From: Plumapathes pennacea
Taxonomy: Eukaryota; Cnidaria; Anthozoa; Antipatharia; Myriopathidae
Reading direction: 5' to 3'
Assembly: GCA_964036295.1 (NCBI GenBank)
Contig: CAXIWU010000012.1
Location: 1 to 64,000, forward strand
Length of the DNA: 64,000 bases
Shown here: positions 1-64,000 of the stretch, in pieces
How positions within the stretch are numbered: the first letter of the stretch is position 1
Layout of the letters: each line of letters starts with the position of its first letter
Notes under the pieces: generated by a model
Databases searched by the model: none
What the model was told of the DNA's origin: nothing
The model's input: the letters and a program-made list of their open reading frames with translations, nothing else
Program-made: the position numbers and the translations under genes

Positions 1-89
1 GTGTTGCTGAAACGACATCAACGGCAGCATCAACGACAAGCACAAGCACAACAACTGCACCCAGCAGCAGCAGCAGCTCCCATGAGTGA
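1..89 (+). CDS. Unknown element protein, unit A, 3' end only
   Basis: These are the last codons of exon 4, cut by the window edge. They encode the Ser/Thr-rich tail and end at the TGA at 87-89, matching 12887-12975. Confidence 0.8.
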   Translation, partial: VAETTSTAASTTSTSTTTAPSSSSSSHE

Positions 90-1560
90 GTGACTGACTA
101 CATTAAGCAAGTTAGTTGGACTTTCATTTCTCAAACTGCTTTGACATGACTCAGGTATCGAATTGTGAATATTGTTGAGCACCTGTAAGATATTTTGCTT
201 CATGTTAGCCATTAGCCATTTCAAATAATTTGAGTCTACAATATTAGCCATCTTAGCCTGTTGTTGCAAGTTTCAAGTTTATGATATTATGTCAATACCA
301 CACAAGGACAGGAGAAGATAATAGGTATTTAAGCCATTCATCAAATTTGAGTCTACAATATTATAGTGTTCCAAGGTGATGCTGTTCTAGTTGCTACGAC
401 ACCGGCTGGGTCAGACTTCGGGTTAAAAAAAAAAAATCCAGTAAGCTTATATCCTGTAAGATATTTCACTACATGTTAGCCTGCTGTTCACAGCTAATTT
501 CCATATACAAGTTCAAGTTCATTATCTAAATACCACAAGGACATAGGAGAAGATGATAGGTATTAACCATTTCAAATTTGAGTCATAATAAACTGCTTTG
601 ACATGACTCGGGTATCGAATTGTGAATTGTTGAGGCACCTCTAAGATATTCCACTACATCTTAGCCTGTTGTTCACAGCTAAATTTTATGCCCAAATTCA
701 AGTCTCAAGTTGTATCATATTGTATTAATATCACACAATGACAGGAGAAGATGATAGGTATTAGCCATTTCAAATATCACAGTGTTCCAAGGTAATGTTT
801 TTTCTAGTTGCTACGACACCGGCTGGGTCAGACTTCAGATTAAAAAAAAAAAAAATCCAGTAAGATTATATCCTGTGAGATATTTCACTACATGTTAGCC
901 TGCTGTTCACAGCTAATTTCCATATACAAGTTCAAGTTCATCATATAAATAGCACACAAGGACATAGGAGAAGATGATAGGTATTAACCATTTCAAATTT
1001 GAGTCGATTAATAATTCTAGGTACTAAGTAATATTGCAGTTTTCTGTTATCAAACCCAGTGGGTCAGACTTTAGATTAAAAAGAAGTCCAGTTCTCAACT
1101 GACTGTGTGTGATAAAGTCTACGAGTAAATCGGCACTGAGTTACATTGGTTTCGATTGAAAGTGTGTAAGCCAAAAGGGCACGGGACATTCAGTTGAAGC
1201 TGCTCGACGTGTACTACGGTTCAAAATGGCTCGAGATCACTTTTCAAACTGCTTTGACATGACTCGGGTATCGAATTGTGAATTGTTGAGGCACCTCTAA
1301 GACATTCCACTACATGTTAGCCTGTTGTTCACTGTTCAAGTTCATTAATATATAAATAGCACACAAGGACATAGGAGAAGATGATAGGTATTAACCATTT
1401 CAAATTTGAGTCGAATAACAATTCTAGGTACTAGGTAATATTGCAGTTTTCTGTTATCAAACCCAGTGGGTCAGACTTTAGATTAAAAAGAAGTCCAGTT
1501 CTCAACTGACTATGTGTGATAAAGTCTACAAATAAATTGGCACCGAGTTACACTGGTTTC
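90..1560 (+). repeat. Internal degenerate repeats downstream of plus gene
   Basis: AT-rich region assembled from recurring blocks of roughly 200-460 bp. One block starts ACTGCTTTGACATGACTC (135, 591, about 1247). Another carries GGCTGGGTCAGACTT (about 404, 821) or the variant CAGTGGGTCAGACTTTAG (about 1058, 1466). A third carries AGGAGAAGATGATAGGTATT. Copies: 12976-14446, 25858-27328, 38740-40210 and 51626-53096. An AATAAA at 13473 could serve as polyadenylation signal for the plus gene. Confidence 0.8.
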
Positions 1561-1621
1561 CACTGAAAGCAATCTTTTGATAATAACCCTTGTGGTGTTT
1601 ATGAAAATATTGAAGGGTGCA

Positions 1622-1955
1622 TGACTCATTTTCAAGTGTGACATAACATATCATGGGGTGGCTGACTCACACTTGCAAGTGTGACACTTGACTGACATAA
1701 ACATCATGGGATGCGTGACTCACACTCGCAAATGTACATAGGACTGGTTTCATGATAACATGGGATGCGTGACTCACACTCGCAAATGTACATAGGACTG
1801 GTTTCATGATAACATGGGATGCGCGACTCACCCTCGGGAGTGCCAAATTGACCGCTGTCCACACCATGGGGTGTGGATGAAACTCTCAATTCACCCCAGT
1901 AGGGTGACTAACTTTAAGAAATCACCCTTCGAGTGTCGAAAGAGTCCTGGAGGAA
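1622..1955 (+). repeat. Subterminal repeats next to the junction core
   Basis: Contains two complete 54-bp direct repeats (1707-1760 and 1761-1814) and a partial third, beginning TGGGATGCGTGACTCACACT. The 7-bp motif TGACTCA recurs at 1622, 1663, 1716 and 1770, with the variant CGACTCA near 1824. A hairpin CCACACC/GGTGTGG lies at 1859-1876. Copies of the 54-bp pair: 14593, 27475, 40357 and 53243. The position directly beside the core makes these candidate recombinase- or factor-binding sites. Confidence 0.7.
1667..1684. repeat. 18-bp perfect palindrome near the unit end
   Basis: TCACACTTGCAAGTGTGA reads the same on both strands. It lies 272 bp from the junction core and overlaps a TGACTCA motif at 1663. 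Copies: 14553, 27435, 40317 and 53203. Confidence 0.8.
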
Positions 1956-1965
1956 GGTTAGGGTT
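1956..1965 (+). other. Telomere-like core at unit junction (att-like site)
   Basis: The sequence GGTTAGGGTT joins the right end of one unit (ending CCTGGAGGAA) to the left end of the next (starting CAGCCCCGCCACG). It recurs at 14842, 27724 and 40606. At 53492 the same right end is followed by tandem TTAGGG instead. What is seen is a single core per junction and telomeric sequence at the array edge. That it is a recombinase crossover site is inference from the way tyrosine recombinases integrate circles through a shared core. Confidence 0.6.
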
Positions 1966-3887
1966 CAGCCCCGCCACGAACTCGCAAAATATGTGTTATG
2001 TTTCCAAAGAGAACAACCTTCCGCCCTATTAGGACAGCCCTACAACCGATTCGGTGAATTTTGATATGCACGAACCCTTGGGTGTGCATGATAAATTGTT
2101 CCTGGCATAGGATACATTCTATGACAAGATCGACTCACCTCGTGGCTCGTTCGCTCGTTGTGCGATTAACACTCCGAAACGCGAGGGGACGTGGCGTTGT
2201 AAAACTGTCGGCAGTTGCCTTGGGAGTCCAAGGAAGCGATTTATGCAGCGCACTTTGATAGGAATGGATTGGTTGGCACCAGAATACGGCTTGAAAGCGG
2301 TTCTGCTGACGTCGAAACCACATCCGCCATTTTGAAAGGAGGACTTCTCGTTTCCAGGGCCTTCGAGTGGGGAACTGGTATCGAATGGTCCCTCGTCGAG
2401 AGAAGACTGGACTCGAACTAGAAGTCAGGGATTGCTGTGCTGTCATAATTTGCTGATAAAAACGGGCTTTTGTACTGGATTTCTTGAACTCGAGCATTCC
2501 GGAAGAACGCTGGTAAGTGCACATGTAGTGAAGAACGCGCTGTACGAAAAGTCGACCACGTAATCTCGGCTGGTAATTAAATTTAGTTCCCCATTGTACA
2601 AGGCAGAGTTGAATACAATCTTTGCTTGCTGTTAGAACCAGTTTATTGAATTGATTTCTTGAACTGTAGTAATTAAACAAGAACAATATTATTGTAGTAA
2701 CACCAACTCGAGAAGGATTATGTAGATATAAGTCATTGTACAGAACTCATACTGTATATAAACAACCACAGGTCTAAATAGACACAAATAGTCATTTCAA
2801 GTGAATGGGACAGGGTATTGCTTTACAAATCCGGTGTAGCGTGAAAAACTTTTTACCGGGTGACATTCTTGAATAATTCTCAGTGATATTATTGTTATTA
2901 TAATTATTATTATCATTACTTTTCCTTTTTGTTTGTTTGAATGCACTCTCCAATCTTAAAAGATAGCAAGCAATAGAAGACCCACTGATTTAAATTTGGT
3001 AATCACGTCTGCAGAAATCTCTGGGATGTATTACAAGCAATCCAGGGACTTCCTTATGCCTCAAAATTTTATGTTTTTTGTGACAGGGTTCCACTCCATG
3101 AAAATAAGCATTTTGCATTCAAAGCAGGAGGAAACTACCATATTTCTTGAACTCGAGCATTCTGGAAGAACGCTGGTAAGTGCTTATTTTCATTGTACAG
3201 AACTCATACTGTACACAAACAACCACAGGTCTAAATAGACACAAATAGTCATATTCGACATCAAGTGAACGGGACAAGGTATTGCTTTACAAATCCGGTG
3301 TAGCGTGAAAAACTTTTTACCGGGTGACATTCTTGAATAATTCTCAGTGATATTATTGTTATTATTATTATTGTTATCATTACTTTTCCTTTTTGTTTGT
3401 TTGAATGCACTCTCCAATCTTAAAAGATAGCAAGCAATAGAAGACCCACTGATTTAAATTTGGTAATCAAGTCTGCAGAAATCTCTGGGATGTATTACAA
3501 GCAATCCAGGGACCTCCTTTATGCCTCAAAATTTTATGTTTTTTGTGACAGGGTTCCACTCCATGAAAATAAGCATTTTGCATTCAAAGCAGGAGGAAAC
3601 TACCATATTTCTTGAACTCGAGCATTCTGGAAGAACGCTGGTAAGTGCTATACGAAAGTTGACCACGTAATCTCGGCTGTAAATAAATTTAGTTCCCCAT
3701 TGTACAAGGCAGAGCTGAATGAGGCAGACACAATGTTTGCTGTTAAAACCAGTTTATTGAATTGATTGTAATAACACAACTCGAGAAGAATGATGTACAT
3801 ATAAGTCATTGTACAGAACTCATACTGTATCTTATTAAACAACCACAGGTCAGGTCAACAGTGTCATTTGGTTAGTGCAATTAAACT
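1966..3887. repeat. Left non-coding region of the unit
   Basis: This lies between the junction core and the recombinase stop. The first 500 bp are fairly CpG-rich and hold a CRE-like TGACGTCG followed by a YY1-like CCGCCATTTT near 2297-2335. After 2480 the region is built from repeated blocks, including a 457-bp duplication. Equivalent regions start at 14852, 27734 and 40616. I see no convincing protein gene here. Confidence 0.6.
2734..3650 (+). repeat. 457-bp direct duplication in left region
   Basis: The block starting CATTGTACAGAACTCATACT at 2734 recurs at 3191 (period 457) with small changes, and a fragment begins at 3807. The blocks end in a shared motif GGAAGAACGCTGGTAAGTGC (about 2499, 3165 and 3628). 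A separate block starting GACCACGTAATCTCGGCTG is present at about 2557 and 3660. Copies of the whole arrangement: 15620, 28502 and 41384. Confidence 0.85.
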
Positions 3888-4968
3888 TCAGGTCTGTCGC
3901 GTTGCAATATTTGCAATATTTGATTCTTGGAGTTGCCTATGTATCTGCCGAGCTGTGGTCAACAGGCGTATTCCACCAGATGGCTTGTGCAGTTCAGTCT
4001 CTACTGGAAAGAGGGCACTTACAGGCTCTTGCCAGAGCTCTCCATCCAGATGTAGTTGATAGAGGTTTCTGCAATTTCCAGTGGTACCCATGGATCTGTA
4101 CCAAAGGAGGGAGGCCAACTTTCGAGAGGTGTAGCTTGCAACCTGTCCAAGCAGAATTGCTGGTCTCCGAAGGGTACTTTTGCGTTCTACTAGTGCCACG
4201 AAGGTACCTGGAGCAGGTCTAATGCCTGTTTGGTCGTCGCCACTGTCACTGCTAGTGCCACTGTCAGGAGCATCCGGTTCGAGGGTGCGTCTCATGCCTT
4301 CCTGGGCAAAGGCAAGCGCAGGTGCAGTCTTTTCTGAAGCTGTCCTACGGTCGTAGGTTAGCTCTGCTTGTCTGCGTGTGTGTCTCAGGGCTGCTGCCAA
4401 TGAATCCTTGAGTGTGTCGTCACAATTTCTGAAAGGAGAAACAGTAAGTTGAGTTGAGCCAAAGCTAGATGAATTAACTGCTGTGACTGAGATATGTCAT
4501 AAAATACCTCAGAGTCAAAATAATTCAGTGAAATATCTAAAATAAATCATGGGGTTCTTCATAGTTTTGGCAAAGACTTAGTGTTTTTGTTAGTTAAAGT
4601 CCCTGTTCACATGATTATCTCTGACCATGACTGTCATTGAAAGTAGAGAATATTCTGTATATGCATACTGCAAACGTACACTGAGTCTAGCACAAACTTG
4701 GGCTATCTTACCTCTGCTCGTAGGCCCACGTGATAAAAGATGAGCGAAGACAGTTTACTGACAACCGAAGACCAACCAACTTGTGGAAGATCCCAGCGAT
4801 GTGGCTACTGAAGGAGCCAGCACTAAAGTGTCTACCAACGTTGTTCTGGGAAGAGCAGAAAGAAAGGTTAGCTCAAACTTCTCAGCAAAGCCCTGTCAGT
4901 AATAGTAACCATTTCAGTATTAGAAGATAGCCCAGTCTCATTTTTGGACATTTGGAAGGTTTGGTTTA

Positions 4969-5044
<76 letters not shown>

Positions 5045-6191
5045 CTTTATTTGAGTGTCAATGGATTTAGCTTTCATCAAACTAATTGGGACACTAGATA
5101 TCCAAATTAAATATTCTAGAATACTCAATACTCTACAGTTGCTTAAGACATTAAGCCTACAAGAGACACTGTATTGAACTTCCTCCAAGTGCACAGAAAC
5201 ATTTTCATTCTCACTCACTCACTCTCACTCTCTCTTTCTCTTACCAGGAAGAGATATTGTTCAGGTTCTGGTTTTCCCACCCTCGGCAACAGCTGGGGTC
5301 TGTGTGTGTCCAGATACTCCGTCAACAATTTTGGCAGATCGAAGAAGGACCCTTTGCCCTGGAAGGAACAACAGATCCGAGGTTAGACAGTGATGTGAAC
5401 AGGACTGTGTGAAATTCACTTGGACGGGCCTTTGAATCCCAAGAGTGATCAACTTCAATATTCTCTTCCTTTAGTTTCTTACCAGAAATGTATGTCAGAG
5501 TAAGAAGAACTTGGCTTTTGATATCCCTTGAAGTCAATAGTGGTTGATTGGTTGTACTAAATCCTGTGTCCCTCCCAGTCTAGATTCATATCAGTATTCA
5601 CTTCGAACAGAGGCGAGGGGGCAGTAGAAATGGTTTTACACTTACGGAAAGGGGAATGCGTTCTGCTGGCCTGTGCCTTATGGTCTTGAACTGCTGAAAG
5701 ATTAGTGTGTATTTGTCTTCCGAGTCGAGGACCAAGACATTTTTCCCGTTGAAGTCATTTCTGTTGAATGGGCCGGACTCTATCTCCCCGTAGATCTCGA
5801 GTGTACGAATTTCCATTGCACGGGCCGGTGGCATCGATGTGTAAAGGGCCAACAGCACGAGGTCCATGCTTTCTCTGTGTTTTGCATGACCCTTTGCCAG
5901 GTTGAAGCGTTCTTGTTGCAGCTCTGCAGCACGCAAAATTTCTGGCCTGTTTGGGGTGTTAAAAGACAAACACTGGTTCCACCAAACTGTCACTCCTGTA
6001 GCAAGCTGCCATAAATAGCTACCTCCCCCCCCCCCCCCCCCTTAGTAATAATAATAATATTTTTTCACTTCAAGTTTATGTAATAAACGTAATAATAATA
6101 ATAATAAATAATGTGTTAAAGCTTTGAATGTGTTAAAGCTTTGCTTTGAATTTACACATCTGTAATGTTGTCTGTTCCCCCTCCCTCCCTC

Positions 6192-6222
<31 letters not shown>

Positions 6223-7363
6223 ACAAACAAAAATAAAAGGGCAACGTACCACTCCAACCACTTGCCCTTCTCGGCCAAATCTTCCTTGGTTTGGGGACGT
6301 TCGCGATCTCCCTCCCTCTGCAACTGTGACGCTTGCGACCGGAGTTGGTTAATAACGGCAACTCTCCTATATTCCGGGGCCTCTGAGCTGTGTAGCATTT
6401 TCACGGCGTACAAAATCGATGACACATGGTTTGACAGCGTCGCTGACTTTAGATTGCGGGTATTCTGAAAAGAACGAAGCATGTGGTTACTGAATGCGGT
6501 TCAACTCAAAGAAAGCGCGCAAAGCACTCGACTCTCCCTTCAAAACTCGGACACGCGCGAAAAGTATGACAAAGGCTTCTTGCATACATACCTTCAGAAA
6601 ATCGAGGTATGCCTCGATCAAGGCAATGTCGCAAAACGACGATGGCTTCATAGTCCTTTCTCGTCCATATACGAAGCCAAGGTAGCCTGAAAAGCGAGAC
6701 ATACGATACATTAGTAAAATGCGACGAGGTTAGATTCCTAGCATTTTTTTCTTTTTTTGCCTGAAATGAAGGTTGTGCATACAGATGTTGGCGCTGGAAT
6801 TTTCTTCTGAGAAGTGAGTACTTACACATGATCCTTTCGCTCGTTTTGGAAAAGGTAGCTATGGTTATGGGCGGTGCTCTTCGCAGGAGATTGTGTTCGC
6901 GCGTCCAGAAATCACGTAGGTCTGTAAGAAATGTGCTCATTTCTGCGGTCAGCAAAGTCGGGTCCAGAGCGTAGCCTCGCGGTCTCTTGTCAGTGGGTAT
7001 CTTGTCAGTGTAGACGTCGTGGCCCTGAGCGGCGCATTCGACTAGGGTTTGGGGTTCTTCCACGGCGATGCTGTCGTGGTTGCCGTTGTCGTCAGGAACA
7101 TCATGATCATCATCTAGGCCGCTGGTCTCGTGAGCATCGATTTCATCGGCGCTGCTGCTGTCGCTGTTGCTTTGGTCGTGCAGGTCACTGCTGGCCTCGT
7201 CAGATTGTAGCTCGGGTATGTCGGCGCTGTTGCGTTGAATCGTGGATCGTGAATACTCCCCCTCGTCGTCTGATGATGACGGGGACGGTGATGATGATGA
7301 TGATGATGATTCCTCGGATGACTCGGTGCCTTGATCAGTATAACTTAAGATTAAGTTTTCCAT
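3888..7363 (-). CDS. Crypton-like tyrosine recombinase, unit B (7 exons, 645 aa)
   Basis: Exons on minus, in order: 6826-7363, 6592-6686, 6250-6464, 5646-5946, 5245-5358, 4712-4845, 3888-4428. All introns are GT-AG and the phases join cleanly. The start at 7363 (MENLILSY) was chosen because the diverged relative starts MDNLKAYE; an in-frame ATG also exists at 7441. Residues 10-125 are acidic and Ser-rich. About 130-282 looks like the helical core-binding domain of tyrosine recombinases. The catalytic domain follows: R325 in PPARAMEIRTLEI (R-x-x-E-I), K370 in FKTIRHRP, R455 in VNCLRSSFIT (Asn where most families have His), H482 and Y491 in LRHTRRQAELTYDRRT with the usual nine-residue His-Tyr spacing. 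A further conserved beta-rich segment (about 538-632) follows the Tyr. Such enzymes cut and rejoin DNA through a 3'-phosphotyrosine. A polyadenylation signal may lie at 3753-3758 (AATAAA on minus). Confidence 0.85.
4969..5043 (+). repeat. AAT microsatellite in recombinase intron
   Basis: Roughly 25 AAT units, starting with AATG variants, in intron 5 between exons 5 and 6. The tract is 3 bp shorter in units C and D (17855, 30737) and full length in E (43619). Confidence 0.9.
6025..6041 (+). repeat. C homopolymer in recombinase intron 3
   Basis: Run of 17 C in the intron between exons 3 and 4. It appears to have the same length in all units. Confidence 0.9.
6191..6225 (+). repeat. C-run followed by AC dinucleotides
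   Basis: C18 then eight AC in unit B, C19 then seven in C and D, C20 then seven in E. It lies about 25 bp from the exon-3 donor and is one of the few visible differences among units. Confidence 0.85.
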
Positions 7364-7461
7364 TTCAGCGAAGATGTCTCTTGCGTGAAGACTAGTAGAG
7401 GTGTGAGAATGCGTAGGAAGGTAAACAAGCTTCGTTGCCATTGGCAGCAAGCTGAAGGCAG

Positions 7462-7472
7462 CCAATCACGTG
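7462..7472 (-). promoter_or_regulatory. CCAAT box fused to E-box upstream of recombinase
   Basis: CCAAT (7462-7466) is followed immediately by CACGTG (7467-7472), about 100 bp upstream of the recombinase start. A second CACGTG lies at 7631-7636 beside a GC-rich stretch. Together they look like a promoter-proximal region. Copies: 20344, 33226 and 46112. The motifs are seen; promoter function is inferred. Confidence 0.4.
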
Positions 7473-8657
7473 CGAGATTTTAGCCGCGTAATGAGCGGTA
7501 AGGTTCTGATAGCAGAGTGATGAGAAAACCGGCCCGAAAGGTTGAGAAAAGTCCTATTTACTTCTTTCTCCTGCTCTCTCAATATCTTTGCTGGTTTTGT
7601 TTTCTTGTGGGGCGGTTGCCGTGCAAGAGACACGTGCACGGTAAAAAGGCGGGGGCGCGCGCGTTCCCAGTCCCCCTCGGCCAAACTGAAAGTTTGGGCC
7701 AAGCAGTTGGGCGAAGTTTGAAGTGTTGTGAGTGACGGTCCGCTGTGTACAGCATAATGAATTGAAGGTGAAAGCCTTGGGTACACATGCAGGAATACTT
7801 GGCGAAAGTTTGATGCGATTCTGTCATTAGGGCGACTTGGAGAGTAACATCGAAAAAGGGGTATTTGCAAAAAAGAGCGATATTTGGAAAGTCGGCGCTT
7901 GTGAAGGAAAAGCTGGAAAGTGTTGAAAGTTGTCAGAAAGCTTGCTGGGACGATGAGGATAGTTTTTGGTTAACATTTGTGCTATGTTTGTTGAGCGGTT
8001 GAGTGGATTTAGGGTTAAAATAAAGGGAAAACTTTGGGGTGATTTTGCAGCGGAACGCGTGAGTGGATCTGGGTGAAAAACTGTCGGGGCCCTTCCTAAG
8101 AAAGCAGAGTAGCGTTTGGAGGTGTTTTCGTAAAAGGGGAAAGAGTGCATGTGGCAGTTTTTGATGTTAAAGATGGGCAAGTGAATGCGTCGTCCATCTT
8201 GGAATATGAGTGAGACTGGGCTCGAGTATTGGGGAGGGCTTGGTTCTACGGCGAGAACAATGGGGTCACGCGATGGATACGGGGTTTTCGCTGAGACATG
8301 TAAAGTGTAAAAAGTTGTAAAAATGTGTTTAGGATCGGGGTGCTGGACTGTTTTGTGGATGTAAACTGAGTGAATACACTTGCAAGGCAGCAAGTTAGAT
8401 CGACGACTCGAACGTTCGATGTGTTGAAATAATGGGCTTGGCGAGGCGGGGCAGGGTGGAGTCGATGACGAATGGAGTGTCTGAAGCAATTGTCGAGTGT
8501 TTGTTGGACGTAAATAATAAGCTTGGGAGGTGGGGTCGATGACGAATCGAGCCAAATCGAGTGTCCGATGCGATTGTGGACTAATTTGGTCAATGTAAAT
8601 AATACACTTTGCAAGGTGTGGTAATTTTGGTATGTGATGTAATCAAGTGAATAAAAG

Positions 8658-8663
8658 TATAAA
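8658..8663 (+). promoter_or_regulatory. TATA box of the plus-strand gene
   Basis: TATAAA lies 63-68 bp upstream of the ATG at 8726, leaving room for a transcription start near 8688 and a short leader. An in-frame ATG lies at 8663, overlapping the TATA box, so it is unlikely to be the translation start. This supports the choice of 8726. Copies: 21540, 34422 and 47308. Confidence 0.55.
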
Positions 8664-8725
8664 TGAGAGAGCCGAAAAGCTCACAATCATATCACAATCA
8701 TTGCTGGAGTGGAAGAGTGTTAAAA

Positions 8726-11700
8726 ATGAGTGGCGAGTCTCCCGTGTCGAAAAGGCGCCGTCGTCGAGAAAGTCCGTTCGTGCTAACCGAGGCCGCTGAA
8801 AGTCGTGGAGGAGATGATGATGGAGAACAAGAGCAGGAAGGAGCAGCAGAAGAAGAAGAACAACCAGATGAGCAGCAGCAGCAGCAGCAGCAGGAGGAGG
8901 AGGAGGAGGAGGAAGTCGTTTCGCAGTAAGTGCTCGTATTTAAACTGGGCTTTAAGCGCTTTAATAGTGGCGCCAAGTTTTGTGATAAAATAATACTTTT
9001 ACAATCGAAGTCGACAGTCGATGCCGGCATAGATGCCGCCGGTTCTTTTCAGGTAGTTCTCTGCAGGTAGTCGTCCGCGTTGATTTGATCTATCCTGAGC
9101 TGTTAAGACCCGAATTCTAGTCAAGTGTCGATCGAGTATCGAGTATAGACCGGTAATCGGGATTCGTTGTCTGCCACAACACTAGACACAAAAATGACCT
9201 TCACTGCACTTCAATGACTTTCTGAGATATGAATTTGCTATATCAGAAGACCTACAAGGTCCCCGTGTCTGGAATTCAATACCTTTATCCCTTCGTCAGT
9301 CTCTATATAAAACTACACAACCACAAAAAATTGCTCAAGTCATATTTTCTTACTGTGACAACCTAGCATAAATAGATCCTACTTGTAACAGTACCCAGCT
9401 GCATGTATTATCTTCAGTGTAACTATTTTTTATTTGTATGATTGTGACAACCTAGCAATATTATCTAGTATTATTGTCAGCATAACTAAACTTATTTACC
9501 TATTCACACGAATCTTTATAATAATTAAATTATTTGCAATCCTGCAGTTATAGATCCTACCTGTATGTGATGGTACTGAGTCATCGTGTGTAACCAAATG
9601 TATCTATTTTTGTGTGGTTAGACACTTGTAGTAATAATGTTGTATTGTATGCACGTGCAAGTGTGAATTGTTTATCGCACTGCCGTTGCATGTAGTGCAT
9701 GTAGTGCCGAGCTGGTCCGATCGAAATGCTTCTTTTCCGTGTATTTCTAATCTGAACTTGTCCTCGGCGTTTATTCTCAGGTGCACCCCCTCTCTGTACA
9801 GACGAGTGGACAGAGAAAGGGAGGAGCAGATGCTGGCCCAACCCCTGGGCGTGACCCCCTATTTCCCGTCAGGCCTGTCCGTGGAAGGCGCGCCTCTCCA
9901 GTTCGACTTCGATCTCTTCCTATTCGACAGCCTGCACCTACCGTTTGGCCTGTTCGAGGAGGACAAGGGCGACGCCGTTGACTTTGAGAACCTCCAAGAG
10001 TGCAAGGCGTACTGCGAGAGGTTCGCCCGCGACGCTCTCGACGAAGCCAGGGACATCAGAAGAGAACAAGACGAGGAAAGCGCTCGGACCCCGGCAAGCA
10101 CCCCGGCGGCGGCGGCGTCACTTGACAAGCAGGCCATGTTCCGGACAGCGGGCAACGGCCTGGACGGAATGCTCGCAACGGGAATTGCATCGTGCGATCG
10201 CAATATAGCGCGAGTGAGACAGGACAGGTGAGATAACCTTTGCTCCCTTCCCTCCTCCCCCCCCCCCCCCCAAAAAAAAAAAACAAAACAAAACAATCCA
10301 CCCCCACCCCGACTCTAACTCAAGCCAATGAACTGACACACACCGCGAATATTGATTTATGCAGTTGCATTTATTTGATCAGTTGTTTACAGATCAAAGT
10401 TCACTAGTTGGTTTGAGAGAATCTGCATTTTGAACCTGGGAGTGAAAATAGTGTAAATATGTGTTGCGAATATTGATTTATGCAGTTGCATTTATTTGAT
10501 CAGTTGTTTACAGATCAAAGTTCACTAGTTGGTTTGAGAGAATCTGCATTTTGAACCTGGGAGTGAAAATAGTGTAAATATGTGTTCAACATTTGCTTGC
10601 AATCTCTCACAGATTTGGCAACGTCATGGTGCTCGGAGCTCCAGCCTGGAGCGACCTGTCGCCGCAATTCATGCACGGGTATCCCAGGCGTCTGGTCACC
10701 GCTGACCATGGGGGCTTCCTCCCGGGGAACGTTTGCGTGGCGGCCAGGATTTCAAACCAATTCATGCGAAGCATGGCGCCCGGGGACATTGCAGGGTTCT
10801 GCTACAGGCAGGCCATGTCCAGCCTGGGCCTCACCCTGCCCGAGCTGTTCCTGGCCAGGCAGTCGGCCCTCGCATACTCCGGTCAGGCCAGGCAGCCACA
10901 GCGACTGGTGCACAGCATGGTGAGGTACGGGATCGACTTCCTCACCTTCTCTGCCCTGGGCAGCGAGGAACTCGTGAGACTGGACGAGCTGGGCTCGGCA
11001 CTCAACCGGAGGCACGCCGAGAACCTCAGCCCTGAACAGTACCAACACCAAGAGGGCGACGAGCAGTCCACCTCCGACACGGACGGAGCAGTGTCCGAGG
11101 ACTCGGTGGAGCTGGAGTCCAGTTTCCTGGCCGACAGACTGTCGCAGAGCGACAGAGAGAAGCTGGGAGCTGACCTCCCCAGGCTGAAGACCCAGCTGCT
11201 CGAGCAATTCGGGGGCGGAGCGAGCGCCCCGCCGCCTCGACAGCCACCAGACGAGGGGACGTCCCGTCCCAGGGCTCGGTCGTCCACCTCAGCAGCTCAG
11301 TCTTCGGGCAGCTCTTCCACAAGACGTAGGCGCTCCAGGAGGGAGGGTGTCGGGGCAGTGGCAACTGTCGAGGACGCAGGCTCCGGGCAACAGGTGGCAG
11401 CAGCAGCAGCAGCAGCAGCAGCACCGCCGGGCGAGGAAGACCTGGGGCAACGCCTCGCAAGGGTCCCTGGCATCAGTGTCGCCCACCTTCCCAGCCCCTC
11501 TGCCTTGGCCTCGCTTCGGGAGTTCTTCAGGAAGCACGTACCGGTGGAACGAGCTGTAAGTGAGCACATGTTATTATTAGGACAGATCACTGCTAGCCCA
11601 TTCTTTCTCTAAGAGTCAGAGAATAATAGTTGCCCTGTTGGCGATTTTTGCAGAATTACTATCAATGTAATAATGATATCGGTAGTAGTAGATGGAGGAG

Positions 11701-12975
11701 TTGTACTATTGTTATCATTATTTACTAGATTCCATTCACTATTTCTAAATGTTCGCCTCGGAAGAAATGGCCACATGCCAGCCAAGCATAAAGGCTGTGC
11801 ATGCTATCAATCGATAGTGTTTATCCAGCACCACATTTTGGCTGTCCCATTAATGCAAAAGGTAATATTACAACATGTTAATTGGTGCAAGGCAACCGTG
11901 ATAACCCTAAGGCTAGGATAGACAGCTTACTGAACGAGTTTAAATAGAGAGTTGTTATTGTTGAATGCTGAACATCTTTTGACCAACTCTCTCGCTCAGT
12001 TTCTCACCAGATATACACTGCACAGCAGAATAAATTCCCACCCCGTCTCCAGTCACACATTTCAAAACAGGGTAAAGCAGGGTCAATCTCACCGACTGAA
12101 TCTGACTCCTTCAGCAGGTTGAAGGCCTAGCCTCCAGAACTCCAGGGGCACAGGTGCCCGAGAGCCCATCGACCGTCTTCGGGGAGCTCGCCCTGGGCCT
12201 CCACAGGACCAGGCGCTCGCGAGAAGTCCGAGCTGCACTCCAGGCTCTTTGGGATCTAGCGTCCAGGGTGTGCGTCTGCAGCGTTCCCGATATTGGCCCA
12301 CTGGAAGATGGAATAACCCCAAGTCCCTCCGAGGACTGCCCATACAGGATGAACCAGTCCCTGGGGCAGTTCATCGATCCCGCATCCGAAGTGTGCCGGG
12401 CCAACTGCTCTGTGTGCGAGGTCTTCCGGGAGTACGGCAAGCTCCAATCCTGTGGCATAACAACCAACCTGGACAAGAACTCTCGCATGCAGAGCATGGT
12501 CACCCTAGGTTCCCTTGTGGTCAACCTCCTCTGGGGGGGCTCTCTGGAAACCGCACAGGAGCAGAACCAAATAAAGGCCCTGATGCAGAAGCTCCTCAGC
12601 TGCGGGAAAGACAAAGTAAATGCCGTCCTCAGCGTGGGACTGCTGGCAAGGAACCACACGCCCAGAATCGCCCAGGTGTACCTTTCATCAGGTTGGTCCG
12701 ACTTCTGGAGGGAAATGAGGAGAGTGGGCACAGCACTGTACCACCAGGATTCCAAACGGGCCTGCTCTGCTGTGCTATCATTCATCAGAATGAAATGTGT
12801 GCCACCAGGGAATGCTTGGTCCTACTACCTCACCAGCAGTGACGAAGCGTCAGAGACCCAAGCGCTGGAGGCTCTGCTAGGCCACAGTGTTGCTGAAACG
12901 ACATCAACGGCAGCATCAACGACAAGCACAAGCACAACAACTGCACCCAGCAGCAGCAGCAGCTCCCATGAGTGA
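8726..12975 (+). CDS. Unknown element protein, unit B (4 exons, 815 aa)
   Basis: Exons: 8726-8925, 9781-10227, 10613-11555, 12118-12975. Donors are GTAAGT, GTGAGA and GTAAGT, acceptors are TTCTCAG, TCACAG and TTCAGCAG, and the reading frame is continuous across all three joins. I do not recognise the family. Visible parts: a basic cluster KRRRRR (possible nuclear signal) at residues 9-14, then an acidic, Gln/Glu-rich stretch to residue 66; two compact GC-rich segments (about 68-215 and 217-375); a Ser/Arg/Ala-rich linker; a C-terminal segment with a Cys group C623-x3-C627-x2-C630 plus C604 and C642 that could bind zinc; and a Ser/Thr tail. A TATA box sits at 8658. It starts head-to-head with the recombinase, 1.36 kb away. 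A role as accessory or regulatory factor is inference from location only. Confidence 0.75.
10257..10283 (+). repeat. C-run/A-run just after exon-2 donor of plus gene
   Basis: About 15 C then 12 A, beginning 29 bp into intron 2. No length difference among units was seen. Confidence 0.85.
10345..10586 (+). repeat. 121-bp tandem duplication in intron 2 of plus gene
   Basis: Two near-perfect 121-bp copies start GCGAATATTGATTTATGCAG at 10345 and 10466. Only about 26 bp separate the second from the exon-3 acceptor. Other units: 23227-23468, 36109-36350 and 48995-49236. A related stretch, without the duplication, lies at about 61449 in the flank. Confidence 0.9.
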
Positions 12976-15900
12976 GTGACTGACTACATTAAGCAAGTTA
13001 GTTGGACTTTCATTTCTCAAACTGCTTTGACATGACTCAGGTATCGAATTGTGAATATTGTTGAGCACCTGTAAGATATTTTGCTTCATGTTAGCCATTA
13101 GCCATTTCAAATAATTTGAGTCTACAATATTAGCCATCTTAGCCTGTTGTTGCAAGTTTCAAGTTTATGATATTATGTCAATACCACACAAGGACAGGAG
13201 AAGATAATAGGTATTTAAGCCATTCATCAAATTTGAGTCTACAATATTATAGTGTTCCAAGGTGATGCTGTTCTAGTTGCTACGACACCGGCTGGGTCAG
13301 ACTTCGGGTTAAAAAAAAAAAATCCAGTAAGCTTATATCCTGTAAGATATTTCACTACATGTTAGCCTGCTGTTCACAGCTAATTTCCATATACAAGTTC
13401 AAGTTCATTATCTAAATACCACAAGGACATAGGAGAAGATGATAGGTATTAACCATTTCAAATTTGAGTCATAATAAACTGCTTTGACATGACTCGGGTA
13501 TCGAATTGTGAATTGTTGAGGCACCTCTAAGATATTCCACTACATCTTAGCCTGTTGTTCACAGCTAAATTTTATGCCCAAATTCAAGTCTCAAGTTGTA
13601 TCATATTGTATTAATATCACACAATGACAGGAGAAGATGATAGGTATTAGCCATTTCAAATATCACAGTGTTCCAAGGTAATGTTTTTTCTAGTTGCTAC
13701 GACACCGGCTGGGTCAGACTTCAGATTAAAAAAAAAAAAAATCCAGTAAGATTATATCCTGTGAGATATTTCACTACATGTTAGCCTGCTGTTCACAGCT
13801 AATTTCCATATACAAGTTCAAGTTCATCATATAAATAGCACACAAGGACATAGGAGAAGATGATAGGTATTAACCATTTCAAATTTGAGTCGATTAATAA
13901 TTCTAGGTACTAAGTAATATTGCAGTTTTCTGTTATCAAACCCAGTGGGTCAGACTTTAGATTAAAAAGAAGTCCAGTTCTCAACTGACTGTGTGTGATA
14001 AAGTCTACGAGTAAATCGGCACTGAGTTACATTGGTTTCGATTGAAAGTGTGTAAGCCAAAAGGGCACGGGACATTCAGTTGAAGCTGCTCGACGTGTAC
14101 TACGGTTCAAAATGGCTCGAGATCACTTTTCAAACTGCTTTGACATGACTCGGGTATCGAATTGTGAATTGTTGAGGCACCTCTAAGACATTCCACTACA
14201 TGTTAGCCTGTTGTTCACTGTTCAAGTTCATTAATATATAAATAGCACACAAGGACATAGGAGAAGATGATAGGTATTAACCATTTCAAATTTGAGTCGA
14301 ATAACAATTCTAGGTACTAGGTAATATTGCAGTTTTCTGTTATCAAACCCAGTGGGTCAGACTTTAGATTAAAAAGAAGTCCAGTTCTCAACTGACTATG
14401 TGTGATAAAGTCTACAAATAAATTGGCACCGAGTTACACTGGTTTCCACTGAAAGCAATCTTTTGATAATAACCCTTGTGGTGTTTATGAAAATATTGAA
14501 GGGTGCATGACTCATTTTCAAGTGTGACATAACATATCATGGGGTGGCTGACTCACACTTGCAAGTGTGACACTTGACTGACATAAACATCATGGGATGC
14601 GTGACTCACACTCGCAAATGTACATAGGACTGGTTTCATGATAACATGGGATGCGTGACTCACACTCGCAAATGTACATAGGACTGGTTTCATGATAACA
14701 TGGGATGCGCGACTCACCCTCGGGAGTGCCAAATTGACCGCTGTCCACACCATGGGGTGTGGATGAAACTCTCAATTCACCCCAGTAGGGTGACTAACTT
14801 TAAGAAATCACCCTTCGAGTGTCGAAAGAGTCCTGGAGGAAGGTTAGGGTTCAGCCCCGCCACGAACTCGCAAAATATGTGTTATGTTTCCAAAGAGAAC
14901 AACCTTCCGCCCTATTAGGACAGCCCTACAACCGATTCGGTGAATTTTGATATGCACGAACCCTTGGGTGTGCATGATAAATTGTTCCTGGCATAGGATA
15001 CATTCTATGACAAGATCGACTCACCTCGTGGCTCGTTCGCTCGTTGTGCGATTAACACTCCGAAACGCGAGGGGACGTGGCGTTGTAAAACTGTCGGCAG
15101 TTGCCTTGGGAGTCCAAGGAAGCGATTTATGCAGCGCACTTTGATAGGAATGGATTGGTTGGCACCAGAATACGGCTTGAAAGCGGTTCTGCTGACGTCG
15201 AAACCACATCCGCCATTTTGAAAGGAGGACTTCTCGTTTCCAGGGCCTTCGAGTGGGGAACTGGTATCGAATGGTCCCTCGTCGAGAGAAGACTGGACTC
15301 GAACTAGAAGTCAGGGATTGCTGTGCTGTCATAATTTGCTGATAAAAACGGGCTTTTGTACTGGATTTCTTGAACTCGAGCATTCCGGAAGAACGCTGGT
15401 AAGTGCACATGTAGTGAAGAACGCGCTGTACGAAAAGTCGACCACGTAATCTCGGCTGGTAATTAAATTTAGTTCCCCATTGTACAAGGCAGAGTTGAAT
15501 ACAATCTTTGCTTGCTGTTAGAACCAGTTTATTGAATTGATTTCTTGAACTGTAGTAATTAAACAAGAACAATATTATTGTAGTAACACCAACTCGAGAA
15601 GGATTATGTAGATATAAGTCATTGTACAGAACTCATACTGTATATAAACAACCACAGGTCTAAATAGACACAAATAGTCATTTCAAGTGAATGGGACAGG
15701 GTATTGCTTTACAAATCCGGTGTAGCGTGAAAAACTTTTTACCGGGTGACATTCTTGAATAATTCTCAGTGATATTATTGTTATTATAATTATTATTATC
15801 ATTACTTTTCCTTTTTGTTTGTTTGAATGCACTCTCCAATCTTAAAAGATAGCAAGCAATAGAAGACCCACTGATTTAAATTTGGTAATCACGTCTGCAG

Positions 15901-16773
15901 AAATCTCTGGGATGTATTACAAGCAATCCAGGGACTTCCTTATGCCTCAAAATTTTATGTTTTTTGTGACAGGGTTCCACTCCATGAAAATAAGCATTTT
16001 GCATTCAAAGCAGGAGGAAACTACCATATTTCTTGAACTCGAGCATTCTGGAAGAACGCTGGTAAGTGCTTATTTTCATTGTACAGAACTCATACTGTAC
16101 ACAAACAACCACAGGTCTAAATAGACACAAATAGTCATATTCGACATCAAGTGAACGGGACAAGGTATTGCTTTACAAATCCGGTGTAGCGTGAAAAACT
16201 TTTTACCGGGTGACATTCTTGAATAATTCTCAGTGATATTATTGTTATTATTATTATTGTTATCATTACTTTTCCTTTTTGTTTGTTTGAATGCACTCTC
16301 CAATCTTAAAAGATAGCAAGCAATAGAAGACCCACTGATTTAAATTTGGTAATCAAGTCTGCAGAAATCTCTGGGATGTATTACAAGCAATCCAGGGACC
16401 TCCTTTATGCCTCAAAATTTTATGTTTTTTGTGACAGGGTTCCACTCCATGAAAATAAGCATTTTGCATTCAAAGCAGGAGGAAACTACCATATTTCTTG
16501 AACTCGAGCATTCTGGAAGAACGCTGGTAAGTGCTATACGAAAGTTGACCACGTAATCTCGGCTGTAAATAAATTTAGTTCCCCATTGTACAAGGCAGAG
16601 CTGAATGAGGCAGACACAATGTTTGCTGTTAAAACCAGTTTATTGAATTGATTGTAATAACACAACTCGAGAAGAATGATGTACATATAAGTCATTGTAC
16701 AGAACTCATACTGTATCTTATTAAACAACCACAGGTCAGGTCAACAGTGTCATTTGGTTAGTGCAATTAAACT

Positions 16774-17854
16774 TCAGGTCTGTCGCGTTGCAATATTTGC
16801 AATATTTGATTCTTGGAGTTGCCTATGTATCTGCCGAGCTGTGGTCAACAGGCGTATTCCACCAGATGGCTTGTGCAGTTCAGTCTCTACTGGAAAGAGG
16901 GCACTTACAGGCTCTTGCCAGAGCTCTCCATCCAGATGTAGTTGATAGAGGTTTCTGCAATTTCCAGTGGTACCCATGGATCTGTACCAAAGGAGGGAGG
17001 CCAACTTTCGAGAGGTGTAGCTTGCAACCTGTCCAAGCAGAATTGCTGGTCTCCGAAGGGTACTTTTGCGTTCTACTAGTGCCACGAAGGTACCTGGAGC
17101 AGGTCTAATGCCTGTTTGGTCGTCGCCACTGTCACTGCTAGTGCCACTGTCAGGAGCATCCGGTTCGAGGGTGCGTCTCATGCCTTCCTGGGCAAAGGCA
17201 AGCGCAGGTGCAGTCTTTTCTGAAGCTGTCCTACGGTCGTAGGTTAGCTCTGCTTGTCTGCGTGTGTGTCTCAGGGCTGCTGCCAATGAATCCTTGAGTG
17301 TGTCGTCACAATTTCTGAAAGGAGAAACAGTAAGTTGAGTTGAGCCAAAGCTAGATGAATTAACTGCTGTGACTGAGATATGTCATAAAATACCTCAGAG
17401 TCAAAATAATTCAGTGAAATATCTAAAATAAATCATGGGGTTCTTCATAGTTTTGGCAAAGACTTAGTGTTTTTGTTAGTTAAAGTCCCTGTTCACATGA
17501 TTATCTCTGACCATGACTGTCATTGAAAGTAGAGAATATTCTGTATATGCATACTGCAAACGTACACTGAGTCTAGCACAAACTTGGGCTATCTTACCTC
17601 TGCTCGTAGGCCCACGTGATAAAAGATGAGCGAAGACAGTTTACTGACAACCGAAGACCAACCAACTTGTGGAAGATCCCAGCGATGTGGCTACTGAAGG
17701 AGCCAGCACTAAAGTGTCTACCAACGTTGTTCTGGGAAGAGCAGAAAGAAAGGTTAGCTCAAACTTCTCAGCAAAGCCCTGTCAGTAATAGTAACCATTT
17801 CAGTATTAGAAGATAGCCCAGTCTCATTTTTGGACATTTGGAAGGTTTGGTTTA

Positions 17855-17927
<73 letters not shown>

Positions 17928-19075
17928 CTTTATTTGAGTGTCAATGGATTTAGCTTTCATCAAACTAATTGGGACACTAGATATCCAAATTAAATATTCT
18001 AGAATACTCAATACTCTACAGTTGCTTAAGACATTAAGCCTACAAGAGACACTGTATTGAACTTCCTCCAAGTGCACAGAAACATTTTCATTCTCACTCA
18101 CTCACTCTCACTCTCTCTTTCTCTTACCAGGAAGAGATATTGTTCAGGTTCTGGTTTTCCCACCCTCGGCAACAGCTGGGGTCTGTGTGTGTCCAGATAC
18201 TCCGTCAACAATTTTGGCAGATCGAAGAAGGACCCTTTGCCCTGGAAGGAACAACAGATCCGAGGTTAGACAGTGATGTGAACAGGACTGTGTGAAATTC
18301 ACTTGGACGGGCCTTTGAATCCCAAGAGTGATCAACTTCAATATTCTCTTCCTTTAGTTTCTTACCAGAAATGTATGTCAGAGTAAGAAGAACTTGGCTT
18401 TTGATATCCCTTGAAGTCAATAGTGGTTGATTGGTTGTACTAAATCCTGTGTCCCTCCCAGTCTAGATTCATATCAGTATTCACTTCGAACAGAGGCGAG
18501 GGGGCAGTAGAAATGGTTTTACACTTACGGAAAGGGGAATGCGTTCTGCTGGCCTGTGCCTTATGGTCTTGAACTGCTGAAAGATTAGTGTGTATTTGTC
18601 TTCCGAGTCGAGGACCAAGACATTTTTCCCGTTGAAGTCATTTCTGTTGAATGGGCCGGACTCTATCTCCCCGTAGATCTCGAGTGTACGAATTTCCATT
18701 GCACGGGCCGGTGGCATCGATGTGTAAAGGGCCAACAGCACGAGGTCCATGCTTTCTCTGTGTTTTGCATGACCCTTTGCCAGGTTGAAGCGTTCTTGTT
18801 GCAGCTCTGCAGCACGCAAAATTTCTGGCCTGTTTGGGGTGTTAAAAGACAAACACTGGTTCCACCAAACTGTCACTCCTGTAGCAAGCTGCCATAAATA
18901 GCTACCTCCCCCCCCCCCCCCCCCTTAGTAATAATAATAATATTTTTTCACTTCAAGTTTATGTAATAAACGTAATAATAATAATAATAAATAATGTGTT
19001 AAAGCTTTGAATGTGTTAAAGCTTTGCTTTGAATTTACACATCTGTAATGTTGTCTGTTCCCCCTCCCTCCCTCC

Positions 19076-19106
<31 letters not shown>

Positions 19107-20245
19107 AAACAAAAATAAAAGGGCAACGTACCACTCCAACCACTTGCCCTTCTCGGCCAAATCTTCCTTGGTTTGGGGACGTTCGCGATCTCCCTCCCTC
19201 TGCAACTGTGACGCTTGCGACCGGAGTTGGTTAATAACGGCAACTCTCCTATATTCCGGGGCCTCTGAGCTGTGTAGCATTTTCACGGCGTACAAAATCG
19301 ATGACACATGGTTTGACAGCGTCGCTGACTTTAGATTGCGGGTATTCTGAAAAGAACGAAGCATGTGGTTACTGAATGCGGTTCAACTCAAAGAAAGCGC
19401 GCAAAGCACTCGACTCTCCCTTCAAAACTCGGACACGCGCGAAAAGTATGACAAAGGCTTCTTGCATACATACCTTCAGAAAATCGAGGTATGCCTCGAT
19501 CAAGGCAATGTCGCAAAACGACGATGGCTTCATAGTCCTTTCTCGTCCATATACGAAGCCAAGGTAGCCTGAAAAGCGAGACATACGATACATTAGTAAA
19601 ATGCGACGAGGTTAGATTCCTAGCATTTTTTTCTTTTTTTGCCTGAAATGAAGGTTGTGCATACAGATGTTGGCGCTGGAATTTTCTTCTGAGAAGTGAG
19701 TACTTACACATGATCCTTTCGCTCGTTTTGGAAAAGGTAGCTATGGTTATGGGCGGTGCTCTTCGCAGGAGATTGTGTTCGCGCGTCCAGAAATCACGTA
19801 GGTCTGTAAGAAATGTGCTCATTTCTGCGGTCAGCAAAGTCGGGTCCAGAGCGTAGCCTCGCGGTCTCTTGTCAGTGGGTATCTTGTCAGTGTAGACGTC
19901 GTGGCCCTGAGCGGCGCATTCGACTAGGGTTTGGGGTTCTTCCACGGCGATGCTGTCGTGGTTGCCGTTGTCGTCAGGAACATCATGATCATCATCTAGG
20001 CCGCTGGTCTCGTGAGCATCGATTTCATCGGCGCTGCTGCTGTCGCTGTTGCTTTGGTCGTGCAGGTCACTGCTGGCCTCGTCAGATTGTAGCTCGGGTA
20101 TGTCGGCGCTGTTGCGTTGAATCGTGGATCGTGAATACTCCCCCTCGTCGTCTGATGATGACGGGGACGGTGATGATGATGATGATGATGATTCCTCGGA
20201 TGACTCGGTGCCTTGATCAGTATAACTTAAGATTAAGTTTTCCAT
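16774..20245 (-). CDS. Crypton-like tyrosine recombinase, unit C
   Basis: Exons on minus: 19708-20245, 19474-19568, 19132-19346, 18529-18829, 18128-18241, 17598-17731, 16774-17314. The long open stretches translate identically to unit B, so this copy is equally intact. The gene is 4 bp shorter in genomic span only because of microsatellite changes within introns. Confidence 0.85.
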
Positions 20246-21607
20246 TTCAGCGAAGATGTCTCTTGCGTGAAGACTAGTAGAGGTGTGAGAATGCGTAGGA
20301 AGGTAAACAAGCTTCGTTGCCATTGGCAGCAAGCTGAAGGCAGCCAATCACGTGCGAGATTTTAGCCGCGTAATGAGCGGTAAGGTTCTGATAGCAGAGT
20401 GATGAGAAAACCGGCCCGAAAGGTTGAGAAAAGTCCTATTTACTTCTTTCTCCTGCTCTCTCAATATCTTTGCTGGTTTTGTTTTCTTGTGGGGCGGTTG
20501 CCGTGCAAGAGACACGTGCACGGTAAAAAGGCGGGGGCGCGCGCGTTCCCAGTCCCCCTCGGCCAAACTGAAAGTTTGGGCCAAGCAGTTGGGCGAAGTT
20601 TGAAGTGTTGTGAGTGACGGTCCGCTGTGTACAGCATAATGAATTGAAGGTGAAAGCCTTGGGTACACATGCAGGAATACTTGGCGAAAGTTTGATGCGA
20701 TTCTGTCATTAGGGCGACTTGGAGAGTAACATCGAAAAAGGGGTATTTGCAAAAAAGAGCGATATTTGGAAAGTCGGCGCTTGTGAAGGAAAAGCTGGAA
20801 AGTGTTGAAAGTTGTCAGAAAGCTTGCTGGGACGATGAGGATAGTTTTTGGTTAACATTTGTGCTATGTTTGTTGAGCGGTTGAGTGGATTTAGGGTTAA
20901 AATAAAGGGAAAACTTTGGGGTGATTTTGCAGCGGAACGCGTGAGTGGATCTGGGTGAAAAACTGTCGGGGCCCTTCCTAAGAAAGCAGAGTAGCGTTTG
21001 GAGGTGTTTTCGTAAAAGGGGAAAGAGTGCATGTGGCAGTTTTTGATGTTAAAGATGGGCAAGTGAATGCGTCGTCCATCTTGGAATATGAGTGAGACTG
21101 GGCTCGAGTATTGGGGAGGGCTTGGTTCTACGGCGAGAACAATGGGGTCACGCGATGGATACGGGGTTTTCGCTGAGACATGTAAAGTGTAAAAAGTTGT
21201 AAAAATGTGTTTAGGATCGGGGTGCTGGACTGTTTTGTGGATGTAAACTGAGTGAATACACTTGCAAGGCAGCAAGTTAGATCGACGACTCGAACGTTCG
21301 ATGTGTTGAAATAATGGGCTTGGCGAGGCGGGGCAGGGTGGAGTCGATGACGAATGGAGTGTCTGAAGCAATTGTCGAGTGTTTGTTGGACGTAAATAAT
21401 AAGCTTGGGAGGTGGGGTCGATGACGAATCGAGCCAAATCGAGTGTCCGATGCGATTGTGGACTAATTTGGTCAATGTAAATAATACACTTTGCAAGGTG
21501 TGGTAATTTTGGTATGTGATGTAATCAAGTGAATAAAAGTATAAATGAGAGAGCCGAAAAGCTCACAATCATATCACAATCATTGCTGGAGTGGAAGAGT
21601 GTTAAAA

Positions 21608-24600
21608 ATGAGTGGCGAGTCTCCCGTGTCGAAAAGGCGCCGTCGTCGAGAAAGTCCGTTCGTGCTAACCGAGGCCGCTGAAAGTCGTGGAGGAGATGAT
21701 GATGGAGAACAAGAGCAGGAAGGAGCAGCAGAAGAAGAAGAACAACCAGATGAGCAGCAGCAGCAGCAGCAGCAGGAGGAGGAGGAGGAGGAGGAAGTCG
21801 TTTCGCAGTAAGTGCTCGTATTTAAACTGGGCTTTAAGCGCTTTAATAGTGGCGCCAAGTTTTGTGATAAAATAATACTTTTACAATCGAAGTCGACAGT
21901 CGATGCCGGCATAGATGCCGCCGGTTCTTTTCAGGTAGTTCTCTGCAGGTAGTCGTCCGCGTTGATTTGATCTATCCTGAGCTGTTAAGACCCGAATTCT
22001 AGTCAAGTGTCGATCGAGTATCGAGTATAGACCGGTAATCGGGATTCGTTGTCTGCCACAACACTAGACACAAAAATGACCTTCACTGCACTTCAATGAC
22101 TTTCTGAGATATGAATTTGCTATATCAGAAGACCTACAAGGTCCCCGTGTCTGGAATTCAATACCTTTATCCCTTCGTCAGTCTCTATATAAAACTACAC
22201 AACCACAAAAAATTGCTCAAGTCATATTTTCTTACTGTGACAACCTAGCATAAATAGATCCTACTTGTAACAGTACCCAGCTGCATGTATTATCTTCAGT
22301 GTAACTATTTTTTATTTGTATGATTGTGACAACCTAGCAATATTATCTAGTATTATTGTCAGCATAACTAAACTTATTTACCTATTCACACGAATCTTTA
22401 TAATAATTAAATTATTTGCAATCCTGCAGTTATAGATCCTACCTGTATGTGATGGTACTGAGTCATCGTGTGTAACCAAATGTATCTATTTTTGTGTGGT
22501 TAGACACTTGTAGTAATAATGTTGTATTGTATGCACGTGCAAGTGTGAATTGTTTATCGCACTGCCGTTGCATGTAGTGCATGTAGTGCCGAGCTGGTCC
22601 GATCGAAATGCTTCTTTTCCGTGTATTTCTAATCTGAACTTGTCCTCGGCGTTTATTCTCAGGTGCACCCCCTCTCTGTACAGACGAGTGGACAGAGAAA
22701 GGGAGGAGCAGATGCTGGCCCAACCCCTGGGCGTGACCCCCTATTTCCCGTCAGGCCTGTCCGTGGAAGGCGCGCCTCTCCAGTTCGACTTCGATCTCTT
22801 CCTATTCGACAGCCTGCACCTACCGTTTGGCCTGTTCGAGGAGGACAAGGGCGACGCCGTTGACTTTGAGAACCTCCAAGAGTGCAAGGCGTACTGCGAG
22901 AGGTTCGCCCGCGACGCTCTCGACGAAGCCAGGGACATCAGAAGAGAACAAGACGAGGAAAGCGCTCGGACCCCGGCAAGCACCCCGGCGGCGGCGGCGT
23001 CACTTGACAAGCAGGCCATGTTCCGGACAGCGGGCAACGGCCTGGACGGAATGCTCGCAACGGGAATTGCATCGTGCGATCGCAATATAGCGCGAGTGAG
23101 ACAGGACAGGTGAGATAACCTTTGCTCCCTTCCCTCCTCCCCCCCCCCCCCCCAAAAAAAAAAAACAAAACAAAACAATCCACCCCCACCCCGACTCTAA
23201 CTCAAGCCAATGAACTGACACACACCGCGAATATTGATTTATGCAGTTGCATTTATTTGATCAGTTGTTTACAGATCAAAGTTCACTAGTTGGTTTGAGA
23301 GAATCTGCATTTTGAACCTGGGAGTGAAAATAGTGTAAATATGTGTTGCGAATATTGATTTATGCAGTTGCATTTATTTGATCAGTTGTTTACAGATCAA
23401 AGTTCACTAGTTGGTTTGAGAGAATCTGCATTTTGAACCTGGGAGTGAAAATAGTGTAAATATGTGTTCAACATTTGCTTGCAATCTCTCACAGATTTGG
23501 CAACGTCATGGTGCTCGGAGCTCCAGCCTGGAGCGACCTGTCGCCGCAATTCATGCACGGGTATCCCAGGCGTCTGGTCACCGCTGACCATGGGGGCTTC
23601 CTCCCGGGGAACGTTTGCGTGGCGGCCAGGATTTCAAACCAATTCATGCGAAGCATGGCGCCCGGGGACATTGCAGGGTTCTGCTACAGGCAGGCCATGT
23701 CCAGCCTGGGCCTCACCCTGCCCGAGCTGTTCCTGGCCAGGCAGTCGGCCCTCGCATACTCCGGTCAGGCCAGGCAGCCACAGCGACTGGTGCACAGCAT
23801 GGTGAGGTACGGGATCGACTTCCTCACCTTCTCTGCCCTGGGCAGCGAGGAACTCGTGAGACTGGACGAGCTGGGCTCGGCACTCAACCGGAGGCACGCC
23901 GAGAACCTCAGCCCTGAACAGTACCAACACCAAGAGGGCGACGAGCAGTCCACCTCCGACACGGACGGAGCAGTGTCCGAGGACTCGGTGGAGCTGGAGT
24001 CCAGTTTCCTGGCCGACAGACTGTCGCAGAGCGACAGAGAGAAGCTGGGAGCTGACCTCCCCAGGCTGAAGACCCAGCTGCTCGAGCAATTCGGGGGCGG
24101 AGCGAGCGCCCCGCCGCCTCGACAGCCACCAGACGAGGGGACGTCCCGTCCCAGGGCTCGGTCGTCCACCTCAGCAGCTCAGTCTTCGGGCAGCTCTTCC
24201 ACAAGACGTAGGCGCTCCAGGAGGGAGGGTGTCGGGGCAGTGGCAACTGTCGAGGACGCAGGCTCCGGGCAACAGGTGGCAGCAGCAGCAGCAGCAGCAG
24301 CAGCACCGCCGGGCGAGGAAGACCTGGGGCAACGCCTCGCAAGGGTCCCTGGCATCAGTGTCGCCCACCTTCCCAGCCCCTCTGCCTTGGCCTCGCTTCG
24401 GGAGTTCTTCAGGAAGCACGTACCGGTGGAACGAGCTGTAAGTGAGCACATGTTATTATTAGGACAGATCACTGCTAGCCCATTCTTTCTCTAAGAGTCA
24501 GAGAATAATAGTTGCCCTGTTGGCGATTTTTGCAGAATTACTATCAATGTAATAATGATATCGGTAGTAGTAGATGGAGGAGTTGTACTATTGTTATCAT

Positions 24601-25857
24601 TATTTACTAGATTCCATTCACTATTTCTAAATGTTCGCCTCGGAAGAAATGGCCACATGCCAGCCAAGCATAAAGGCTGTGCATGCTATCAATCGATAGT
24701 GTTTATCCAGCACCACATTTTGGCTGTCCCATTAATGCAAAAGGTAATATTACAACATGTTAATTGGTGCAAGGCAACCGTGATAACCCTAAGGCTAGGA
24801 TAGACAGCTTACTGAACGAGTTTAAATAGAGAGTTGTTATTGTTGAATGCTGAACATCTTTTGACCAACTCTCTCGCTCAGTTTCTCACCAGATATACAC
24901 TGCACAGCAGAATAAATTCCCACCCCGTCTCCAGTCACACATTTCAAAACAGGGTAAAGCAGGGTCAATCTCACCGACTGAATCTGACTCCTTCAGCAGG
25001 TTGAAGGCCTAGCCTCCAGAACTCCAGGGGCACAGGTGCCCGAGAGCCCATCGACCGTCTTCGGGGAGCTCGCCCTGGGCCTCCACAGGACCAGGCGCTC
25101 GCGAGAAGTCCGAGCTGCACTCCAGGCTCTTTGGGATCTAGCGTCCAGGGTGTGCGTCTGCAGCGTTCCCGATATTGGCCCACTGGAAGATGGAATAACC
25201 CCAAGTCCCTCCGAGGACTGCCCATACAGGATGAACCAGTCCCTGGGGCAGTTCATCGATCCCGCATCCGAAGTGTGCCGGGCCAACTGCTCTGTGTGCG
25301 AGGTCTTCCGGGAGTACGGCAAGCTCCAATCCTGTGGCATAACAACCAACCTGGACAAGAACTCTCGCATGCAGAGCATGGTCACCCTAGGTTCCCTTGT
25401 GGTCAACCTCCTCTGGGGGGGCTCTCTGGAAACCGCACAGGAGCAGAACCAAATAAAGGCCCTGATGCAGAAGCTCCTCAGCTGCGGGAAAGACAAAGTA
25501 AATGCCGTCCTCAGCGTGGGACTGCTGGCAAGGAACCACACGCCCAGAATCGCCCAGGTGTACCTTTCATCAGGTTGGTCCGACTTCTGGAGGGAAATGA
25601 GGAGAGTGGGCACAGCACTGTACCACCAGGATTCCAAACGGGCCTGCTCTGCTGTGCTATCATTCATCAGAATGAAATGTGTGCCACCAGGGAATGCTTG
25701 GTCCTACTACCTCACCAGCAGTGACGAAGCGTCAGAGACCCAAGCGCTGGAGGCTCTGCTAGGCCACAGTGTTGCTGAAACGACATCAACGGCAGCATCA
25801 ACGACAAGCACAAGCACAACAACTGCACCCAGCAGCAGCAGCAGCTCCCATGAGTGA
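21608..25857 (+). CDS. Unknown element protein, unit C
   Basis: Exons: 21608-21807, 22663-23109, 23495-24437, 25000-25857. Translation of the long exons is identical to unit B. The stop lies 1.9 kb into the tandem repeat of the following phase-shifted copy only if the array is cut at the window start; within the core-based unit it is internal. Confidence 0.75.
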
Positions 25858-28800
25858 GTGACTGACTACATTAAGCAAGTTAGTTGGACTTTCATTTCTC
25901 AAACTGCTTTGACATGACTCAGGTATCGAATTGTGAATATTGTTGAGCACCTGTAAGATATTTTGCTTCATGTTAGCCATTAGCCATTTCAAATAATTTG
26001 AGTCTACAATATTAGCCATCTTAGCCTGTTGTTGCAAGTTTCAAGTTTATGATATTATGTCAATACCACACAAGGACAGGAGAAGATAATAGGTATTTAA
26101 GCCATTCATCAAATTTGAGTCTACAATATTATAGTGTTCCAAGGTGATGCTGTTCTAGTTGCTACGACACCGGCTGGGTCAGACTTCGGGTTAAAAAAAA
26201 AAAATCCAGTAAGCTTATATCCTGTAAGATATTTCACTACATGTTAGCCTGCTGTTCACAGCTAATTTCCATATACAAGTTCAAGTTCATTATCTAAATA
26301 CCACAAGGACATAGGAGAAGATGATAGGTATTAACCATTTCAAATTTGAGTCATAATAAACTGCTTTGACATGACTCGGGTATCGAATTGTGAATTGTTG
26401 AGGCACCTCTAAGATATTCCACTACATCTTAGCCTGTTGTTCACAGCTAAATTTTATGCCCAAATTCAAGTCTCAAGTTGTATCATATTGTATTAATATC
26501 ACACAATGACAGGAGAAGATGATAGGTATTAGCCATTTCAAATATCACAGTGTTCCAAGGTAATGTTTTTTCTAGTTGCTACGACACCGGCTGGGTCAGA
26601 CTTCAGATTAAAAAAAAAAAAAATCCAGTAAGATTATATCCTGTGAGATATTTCACTACATGTTAGCCTGCTGTTCACAGCTAATTTCCATATACAAGTT
26701 CAAGTTCATCATATAAATAGCACACAAGGACATAGGAGAAGATGATAGGTATTAACCATTTCAAATTTGAGTCGATTAATAATTCTAGGTACTAAGTAAT
26801 ATTGCAGTTTTCTGTTATCAAACCCAGTGGGTCAGACTTTAGATTAAAAAGAAGTCCAGTTCTCAACTGACTGTGTGTGATAAAGTCTACGAGTAAATCG
26901 GCACTGAGTTACATTGGTTTCGATTGAAAGTGTGTAAGCCAAAAGGGCACGGGACATTCAGTTGAAGCTGCTCGACGTGTACTACGGTTCAAAATGGCTC
27001 GAGATCACTTTTCAAACTGCTTTGACATGACTCGGGTATCGAATTGTGAATTGTTGAGGCACCTCTAAGACATTCCACTACATGTTAGCCTGTTGTTCAC
27101 TGTTCAAGTTCATTAATATATAAATAGCACACAAGGACATAGGAGAAGATGATAGGTATTAACCATTTCAAATTTGAGTCGAATAACAATTCTAGGTACT
27201 AGGTAATATTGCAGTTTTCTGTTATCAAACCCAGTGGGTCAGACTTTAGATTAAAAAGAAGTCCAGTTCTCAACTGACTATGTGTGATAAAGTCTACAAA
27301 TAAATTGGCACCGAGTTACACTGGTTTCCACTGAAAGCAATCTTTTGATAATAACCCTTGTGGTGTTTATGAAAATATTGAAGGGTGCATGACTCATTTT
27401 CAAGTGTGACATAACATATCATGGGGTGGCTGACTCACACTTGCAAGTGTGACACTTGACTGACATAAACATCATGGGATGCGTGACTCACACTCGCAAA
27501 TGTACATAGGACTGGTTTCATGATAACATGGGATGCGTGACTCACACTCGCAAATGTACATAGGACTGGTTTCATGATAACATGGGATGCGCGACTCACC
27601 CTCGGGAGTGCCAAATTGACCGCTGTCCACACCATGGGGTGTGGATGAAACTCTCAATTCACCCCAGTAGGGTGACTAACTTTAAGAAATCACCCTTCGA
27701 GTGTCGAAAGAGTCCTGGAGGAAGGTTAGGGTTCAGCCCCGCCACGAACTCGCAAAATATGTGTTATGTTTCCAAAGAGAACAACCTTCCGCCCTATTAG
27801 GACAGCCCTACAACCGATTCGGTGAATTTTGATATGCACGAACCCTTGGGTGTGCATGATAAATTGTTCCTGGCATAGGATACATTCTATGACAAGATCG
27901 ACTCACCTCGTGGCTCGTTCGCTCGTTGTGCGATTAACACTCCGAAACGCGAGGGGACGTGGCGTTGTAAAACTGTCGGCAGTTGCCTTGGGAGTCCAAG
28001 GAAGCGATTTATGCAGCGCACTTTGATAGGAATGGATTGGTTGGCACCAGAATACGGCTTGAAAGCGGTTCTGCTGACGTCGAAACCACATCCGCCATTT
28101 TGAAAGGAGGACTTCTCGTTTCCAGGGCCTTCGAGTGGGGAACTGGTATCGAATGGTCCCTCGTCGAGAGAAGACTGGACTCGAACTAGAAGTCAGGGAT
28201 TGCTGTGCTGTCATAATTTGCTGATAAAAACGGGCTTTTGTACTGGATTTCTTGAACTCGAGCATTCCGGAAGAACGCTGGTAAGTGCACATGTAGTGAA
28301 GAACGCGCTGTACGAAAAGTCGACCACGTAATCTCGGCTGGTAATTAAATTTAGTTCCCCATTGTACAAGGCAGAGTTGAATACAATCTTTGCTTGCTGT
28401 TAGAACCAGTTTATTGAATTGATTTCTTGAACTGTAGTAATTAAACAAGAACAATATTATTGTAGTAACACCAACTCGAGAAGGATTATGTAGATATAAG
28501 TCATTGTACAGAACTCATACTGTATATAAACAACCACAGGTCTAAATAGACACAAATAGTCATTTCAAGTGAATGGGACAGGGTATTGCTTTACAAATCC
28601 GGTGTAGCGTGAAAAACTTTTTACCGGGTGACATTCTTGAATAATTCTCAGTGATATTATTGTTATTATAATTATTATTATCATTACTTTTCCTTTTTGT
28701 TTGTTTGAATGCACTCTCCAATCTTAAAAGATAGCAAGCAATAGAAGACCCACTGATTTAAATTTGGTAATCACGTCTGCAGAAATCTCTGGGATGTATT

Positions 28801-29655
28801 ACAAGCAATCCAGGGACTTCCTTATGCCTCAAAATTTTATGTTTTTTGTGACAGGGTTCCACTCCATGAAAATAAGCATTTTGCATTCAAAGCAGGAGGA
28901 AACTACCATATTTCTTGAACTCGAGCATTCTGGAAGAACGCTGGTAAGTGCTTATTTTCATTGTACAGAACTCATACTGTACACAAACAACCACAGGTCT
29001 AAATAGACACAAATAGTCATATTCGACATCAAGTGAACGGGACAAGGTATTGCTTTACAAATCCGGTGTAGCGTGAAAAACTTTTTACCGGGTGACATTC
29101 TTGAATAATTCTCAGTGATATTATTGTTATTATTATTATTGTTATCATTACTTTTCCTTTTTGTTTGTTTGAATGCACTCTCCAATCTTAAAAGATAGCA
29201 AGCAATAGAAGACCCACTGATTTAAATTTGGTAATCAAGTCTGCAGAAATCTCTGGGATGTATTACAAGCAATCCAGGGACCTCCTTTATGCCTCAAAAT
29301 TTTATGTTTTTTGTGACAGGGTTCCACTCCATGAAAATAAGCATTTTGCATTCAAAGCAGGAGGAAACTACCATATTTCTTGAACTCGAGCATTCTGGAA
29401 GAACGCTGGTAAGTGCTATACGAAAGTTGACCACGTAATCTCGGCTGTAAATAAATTTAGTTCCCCATTGTACAAGGCAGAGCTGAATGAGGCAGACACA
29501 ATGTTTGCTGTTAAAACCAGTTTATTGAATTGATTGTAATAACACAACTCGAGAAGAATGATGTACATATAAGTCATTGTACAGAACTCATACTGTATCT
29601 TATTAAACAACCACAGGTCAGGTCAACAGTGTCATTTGGTTAGTGCAATTAAACT

Positions 29656-30736
29656 TCAGGTCTGTCGCGTTGCAATATTTGCAATATTTGATTCTTGGAG
29701 TTGCCTATGTATCTGCCGAGCTGTGGTCAACAGGCGTATTCCACCAGATGGCTTGTGCAGTTCAGTCTCTACTGGAAAGAGGGCACTTACAGGCTCTTGC
29801 CAGAGCTCTCCATCCAGATGTAGTTGATAGAGGTTTCTGCAATTTCCAGTGGTACCCATGGATCTGTACCAAAGGAGGGAGGCCAACTTTCGAGAGGTGT
29901 AGCTTGCAACCTGTCCAAGCAGAATTGCTGGTCTCCGAAGGGTACTTTTGCGTTCTACTAGTGCCACGAAGGTACCTGGAGCAGGTCTAATGCCTGTTTG
30001 GTCGTCGCCACTGTCACTGCTAGTGCCACTGTCAGGAGCATCCGGTTCGAGGGTGCGTCTCATGCCTTCCTGGGCAAAGGCAAGCGCAGGTGCAGTCTTT
30101 TCTGAAGCTGTCCTACGGTCGTAGGTTAGCTCTGCTTGTCTGCGTGTGTGTCTCAGGGCTGCTGCCAATGAATCCTTGAGTGTGTCGTCACAATTTCTGA
30201 AAGGAGAAACAGTAAGTTGAGTTGAGCCAAAGCTAGATGAATTAACTGCTGTGACTGAGATATGTCATAAAATACCTCAGAGTCAAAATAATTCAGTGAA
30301 ATATCTAAAATAAATCATGGGGTTCTTCATAGTTTTGGCAAAGACTTAGTGTTTTTGTTAGTTAAAGTCCCTGTTCACATGATTATCTCTGACCATGACT
30401 GTCATTGAAAGTAGAGAATATTCTGTATATGCATACTGCAAACGTACACTGAGTCTAGCACAAACTTGGGCTATCTTACCTCTGCTCGTAGGCCCACGTG
30501 ATAAAAGATGAGCGAAGACAGTTTACTGACAACCGAAGACCAACCAACTTGTGGAAGATCCCAGCGATGTGGCTACTGAAGGAGCCAGCACTAAAGTGTC
30601 TACCAACGTTGTTCTGGGAAGAGCAGAAAGAAAGGTTAGCTCAAACTTCTCAGCAAAGCCCTGTCAGTAATAGTAACCATTTCAGTATTAGAAGATAGCC
30701 CAGTCTCATTTTTGGACATTTGGAAGGTTTGGTTTA

Positions 30737-30809
<73 letters not shown>

Positions 30810-31957
30810 CTTTATTTGAGTGTCAATGGATTTAGCTTTCATCAAACTAATTGGGACACTAGATATCCAAATTAAATATTCTAGAATACTCAATACTCTA
30901 CAGTTGCTTAAGACATTAAGCCTACAAGAGACACTGTATTGAACTTCCTCCAAGTGCACAGAAACATTTTCATTCTCACTCACTCACTCTCACTCTCTCT
31001 TTCTCTTACCAGGAAGAGATATTGTTCAGGTTCTGGTTTTCCCACCCTCGGCAACAGCTGGGGTCTGTGTGTGTCCAGATACTCCGTCAACAATTTTGGC
31101 AGATCGAAGAAGGACCCTTTGCCCTGGAAGGAACAACAGATCCGAGGTTAGACAGTGATGTGAACAGGACTGTGTGAAATTCACTTGGACGGGCCTTTGA
31201 ATCCCAAGAGTGATCAACTTCAATATTCTCTTCCTTTAGTTTCTTACCAGAAATGTATGTCAGAGTAAGAAGAACTTGGCTTTTGATATCCCTTGAAGTC
31301 AATAGTGGTTGATTGGTTGTACTAAATCCTGTGTCCCTCCCAGTCTAGATTCATATCAGTATTCACTTCGAACAGAGGCGAGGGGGCAGTAGAAATGGTT
31401 TTACACTTACGGAAAGGGGAATGCGTTCTGCTGGCCTGTGCCTTATGGTCTTGAACTGCTGAAAGATTAGTGTGTATTTGTCTTCCGAGTCGAGGACCAA
31501 GACATTTTTCCCGTTGAAGTCATTTCTGTTGAATGGGCCGGACTCTATCTCCCCGTAGATCTCGAGTGTACGAATTTCCATTGCACGGGCCGGTGGCATC
31601 GATGTGTAAAGGGCCAACAGCACGAGGTCCATGCTTTCTCTGTGTTTTGCATGACCCTTTGCCAGGTTGAAGCGTTCTTGTTGCAGCTCTGCAGCACGCA
31701 AAATTTCTGGCCTGTTTGGGGTGTTAAAAGACAAACACTGGTTCCACCAAACTGTCACTCCTGTAGCAAGCTGCCATAAATAGCTACCTCCCCCCCCCCC
31801 CCCCCCTTAGTAATAATAATAATATTTTTTCACTTCAAGTTTATGTAATAAACGTAATAATAATAATAATAAATAATGTGTTAAAGCTTTGAATGTGTTA
31901 AAGCTTTGCTTTGAATTTACACATCTGTAATGTTGTCTGTTCCCCCTCCCTCCCTCC

Positions 31958-31988
<31 letters not shown>

Positions 31989-33127
31989 AAACAAAAATAA
32001 AAGGGCAACGTACCACTCCAACCACTTGCCCTTCTCGGCCAAATCTTCCTTGGTTTGGGGACGTTCGCGATCTCCCTCCCTCTGCAACTGTGACGCTTGC
32101 GACCGGAGTTGGTTAATAACGGCAACTCTCCTATATTCCGGGGCCTCTGAGCTGTGTAGCATTTTCACGGCGTACAAAATCGATGACACATGGTTTGACA
32201 GCGTCGCTGACTTTAGATTGCGGGTATTCTGAAAAGAACGAAGCATGTGGTTACTGAATGCGGTTCAACTCAAAGAAAGCGCGCAAAGCACTCGACTCTC
32301 CCTTCAAAACTCGGACACGCGCGAAAAGTATGACAAAGGCTTCTTGCATACATACCTTCAGAAAATCGAGGTATGCCTCGATCAAGGCAATGTCGCAAAA
32401 CGACGATGGCTTCATAGTCCTTTCTCGTCCATATACGAAGCCAAGGTAGCCTGAAAAGCGAGACATACGATACATTAGTAAAATGCGACGAGGTTAGATT
32501 CCTAGCATTTTTTTCTTTTTTTGCCTGAAATGAAGGTTGTGCATACAGATGTTGGCGCTGGAATTTTCTTCTGAGAAGTGAGTACTTACACATGATCCTT
32601 TCGCTCGTTTTGGAAAAGGTAGCTATGGTTATGGGCGGTGCTCTTCGCAGGAGATTGTGTTCGCGCGTCCAGAAATCACGTAGGTCTGTAAGAAATGTGC
32701 TCATTTCTGCGGTCAGCAAAGTCGGGTCCAGAGCGTAGCCTCGCGGTCTCTTGTCAGTGGGTATCTTGTCAGTGTAGACGTCGTGGCCCTGAGCGGCGCA
32801 TTCGACTAGGGTTTGGGGTTCTTCCACGGCGATGCTGTCGTGGTTGCCGTTGTCGTCAGGAACATCATGATCATCATCTAGGCCGCTGGTCTCGTGAGCA
32901 TCGATTTCATCGGCGCTGCTGCTGTCGCTGTTGCTTTGGTCGTGCAGGTCACTGCTGGCCTCGTCAGATTGTAGCTCGGGTATGTCGGCGCTGTTGCGTT
33001 GAATCGTGGATCGTGAATACTCCCCCTCGTCGTCTGATGATGACGGGGACGGTGATGATGATGATGATGATGATTCCTCGGATGACTCGGTGCCTTGATC
33101 AGTATAACTTAAGATTAAGTTTTCCAT
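29656..33127 (-). CDS. Crypton-like tyrosine recombinase, unit D
   Basis: Exons on minus: 32590-33127, 32356-32450, 32014-32228, 31411-31711, 31010-31123, 30480-30613, 29656-30196. I see no disruption; splice sites and catalytic residues match unit B. Confidence 0.85.
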
Positions 33128-34489
33128 TTCAGCGAAGATGTCTCTTGCGTGAAGACTAGTAGAGGTGTGAGAATGCGTAGGAAGGTAAACAAGCTTCGTT
33201 GCCATTGGCAGCAAGCTGAAGGCAGCCAATCACGTGCGAGATTTTAGCCGCGTAATGAGCGGTAAGGTTCTGATAGCAGAGTGATGAGAAAACCGGCCCG
33301 AAAGGTTGAGAAAAGTCCTATTTACTTCTTTCTCCTGCTCTCTCAATATCTTTGCTGGTTTTGTTTTCTTGTGGGGCGGTTGCCGTGCAAGAGACACGTG
33401 CACGGTAAAAAGGCGGGGGCGCGCGCGTTCCCAGTCCCCCTCGGCCAAACTGAAAGTTTGGGCCAAGCAGTTGGGCGAAGTTTGAAGTGTTGTGAGTGAC
33501 GGTCCGCTGTGTACAGCATAATGAATTGAAGGTGAAAGCCTTGGGTACACATGCAGGAATACTTGGCGAAAGTTTGATGCGATTCTGTCATTAGGGCGAC
33601 TTGGAGAGTAACATCGAAAAAGGGGTATTTGCAAAAAAGAGCGATATTTGGAAAGTCGGCGCTTGTGAAGGAAAAGCTGGAAAGTGTTGAAAGTTGTCAG
33701 AAAGCTTGCTGGGACGATGAGGATAGTTTTTGGTTAACATTTGTGCTATGTTTGTTGAGCGGTTGAGTGGATTTAGGGTTAAAATAAAGGGAAAACTTTG
33801 GGGTGATTTTGCAGCGGAACGCGTGAGTGGATCTGGGTGAAAAACTGTCGGGGCCCTTCCTAAGAAAGCAGAGTAGCGTTTGGAGGTGTTTTCGTAAAAG
33901 GGGAAAGAGTGCATGTGGCAGTTTTTGATGTTAAAGATGGGCAAGTGAATGCGTCGTCCATCTTGGAATATGAGTGAGACTGGGCTCGAGTATTGGGGAG
34001 GGCTTGGTTCTACGGCGAGAACAATGGGGTCACGCGATGGATACGGGGTTTTCGCTGAGACATGTAAAGTGTAAAAAGTTGTAAAAATGTGTTTAGGATC
34101 GGGGTGCTGGACTGTTTTGTGGATGTAAACTGAGTGAATACACTTGCAAGGCAGCAAGTTAGATCGACGACTCGAACGTTCGATGTGTTGAAATAATGGG
34201 CTTGGCGAGGCGGGGCAGGGTGGAGTCGATGACGAATGGAGTGTCTGAAGCAATTGTCGAGTGTTTGTTGGACGTAAATAATAAGCTTGGGAGGTGGGGT
34301 CGATGACGAATCGAGCCAAATCGAGTGTCCGATGCGATTGTGGACTAATTTGGTCAATGTAAATAATACACTTTGCAAGGTGTGGTAATTTTGGTATGTG
34401 ATGTAATCAAGTGAATAAAAGTATAAATGAGAGAGCCGAAAAGCTCACAATCATATCACAATCATTGCTGGAGTGGAAGAGTGTTAAAA

Positions 34490-37400
34490 ATGAGTGGCGA
34501 GTCTCCCGTGTCGAAAAGGCGCCGTCGTCGAGAAAGTCCGTTCGTGCTAACCGAGGCCGCTGAAAGTCGTGGAGGAGATGATGATGGAGAACAAGAGCAG
34601 GAAGGAGCAGCAGAAGAAGAAGAACAACCAGATGAGCAGCAGCAGCAGCAGCAGCAGGAGGAGGAGGAGGAGGAGGAAGTCGTTTCGCAGTAAGTGCTCG
34701 TATTTAAACTGGGCTTTAAGCGCTTTAATAGTGGCGCCAAGTTTTGTGATAAAATAATACTTTTACAATCGAAGTCGACAGTCGATGCCGGCATAGATGC
34801 CGCCGGTTCTTTTCAGGTAGTTCTCTGCAGGTAGTCGTCCGCGTTGATTTGATCTATCCTGAGCTGTTAAGACCCGAATTCTAGTCAAGTGTCGATCGAG
34901 TATCGAGTATAGACCGGTAATCGGGATTCGTTGTCTGCCACAACACTAGACACAAAAATGACCTTCACTGCACTTCAATGACTTTCTGAGATATGAATTT
35001 GCTATATCAGAAGACCTACAAGGTCCCCGTGTCTGGAATTCAATACCTTTATCCCTTCGTCAGTCTCTATATAAAACTACACAACCACAAAAAATTGCTC
35101 AAGTCATATTTTCTTACTGTGACAACCTAGCATAAATAGATCCTACTTGTAACAGTACCCAGCTGCATGTATTATCTTCAGTGTAACTATTTTTTATTTG
35201 TATGATTGTGACAACCTAGCAATATTATCTAGTATTATTGTCAGCATAACTAAACTTATTTACCTATTCACACGAATCTTTATAATAATTAAATTATTTG
35301 CAATCCTGCAGTTATAGATCCTACCTGTATGTGATGGTACTGAGTCATCGTGTGTAACCAAATGTATCTATTTTTGTGTGGTTAGACACTTGTAGTAATA
35401 ATGTTGTATTGTATGCACGTGCAAGTGTGAATTGTTTATCGCACTGCCGTTGCATGTAGTGCATGTAGTGCCGAGCTGGTCCGATCGAAATGCTTCTTTT
35501 CCGTGTATTTCTAATCTGAACTTGTCCTCGGCGTTTATTCTCAGGTGCACCCCCTCTCTGTACAGACGAGTGGACAGAGAAAGGGAGGAGCAGATGCTGG
35601 CCCAACCCCTGGGCGTGACCCCCTATTTCCCGTCAGGCCTGTCCGTGGAAGGCGCGCCTCTCCAGTTCGACTTCGATCTCTTCCTATTCGACAGCCTGCA
35701 CCTACCGTTTGGCCTGTTCGAGGAGGACAAGGGCGACGCCGTTGACTTTGAGAACCTCCAAGAGTGCAAGGCGTACTGCGAGAGGTTCGCCCGCGACGCT
35801 CTCGACGAAGCCAGGGACATCAGAAGAGAACAAGACGAGGAAAGCGCTCGGACCCCGGCAAGCACCCCGGCGGCGGCGGCGTCACTTGACAAGCAGGCCA
35901 TGTTCCGGACAGCGGGCAACGGCCTGGACGGAATGCTCGCAACGGGAATTGCATCGTGCGATCGCAATATAGCGCGAGTGAGACAGGACAGGTGAGATAA
36001 CCTTTGCTCCCTTCCCTCCTCCCCCCCCCCCCCCCAAAAAAAAAAAACAAAACAAAACAATCCACCCCCACCCCGACTCTAACTCAAGCCAATGAACTGA
36101 CACACACCGCGAATATTGATTTATGCAGTTGCATTTATTTGATCAGTTGTTTACAGATCAAAGTTCACTAGTTGGTTTGAGAGAATCTGCATTTTGAACC
36201 TGGGAGTGAAAATAGTGTAAATATGTGTTGCGAATATTGATTTATGCAGTTGCATTTATTTGATCAGTTGTTTACAGATCAAAGTTCACTAGTTGGTTTG
36301 AGAGAATCTGCATTTTGAACCTGGGAGTGAAAATAGTGTAAATATGTGTTCAACATTTGCTTGCAATCTCTCACAGATTTGGCAACGTCATGGTGCTCGG
36401 AGCTCCAGCCTGGAGCGACCTGTCGCCGCAATTCATGCACGGGTATCCCAGGCGTCTGGTCACCGCTGACCATGGGGGCTTCCTCCCGGGGAACGTTTGC
36501 GTGGCGGCCAGGATTTCAAACCAATTCATGCGAAGCATGGCGCCCGGGGACATTGCAGGGTTCTGCTACAGGCAGGCCATGTCCAGCCTGGGCCTCACCC
36601 TGCCCGAGCTGTTCCTGGCCAGGCAGTCGGCCCTCGCATACTCCGGTCAGGCCAGGCAGCCACAGCGACTGGTGCACAGCATGGTGAGGTACGGGATCGA
36701 CTTCCTCACCTTCTCTGCCCTGGGCAGCGAGGAACTCGTGAGACTGGACGAGCTGGGCTCGGCACTCAACCGGAGGCACGCCGAGAACCTCAGCCCTGAA
36801 CAGTACCAACACCAAGAGGGCGACGAGCAGTCCACCTCCGACACGGACGGAGCAGTGTCCGAGGACTCGGTGGAGCTGGAGTCCAGTTTCCTGGCCGACA
36901 GACTGTCGCAGAGCGACAGAGAGAAGCTGGGAGCTGACCTCCCCAGGCTGAAGACCCAGCTGCTCGAGCAATTCGGGGGCGGAGCGAGCGCCCCGCCGCC
37001 TCGACAGCCACCAGACGAGGGGACGTCCCGTCCCAGGGCTCGGTCGTCCACCTCAGCAGCTCAGTCTTCGGGCAGCTCTTCCACAAGACGTAGGCGCTCC
37101 AGGAGGGAGGGTGTCGGGGCAGTGGCAACTGTCGAGGACGCAGGCTCCGGGCAACAGGTGGCAGCAGCAGCAGCAGCAGCAGCAGCACCGCCGGGCGAGG
37201 AAGACCTGGGGCAACGCCTCGCAAGGGTCCCTGGCATCAGTGTCGCCCACCTTCCCAGCCCCTCTGCCTTGGCCTCGCTTCGGGAGTTCTTCAGGAAGCA
37301 CGTACCGGTGGAACGAGCTGTAAGTGAGCACATGTTATTATTAGGACAGATCACTGCTAGCCCATTCTTTCTCTAAGAGTCAGAGAATAATAGTTGCCCT

Positions 37401-38739
37401 GTTGGCGATTTTTGCAGAATTACTATCAATGTAATAATGATATCGGTAGTAGTAGATGGAGGAGTTGTACTATTGTTATCATTATTTACTAGATTCCATT
37501 CACTATTTCTAAATGTTCGCCTCGGAAGAAATGGCCACATGCCAGCCAAGCATAAAGGCTGTGCATGCTATCAATCGATAGTGTTTATCCAGCACCACAT
37601 TTTGGCTGTCCCATTAATGCAAAAGGTAATATTACAACATGTTAATTGGTGCAAGGCAACCGTGATAACCCTAAGGCTAGGATAGACAGCTTACTGAACG
37701 AGTTTAAATAGAGAGTTGTTATTGTTGAATGCTGAACATCTTTTGACCAACTCTCTCGCTCAGTTTCTCACCAGATATACACTGCACAGCAGAATAAATT
37801 CCCACCCCGTCTCCAGTCACACATTTCAAAACAGGGTAAAGCAGGGTCAATCTCACCGACTGAATCTGACTCCTTCAGCAGGTTGAAGGCCTAGCCTCCA
37901 GAACTCCAGGGGCACAGGTGCCCGAGAGCCCATCGACCGTCTTCGGGGAGCTCGCCCTGGGCCTCCACAGGACCAGGCGCTCGCGAGAAGTCCGAGCTGC
38001 ACTCCAGGCTCTTTGGGATCTAGCGTCCAGGGTGTGCGTCTGCAGCGTTCCCGATATTGGCCCACTGGAAGATGGAATAACCCCAAGTCCCTCCGAGGAC
38101 TGCCCATACAGGATGAACCAGTCCCTGGGGCAGTTCATCGATCCCGCATCCGAAGTGTGCCGGGCCAACTGCTCTGTGTGCGAGGTCTTCCGGGAGTACG
38201 GCAAGCTCCAATCCTGTGGCATAACAACCAACCTGGACAAGAACTCTCGCATGCAGAGCATGGTCACCCTAGGTTCCCTTGTGGTCAACCTCCTCTGGGG
38301 GGGCTCTCTGGAAACCGCACAGGAGCAGAACCAAATAAAGGCCCTGATGCAGAAGCTCCTCAGCTGCGGGAAAGACAAAGTAAATGCCGTCCTCAGCGTG
38401 GGACTGCTGGCAAGGAACCACACGCCCAGAATCGCCCAGGTGTACCTTTCATCAGGTTGGTCCGACTTCTGGAGGGAAATGAGGAGAGTGGGCACAGCAC
38501 TGTACCACCAGGATTCCAAACGGGCCTGCTCTGCTGTGCTATCATTCATCAGAATGAAATGTGTGCCACCAGGGAATGCTTGGTCCTACTACCTCACCAG
38601 CAGTGACGAAGCGTCAGAGACCCAAGCGCTGGAGGCTCTGCTAGGCCACAGTGTTGCTGAAACGACATCAACGGCAGCATCAACGACAAGCACAAGCACA
38701 ACAACTGCACCCAGCAGCAGCAGCAGCTCCCATGAGTGA
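34490..38739 (+). CDS. Unknown element protein, unit D
   Basis: Exons: 34490-34689, 35545-35991, 36377-37319, 37882-38739. Intact, with the same splice sites as unit B. Confidence 0.75.
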
Positions 38740-41700
38740 GTGACTGACTACATTAAGCAAGTTAGTTGGACTTTCATTTCTCAAACTGCTTTGACATGAC
38801 TCAGGTATCGAATTGTGAATATTGTTGAGCACCTGTAAGATATTTTGCTTCATGTTAGCCATTAGCCATTTCAAATAATTTGAGTCTACAATATTAGCCA
38901 TCTTAGCCTGTTGTTGCAAGTTTCAAGTTTATGATATTATGTCAATACCACACAAGGACAGGAGAAGATAATAGGTATTTAAGCCATTCATCAAATTTGA
39001 GTCTACAATATTATAGTGTTCCAAGGTGATGCTGTTCTAGTTGCTACGACACCGGCTGGGTCAGACTTCGGGTTAAAAAAAAAAAATCCAGTAAGCTTAT
39101 ATCCTGTAAGATATTTCACTACATGTTAGCCTGCTGTTCACAGCTAATTTCCATATACAAGTTCAAGTTCATTATCTAAATACCACAAGGACATAGGAGA
39201 AGATGATAGGTATTAACCATTTCAAATTTGAGTCATAATAAACTGCTTTGACATGACTCGGGTATCGAATTGTGAATTGTTGAGGCACCTCTAAGATATT
39301 CCACTACATCTTAGCCTGTTGTTCACAGCTAAATTTTATGCCCAAATTCAAGTCTCAAGTTGTATCATATTGTATTAATATCACACAATGACAGGAGAAG
39401 ATGATAGGTATTAGCCATTTCAAATATCACAGTGTTCCAAGGTAATGTTTTTTCTAGTTGCTACGACACCGGCTGGGTCAGACTTCAGATTAAAAAAAAA
39501 AAAAATCCAGTAAGATTATATCCTGTGAGATATTTCACTACATGTTAGCCTGCTGTTCACAGCTAATTTCCATATACAAGTTCAAGTTCATCATATAAAT
39601 AGCACACAAGGACATAGGAGAAGATGATAGGTATTAACCATTTCAAATTTGAGTCGATTAATAATTCTAGGTACTAAGTAATATTGCAGTTTTCTGTTAT
39701 CAAACCCAGTGGGTCAGACTTTAGATTAAAAAGAAGTCCAGTTCTCAACTGACTGTGTGTGATAAAGTCTACGAGTAAATCGGCACTGAGTTACATTGGT
39801 TTCGATTGAAAGTGTGTAAGCCAAAAGGGCACGGGACATTCAGTTGAAGCTGCTCGACGTGTACTACGGTTCAAAATGGCTCGAGATCACTTTTCAAACT
39901 GCTTTGACATGACTCGGGTATCGAATTGTGAATTGTTGAGGCACCTCTAAGACATTCCACTACATGTTAGCCTGTTGTTCACTGTTCAAGTTCATTAATA
40001 TATAAATAGCACACAAGGACATAGGAGAAGATGATAGGTATTAACCATTTCAAATTTGAGTCGAATAACAATTCTAGGTACTAGGTAATATTGCAGTTTT
40101 CTGTTATCAAACCCAGTGGGTCAGACTTTAGATTAAAAAGAAGTCCAGTTCTCAACTGACTATGTGTGATAAAGTCTACAAATAAATTGGCACCGAGTTA
40201 CACTGGTTTCCACTGAAAGCAATCTTTTGATAATAACCCTTGTGGTGTTTATGAAAATATTGAAGGGTGCATGACTCATTTTCAAGTGTGACATAACATA
40301 TCATGGGGTGGCTGACTCACACTTGCAAGTGTGACACTTGACTGACATAAACATCATGGGATGCGTGACTCACACTCGCAAATGTACATAGGACTGGTTT
40401 CATGATAACATGGGATGCGTGACTCACACTCGCAAATGTACATAGGACTGGTTTCATGATAACATGGGATGCGCGACTCACCCTCGGGAGTGCCAAATTG
40501 ACCGCTGTCCACACCATGGGGTGTGGATGAAACTCTCAATTCACCCCAGTAGGGTGACTAACTTTAAGAAATCACCCTTCGAGTGTCGAAAGAGTCCTGG
40601 AGGAAGGTTAGGGTTCAGCCCCGCCACGAACTCGCAAAATATGTGTTATGTTTCCAAAGAGAACAACCTTCCGCCCTATTAGGACAGCCCTACAACCGAT
40701 TCGGTGAATTTTGATATGCACGAACCCTTGGGTGTGCATGATAAATTGTTCCTGGCATAGGATACATTCTATGACAAGATCGACTCACCTCGTGGCTCGT
40801 TCGCTCGTTGTGCGATTAACACTCCGAAACGCGAGGGGACGTGGCGTTGTAAAACTGTCGGCAGTTGCCTTGGGAGTCCAAGGAAGCGATTTATGCAGCG
40901 CACTTTGATAGGAATGGATTGGTTGGCACCAGAATACGGCTTGAAAGCGGTTCTGCTGACGTCGAAACCACATCCGCCATTTTGAAAGGAGGACTTCTCG
41001 TTTCCAGGGCCTTCGAGTGGGGAACTGGTATCGAATGGTCCCTCGTCGAGAGAAGACTGGACTCGAACTAGAAGTCAGGGATTGCTGTGCTGTCATAATT
41101 TGCTGATAAAAACGGGCTTTTGTACTGGATTTCTTGAACTCGAGCATTCCGGAAGAACGCTGGTAAGTGCACATGTAGTGAAGAACGCGCTGTACGAAAA
41201 GTCGACCACGTAATCTCGGCTGGTAATTAAATTTAGTTCCCCATTGTACAAGGCAGAGTTGAATACAATCTTTGCTTGCTGTTAGAACCAGTTTATTGAA
41301 TTGATTTCTTGAACTGTAGTAATTAAACAAGAACAATATTATTGTAGTAACACCAACTCGAGAAGGATTATGTAGATATAAGTCATTGTACAGAACTCAT
41401 ACTGTATATAAACAACCACAGGTCTAAATAGACACAAATAGTCATTTCAAGTGAATGGGACAGGGTATTGCTTTACAAATCCGGTGTAGCGTGAAAAACT
41501 TTTTACCGGGTGACATTCTTGAATAATTCTCAGTGATATTATTGTTATTATAATTATTATTATCATTACTTTTCCTTTTTGTTTGTTTGAATGCACTCTC
41601 CAATCTTAAAAGATAGCAAGCAATAGAAGACCCACTGATTTAAATTTGGTAATCACGTCTGCAGAAATCTCTGGGATGTATTACAAGCAATCCAGGGACT

Positions 41701-42537
41701 TCCTTATGCCTCAAAATTTTATGTTTTTTGTGACAGGGTTCCACTCCATGAAAATAAGCATTTTGCATTCAAAGCAGGAGGAAACTACCATATTTCTTGA
41801 ACTCGAGCATTCTGGAAGAACGCTGGTAAGTGCTTATTTTCATTGTACAGAACTCATACTGTACACAAACAACCACAGGTCTAAATAGACACAAATAGTC
41901 ATATTCGACATCAAGTGAACGGGACAAGGTATTGCTTTACAAATCCGGTGTAGCGTGAAAAACTTTTTACCGGGTGACATTCTTGAATAATTCTCAGTGA
42001 TATTATTGTTATTATTATTATTGTTATCATTACTTTTCCTTTTTGTTTGTTTGAATGCACTCTCCAATCTTAAAAGATAGCAAGCAATAGAAGACCCACT
42101 GATTTAAATTTGGTAATCAAGTCTGCAGAAATCTCTGGGATGTATTACAAGCAATCCAGGGACCTCCTTTATGCCTCAAAATTTTATGTTTTTTGTGACA
42201 GGGTTCCACTCCATGAAAATAAGCATTTTGCATTCAAAGCAGGAGGAAACTACCATATTTCTTGAACTCGAGCATTCTGGAAGAACGCTGGTAAGTGCTA
42301 TACGAAAGTTGACCACGTAATCTCGGCTGTAAATAAATTTAGTTCCCCATTGTACAAGGCAGAGCTGAATGAGGCAGACACAATGTTTGCTGTTAAAACC
42401 AGTTTATTGAATTGATTGTAATAACACAACTCGAGAAGAATGATGTACATATAAGTCATTGTACAGAACTCATACTGTATCTTATTAAACAACCACAGGT
42501 CAGGTCAACAGTGTCATTTGGTTAGTGCAATTAAACT

Positions 42538-43618
42538 TCAGGTCTGTCGCGTTGCAATATTTGCAATATTTGATTCTTGGAGTTGCCTATGTATCTGCCG
42601 AGCTGTGGTCAACAGGCGTATTCCACCAGATGGCTTGTGCAGTTCAGTCTCTACTGGAAAGAGGGCACTTACAGGCTCTTGCCAGAGCTCTCCATCCAGA
42701 TGTAGTTGATAGAGGTTTCTGCAATTTCCAGTGGTACCCATGGATCTGTACCAAAGGAGGGAGGCCAACTTTCGAGAGGTGTAGCTTGCAACCTGTCCAA
42801 GCAGAATTGCTGGTCTCCGAAGGGTACTTTTGCGTTCTACTAGTGCCACGAAGGTACCTGGAGCAGGTCTAATGCCTGTTTGGTCGTCGCCACTGTCACT
42901 GCTAGTGCCACTGTCAGGAGCATCCGGTTCGAGGGTGCGTCTCATGCCTTCCTGGGCAAAGGCAAGCGCAGGTGCAGTCTTTTCTGAAGCTGTCCTACGG
43001 TCGTAGGTTAGCTCTGCTTGTCTGCGTGTGTGTCTCAGGGCTGCTGCCAATGAATCCTTGAGTGTGTCGTCACAATTTCTGAAAGGAGAAACAGTAAGTT
43101 GAGTTGAGCCAAAGCTAGATGAATTAACTGCTGTGACTGAGATATGTCATAAAATACCTCAGAGTCAAAATAATTCAGTGAAATATCTAAAATAAATCAT
43201 GGGGTTCTTCATAGTTTTGGCAAAGACTTAGTGTTTTTGTTAGTTAAAGTCCCTGTTCACATGATTATCTCTGACCATGACTGTCATTGAAAGTAGAGAA
43301 TATTCTGTATATGCATACTGCAAACGTACACTGAGTCTAGCACAAACTTGGGCTATCTTACCTCTGCTCGTAGGCCCACGTGATAAAAGATGAGCGAAGA
43401 CAGTTTACTGACAACCGAAGACCAACCAACTTGTGGAAGATCCCAGCGATGTGGCTACTGAAGGAGCCAGCACTAAAGTGTCTACCAACGTTGTTCTGGG
43501 AAGAGCAGAAAGAAAGGTTAGCTCAAACTTCTCAGCAAAGCCCTGTCAGTAATAGTAACCATTTCAGTATTAGAAGATAGCCCAGTCTCATTTTTGGACA
43601 TTTGGAAGGTTTGGTTTA

Positions 43619-43694
<76 letters not shown>

Positions 43695-44843
43695 CTTTAT
43701 TTGAGTGTCAATGGATTTAGCTTTCATCAAACTAATTGGGACACTAGATATCCAAATTAAATATTCTAGAATACTCAATACTCTACAGTTGCTTAAGACA
43801 TTAAGCCTACAAGAGACACTGTATTGAACTTCCTCCAAGTGCACAGAAACATTTTCATTCTCACTCACTCACTCTCACTCTCTCTTTCTCTTACCAGGAA
43901 GAGATATTGTTCAGGTTCTGGTTTTCCCACCCTCGGCAACAGCTGGGGTCTGTGTGTGTCCAGATACTCCGTCAACAATTTTGGCAGATCGAAGAAGGAC
44001 CCTTTGCCCTGGAAGGAACAACAGATCCGAGGTTAGACAGTGATGTGAACAGGACTGTGTGAAATTCACTTGGACGGGCCTTTGAATCCCAAGAGTGATC
44101 AACTTCAATATTCTCTTCCTTTAGTTTCTTACCAGAAATGTATGTCAGAGTAAGAAGAACTTGGCTTTTGATATCCCTTGAAGTCAATAGTGGTTGATTG
44201 GTTGTACTAAATCCTGTGTCCCTCCCAGTCTAGATTCATATCAGTATTCACTTCGAACAGAGGCGAGGGGGCAGTAGAAATGGTTTTACACTTACGGAAA
44301 GGGGAATGCGTTCTGCTGGCCTGTGCCTTATGGTCTTGAACTGCTGAAAGATTAGTGTGTATTTGTCTTCCGAGTCGAGGACCAAGACATTTTTCCCGTT
44401 GAAGTCATTTCTGTTGAATGGGCCGGACTCTATCTCCCCGTAGATCTCGAGTGTACGAATTTCCATTGCACGGGCCGGTGGCATCGATGTGTAAAGGGCC
44501 AACAGCACGAGGTCCATGCTTTCTCTGTGTTTTGCATGACCCTTTGCCAGGTTGAAGCGTTCTTGTTGCAGCTCTGCAGCACGCAAAATTTCTGGCCTGT
44601 TTGGGGTGTTAAAAGACAAACACTGGTTCCACCAAACTGTCACTCCTGTAGCAAGCTGCCATAAATAGCTACCTCCCCCCCCCCCCCCCCCTTAGTAATA
44701 ATAATAATATTTTTTCACTTCAAGTTTATGTAATAAACGTAATAATAATAATAATAAATAATGTGTTAAAGCTTTGAATGTGTTAAAGCTTTGCTTTGAA
44801 TTTACACATCTGTAATGTTGTCTGTTCCCCCTCCCTCCCTCCC

Positions 44844-44874
<31 letters not shown>

Positions 44875-46013
44875 AAACAAAAATAAAAGGGCAACGTACC
44901 ACTCCAACCACTTGCCCTTCTCGGCCAAATCTTCCTTGGTTTGGGGACGTTCGCGATCTCCCTCCCTCTGCAACTGTGACGCTTGCGACCGGAGTTGGTT
45001 AATAACGGCAACTCTCCTATATTCCGGGGCCTCTGAGCTGTGTAGCATTTTCACGGCGTACAAAATCGATGACACATGGTTTGACAGCGTCGCTGACTTT
45101 AGATTGCGGGTATTCTGAAAAGAACGAAGCATGTGGTTACTGAATGCGGTTCAACTCAAAGAAAGCGCGCAAAGCACTCGACTCTCCCTTCAAAACTCGG
45201 ACACGCGCGAAAAGTATGACAAAGGCTTCTTGCATACATACCTTCAGAAAATCGAGGTATGCCTCGATCAAGGCAATGTCGCAAAACGACGATGGCTTCA
45301 TAGTCCTTTCTCGTCCATATACGAAGCCAAGGTAGCCTGAAAAGCGAGACATACGATACATTAGTAAAATGCGACGAGGTTAGATTCCTAGCATTTTTTT
45401 CTTTTTTTGCCTGAAATGAAGGTTGTGCATACAGATGTTGGCGCTGGAATTTTCTTCTGAGAAGTGAGTACTTACACATGATCCTTTCGCTCGTTTTGGA
45501 AAAGGTAGCTATGGTTATGGGCGGTGCTCTTCGCAGGAGATTGTGTTCGCGCGTCCAGAAATCACGTAGGTCTGTAAGAAATGTGCTCATTTCTGCGGTC
45601 AGCAAAGTCGGGTCCAGAGCGTAGCCTCGCGGTCTCTTGTCAGTGGGTATCTTGTCAGTGTAGACGTCGTGGCCCTGAGCGGCGCATTCGACTAGGGTTT
45701 GGGGTTCTTCCACGGCGATGCTGTCGTGGTTGCCGTTGTCGTCAGGAACATCATGATCATCATCTAGGCCGCTGGTCTCGTGAGCATCGATTTCATCGGC
45801 GCTGCTGCTGTCGCTGTTGCTTTGGTCGTGCAGGTCACTGCTGGCCTCGTCAGATTGTAGCTCGGGTATGTCGGCGCTGTTGCGTTGAATCGTGGATCGT
45901 GAATACTCCCCCTCGTCGTCTGATGATGACGGGGACGGTGATGATGATGATGATGATGATTCCTCGGATGACTCGGTGCCTTGATCAGTATAACTTAAGA
46001 TTAAGTTTTCCAT
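42538..46013 (-). CDS. Crypton-like tyrosine recombinase, unit E
   Basis: Exons on minus: 45476-46013, 45242-45336, 44900-45114, 44296-44596, 43895-44008, 43362-43495, 42538-43078. Intact as in unit B. This is the copy closest to the telomeric-repeat boundary. Confidence 0.85.
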
Positions 46014-47375
46014 TTCAGCGAAGATGTCTCTTGCGTGAAGACTAGTAGAGGTGTGAGAATGCGTAGGAAGGTAAACAAGCTTCGTTGCCATTGGCAGCAA
46101 GCTGAAGGCAGCCAATCACGTGCGAGATTTTAGCCGCGTAATGAGCGGTAAGGTTCTGATAGCAGAGTGATGAGAAAACCGGCCCGAAAGGTTGAGAAAA
46201 GTCCTATTTACTTCTTTCTCCTGCTCTCTCAATATCTTTGCTGGTTTTGTTTTCTTGTGGGGCGGTTGCCGTGCAAGAGACACGTGCACGGTAAAAAGGC
46301 GGGGGCGCGCGCGTTCCCAGTCCCCCTCGGCCAAACTGAAAGTTTGGGCCAAGCAGTTGGGCGAAGTTTGAAGTGTTGTGAGTGACGGTCCGCTGTGTAC
46401 AGCATAATGAATTGAAGGTGAAAGCCTTGGGTACACATGCAGGAATACTTGGCGAAAGTTTGATGCGATTCTGTCATTAGGGCGACTTGGAGAGTAACAT
46501 CGAAAAAGGGGTATTTGCAAAAAAGAGCGATATTTGGAAAGTCGGCGCTTGTGAAGGAAAAGCTGGAAAGTGTTGAAAGTTGTCAGAAAGCTTGCTGGGA
46601 CGATGAGGATAGTTTTTGGTTAACATTTGTGCTATGTTTGTTGAGCGGTTGAGTGGATTTAGGGTTAAAATAAAGGGAAAACTTTGGGGTGATTTTGCAG
46701 CGGAACGCGTGAGTGGATCTGGGTGAAAAACTGTCGGGGCCCTTCCTAAGAAAGCAGAGTAGCGTTTGGAGGTGTTTTCGTAAAAGGGGAAAGAGTGCAT
46801 GTGGCAGTTTTTGATGTTAAAGATGGGCAAGTGAATGCGTCGTCCATCTTGGAATATGAGTGAGACTGGGCTCGAGTATTGGGGAGGGCTTGGTTCTACG
46901 GCGAGAACAATGGGGTCACGCGATGGATACGGGGTTTTCGCTGAGACATGTAAAGTGTAAAAAGTTGTAAAAATGTGTTTAGGATCGGGGTGCTGGACTG
47001 TTTTGTGGATGTAAACTGAGTGAATACACTTGCAAGGCAGCAAGTTAGATCGACGACTCGAACGTTCGATGTGTTGAAATAATGGGCTTGGCGAGGCGGG
47101 GCAGGGTGGAGTCGATGACGAATGGAGTGTCTGAAGCAATTGTCGAGTGTTTGTTGGACGTAAATAATAAGCTTGGGAGGTGGGGTCGATGACGAATCGA
47201 GCCAAATCGAGTGTCCGATGCGATTGTGGACTAATTTGGTCAATGTAAATAATACACTTTGCAAGGTGTGGTAATTTTGGTATGTGATGTAATCAAGTGA
47301 ATAAAAGTATAAATGAGAGAGCCGAAAAGCTCACAATCATATCACAATCATTGCTGGAGTGGAAGAGTGTTAAAA

Positions 47376-50300
47376 ATGAGTGGCGAGTCTCCCGTGTCGA
47401 AAAGGCGCCGTCGTCGAGAAAGTCCGTTCGTGCTAACCGAGGCCGCTGAAAGTCGTGGAGGAGATGATGATGGAGAACAAGAGCAGGAAGGAGCAGCAGA
47501 AGAAGAAGAACAACCAGATGAGCAGCAGCAGCAGCAGCAGCAGGAGGAGGAGGAGGAGGAGGAAGTCGTTTCGCAGTAAGTGCTCGTATTTAAACTGGGC
47601 TTTAAGCGCTTTAATAGTGGCGCCAAGTTTTGTGATAAAATAATACTTTTACAATCGAAGTCGACAGTCGATGCCGGCATAGATGCCGCCGGTTCTTTTC
47701 AGGTAGTTCTCTGCAGGTAGTCGTCCGCGTTGATTTGATCTATCCTGAGCTGTTAAGACCCGAATTCTAGTCAAGTGTCGATCGAGTATCGAGTATAGAC
47801 CGGTAATCGGGATTCGTTGTCTGCCACAACACTAGACACAAAAATGACCTTCACTGCACTTCAATGACTTTCTGAGATATGAATTTGCTATATCAGAAGA
47901 CCTACAAGGTCCCCGTGTCTGGAATTCAATACCTTTATCCCTTCGTCAGTCTCTATATAAAACTACACAACCACAAAAAATTGCTCAAGTCATATTTTCT
48001 TACTGTGACAACCTAGCATAAATAGATCCTACTTGTAACAGTACCCAGCTGCATGTATTATCTTCAGTGTAACTATTTTTTATTTGTATGATTGTGACAA
48101 CCTAGCAATATTATCTAGTATTATTGTCAGCATAACTAAACTTATTTACCTATTCACACGAATCTTTATAATAATTAAATTATTTGCAATCCTGCAGTTA
48201 TAGATCCTACCTGTATGTGATGGTACTGAGTCATCGTGTGTAACCAAATGTATCTATTTTTGTGTGGTTAGACACTTGTAGTAATAATGTTGTATTGTAT
48301 GCACGTGCAAGTGTGAATTGTTTATCGCACTGCCGTTGCATGTAGTGCATGTAGTGCCGAGCTGGTCCGATCGAAATGCTTCTTTTCCGTGTATTTCTAA
48401 TCTGAACTTGTCCTCGGCGTTTATTCTCAGGTGCACCCCCTCTCTGTACAGACGAGTGGACAGAGAAAGGGAGGAGCAGATGCTGGCCCAACCCCTGGGC
48501 GTGACCCCCTATTTCCCGTCAGGCCTGTCCGTGGAAGGCGCGCCTCTCCAGTTCGACTTCGATCTCTTCCTATTCGACAGCCTGCACCTACCGTTTGGCC
48601 TGTTCGAGGAGGACAAGGGCGACGCCGTTGACTTTGAGAACCTCCAAGAGTGCAAGGCGTACTGCGAGAGGTTCGCCCGCGACGCTCTCGACGAAGCCAG
48701 GGACATCAGAAGAGAACAAGACGAGGAAAGCGCTCGGACCCCGGCAAGCACCCCGGCGGCGGCGGCGTCACTTGACAAGCAGGCCATGTTCCGGACAGCG
48801 GGCAACGGCCTGGACGGAATGCTCGCAACGGGAATTGCATCGTGCGATCGCAATATAGCGCGAGTGAGACAGGACAGGTGAGATAACCTTTGCTCCCTTC
48901 CCTCCTCCCCCCCCCCCCCCCAAAAAAAAAAAACAAAACAAAACAATCCACCCCCACCCCGACTCTAACTCAAGCCAATGAACTGACACACACCGCGAAT
49001 ATTGATTTATGCAGTTGCATTTATTTGATCAGTTGTTTACAGATCAAAGTTCACTAGTTGGTTTGAGAGAATCTGCATTTTGAACCTGGGAGTGAAAATA
49101 GTGTAAATATGTGTTGCGAATATTGATTTATGCAGTTGCATTTATTTGATCAGTTGTTTACAGATCAAAGTTCACTAGTTGGTTTGAGAGAATCTGCATT
49201 TTGAACCTGGGAGTGAAAATAGTGTAAATATGTGTTCAACATTTGCTTGCAATCTCTCACAGATTTGGCAACGTCATGGTGCTCGGAGCTCCAGCCTGGA
49301 GCGACCTGTCGCCGCAATTCATGCACGGGTATCCCAGGCGTCTGGTCACCGCTGACCATGGGGGCTTCCTCCCGGGGAACGTTTGCGTGGCGGCCAGGAT
49401 TTCAAACCAATTCATGCGAAGCATGGCGCCCGGGGACATTGCAGGGTTCTGCTACAGGCAGGCCATGTCCAGCCTGGGCCTCACCCTGCCCGAGCTGTTC
49501 CTGGCCAGGCAGTCGGCCCTCGCATACTCCGGTCAGGCCAGGCAGCCACAGCGACTGGTGCACAGCATGGTGAGGTACGGGATCGACTTCCTCACCTTCT
49601 CTGCCCTGGGCAGCGAGGAACTCGTGAGACTGGACGAGCTGGGCTCGGCACTCAACCGGAGGCACGCCGAGAACCTCAGCCCTGAACAGTACCAACACCA
49701 AGAGGGCGACGAGCAGTCCACCTCCGACACGGACGGAGCAGTGTCCGAGGACTCGGTGGAGCTGGAGTCCAGTTTCCTGGCCGACAGACTGTCGCAGAGC
49801 GACAGAGAGAAGCTGGGAGCTGACCTCCCCAGGCTGAAGACCCAGCTGCTCGAGCAATTCGGGGGCGGAGCGAGCGCCCCGCCGCCTCGACAGCCACCAG
49901 ACGAGGGGACGTCCCGTCCCAGGGCTCGGTCGTCCACCTCAGCAGCTCAGTCTTCGGGCAGCTCTTCCACAAGACGTAGGCGCTCCAGGAGGGAGGGTGT
50001 CGGGGCAGTGGCAACTGTCGAGGACGCAGGCTCCGGGCAACAGGTGGCAGCAGCAGCAGCAGCAGCAGCAGCACCGCCGGGCGAGGAAGACCTGGGGCAA
50101 CGCCTCGCAAGGGTCCCTGGCATCAGTGTCGCCCACCTTCCCAGCCCCTCTGCCTTGGCCTCGCTTCGGGAGTTCTTCAGGAAGCACGTACCGGTGGAAC
50201 GAGCTGTAAGTGAGCACATGTTATTATTAGGACAGATCACTGCTAGCCCATTCTTTCTCTAAGAGTCAGAGAATAATAGTTGCCCTGTTGGCGATTTTTG

Positions 50301-51625
50301 CAGAATTACTATCAATGTAATAATGATATCGGTAGTAGTAGATGGAGGAGTTGTACTATTGTTATCATTATTTACTAGATTCCATTCACTATTTCTAAAT
50401 GTTCGCCTCGGAAGAAATGGCCACATGCCAGCCAAGCATAAAGGCTGTGCATGCTATCAATCGATAGTGTTTATCCAGCACCACATTTTGGCTGTCCCAT
50501 TAATGCAAAAGGTAATATTACAACATGTTAATTGGTGCAAGGCAACCGTGATAACCCTAAGGCTAGGATAGACAGCTTACTGAACGAGTTTAAATAGAGA
50601 GTTGTTATTGTTGAATGCTGAACATCTTTTGACCAACTCTCTCGCTCAGTTTCTCACCAGATATACACTGCACAGCAGAATAAATTCCCACCCCGTCTCC
50701 AGTCACACATTTCAAAACAGGGTAAAGCAGGGTCAATCTCACCGACTGAATCTGACTCCTTCAGCAGGTTGAAGGCCTAGCCTCCAGAACTCCAGGGGCA
50801 CAGGTGCCCGAGAGCCCATCGACCGTCTTCGGGGAGCTCGCCCTGGGCCTCCACAGGACCAGGCGCTCGCGAGAAGTCCGAGCTGCACTCCAGGCTCTTT
50901 GGGATCTAGCGTCCAGGGTGTGCGTCTGCAGCGTTCCCGATATTGGCCCACTGGAAGATGGAATAACCCCAAGTCCCTCCGAGGACTGCCCATACAGGAT
51001 GAACCAGTCCCTGGGGCAGTTCATCGATCCCGCATCCGAAGTGTGCCGGGCCAACTGCTCTGTGTGCGAGGTCTTCCGGGAGTACGGCAAGCTCCAATCC
51101 TGTGGCATAACAACCAACCTGGACAAGAACTCTCGCATGCAGAGCATGGTCACCCTAGGTTCCCTTGTGGTCAACCTCCTCTGGGGGGGCTCTCTGGAAA
51201 CCGCACAGGAGCAGAACCAAATAAAGGCCCTGATGCAGAAGCTCCTCAGCTGCGGGAAAGACAAAGTAAATGCCGTCCTCAGCGTGGGACTGCTGGCAAG
51301 GAACCACACGCCCAGAATCGCCCAGGTGTACCTTTCATCAGGTTGGTCCGACTTCTGGAGGGAAATGAGGAGAGTGGGCACAGCACTGTACCACCAGGAT
51401 TCCAAACGGGCCTGCTCTGCTGTGCTATCATTCATCAGAATGAAATGTGTGCCACCAGGGAATGCTTGGTCCTACTACCTCACCAGCAGTGACGAAGCGT
51501 CAGAGACCCAAGCGCTGGAGGCTCTGCTAGGCCACAGTGTTGCTGAAACGACATCAACGGCAGCATCAACGACAAGCACAAGCACAACAACTGCACCCAG
51601 CAGCAGCAGCAGCTCCCATGAGTGA
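47376..51625 (+). CDS. Unknown element protein, unit E
   Basis: Exons: 47376-47575, 48431-48877, 49263-50205, 50768-51625. Intact, with the same splice sites as unit B. Exons 2-4 are visibly more GC-rich than the introns and flanks. Confidence 0.75.
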
Positions 51626-53491
51626 GTGACTGACTACATTAAGCAAGTTAGTTGGACTTTCATTTCTCAAACTGCTTTGACATGACTCAGGTATCGAATT
51701 GTGAATATTGTTGAGCACCTGTAAGATATTTTGCTTCATGTTAGCCATTAGCCATTTCAAATAATTTGAGTCTACAATATTAGCCATCTTAGCCTGTTGT
51801 TGCAAGTTTCAAGTTTATGATATTATGTCAATACCACACAAGGACAGGAGAAGATAATAGGTATTTAAGCCATTCATCAAATTTGAGTCTACAATATTAT
51901 AGTGTTCCAAGGTGATGCTGTTCTAGTTGCTACGACACCGGCTGGGTCAGACTTCGGGTTAAAAAAAAAAAATCCAGTAAGCTTATATCCTGTAAGATAT
52001 TTCACTACATGTTAGCCTGCTGTTCACAGCTAATTTCCATATACAAGTTCAAGTTCATTATCTAAATACCACAAGGACATAGGAGAAGATGATAGGTATT
52101 AACCATTTCAAATTTGAGTCATAATAAACTGCTTTGACATGACTCGGGTATCGAATTGTGAATTGTTGAGGCACCTCTAAGATATTCCACTACATCTTAG
52201 CCTGTTGTTCACAGCTAAATTTTATGCCCAAATTCAAGTCTCAAGTTGTATCATATTGTATTAATATCACACAATGACAGGAGAAGATGATAGGTATTAG
52301 CCATTTCAAATATCACAGTGTTCCAAGGTAATGTTTTTTCTAGTTGCTACGACACCGGCTGGGTCAGACTTCAGATTAAAAAAAAAAAAAATCCAGTAAG
52401 ATTATATCCTGTGAGATATTTCACTACATGTTAGCCTGCTGTTCACAGCTAATTTCCATATACAAGTTCAAGTTCATCATATAAATAGCACACAAGGACA
52501 TAGGAGAAGATGATAGGTATTAACCATTTCAAATTTGAGTCGATTAATAATTCTAGGTACTAAGTAATATTGCAGTTTTCTGTTATCAAACCCAGTGGGT
52601 CAGACTTTAGATTAAAAAGAAGTCCAGTTCTCAACTGACTGTGTGTGATAAAGTCTACGAGTAAATCGGCACTGAGTTACATTGGTTTCGATTGAAAGTG
52701 TGTAAGCCAAAAGGGCACGGGACATTCAGTTGAAGCTGCTCGACGTGTACTACGGTTCAAAATGGCTCGAGATCACTTTTCAAACTGCTTTGACATGACT
52801 CGGGTATCGAATTGTGAATTGTTGAGGCACCTCTAAGACATTCCACTACATGTTAGCCTGTTGTTCACTGTTCAAGTTCATTAATATATAAATAGCACAC
52901 AAGGACATAGGAGAAGATGATAGGTATTAACCATTTCAAATTTGAGTCGAATAACAATTCTAGGTACTAGGTAATATTGCAGTTTTCTGTTATCAAACCC
53001 AGTGGGTCAGACTTTAGATTAAAAAGAAGTCCAGTTCTCAACTGACTATGTGTGATAAAGTCTACAAATAAATTGGCACCGAGTTACACTGGTTTCCACT
53101 GAAAGCAATCTTTTGATAATAACCCTTGTGGTGTTTATGAAAATATTGAAGGGTGCATGACTCATTTTCAAGTGTGACATAACATATCATGGGGTGGCTG
53201 ACTCACACTTGCAAGTGTGACACTTGACTGACATAAACATCATGGGATGCGTGACTCACACTCGCAAATGTACATAGGACTGGTTTCATGATAACATGGG
53301 ATGCGTGACTCACACTCGCAAATGTACATAGGACTGGTTTCATGATAACATGGGATGCGCGACTCACCCTCGGGAGTGCCAAATTGACCGCTGTCCACAC
53401 CATGGGGTGTGGATGAAACTCTCAATTCACCCCAGTAGGGTGACTAACTTTAAGAAATCACCCTTCGAGTGTCGAAAGAGTCCTGGAGGAA

Positions 53492-53525
53492 GGTTAGGTT
53501 AGGGTTAGGGTTAGGGTTAGGGTTT
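53492..53525 (+). repeat. Interstitial telomeric repeat (TTAGGG) at array end
   Basis: One short TTAGG unit is followed by four perfect TTAGGG units, ending in TTT. TTAGGG is the telomere repeat of cnidarians and most animals. The G-rich strand reads toward the right of the window. The run marks the exact end of the 12.88-kb array and the start of unrelated flank. Confidence 0.95.
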
Positions 53526-53770
53526 CCTTTATTTGAGATAATCTCCACAATGTGAGGTGTGATATGTATACTTCAGTTGGGTGAATCACTCAATTTGACG
53601 CACATTTTGGGTGTTAAGACCACAATGCATGGTGTGAGTTATAAACTTCATCTGGGTTTATCACCAACTTGACTTACACTTCAGGTGTTATATGTTCACA
53701 ACATGAGGTGAGAATTATAATCCATCAGGGTGAACTACTCACTTGACTATTCTGCAGGGATCCTACAAGT
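53526..53770 (+). repeat. Diverged subterminal-like repeats right of the telomeric run
   Basis: Three quasi-repeats of about 70-80 bp, each with CACAAxxxxxxGGTGxGA followed by TTCA/CATC and a GGGTG motif (starting near 53546, 53622 and 53697). They resemble, loosely, the CCACACCATGGGGTGTGG segment at 1859 in the array. They may be the remains of another element end on the other side of the telomeric repeats. The resemblance is by eye only. Confidence 0.45.
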
Positions 53771-53838
53771 TTTTTTCATTCAAAACAGTGTGCAACTTTG
53801 GGATGGTCCTTCCTTGTAATTATGTCCATTCTTGTAGT

Positions 53839-54102
53839 TCACCATTTATTTTGTGAATGTCGAGCAAAGGCCCTTGAGTAAGTATTTTCAACCCCCTCTG
53901 GCAACAATACATTTGTTAGTACATATACCGGGGCATTTTTGAACATCTTGCATATTTCTGATTTCGTGAAGCCAACTTGCTGAAGTAAGTTGCTATCTTC
54001 GCCTAATCTAATACATTGAGGTATACCCAGACCAGGCTTTTTTGAGTTAAAGGGACAGGTACACGAAGGAACCTGACCGACGCTGACCTCATAATCTTTC
54101 AA
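53839..54102 (-). pseudogene. Possible SWIM-type zinc-finger protein fragment
   Basis: An 87-codon open stretch contains PSCTCPFNSKKPGLG and LLQQVGFTKSEICKMF, which resemble the region around a SWIM finger (CxC...CxH). The second metal-binding half (normally CKH) is not present: the expected position reads PQCIRLGED. I take it as a decayed piece of a repeat-encoded or host SWIM protein. It could also be coincidental. Confidence 0.35.
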
Positions 54103-54116
54103 ACAACAAACCGCTT

Positions 54117-54536
<420 letters not shown>

Positions 54537-54587
54537 TTATCGCAACTTGCAACTAGCAACTAGCATGAAACCTTTGCTGTTTGCAAA

Positions 54588-55460
54588 ATACTGTGACCGG
54601 GTCGAGGTTTGTGTTGTTATGGAAACAACGACAAAATAATCCAGTCCAAAATAGGAATTTAATAAACACAAGAGAACAGTATCAGTATCTAATGACATAA
54701 GCAATTATCAAATTACAGAATTGCTCAACGTGGCTATAGCAAACTGTGACAAAGTCTGGTTTGGTAAAAACAACAAAGATCAAATGCTACCAAAACGAAT
54801 TAAGATTAACAGGAAAAGACTAACAAATGGAAACATAAGCTATATATAACAGCTAAGCAAAATTAATTGGAAAGCTAAGTTGACTAAAAAGTGCTAAGAA
54901 ACAATAACAGACTATAACAGCAGGTCACTGTAAAGGTCAAACGCAATGTAACTACATGAGAATCATACCTTGGGAATATAGGTAGAGATAGACTTGAACT
55001 TGACTTGACTTGTACAAAAATAATAGAGCTAGAGCCGTTTTCGGATGACTGTCGAAAACCAAAACCAAAGTAATCACACAGGCCAATCACAGAGACTGAG
55101 AGAAAACAGTTCAGCCAATTGGAAGCCAAAGTAATTCATGTTTGGTCTTGCATTTGGTTTTACTTTCCAATCAGCAGTGCGAGTACACGCCATCGCTTGC
55201 GTGAGAAGTGTTTGGTTTTGGTTTTGGTTTTGGTTTTGTTCCTGATTGGCTGAGCATGCTGACAAACTAGTGTGGACCAATCCGAAAGCGAAGCAAACGC
55301 AAAACCAAAGCAATCACACAATTACTTTCGACAGTCATCCGAAAACCGTTCTAATTACACAACTGATGATAACTGAGTGAACTAGAGCTACTTTTATAAC
55401 ACAAGTAATAAATCATGACTAAGGTATTGTTATAGAAATTGTGCAACTCGGTCACAATAC
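54588..55460. mobile_element. Solo-LTR-like or TIR element with 4-bp target duplication
   Basis: The element at 54592-55456 begins TGTGACCGGGTCG and ends CAACTCGGTCACA. These ends are inverted copies with two mismatches and fit the TG...CA rule of LTRs. It is flanked on both sides by ATAC (54588-54591 and 55457-55460). An AATAAA lies inside near 54662. No coding sequence was found. A solo LTR is the simplest reading; a non-autonomous DNA transposon is the alternative. A MITE is nested within it. Confidence 0.5.
55030..55353. mobile_element. Foldback MITE nested in the LTR-like element
   Basis: The 27-bp ends starting TAGAGCCGTTTTCGGATGAC (55030-55056) are mirrored at 55327-55353 with two mismatches, and the inverted similarity continues inward as CAAAG.AATCACACA. 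No coding capacity. From memory, elements with these ends are very common in stony-coral genomes. Confidence 0.75.
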
Positions 55461-55691
55461 CACTGAAGACTTTGTCAGAGATGTAATAATAAAATAGGTA
55501 ATTAACAATAATATTACCATGATTAGCCAATGCCAAAACTACTGGGACTAAATGCATATAAGAATAATAAAGAATGAAAGAGAACATCCAGTTATTAGCT
55601 AATTGGCTAACTTAGAACGGAATGGTGATCTTTCAAAAATAAGACTTTATTATGGTTTTCAACTAACCCCGAGTTCTTTTCTTGTCTTACA

Positions 55692-55815
55692 AGACTACCC
55701 AGTCAGAGGGTCTAAATTTGGGTCTTGAAATTTTGGAAGAGCAGCATGTAATTGCCTTCCAAGGTTCGAATGAGGACATTTTCTTTCTCATCAAAGAATT
55801 GTAGAGTTCGATGGC
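55692..55815 (-). pseudogene. Truncated duplicate of recombinase exon 4
   Basis: Nearly identical to 57529-57679 within exon 4 of the neighbouring recombinase gene, but with about 34 bp missing in the middle (the bases after TTTTCTTTCTC in exon 4). It lies just downstream of that gene's stop. It has no splice context and is not part of any gene model here. Confidence 0.75.
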
Positions 55816-55845
55816 TGATGGTGCACAATAATATTGTATCATTCA

Positions 55846-56380
55846 TTAATTAGATAGGTGTTTGTGAATTGATCTGAGTGTCTTAAGTAGGCGAATATTG
55901 CCAGATCGTTTGTCCACTGCAGTTTTCACAGGGAGCAATGCATCAATTGATTCTACCCAGGACTCATCACCATCTAGCTGTAATGCAAAACAGCCCTTTC
56001 CTACAGGCTTGTACCAGAGTAGACTTGCCTCATGCTTATTAGGGTACCTCTGTATGCGTCCCAGGAGTATGGCTGGCTTTGATAACGTGCTTCTTTCTTC
56101 CTTCAATGCCACAAAGGATCCTACAGGTATTTCTTTACGTTCCCCTGTTACAGCTCTGAGTGGCAGGTCATCATCTGACTCACTTTCATCTGACTCTATG
56201 CCAAGCTTATCCTCTTCTGCTTTTAAGGCAGCTTGAGCGAGCTCCATGGCAGGTTCCTTTTTCTCTTGAAAAGTTCGACGGTCATATGTATACTCACCCT
56301 GCCTTCGTGAGTGCCTTAAAGCAGCGGCCAAGGACTCCTTCATCGAGTCATTGCACTCTCTGCAAATTGTAGACATACAC

Positions 56381-56436
<56 letters not shown>

Positions 56437-59400
56437 TTTTTTTTTTTCTGTTATTCCAACAGACTTTGCTGCTGTTCTGTAGTTAATAACATTCATAAAA
56501 TAGTTTCTGCATTCTGATTGGCCAAGAGTGTGTCAATTTATTCCAAACAGCATAAAAATGTGAAATTAATAGTGCAGAAATTGAAAATTACTGACAGGTG
56601 TTCTGTTTACAAAAAACAAAAAAAGTTCTTGAAAGACACTGTCTTGTGAATTGTAACAAAATTGAAAACAAATGCATGACATAATGTATTGTGTGCATGA
56701 TATTGTTATATTACATGACTTCTCATGCAATTTTGAAATAAATGAGCACTCATAAAATTTTCAAAGACCACAAACTGCACTTGCACAGTGCTTGTGCAAT
56801 TTTGTAGGCTTTGAAAATATCACTCACATGCTTATTTACTCCAAATTGCACTCATAATCATGTAACCCTAACCTTTACCTATACTAATTTCAACCCTAAC
56901 CTCTGGCTGTATGCCCATGTAATAAAAGATGCTCGCAGACAGTTCACAGAGATATGGACTCCAAGAAGCTTCTCGAAGATCCCTGCAAGGTGTTTGGAGA
57001 ATGCTGCTGCACTGAATGGTTTACCAGCATGGTTCTGTAACCAGCAGAAGGTAAGCTGTTAGGCTAAGGGGAGCTATGTGTAATGCAAAGAGCACAATTG
57101 TTGTGTGTCCATTTTTAAATTTGTCAAAGACAAGCTACCAACCAATTAAACTCCTAAATCAATAAACCCCAGTGCTGTGTGTCATGTCAAATTAGTATGT
57201 AATGTTTTTTCACTCACCAGGAACACATACTTGTTTTCTTCACTTCCAGATTGGCTTTGGAGCAGTGTGTTCCGGTACGTGTGGATGTACTTTGTGATGA
57301 GGTCAGGCAAGTCCACAACAGCTCCTTTCTGTAAAGACATTGTGTTTTAATACCCTGTGCAGTTGTTCCAGCTAATAATCTGTACACCCCGAGTTTTATT
57401 TGTGAAAGTCTAATCAGGAGATTGAAACTTCTGTTTGCTTGTATACTGGTTTGTGTTTGTTTAGCTGTCTTGGATTGAGCAGAACATTTATGCAATCAGT
57501 ACTGATTTGCAACCAACCTTGACAACGACCCGGTCAGAGGGTCTAAATTTTTGGGTCTTGAAATTTTGGAAGAGCAGCGTGTAATTGCCTTCCGAGGTTC
57601 GAATGAGGACATTTTCTTTCTCAAAGTTCTTTCTTTCGAAAGCTCCCTGGTTTGCCTCATCAAAGAATTGTAGAGTTCGCATCTCCAAGGCTCTAGCTGG
57701 GGGAATTGATACATAGAAAGCAAGGAGAAGTAAGTCCATCATTTCTTTTGCCCTGTGTTGATGGCCCTTCGCCAGGTAATAGCGTTCTTGTTGTAGTCGC
57801 ACTGATCTGATCACATCTGGCCTATAATGAATTGGGAAATGTGCTCTTTAGTAACAATAAAAATGCAGGCTCATTATGTTAGGTAGAGATACGCTTGCAC
57901 AATATATCTCAAGAATGTTTCACAGAAAACTCTCTGTGGTACCTTGTACTGCATGCAAGTAGTAAATGATCAGACTATCAACTCTCACTACATCAATTAT
58001 ACCTTCCCGTTTAAAACGGTGGGTTGAAAATGTACATACATCTGAAACAGTACTTACCAGTCTAGCCACCTGCCCTCTTCGATAAGATCTTCCTTCGATT
58101 GATTACGTTGGCTTTCTCCTCTTACTTGTAGCTGAGTTGCTATGGATCGTAGCTGGGACAGTAGAGGTACATCCTTGTATTGGGGCGCTGACGCTTGGTT
58201 TTGAAACTTGATCACATATAGAATAGACGATACATGGTTAGCCATCGTGGCATCTTTCAGGTTGCGTTCTTCCTGTTGGTTCAAAAGGTTCATGATATTA
58301 TGTATGAATCACCAAGACTTCTGCTAAAAGGGTCTAGTGTGGGTCTCTGTAGCACTAAGCACTCAAGTTTTAGGCACTCTAACTGCTTAAAAATTATGCT
58401 TAAAAATTATGACACGCGCGTGTCACACGGCTTTGTTGTCACGGTATTCAAACGTCCATAGCTCCTGATAGATATTTTGTATCAACCCAGAATTTTGCTT
58501 TAAGTCTTTTAAGACTTAAAAGGCATAATAGTCTTGAACATATCAGTGTATTGGACTTACAGGTAGCCTGTGTAGCAAGCGTTTCCGTAGGGGGTTTCTA
58601 AGTGCATACGACGACTTTTTTGATTTTAGCCGCGCGAAACTTGGGGCGAGCGCAAGAAGGACGCGAGGGGAGGGAGGCGGGGAGGTGAGAAGGAAACCGC
58701 CTCCTCCTCCCTCCCCCCCTCACCCCAAGTTTCGCGCGGCTAAAATCGAAAAATTTGTCGTATGCGCTTAGAAACCTACGGAAACGCTTGCTACGGAGGC
58801 TAATTTATAGGATACGTTACTTTTGAAAAGGCTTTTTATGACACATGCAAACCAAGAATTGAAATACTGACTAATTTGCATACTGTATGAACTTGTAAAC
58901 ATTCACCGCAAGTGGATATTTTTTGGCATTTGTCACTCAGAAATTTTAGCGGATAACAAACCAACGGCTTCAGATTTGTTTACGCAAATCTGAAGCCGTT
59001 GGTTTAGGTTGTTTACCATTTACCCCGGAAATTTCGGTTGGAACGTAAATGGAAAACGGCTTTTGGTTCGATCAAATAACCATTAAAACGCCATCGATGC
59101 CACTGATTGTTCTGAATGGCACCTAACAATGCCAAACACAGCAGAGTGAAACAATCGATGTCAGAATCAATGGCCAAACAAACTTCGGACCCATAAAACA
59201 CGTTCCGAACAAAACTATGGTTGCAACAACTACGACAACATCTTCCTTTTAAAACTGCGTTGTTCGACCACACCCTGTACTAATCTGGAAAACCGCAACT
59301 GCTTTATTTGCTTACCCTCAAATACTCAAGGTAGCTTTCGACCAGGGAAGCTTTTTTAAATACTGACGTGTCCAGCTCCGAAGTCTTCGACACGTAGCCA

Positions 59401-60480
59401 AGAAAACCTGAAACGCACAGAAAAGACTCGTTTGTCCAAAATACCAAACTCGATCAGGGTAATTTTGTTTCTCTGAAAGAAACTGAAATGTTACTACAGC
59501 AAGGACAACATGTCCCACAACGCCTAAGAAACAGAATATGAATACTCACACAAAATTCTCTCCAGCACTTTCTTGAAAGTAGTTTCGCTCACAGCAGGAG
59601 CTCTGCGCGCCAGGCAGTACTTTTTAGTCCAGAATTGCTCGAGGTTCTTTAGGAAAGTCCTCATCTCGTCGGGAAGTTCTTTATCGCGCAGACGATACGC
59701 TGAACTCTTATGATTTTTCAGAACAGCACTGCCACTAGGCGTCGGGTGTATCTTTTCTACTACGTCATTGGCACTGGCGTCACTGACAGAATTAGTCAGC
59801 TTTTCAACTTGCTGGGACCAGCTTTTCATCTCTTGCACGCCATCACTGGAATCTTCGTCACTGGAGAAACTAATCAATTTTTCTCGTGGTGGACTATCTG
59901 GCTGGCTAACTTGGGTGTCCGGGAATTTAGAAGAAGTCTTTCTCCCGTCTCTCTCTTGCACGCCATCACTGGAATCTTCGTCACTGGAGAAACTAATCAA
60001 TTTTTCTCGTGGTGGACTATCTGGCTGGCTAACTTGGGTGTCCGGGAATTTAGAAGAAGTCTTTCTCCCGTCTCTCTCTTGCACGCCATCACTAGAATCT
60101 CCGTCACTGGAGAAACTAATCAATTTTTCTCGTGGTGGACTATCTGGCTGGCTAACTTGGGTGTCCGGGAATTTAGAAGAAGTCTTTCTCCCGTCTCTCT
60201 CTTGCACGCCATCACTAGAATCTCCGTAAGTAGAGAAACTACTCTCTCTCTTGGCAATCTTGTTCAAAGGTTCGTCAACTTGGGTGTCGCAGGACATCGA
60301 AGTAGTCTCTGCTTTCTCCATGGAGCATTTCGTTTTCTCCACATCAGTAAAATCATTGGTTCCATAGAAACTAATCTTTTCGTTTGGTATTTGTATCGTT
60401 TCACAAGAATTTTCGGGGGAGAAACTAAAGGAGTCTGTGTCGGAATCCGACTCGTTCTCATAAGCTTTCAAATTGTCCAT
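55846..60480 (-). CDS. Diverged single-copy Crypton-like tyrosine recombinase (7 exons, 766 aa)
   Basis: Exons on minus: 59550-60480, 59316-59407, 58058-58272, 57518-57821, 57218-57328, 56901-57034, 55846-56359. Intron phases match the array gene exactly (1, 0, 2, 0, 0, 2); exons 3 and 6 have the same lengths (215 and 134). Catalytic positions: R456 in PPARALEMRTL, K501 in FKTQKFRP, R585 in VNCLRASFIT (again Asn for His), H612 and Y621 in LRHSRRQGEYTYDRRT. The post-Tyr segment (about 673-760) is also conserved. Exon 1 is longer than in the array because of a 41-residue repeat. Donor of exon 4 is GTTGGT and of exon 6 GTTAGG, both weak but GT. No stop or frameshift was seen. AATAAA on minus at 55646-55651 may end the transcript. 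It could be an older element relative or a domesticated host gene. Confidence 0.8.
56381..56449 (+). repeat. Poly-T tract in intron 6 of diverged recombinase
   Basis: More than 50 T, interrupted by AG near 56435. It begins about 22 bp upstream (in transcript sense) of the exon-7 acceptor, as a poly-A run on the transcribed sense strand. Confidence 0.9.
58564..58802. mobile_element. Foldback MITE in intron 2 of diverged recombinase
   Basis: Arms of about 80 bp, 58564-58646 and 58723-58802, are inverted copies with few mismatches, starting TAGCCT and ending AGGCTA. The GC-rich centre is also partly self-complementary (GGGAGGGAGGCGG against CCGCCTCC). No target duplication is evident beyond TA. 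No coding sequence. Confidence 0.85.
58958..59005. repeat. Perfect 21-bp inverted repeat (hairpin)
   Basis: AAACCAACGGCTTCAGATTTG at 58958-58978 is followed by a 6-base spacer and its exact complement at 58985-59005. It lies in intron 2 of the diverged recombinase. It could be a tiny palindromic insertion or a structured RNA segment; no further evidence. Confidence 0.9.
59831..60235 (-). repeat. 123-bp coding repeat in exon 1 of the diverged recombinase
   Basis: Three full copies and a partial one of a 123-bp unit (starts at 59831, 59954, 60077 and 60200) encode 41-residue Ser/Asp-rich repeats containing SSDGVQERDGRKTSSKFPD. Copies differ by only a few bases, so the expansion is recent or homogenised. 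The array recombinase lacks it. Confidence 0.9.
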
Positions 60481-60556
60481 ATTCCTATTTTCTTCACGAC
60501 AGAAGGGTTAACTAAACAAATCATGAATCCAAATGTTGTGGTAAGGGTGAGATTAA

Positions 60557-60561
60557 CCAAT
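60557..60561. promoter_or_regulatory. CCAAT box in short head-to-head intergenic region
   Basis: CCAATCAGAG lies in the 111-bp gap between the recombinase ATG (60480, minus) and the next candidate ATG (60592, plus). A shared bidirectional promoter is plausible. Confidence 0.35.
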
Positions 60562-60591
60562 CAGAGGCTATCTTATTTCAGTTAATTAAAG

Positions 60592-60746
60592 ATGGCATAT
60601 GGCCAAAGGCCGCAACTGCGTTCGGACAAACAAACATGGTGTACTGACATTTTTAATGAAAGCAGCAAGTCAGCTGTAAACTCACGTATTTTAAAAGGTG
60701 TATTAGAACTGGCTCAAGGTCAAATTTTACAGTTTGCTCAACTTAG
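60592..60746 (+). CDS. Candidate first exon of an unknown plus-strand gene
   Basis: An ATG opens 51 codons (MAYGQRPQLRSDKQTW...) ending at AACTTAG followed by a GTATGT donor at 60747. It is head-to-head with the diverged recombinase, as the unknown plus gene is in the array, but the protein shows no resemblance to that gene's first exon. No further exons could be assigned downstream; the frame alternatively stays open to 60897. Confidence 0.35.
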
Positions 60747-60897
60747 GTATGTGGAACTTCATGTTCTAAACACGCATCCGTTTCCGCAGGCCTCCACCTT
60801 CGCCGAACCGCGTGTTCGGGTTAGTCTCCGTTTTCCAAACCTTTCATTTCCACGGCGGACAAAGGGTGAAAAACTATGTCTTCCTTCTTTTGGCTGA

Positions 60898-61448
60898 GTT
60901 TCAAGTTGAAGTGATTGAGTGAAATTTGAGACAATTGCTGACATATACTTGCGGTTTTGGTCAATTCATTATTTTTCGCATTCTTCTTCTTCTTCCAGTT
61001 TGATTCAGTTGTGTACAGTATTTTCTATTGCTGGTGAAAATTAAGTGAAGCAAAGCAAAACAGTATCAAATGATAGGCTGTCACGGGTTTTTAAACTTTG
61101 ACCTGCGCTTGTCAAACAACCGACAATTTACGAAAACCCTCTAGGCAGAAATACAACAAATTGACTGACAATTCATGAGTACAATGATGACAAGCAAAAT
61201 AACTCCAGAAAACGACTTCCTATCTCTTGAAATTTCTTCATGCGTATTCTCTGATGCCCAAACTTGGAAGTAAATTGTTGGCACACCACTTGCTAACAAC
61301 CCTCGCTTAAAAATTGGTCGTATCACTAAAATCCTTCAATGACCTTCAATTTTTTCTTTCAGTTTCCCACCTTGGCTTTTGACACTTCAAATGAAGCCAT
61401 ATTAGACTAAAAATTATCATTACAACATTCATACATTTGCTTCTAAAA
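60898..61448. other. Unassigned non-coding stretch
   Basis: No convincing coding sequence, structured RNA or known repeat was seen. Short open frames on minus look random. Confidence 0.5.
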
Positions 61449-61490
61449 GGTTGAGAGAATCTGCATTTTGAGCTTGGAAGTGAGAGAGTC
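61449..61490 (+). repeat. Fragment matching the array's intron-2 repeat
   Basis: The stretch GAGAGAATCTGCATTTTGA and the following GxxTGGxAGTGAxA match the 121-bp intron repeat (around 10418 and 10539) over about 40 bp. This is either a shared dispersed repeat or a remnant of a diverged element. Confidence 0.6.
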
Positions 61491-61771
61491 TTGACGATTT
61501 TGACAGTTTGACTTCAAACACCTCTTTCTAATCAGAAGGTCAGCCTGCAACAACAACAACAACATTTAAGATACAAAAACAGAATGATAATTATAATACT
61601 AAATTGTATACATTATTACAGGTATTGGTCAACCATAACTGAAAAGCTAATCTAGCTAAGTGACACACTAGCCATTAGCCTGCTCTTCATTTATCATATG
61701 GTTGTTGTTGTTTTTTCTAATTGCCAGCCGATCTGTTGAATTTCAGAACTATTATCACCGAGGTTTGGGTA

Positions 61772-61965
61772 AATTATCGGTTGTTTGACAGGCGTGATTC
61801 AAGGCGCTGCATATTCTAGTATCGGTCTAACGAGGGAGATTGATAACATTGTGAACACCTTTGATCAGCATAGCTAACATTGCGTTTAATAATTCCTAAA
61901 AGTTTGTTAGCTTTGTATACCACATTGCTAATGTACTCGCTCCGTGATAAGTCATAAGTTATGTG
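61772..61965 (-). pseudogene. Non-LTR retrotransposon (LINE) reverse-transcriptase fragment
   Basis: Minus-strand translation gives VYKANKLLGIIKR and, in another frame, SLVRPILEYAAP, both typical of the C-terminal part of LINE reverse transcriptases (YKANRxLGxxKR and LVRPxLEYAxxVW). A frameshift separates the two and an in-frame stop follows, so it is a dead fragment. Confidence 0.7.
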
Positions 61966-61974
61966 AGATGGTTA

Positions 61975-62344
61975 TACACAATCAACTCTCTCCAAGGCGG
62001 ATACCCTCGGGACCAAATTTACTGTCCGCCTTAGAGAGAGTTCATGTAGCCTAATATCCGAACCTCAAAACTAAAACCAGTGCTTTGTTACAGAGTACAA
62101 TGTAATAACATCACGGTTCATAACCTCGAACAAAACTAGAAGGTTAAAACTGCTGTTGAACGAAACAAGACGCAAAAAACGAAAGAAGAATGCAAGCGGT
62201 CGCTTACAAGAGGTACAAGAGGTAGTCGTTTGCGAGAGGTTTTACTAATAATTTGACTTAGGAACCAATCGATCATTAGGTAAGTAGTTGCTTAAGAGAG
62301 GTGGTCGCTTACGGGAGTTGGTCGCTCGGGGAGGTTCGACTGTA
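61975..62344. mobile_element. Small TIR element with GAGAGG/CGCTTA repeats
   Basis: The left end TACACAATCAACTCTCTCC and right end GGGAGGTTCGACTGTA are imperfect inverted copies, each ending in TA. Inside, the motif (G)TCGCTTACxxGAG recurs at about 62196, 62287 and 62307, and CCTTAGAGAGAG pairs with CTCTCTCCAAGG. No coding sequence. Similar motifs are common in invertebrate TIR transposons; I cannot name the family. Confidence 0.5.
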
Positions 62345-62349
62345 GTACT

Positions 62350-62640
62350 TACGAAATCCGCGACGTCAGATTTCACTCCGTTCCAAAAGTAGCACTCTGT
62401 AACCTTTTTCAAAGTCTTGTCTCTCCCGAAATTTCCCCCAATGCCGAGGCTTGCCTGGAGGTTTCCAGACCCTCATGGCAAGCTTTAAGGATGCGAAGGC
62501 GCTTGGTGTCTTGTTGTGTCACCCCCCACCCCTCGCCACTTCTGGGATCTTTATAGGACAGTAACCCGTCGTTGAGATGATACGTTTGGGTTATTCGCCT
62601 CAAATGCCTCTTCTCTGTCTTCGTATAACCATCAGGCACT
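62350..62640 (-). pseudogene. Retroelement integrase zinc-binding region, broken
   Basis: The minus strand encodes PDGYTKTEKRHLRRIT, DGLLSYKD and RILKACHEG, the pattern leading into the HHCC zinc domain of Gypsy/BEL-type integrases and of related host genes. About 20 codons later the frame breaks (near 62441) and the family resemblance continues in another frame as GRDKTLKKV, with Asn at the second His position. The CxxC part is absent. It is a decayed copy. Confidence 0.65.
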
Positions 62641-62785
62641 AAGCCGCGGTATTGTAGAATATGCAGAACAGACACACTTGTAAAGGAGGGAAAACTCTCT
62701 GTGGCTTGCTTGAGAGGTACCCAGAGGATCAGGAACGGAGGCCTCTTTAAAATCCGTTTAATTGGAGCGATAACCAATTTTACTT

Positions 62786-63640
62786 GCTATATCTCAAAGT
62801 TCTCTCTCTCGTTTTCTTTTTTCTCTACTAGGTGTGCGCGCCCTTAAGTACGGACGCTAACTCTAGCTTTAATTAGCTGTCCATCAAAATTAAAAACCAA
62901 TGAGGAGACAAGTAGTACGTCACTACATAGCGACTGAAAAGTAAATGTAAAGAGACGCGCTCCGTCAGCTAACTCAAACTTTCATAGTTTACGAATAGGC
63001 AGAGTTCACTTGCTAAACTAACAGAGTGCCCTACTTAAAGTCTGACGAGCGCAGTACCACTTGGTATAAAAATCCTAAAGTCTTAAGTTGTAAGAGATAT
63101 AAAAAGTCCTCGACAGCTAAAGTTGCGTAGTCAACAAAATAGACCAGATAACATTACGTAAGGGTTTTGGAGCTTTAAACTAAACTCCGCCCTCAAAGTG
63201 AGAGTACAACTTTGCTGTAAACAACTTAATTAAGGGGATTAAAGATAGCGCACTTTGTTTGAACGATGAGACCTTTGAAAAATACTTAGTTGCATAAGCG
63301 GACGATTGATAACAAAAGAATTGTACACTACAACAAAGGCCACTACACTTAATTAAATTCGGTCCAGGCTTGCATTGGTCGATCAGGTCAAAACCCAATT
63401 AGTCAGGCCAGGTAAGATTTGGCCGACCGGATTTATAGATATGCCCATAATGCTAAAGCATTGTTCCGACCGTGGACCGTTCACATACTAAAAGAATCAA
63501 TTTGAAAAGTAGAATATTAAACCACGTCCTTAAAATTATGAATATTAATCGTATTAGATCGTAACTATTAATCAACTAATATTTAATCAAAATCTCTTCC
63601 GTAACACATGTATATAACTGCTGTGTCAGTATTACGTACA
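62786..63640. other. Unassigned non-coding stretch
   Basis: AT-rich sequence with no recognisable gene or repeat. The open frames here are short and show no domain features. Confidence 0.5.
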
Positions 63641-63910
63641 CATATACAACACTGTCTAAACTCAGAATGCCATAATAATATACGTCTAAAATCAAAGATG
63701 TCTAAAGTGTACAGCAAAAATCTCACGAGTGCTCCGATGTCTATTCTGTGTCTAAAGTGCTTTCGTTTATATGTATATGTTATAGATGGTCTAAAGTCAA
63801 ATATATAAAATGGGATTCTAGCGAAGTATCCGATGTCTATTCTGTCTAAAGTGTCTATAGTGTATATATATACACTATAGATGTCTACTATACGTCTAAA
63901 GTCAAAAGTG
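63641..63910 (+). repeat. Degenerate GTCTAAAGT repeats with an AT palindrome
   Basis: The motif TGTCTAAAGT or GTCTAAAATCAAA recurs about eight times, and TCCGATGTCTATTCTGT occurs twice (about 63735 and 63828). TATAGTGTATATATATACAC is part of a palindrome near 63857-63880. The minus-strand open frame over this region is a by-product of the repeats. Confidence 0.6.
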
Positions 63911-64000
63911 TGGAACACTTCCCGTTCGTTTTCAGGCAAAATTTTTTTGGGAGTAGGACTTGGGTGTAGCAAAAGCTGCGGAGGGAAAAGGGGTCGCCCC

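Follow-up and report, generated by a model that had tools for sequence, protein, structure and literature searches.

A contig of the antipatharian Plumapathes pennacea begins within a tandem array whose last unit runs into TTAGGG repeats. What kind of element forms such an array, and does it enter telomeric repeats by means of its own recombinase? The preliminary description of this locus proposed that a circular element had crossed over between its own core and a telomeric repeat by means of a tyrosine recombinase (YR). We considered it probable (about 0.72), judging from the sequence, that the array (family A) and a related neighbouring element (family B) represent DNA transposons whose own tyrosine recombinase inserts them into telomeric TTAGGG.

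Structure and edges of the tandem array

The analysed window comprised 64,000 bases (C23:1-64000) of contig C23, which was 140,016 bp long in a genome of 290 Mb assembled in 24 contigs. Contigs C1, C2, C4, C6, C7, C8, C11 and C12 were 14.9-42.4 Mb long, while C13, C14, C17 and C23 were 67-140 kb; we infer that C1-C12 are chromosomes. TTAGGG was considered the telomere repeat of this genome because CCCTAA repeats began at base 25 of contig C3. Among the matches listed, which covered C1, C2 and then C3, perfect (TTAGGG)5 was found at one interior site of C1, and on C2 at one interior site and at the left edge of another A array. The features of the window are collected in Table 1.

Table 1. Features of the window (positions in the 64,000-base stretch)
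Feature	Position	Strand	Details
Partial family A unit	1..1955	+	100% identity to unit 1 across 1955 bases; contig start falls mid-array
A-A junction core GGTTAGGGTT	1956..1965	+	
Family A unit 1	1966..14851	+	12,886 bp
Family A unit 2	14852..27733	+	12,882 bp; 99.97% identical to unit 1, 0 mismatches, 4 gap columns
YR gene, A unit 2	16774..20323	-	7 exons with GT-AG introns (splice model), 671 aa; exons 20323-19708, 19568-19474, 19346-19132, 18829-18529, 18241-18128, 17731-17598, 17314-16774
Gene 2, A unit 2	22712..25858	+	exons 22712-23109, 23495-24437, 25000-25858; 732 aa; relative in family C
Family A unit 3	27734..40615	+	12,882 bp; 99.97% identical to unit 1, 0 mismatches, 4 gap columns
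Family A unit 4	40616..53491	+	99.99% identical to unit 1, 1 mismatch; terminates in ..CCTGGAGGAA
TTAGGG tract between A array and element B	53492..53524	+	
Family B element, left part	53525..64000	+	extends past the window; right end not found
YR gene of family B	55846..60480	-	7 exons, intact, 766 aa
PPM1D-type phosphatase gene, start	63881..64000	+	continues to about C23:67144; 483 aa

Family A consisted of head-to-tail units of 12,882 or 12,886 bp that were 99.97-99.99% identical and had a single GGTTAGGGTT at each junction. The four internal junctions of the window (at 1956, 14842, 27724 and 40606) read GGAGGAA-GGTTAGGGTT-CAGCCCC, and at the right edge of the array the same left half passed into the TTAGGG tract. 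This confirmed the earlier observation that the array ended in TTAGGG repeats and that its unit junctions carried the same core. GGTTAGGGTT was present ten times in the window compared to 0.07 times expected from shuffles, which excluded chance. Since the right side of the array faced the rest of the contig, this copy did not just cap a chromosome, a point against the model developed below. A ribosomal or other RNA array was rejected as the identity of the repeat, since the window had no Rfam match at gathering thresholds.

It had been predicted that other copies in the genome would likewise be flanked by TTAGGG. A genome-wide search with the left-end pattern of family A produced 12 matches, namely seven tandem junctions (four on C23, two at the end of C2 and an old one within C2), all seven with a single core, and five left edges. 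At two of these edges, C2:37,908,090 (contig end) and C11:1,901 (contig start), TTAGGG repeats abutted CAGCCCC as predicted; both were directed toward the contig end and were counted as two independent edges. The other three edges were not telomeric. They belonged to older copies on C12 and read GATAGAA-TTAGGTTT-CAGCC without a repeat tract. Because their left flank was common to all three, they counted as one event, an old exception to the prediction on the left side, and the C12 stretch that held them was probably duplicated after the insertion. This boundary suggested that the exchange point would fall inside TTAGG(G). Of the three old copies (C12:4,622,112, 5,132,413 and 5,776,566), two had large later inserts, and the third could be matched to the unit over its initial 921 bases only.

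On the right side, the prediction held at the exact matches. The right-end pattern had 13 matches in the genome (six junctions, three edges and four matches with three mismatches, two each on C1 and C6), and all three edges among the exact matches (C23 and two on C12) entered TTAGGG repeats. The right end of A read GGAGGAA/GGTTAGG, with the slash marking the boundary, followed by TTAGGG repeats. The core TTAGG(G) was found at both ends of A as a short direct repeat, one of the features by which Cryptons are defined.

Repeats collapsed during assembly or chimerically joined to telomere sequence would fit the fact that contigs C2, C11 and C23 began or ended within arrays. Against such an artefact, the same junctions recurred on several contigs, where both the flanks and the unit lengths differed, and we considered this explanation to be extremely improbable.

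Genes of the family A unit

The A recombinase gene was also found in the other three full units, so that C23 had four copies of it. By itself, its product reached only weak matches to phrog_216 (E 0.02) and XerC (E 0.036), and it matched no Pfam model and no solved structure, which counted against the reading as a recombinase. The recombinase of family B was 48.8% identical to it over 514 aligned columns (E 2e-170), had the same exon plan, and matched the integrase profiles phrog_1 (E 6.5e-7), XerC (1.3e-5), XerD (1.3e-4) and PF00589 (0.016, below the curated cut-off). Both proteins were called tyrosine recombinases because of these matches of B and the 49% identity between A and B, and the recombinase that had been ascribed to the unit could thus be assigned to a multi-exon protein. 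A profile built from the two sequences did not find any recombinase among solved structures, its sole match being irrelevant (E 1.7).

Reading by eye for the catalytic R...R...H...Y set, we noted the putative motifs PPARA-E-RTL, FKT, NCLR-SFITWAY and RH[TS]RRQ...TYDRR, all letters of which were invariant between A and B. The second box, read in the same way, had N in both families; many tyrosine recombinases have H in this catalytic box. Pfam includes DUF3504, the domain of animal-type Cryptons; neither A, searched up to E 1, nor B, searched up to E 10, matched it. The C terminus of both recombinases had a conserved stretch after the recombinase domain (GxFVALxExxSTLxxPAILLG..., about residues 570-658 of A). 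This stretch had no Pfam match and may be a chromatin-binding module.

Gene 2 had no meaningful relative in Pfam (one match, E 6.6) and none in PDB, and its product was probably a core helper protein. A Pfam scan of 10 of the 31 open reading frames of the unit recognised no viral gene and gave no suggestive match to reverse transcriptase or RNase H.

The older A copies on C12 contained frameshifts or stops, and comparison with them pointed to past purifying selection. For the recombinase, pN/pS was 0.53 and 0.67 (Fisher P 0.010 and 0.088; 665 of 671 codons), the signal being weak in the second comparison. For gene 2, it was 0.51 (408 of 732 codons, P 0.012) and 0.43 (709 of 732 codons, P 6e-5). 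Ratios below 1 in both genes suggested that both had been maintained as proteins. Between C23 and the one aligned C2 unit there were no coding changes in the recombinase and two in gene 2.

A genome search with the A recombinase, in which 85 of 139 candidates were scored and 100 matches listed, added two families. Among the matches listed, families C and D had intronless, intact recombinase frames that were 26% identical to that of A. The C recombinase (752 aa) formed a tandem array with a period of 16,257 bp where C1 ends and had more copies on C4 and C6, while that of D (733 aa) was located near the ends of C2, C4 and C8. Among 49 matches, gene 2 recurred in family C with the array's spacing of 16,257 bp and was also present on C4, and a copy on C7 adjoined a C right end.

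A second element beyond the telomeric tract

The edge of the array had been described as passing into telomeric repeats. The TTAGGG tract was indeed present, but the DNA to its right turned out to be the left end of the second related element, B, rather than plain flanking sequence. A reading of this DNA, including the phosphatase gene, as plain host sequence was rejected because of the second recombinase located there, and it was also overturned by the constant distance of a phosphatase exon from B left ends.

The genome contained six left ends of B. At C4:103 kb and on C23 the joint with the TTAGGG repeats read TTAGGGTT/TCCTT. This matched the register of TTAGGGTT/CAGCC in A, even though the two families had unlike ends. 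The other four of the six edges adjoined a degenerate tract ending in TCAGGG, with a flank common to the four, and this counted against telomeric insertion by B. Just within the element, a (TAT)n microsatellite of 423 bases (98% matches) was located at 54118-54540 of the window.

The phosphatase gene (C23:63,881-67,144) was intact across its 483 aa once spliced. Its best solved relative was protein phosphatase 1D (PPM1D, 8t2j; E 5.6e-101), followed by a match at E 2e-20. A 291-base exon of it had eight matches in the genome. Six of them, which fell into three different left contexts, kept a fixed spacing to a left end of B, namely 7.8 kb (four copies) or 10.8 kb (two copies). Because of this constant spacing, we concluded that the gene travels with B. 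The remaining two matches were at C4:27,173,942, close to where the contig ends, and at C6:1,034,894, perhaps the host gene. When two B subfamilies were compared, the exon had 14 nonsynonymous differences and 7 synonymous ones, a pN/pS of about 0.5 (P 0.10). The right end of B was beyond the sequence reached, and it is possible that the phosphatase was captured between elements, by analogy with rotifer Terminons. Human PPM1D is found at telomeres, binds shelterin and counters ATR-dependent TRF2 phosphorylation, as described in the available passages of PMC9943673. By analogy, one could speculate that the phosphatase of B acts at the telomere and calms the damage response there.

Insertion by recombinase or spread by homology

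According to our model, the element would excise or be copied as a circle with the joint GGAGGAA-GGTTAGGGTT-CAGCC, and strand exchange by the recombinase would take place inside its TTAGGG core, with a TTAGGG repeat at a telomere or at an interstitial site as partner. The edges of each inserted copy would retain the core, and further circles would insert alongside it and build head-to-tail arrays. The elements would accumulate at chromosome ends, because targets at telomeres are endless and inserts are tolerated there. A crossover between the circle joint and a TTAGGG repeat, followed by repeated insertion, would produce the left edge, the right edge and the single-core junctions that we observed. 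The crossover put forward in the preliminary description gained support from the predicted left edges and from a second recombinase family in the TTAGGGTT/ register; the recombination event itself is what we infer from these junctions. None of the expected traces of such mobility (an excised product, a circle or an empty site) was observed, which counted against the model.

A further point against it was that a telomeric core permits plain homologous recombination as well. In a homology-driven spread similar to ALT, a TTAGGG-flanked block would be copied to chromosome ends through a rolling-circle or break-induced process in which the recombinase has no part. There is a precedent in the TALT blocks of C. 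elegans, whose flanks bear telomere-like repeats in one orientation and which lie in tandem within telomeres (PMC4595603, available passages). Moreover, a single template would give constant ends in each family, and a rolling circle would give near-identical units. However, this process should leave varying numbers of TTAGGG between units, whereas all seven A-A junctions found had one core, and it would need a coincidence to explain a recombinase gene together with the TTAGGGTT register in two families with unlike ends. An autonomous element was also indicated by the apparent selection on coding sequence and by the repeated association of the recombinase with gene 2. We therefore favoured the recombinase, given a constant register in two families that had unlike ends and related recombinases, and judged a spread by homology to be unlikely. 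The co-occurrence of recombinase and gene 2 in family C, whose recombinase was only 26% identical to that of A, spoke for recombinase-driven insertion as well.

Relation to known telomere-associated elements

SART/TRAS and MoTeR are retrotransposons that insert in telomeric repeats. Unlike them, family A encoded a tyrosine recombinase and had no recognisable reverse transcriptase in the reading frames scanned. DIRS and Ngaro elements have reverse transcriptase and RNase H beside their recombinase, and neither was found in the 10 of 31 A unit frames scanned. The Penelope-like Terminons of rotifers form telomeric arrays, as A does, with stretches of telomere repeat at junctions and host genes trapped between copies; as described in the available passages of PMC6431247, they are reverse-transcriptase elements, whereas A and B encode tyrosine recombinases.

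Cryptons were similar to A in having a recombinase, a short direct repeat at the ends and a proposed circle (PMC3212892, available passages), and no reverse transcriptase was seen in the A frames scanned (10 of 31). Some CryptonV families target microsatellites (PMC8869645, available passages). The passages of PMC3212892 and PMC8869645 at hand name no telomere target for Cryptons. The second gene of A, the PPM1D passenger of B and the lack of a DUF3504 match in Pfam also set the two families apart from Cryptons. TALT resembled A as a block flanked by telomere repeats that is tandem in telomeres. It consists of host DNA amplified in ALT survivors of telomerase-deleted worms, and the passages of PMC4595603 at hand mention no recombinase gene, whereas A has one with signs of past selection.

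The claim of a wholly new kind of system had to be given up, since a published account (PMC10871703, available passages) already describes insertion into telomere repeats with a tyrosine recombinase, in endogenous crustacean nimaviruses. In that account, majani-, pemoni- and some whispoviruses insert into telomere repeats, as A and B do, with a distinct recombinase family, are suspected of forming concatemers or episomes, and carry host-like genes. One could accordingly ask whether A and B were fragments of a large endogenous DNA virus of this telomere-dwelling type, since telomere insertion with a recombinase, possible concatemers and intron-bearing host-like genes are all reported there. Majaniviruses are viral genomes of 278-401 kb (PMC10871703, same passages), while the A unit was a 12.9-kb repeat with two genes, a TTAGGG target and clean tandem arrays, and family A did not have a large genome with nimaviral core genes. 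A search of IMG/VR contigs with the A recombinase gave five pattern matches, none of which was confirmed as a relative, and the Pfam scan described above found no viral gene in 10 of 31 frames. A viral origin was thus very improbable.

Among the titles and abstract openings listed, from mostly non-subscription literature, there was neither a small recombinase-bearing transposon in TTAGGG nor one with a PPM1D passenger. Within this scope, a small, non-viral recombinase element of telomere repeats that forms tandem arrays and has a PPM1D passenger appears to be new. If the reading is correct, a small two-gene DNA transposon joins the rare telomere-targeting systems beside telomeric retrotransposons and giant nimaviruses, and would supply a compact recombinase active on TTAGGG, a repeat found at the telomeres of many animals. 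By stacking in tandem, such elements could offer a route to lengthen and rebuild chromosome ends without reverse transcription. Given the PPM1D-type gene linked to B, it may also be that a telomere parasite has captured a host switch over telomere damage signalling.

Related families near contig ends

Among the 100 matches listed, the recombinases formed at least 12 clusters on C1-C12, five of the 12 being located within 150 kb of a contig end. If C1-C12 are chromosomes, such end zones make up about 1.2% of the sequence (P 2e-7 for 5 of 12 clusters). This figure spoke for telomeric insertion, but it is inflated because arrays break assemblies and biased because it rests on the matches listed. 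From the inside outward, C4 carried C, TTAGGG, B, 4.3-kb repeats and B, while C2 carried D, TTAGGG and the A array; the right ends of C (on C4) and D (on C2) met TTAGGG.

Family C was not flanked by TTAGGG on both sides, and this possibility was rejected, since its left ends abutted a minisatellite or its own sequence. Namely, two of the eight left ends abutted a minisatellite, two abutted a C right end (one read and one positioned), and the other four, by eye, abutted an apparent internal piece of C. The right breakpoints varied as well, and the ends of C were imprecise. Exact insertion into TTAGGG was claimed for A and B only. The minisatellite (tttcacccttgggggtcttttagtaaccctaggg...) was located before family C on C1 and C4 and after family D on C8.

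A broader and more tentative idea was that the superfamily A-D may have made telomeres and subtelomeres its home. Chromosome ends would then consist of outward-facing recombinase elements split by TTAGGG, gene 2 would find or hold telomeric chromatin, and the PPM1D/WIP1-type protein of B would quiet the damage response so that insertions and arrays are tolerated. These elements would act as telomere symbionts that extend the ends. We considered this wider picture doubtful.

Repeat units of about 4.3 kb were found at C4:26112-35537, C13:63974-64732, C14:38843-43943 and C17:21317-26469. They contained two short pieces of the A recombinase, 88-90% identical, with open frames of 266-282 aa that did not include the catalytic parts, and such units were perhaps a non-autonomous or repurposed derivative. 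Near the start of contigs C11 (1916-2155) and C3 (25-481), (CCCTAA)n was followed by (TTAGGG)n, so that telomere repeats were arranged head to head.
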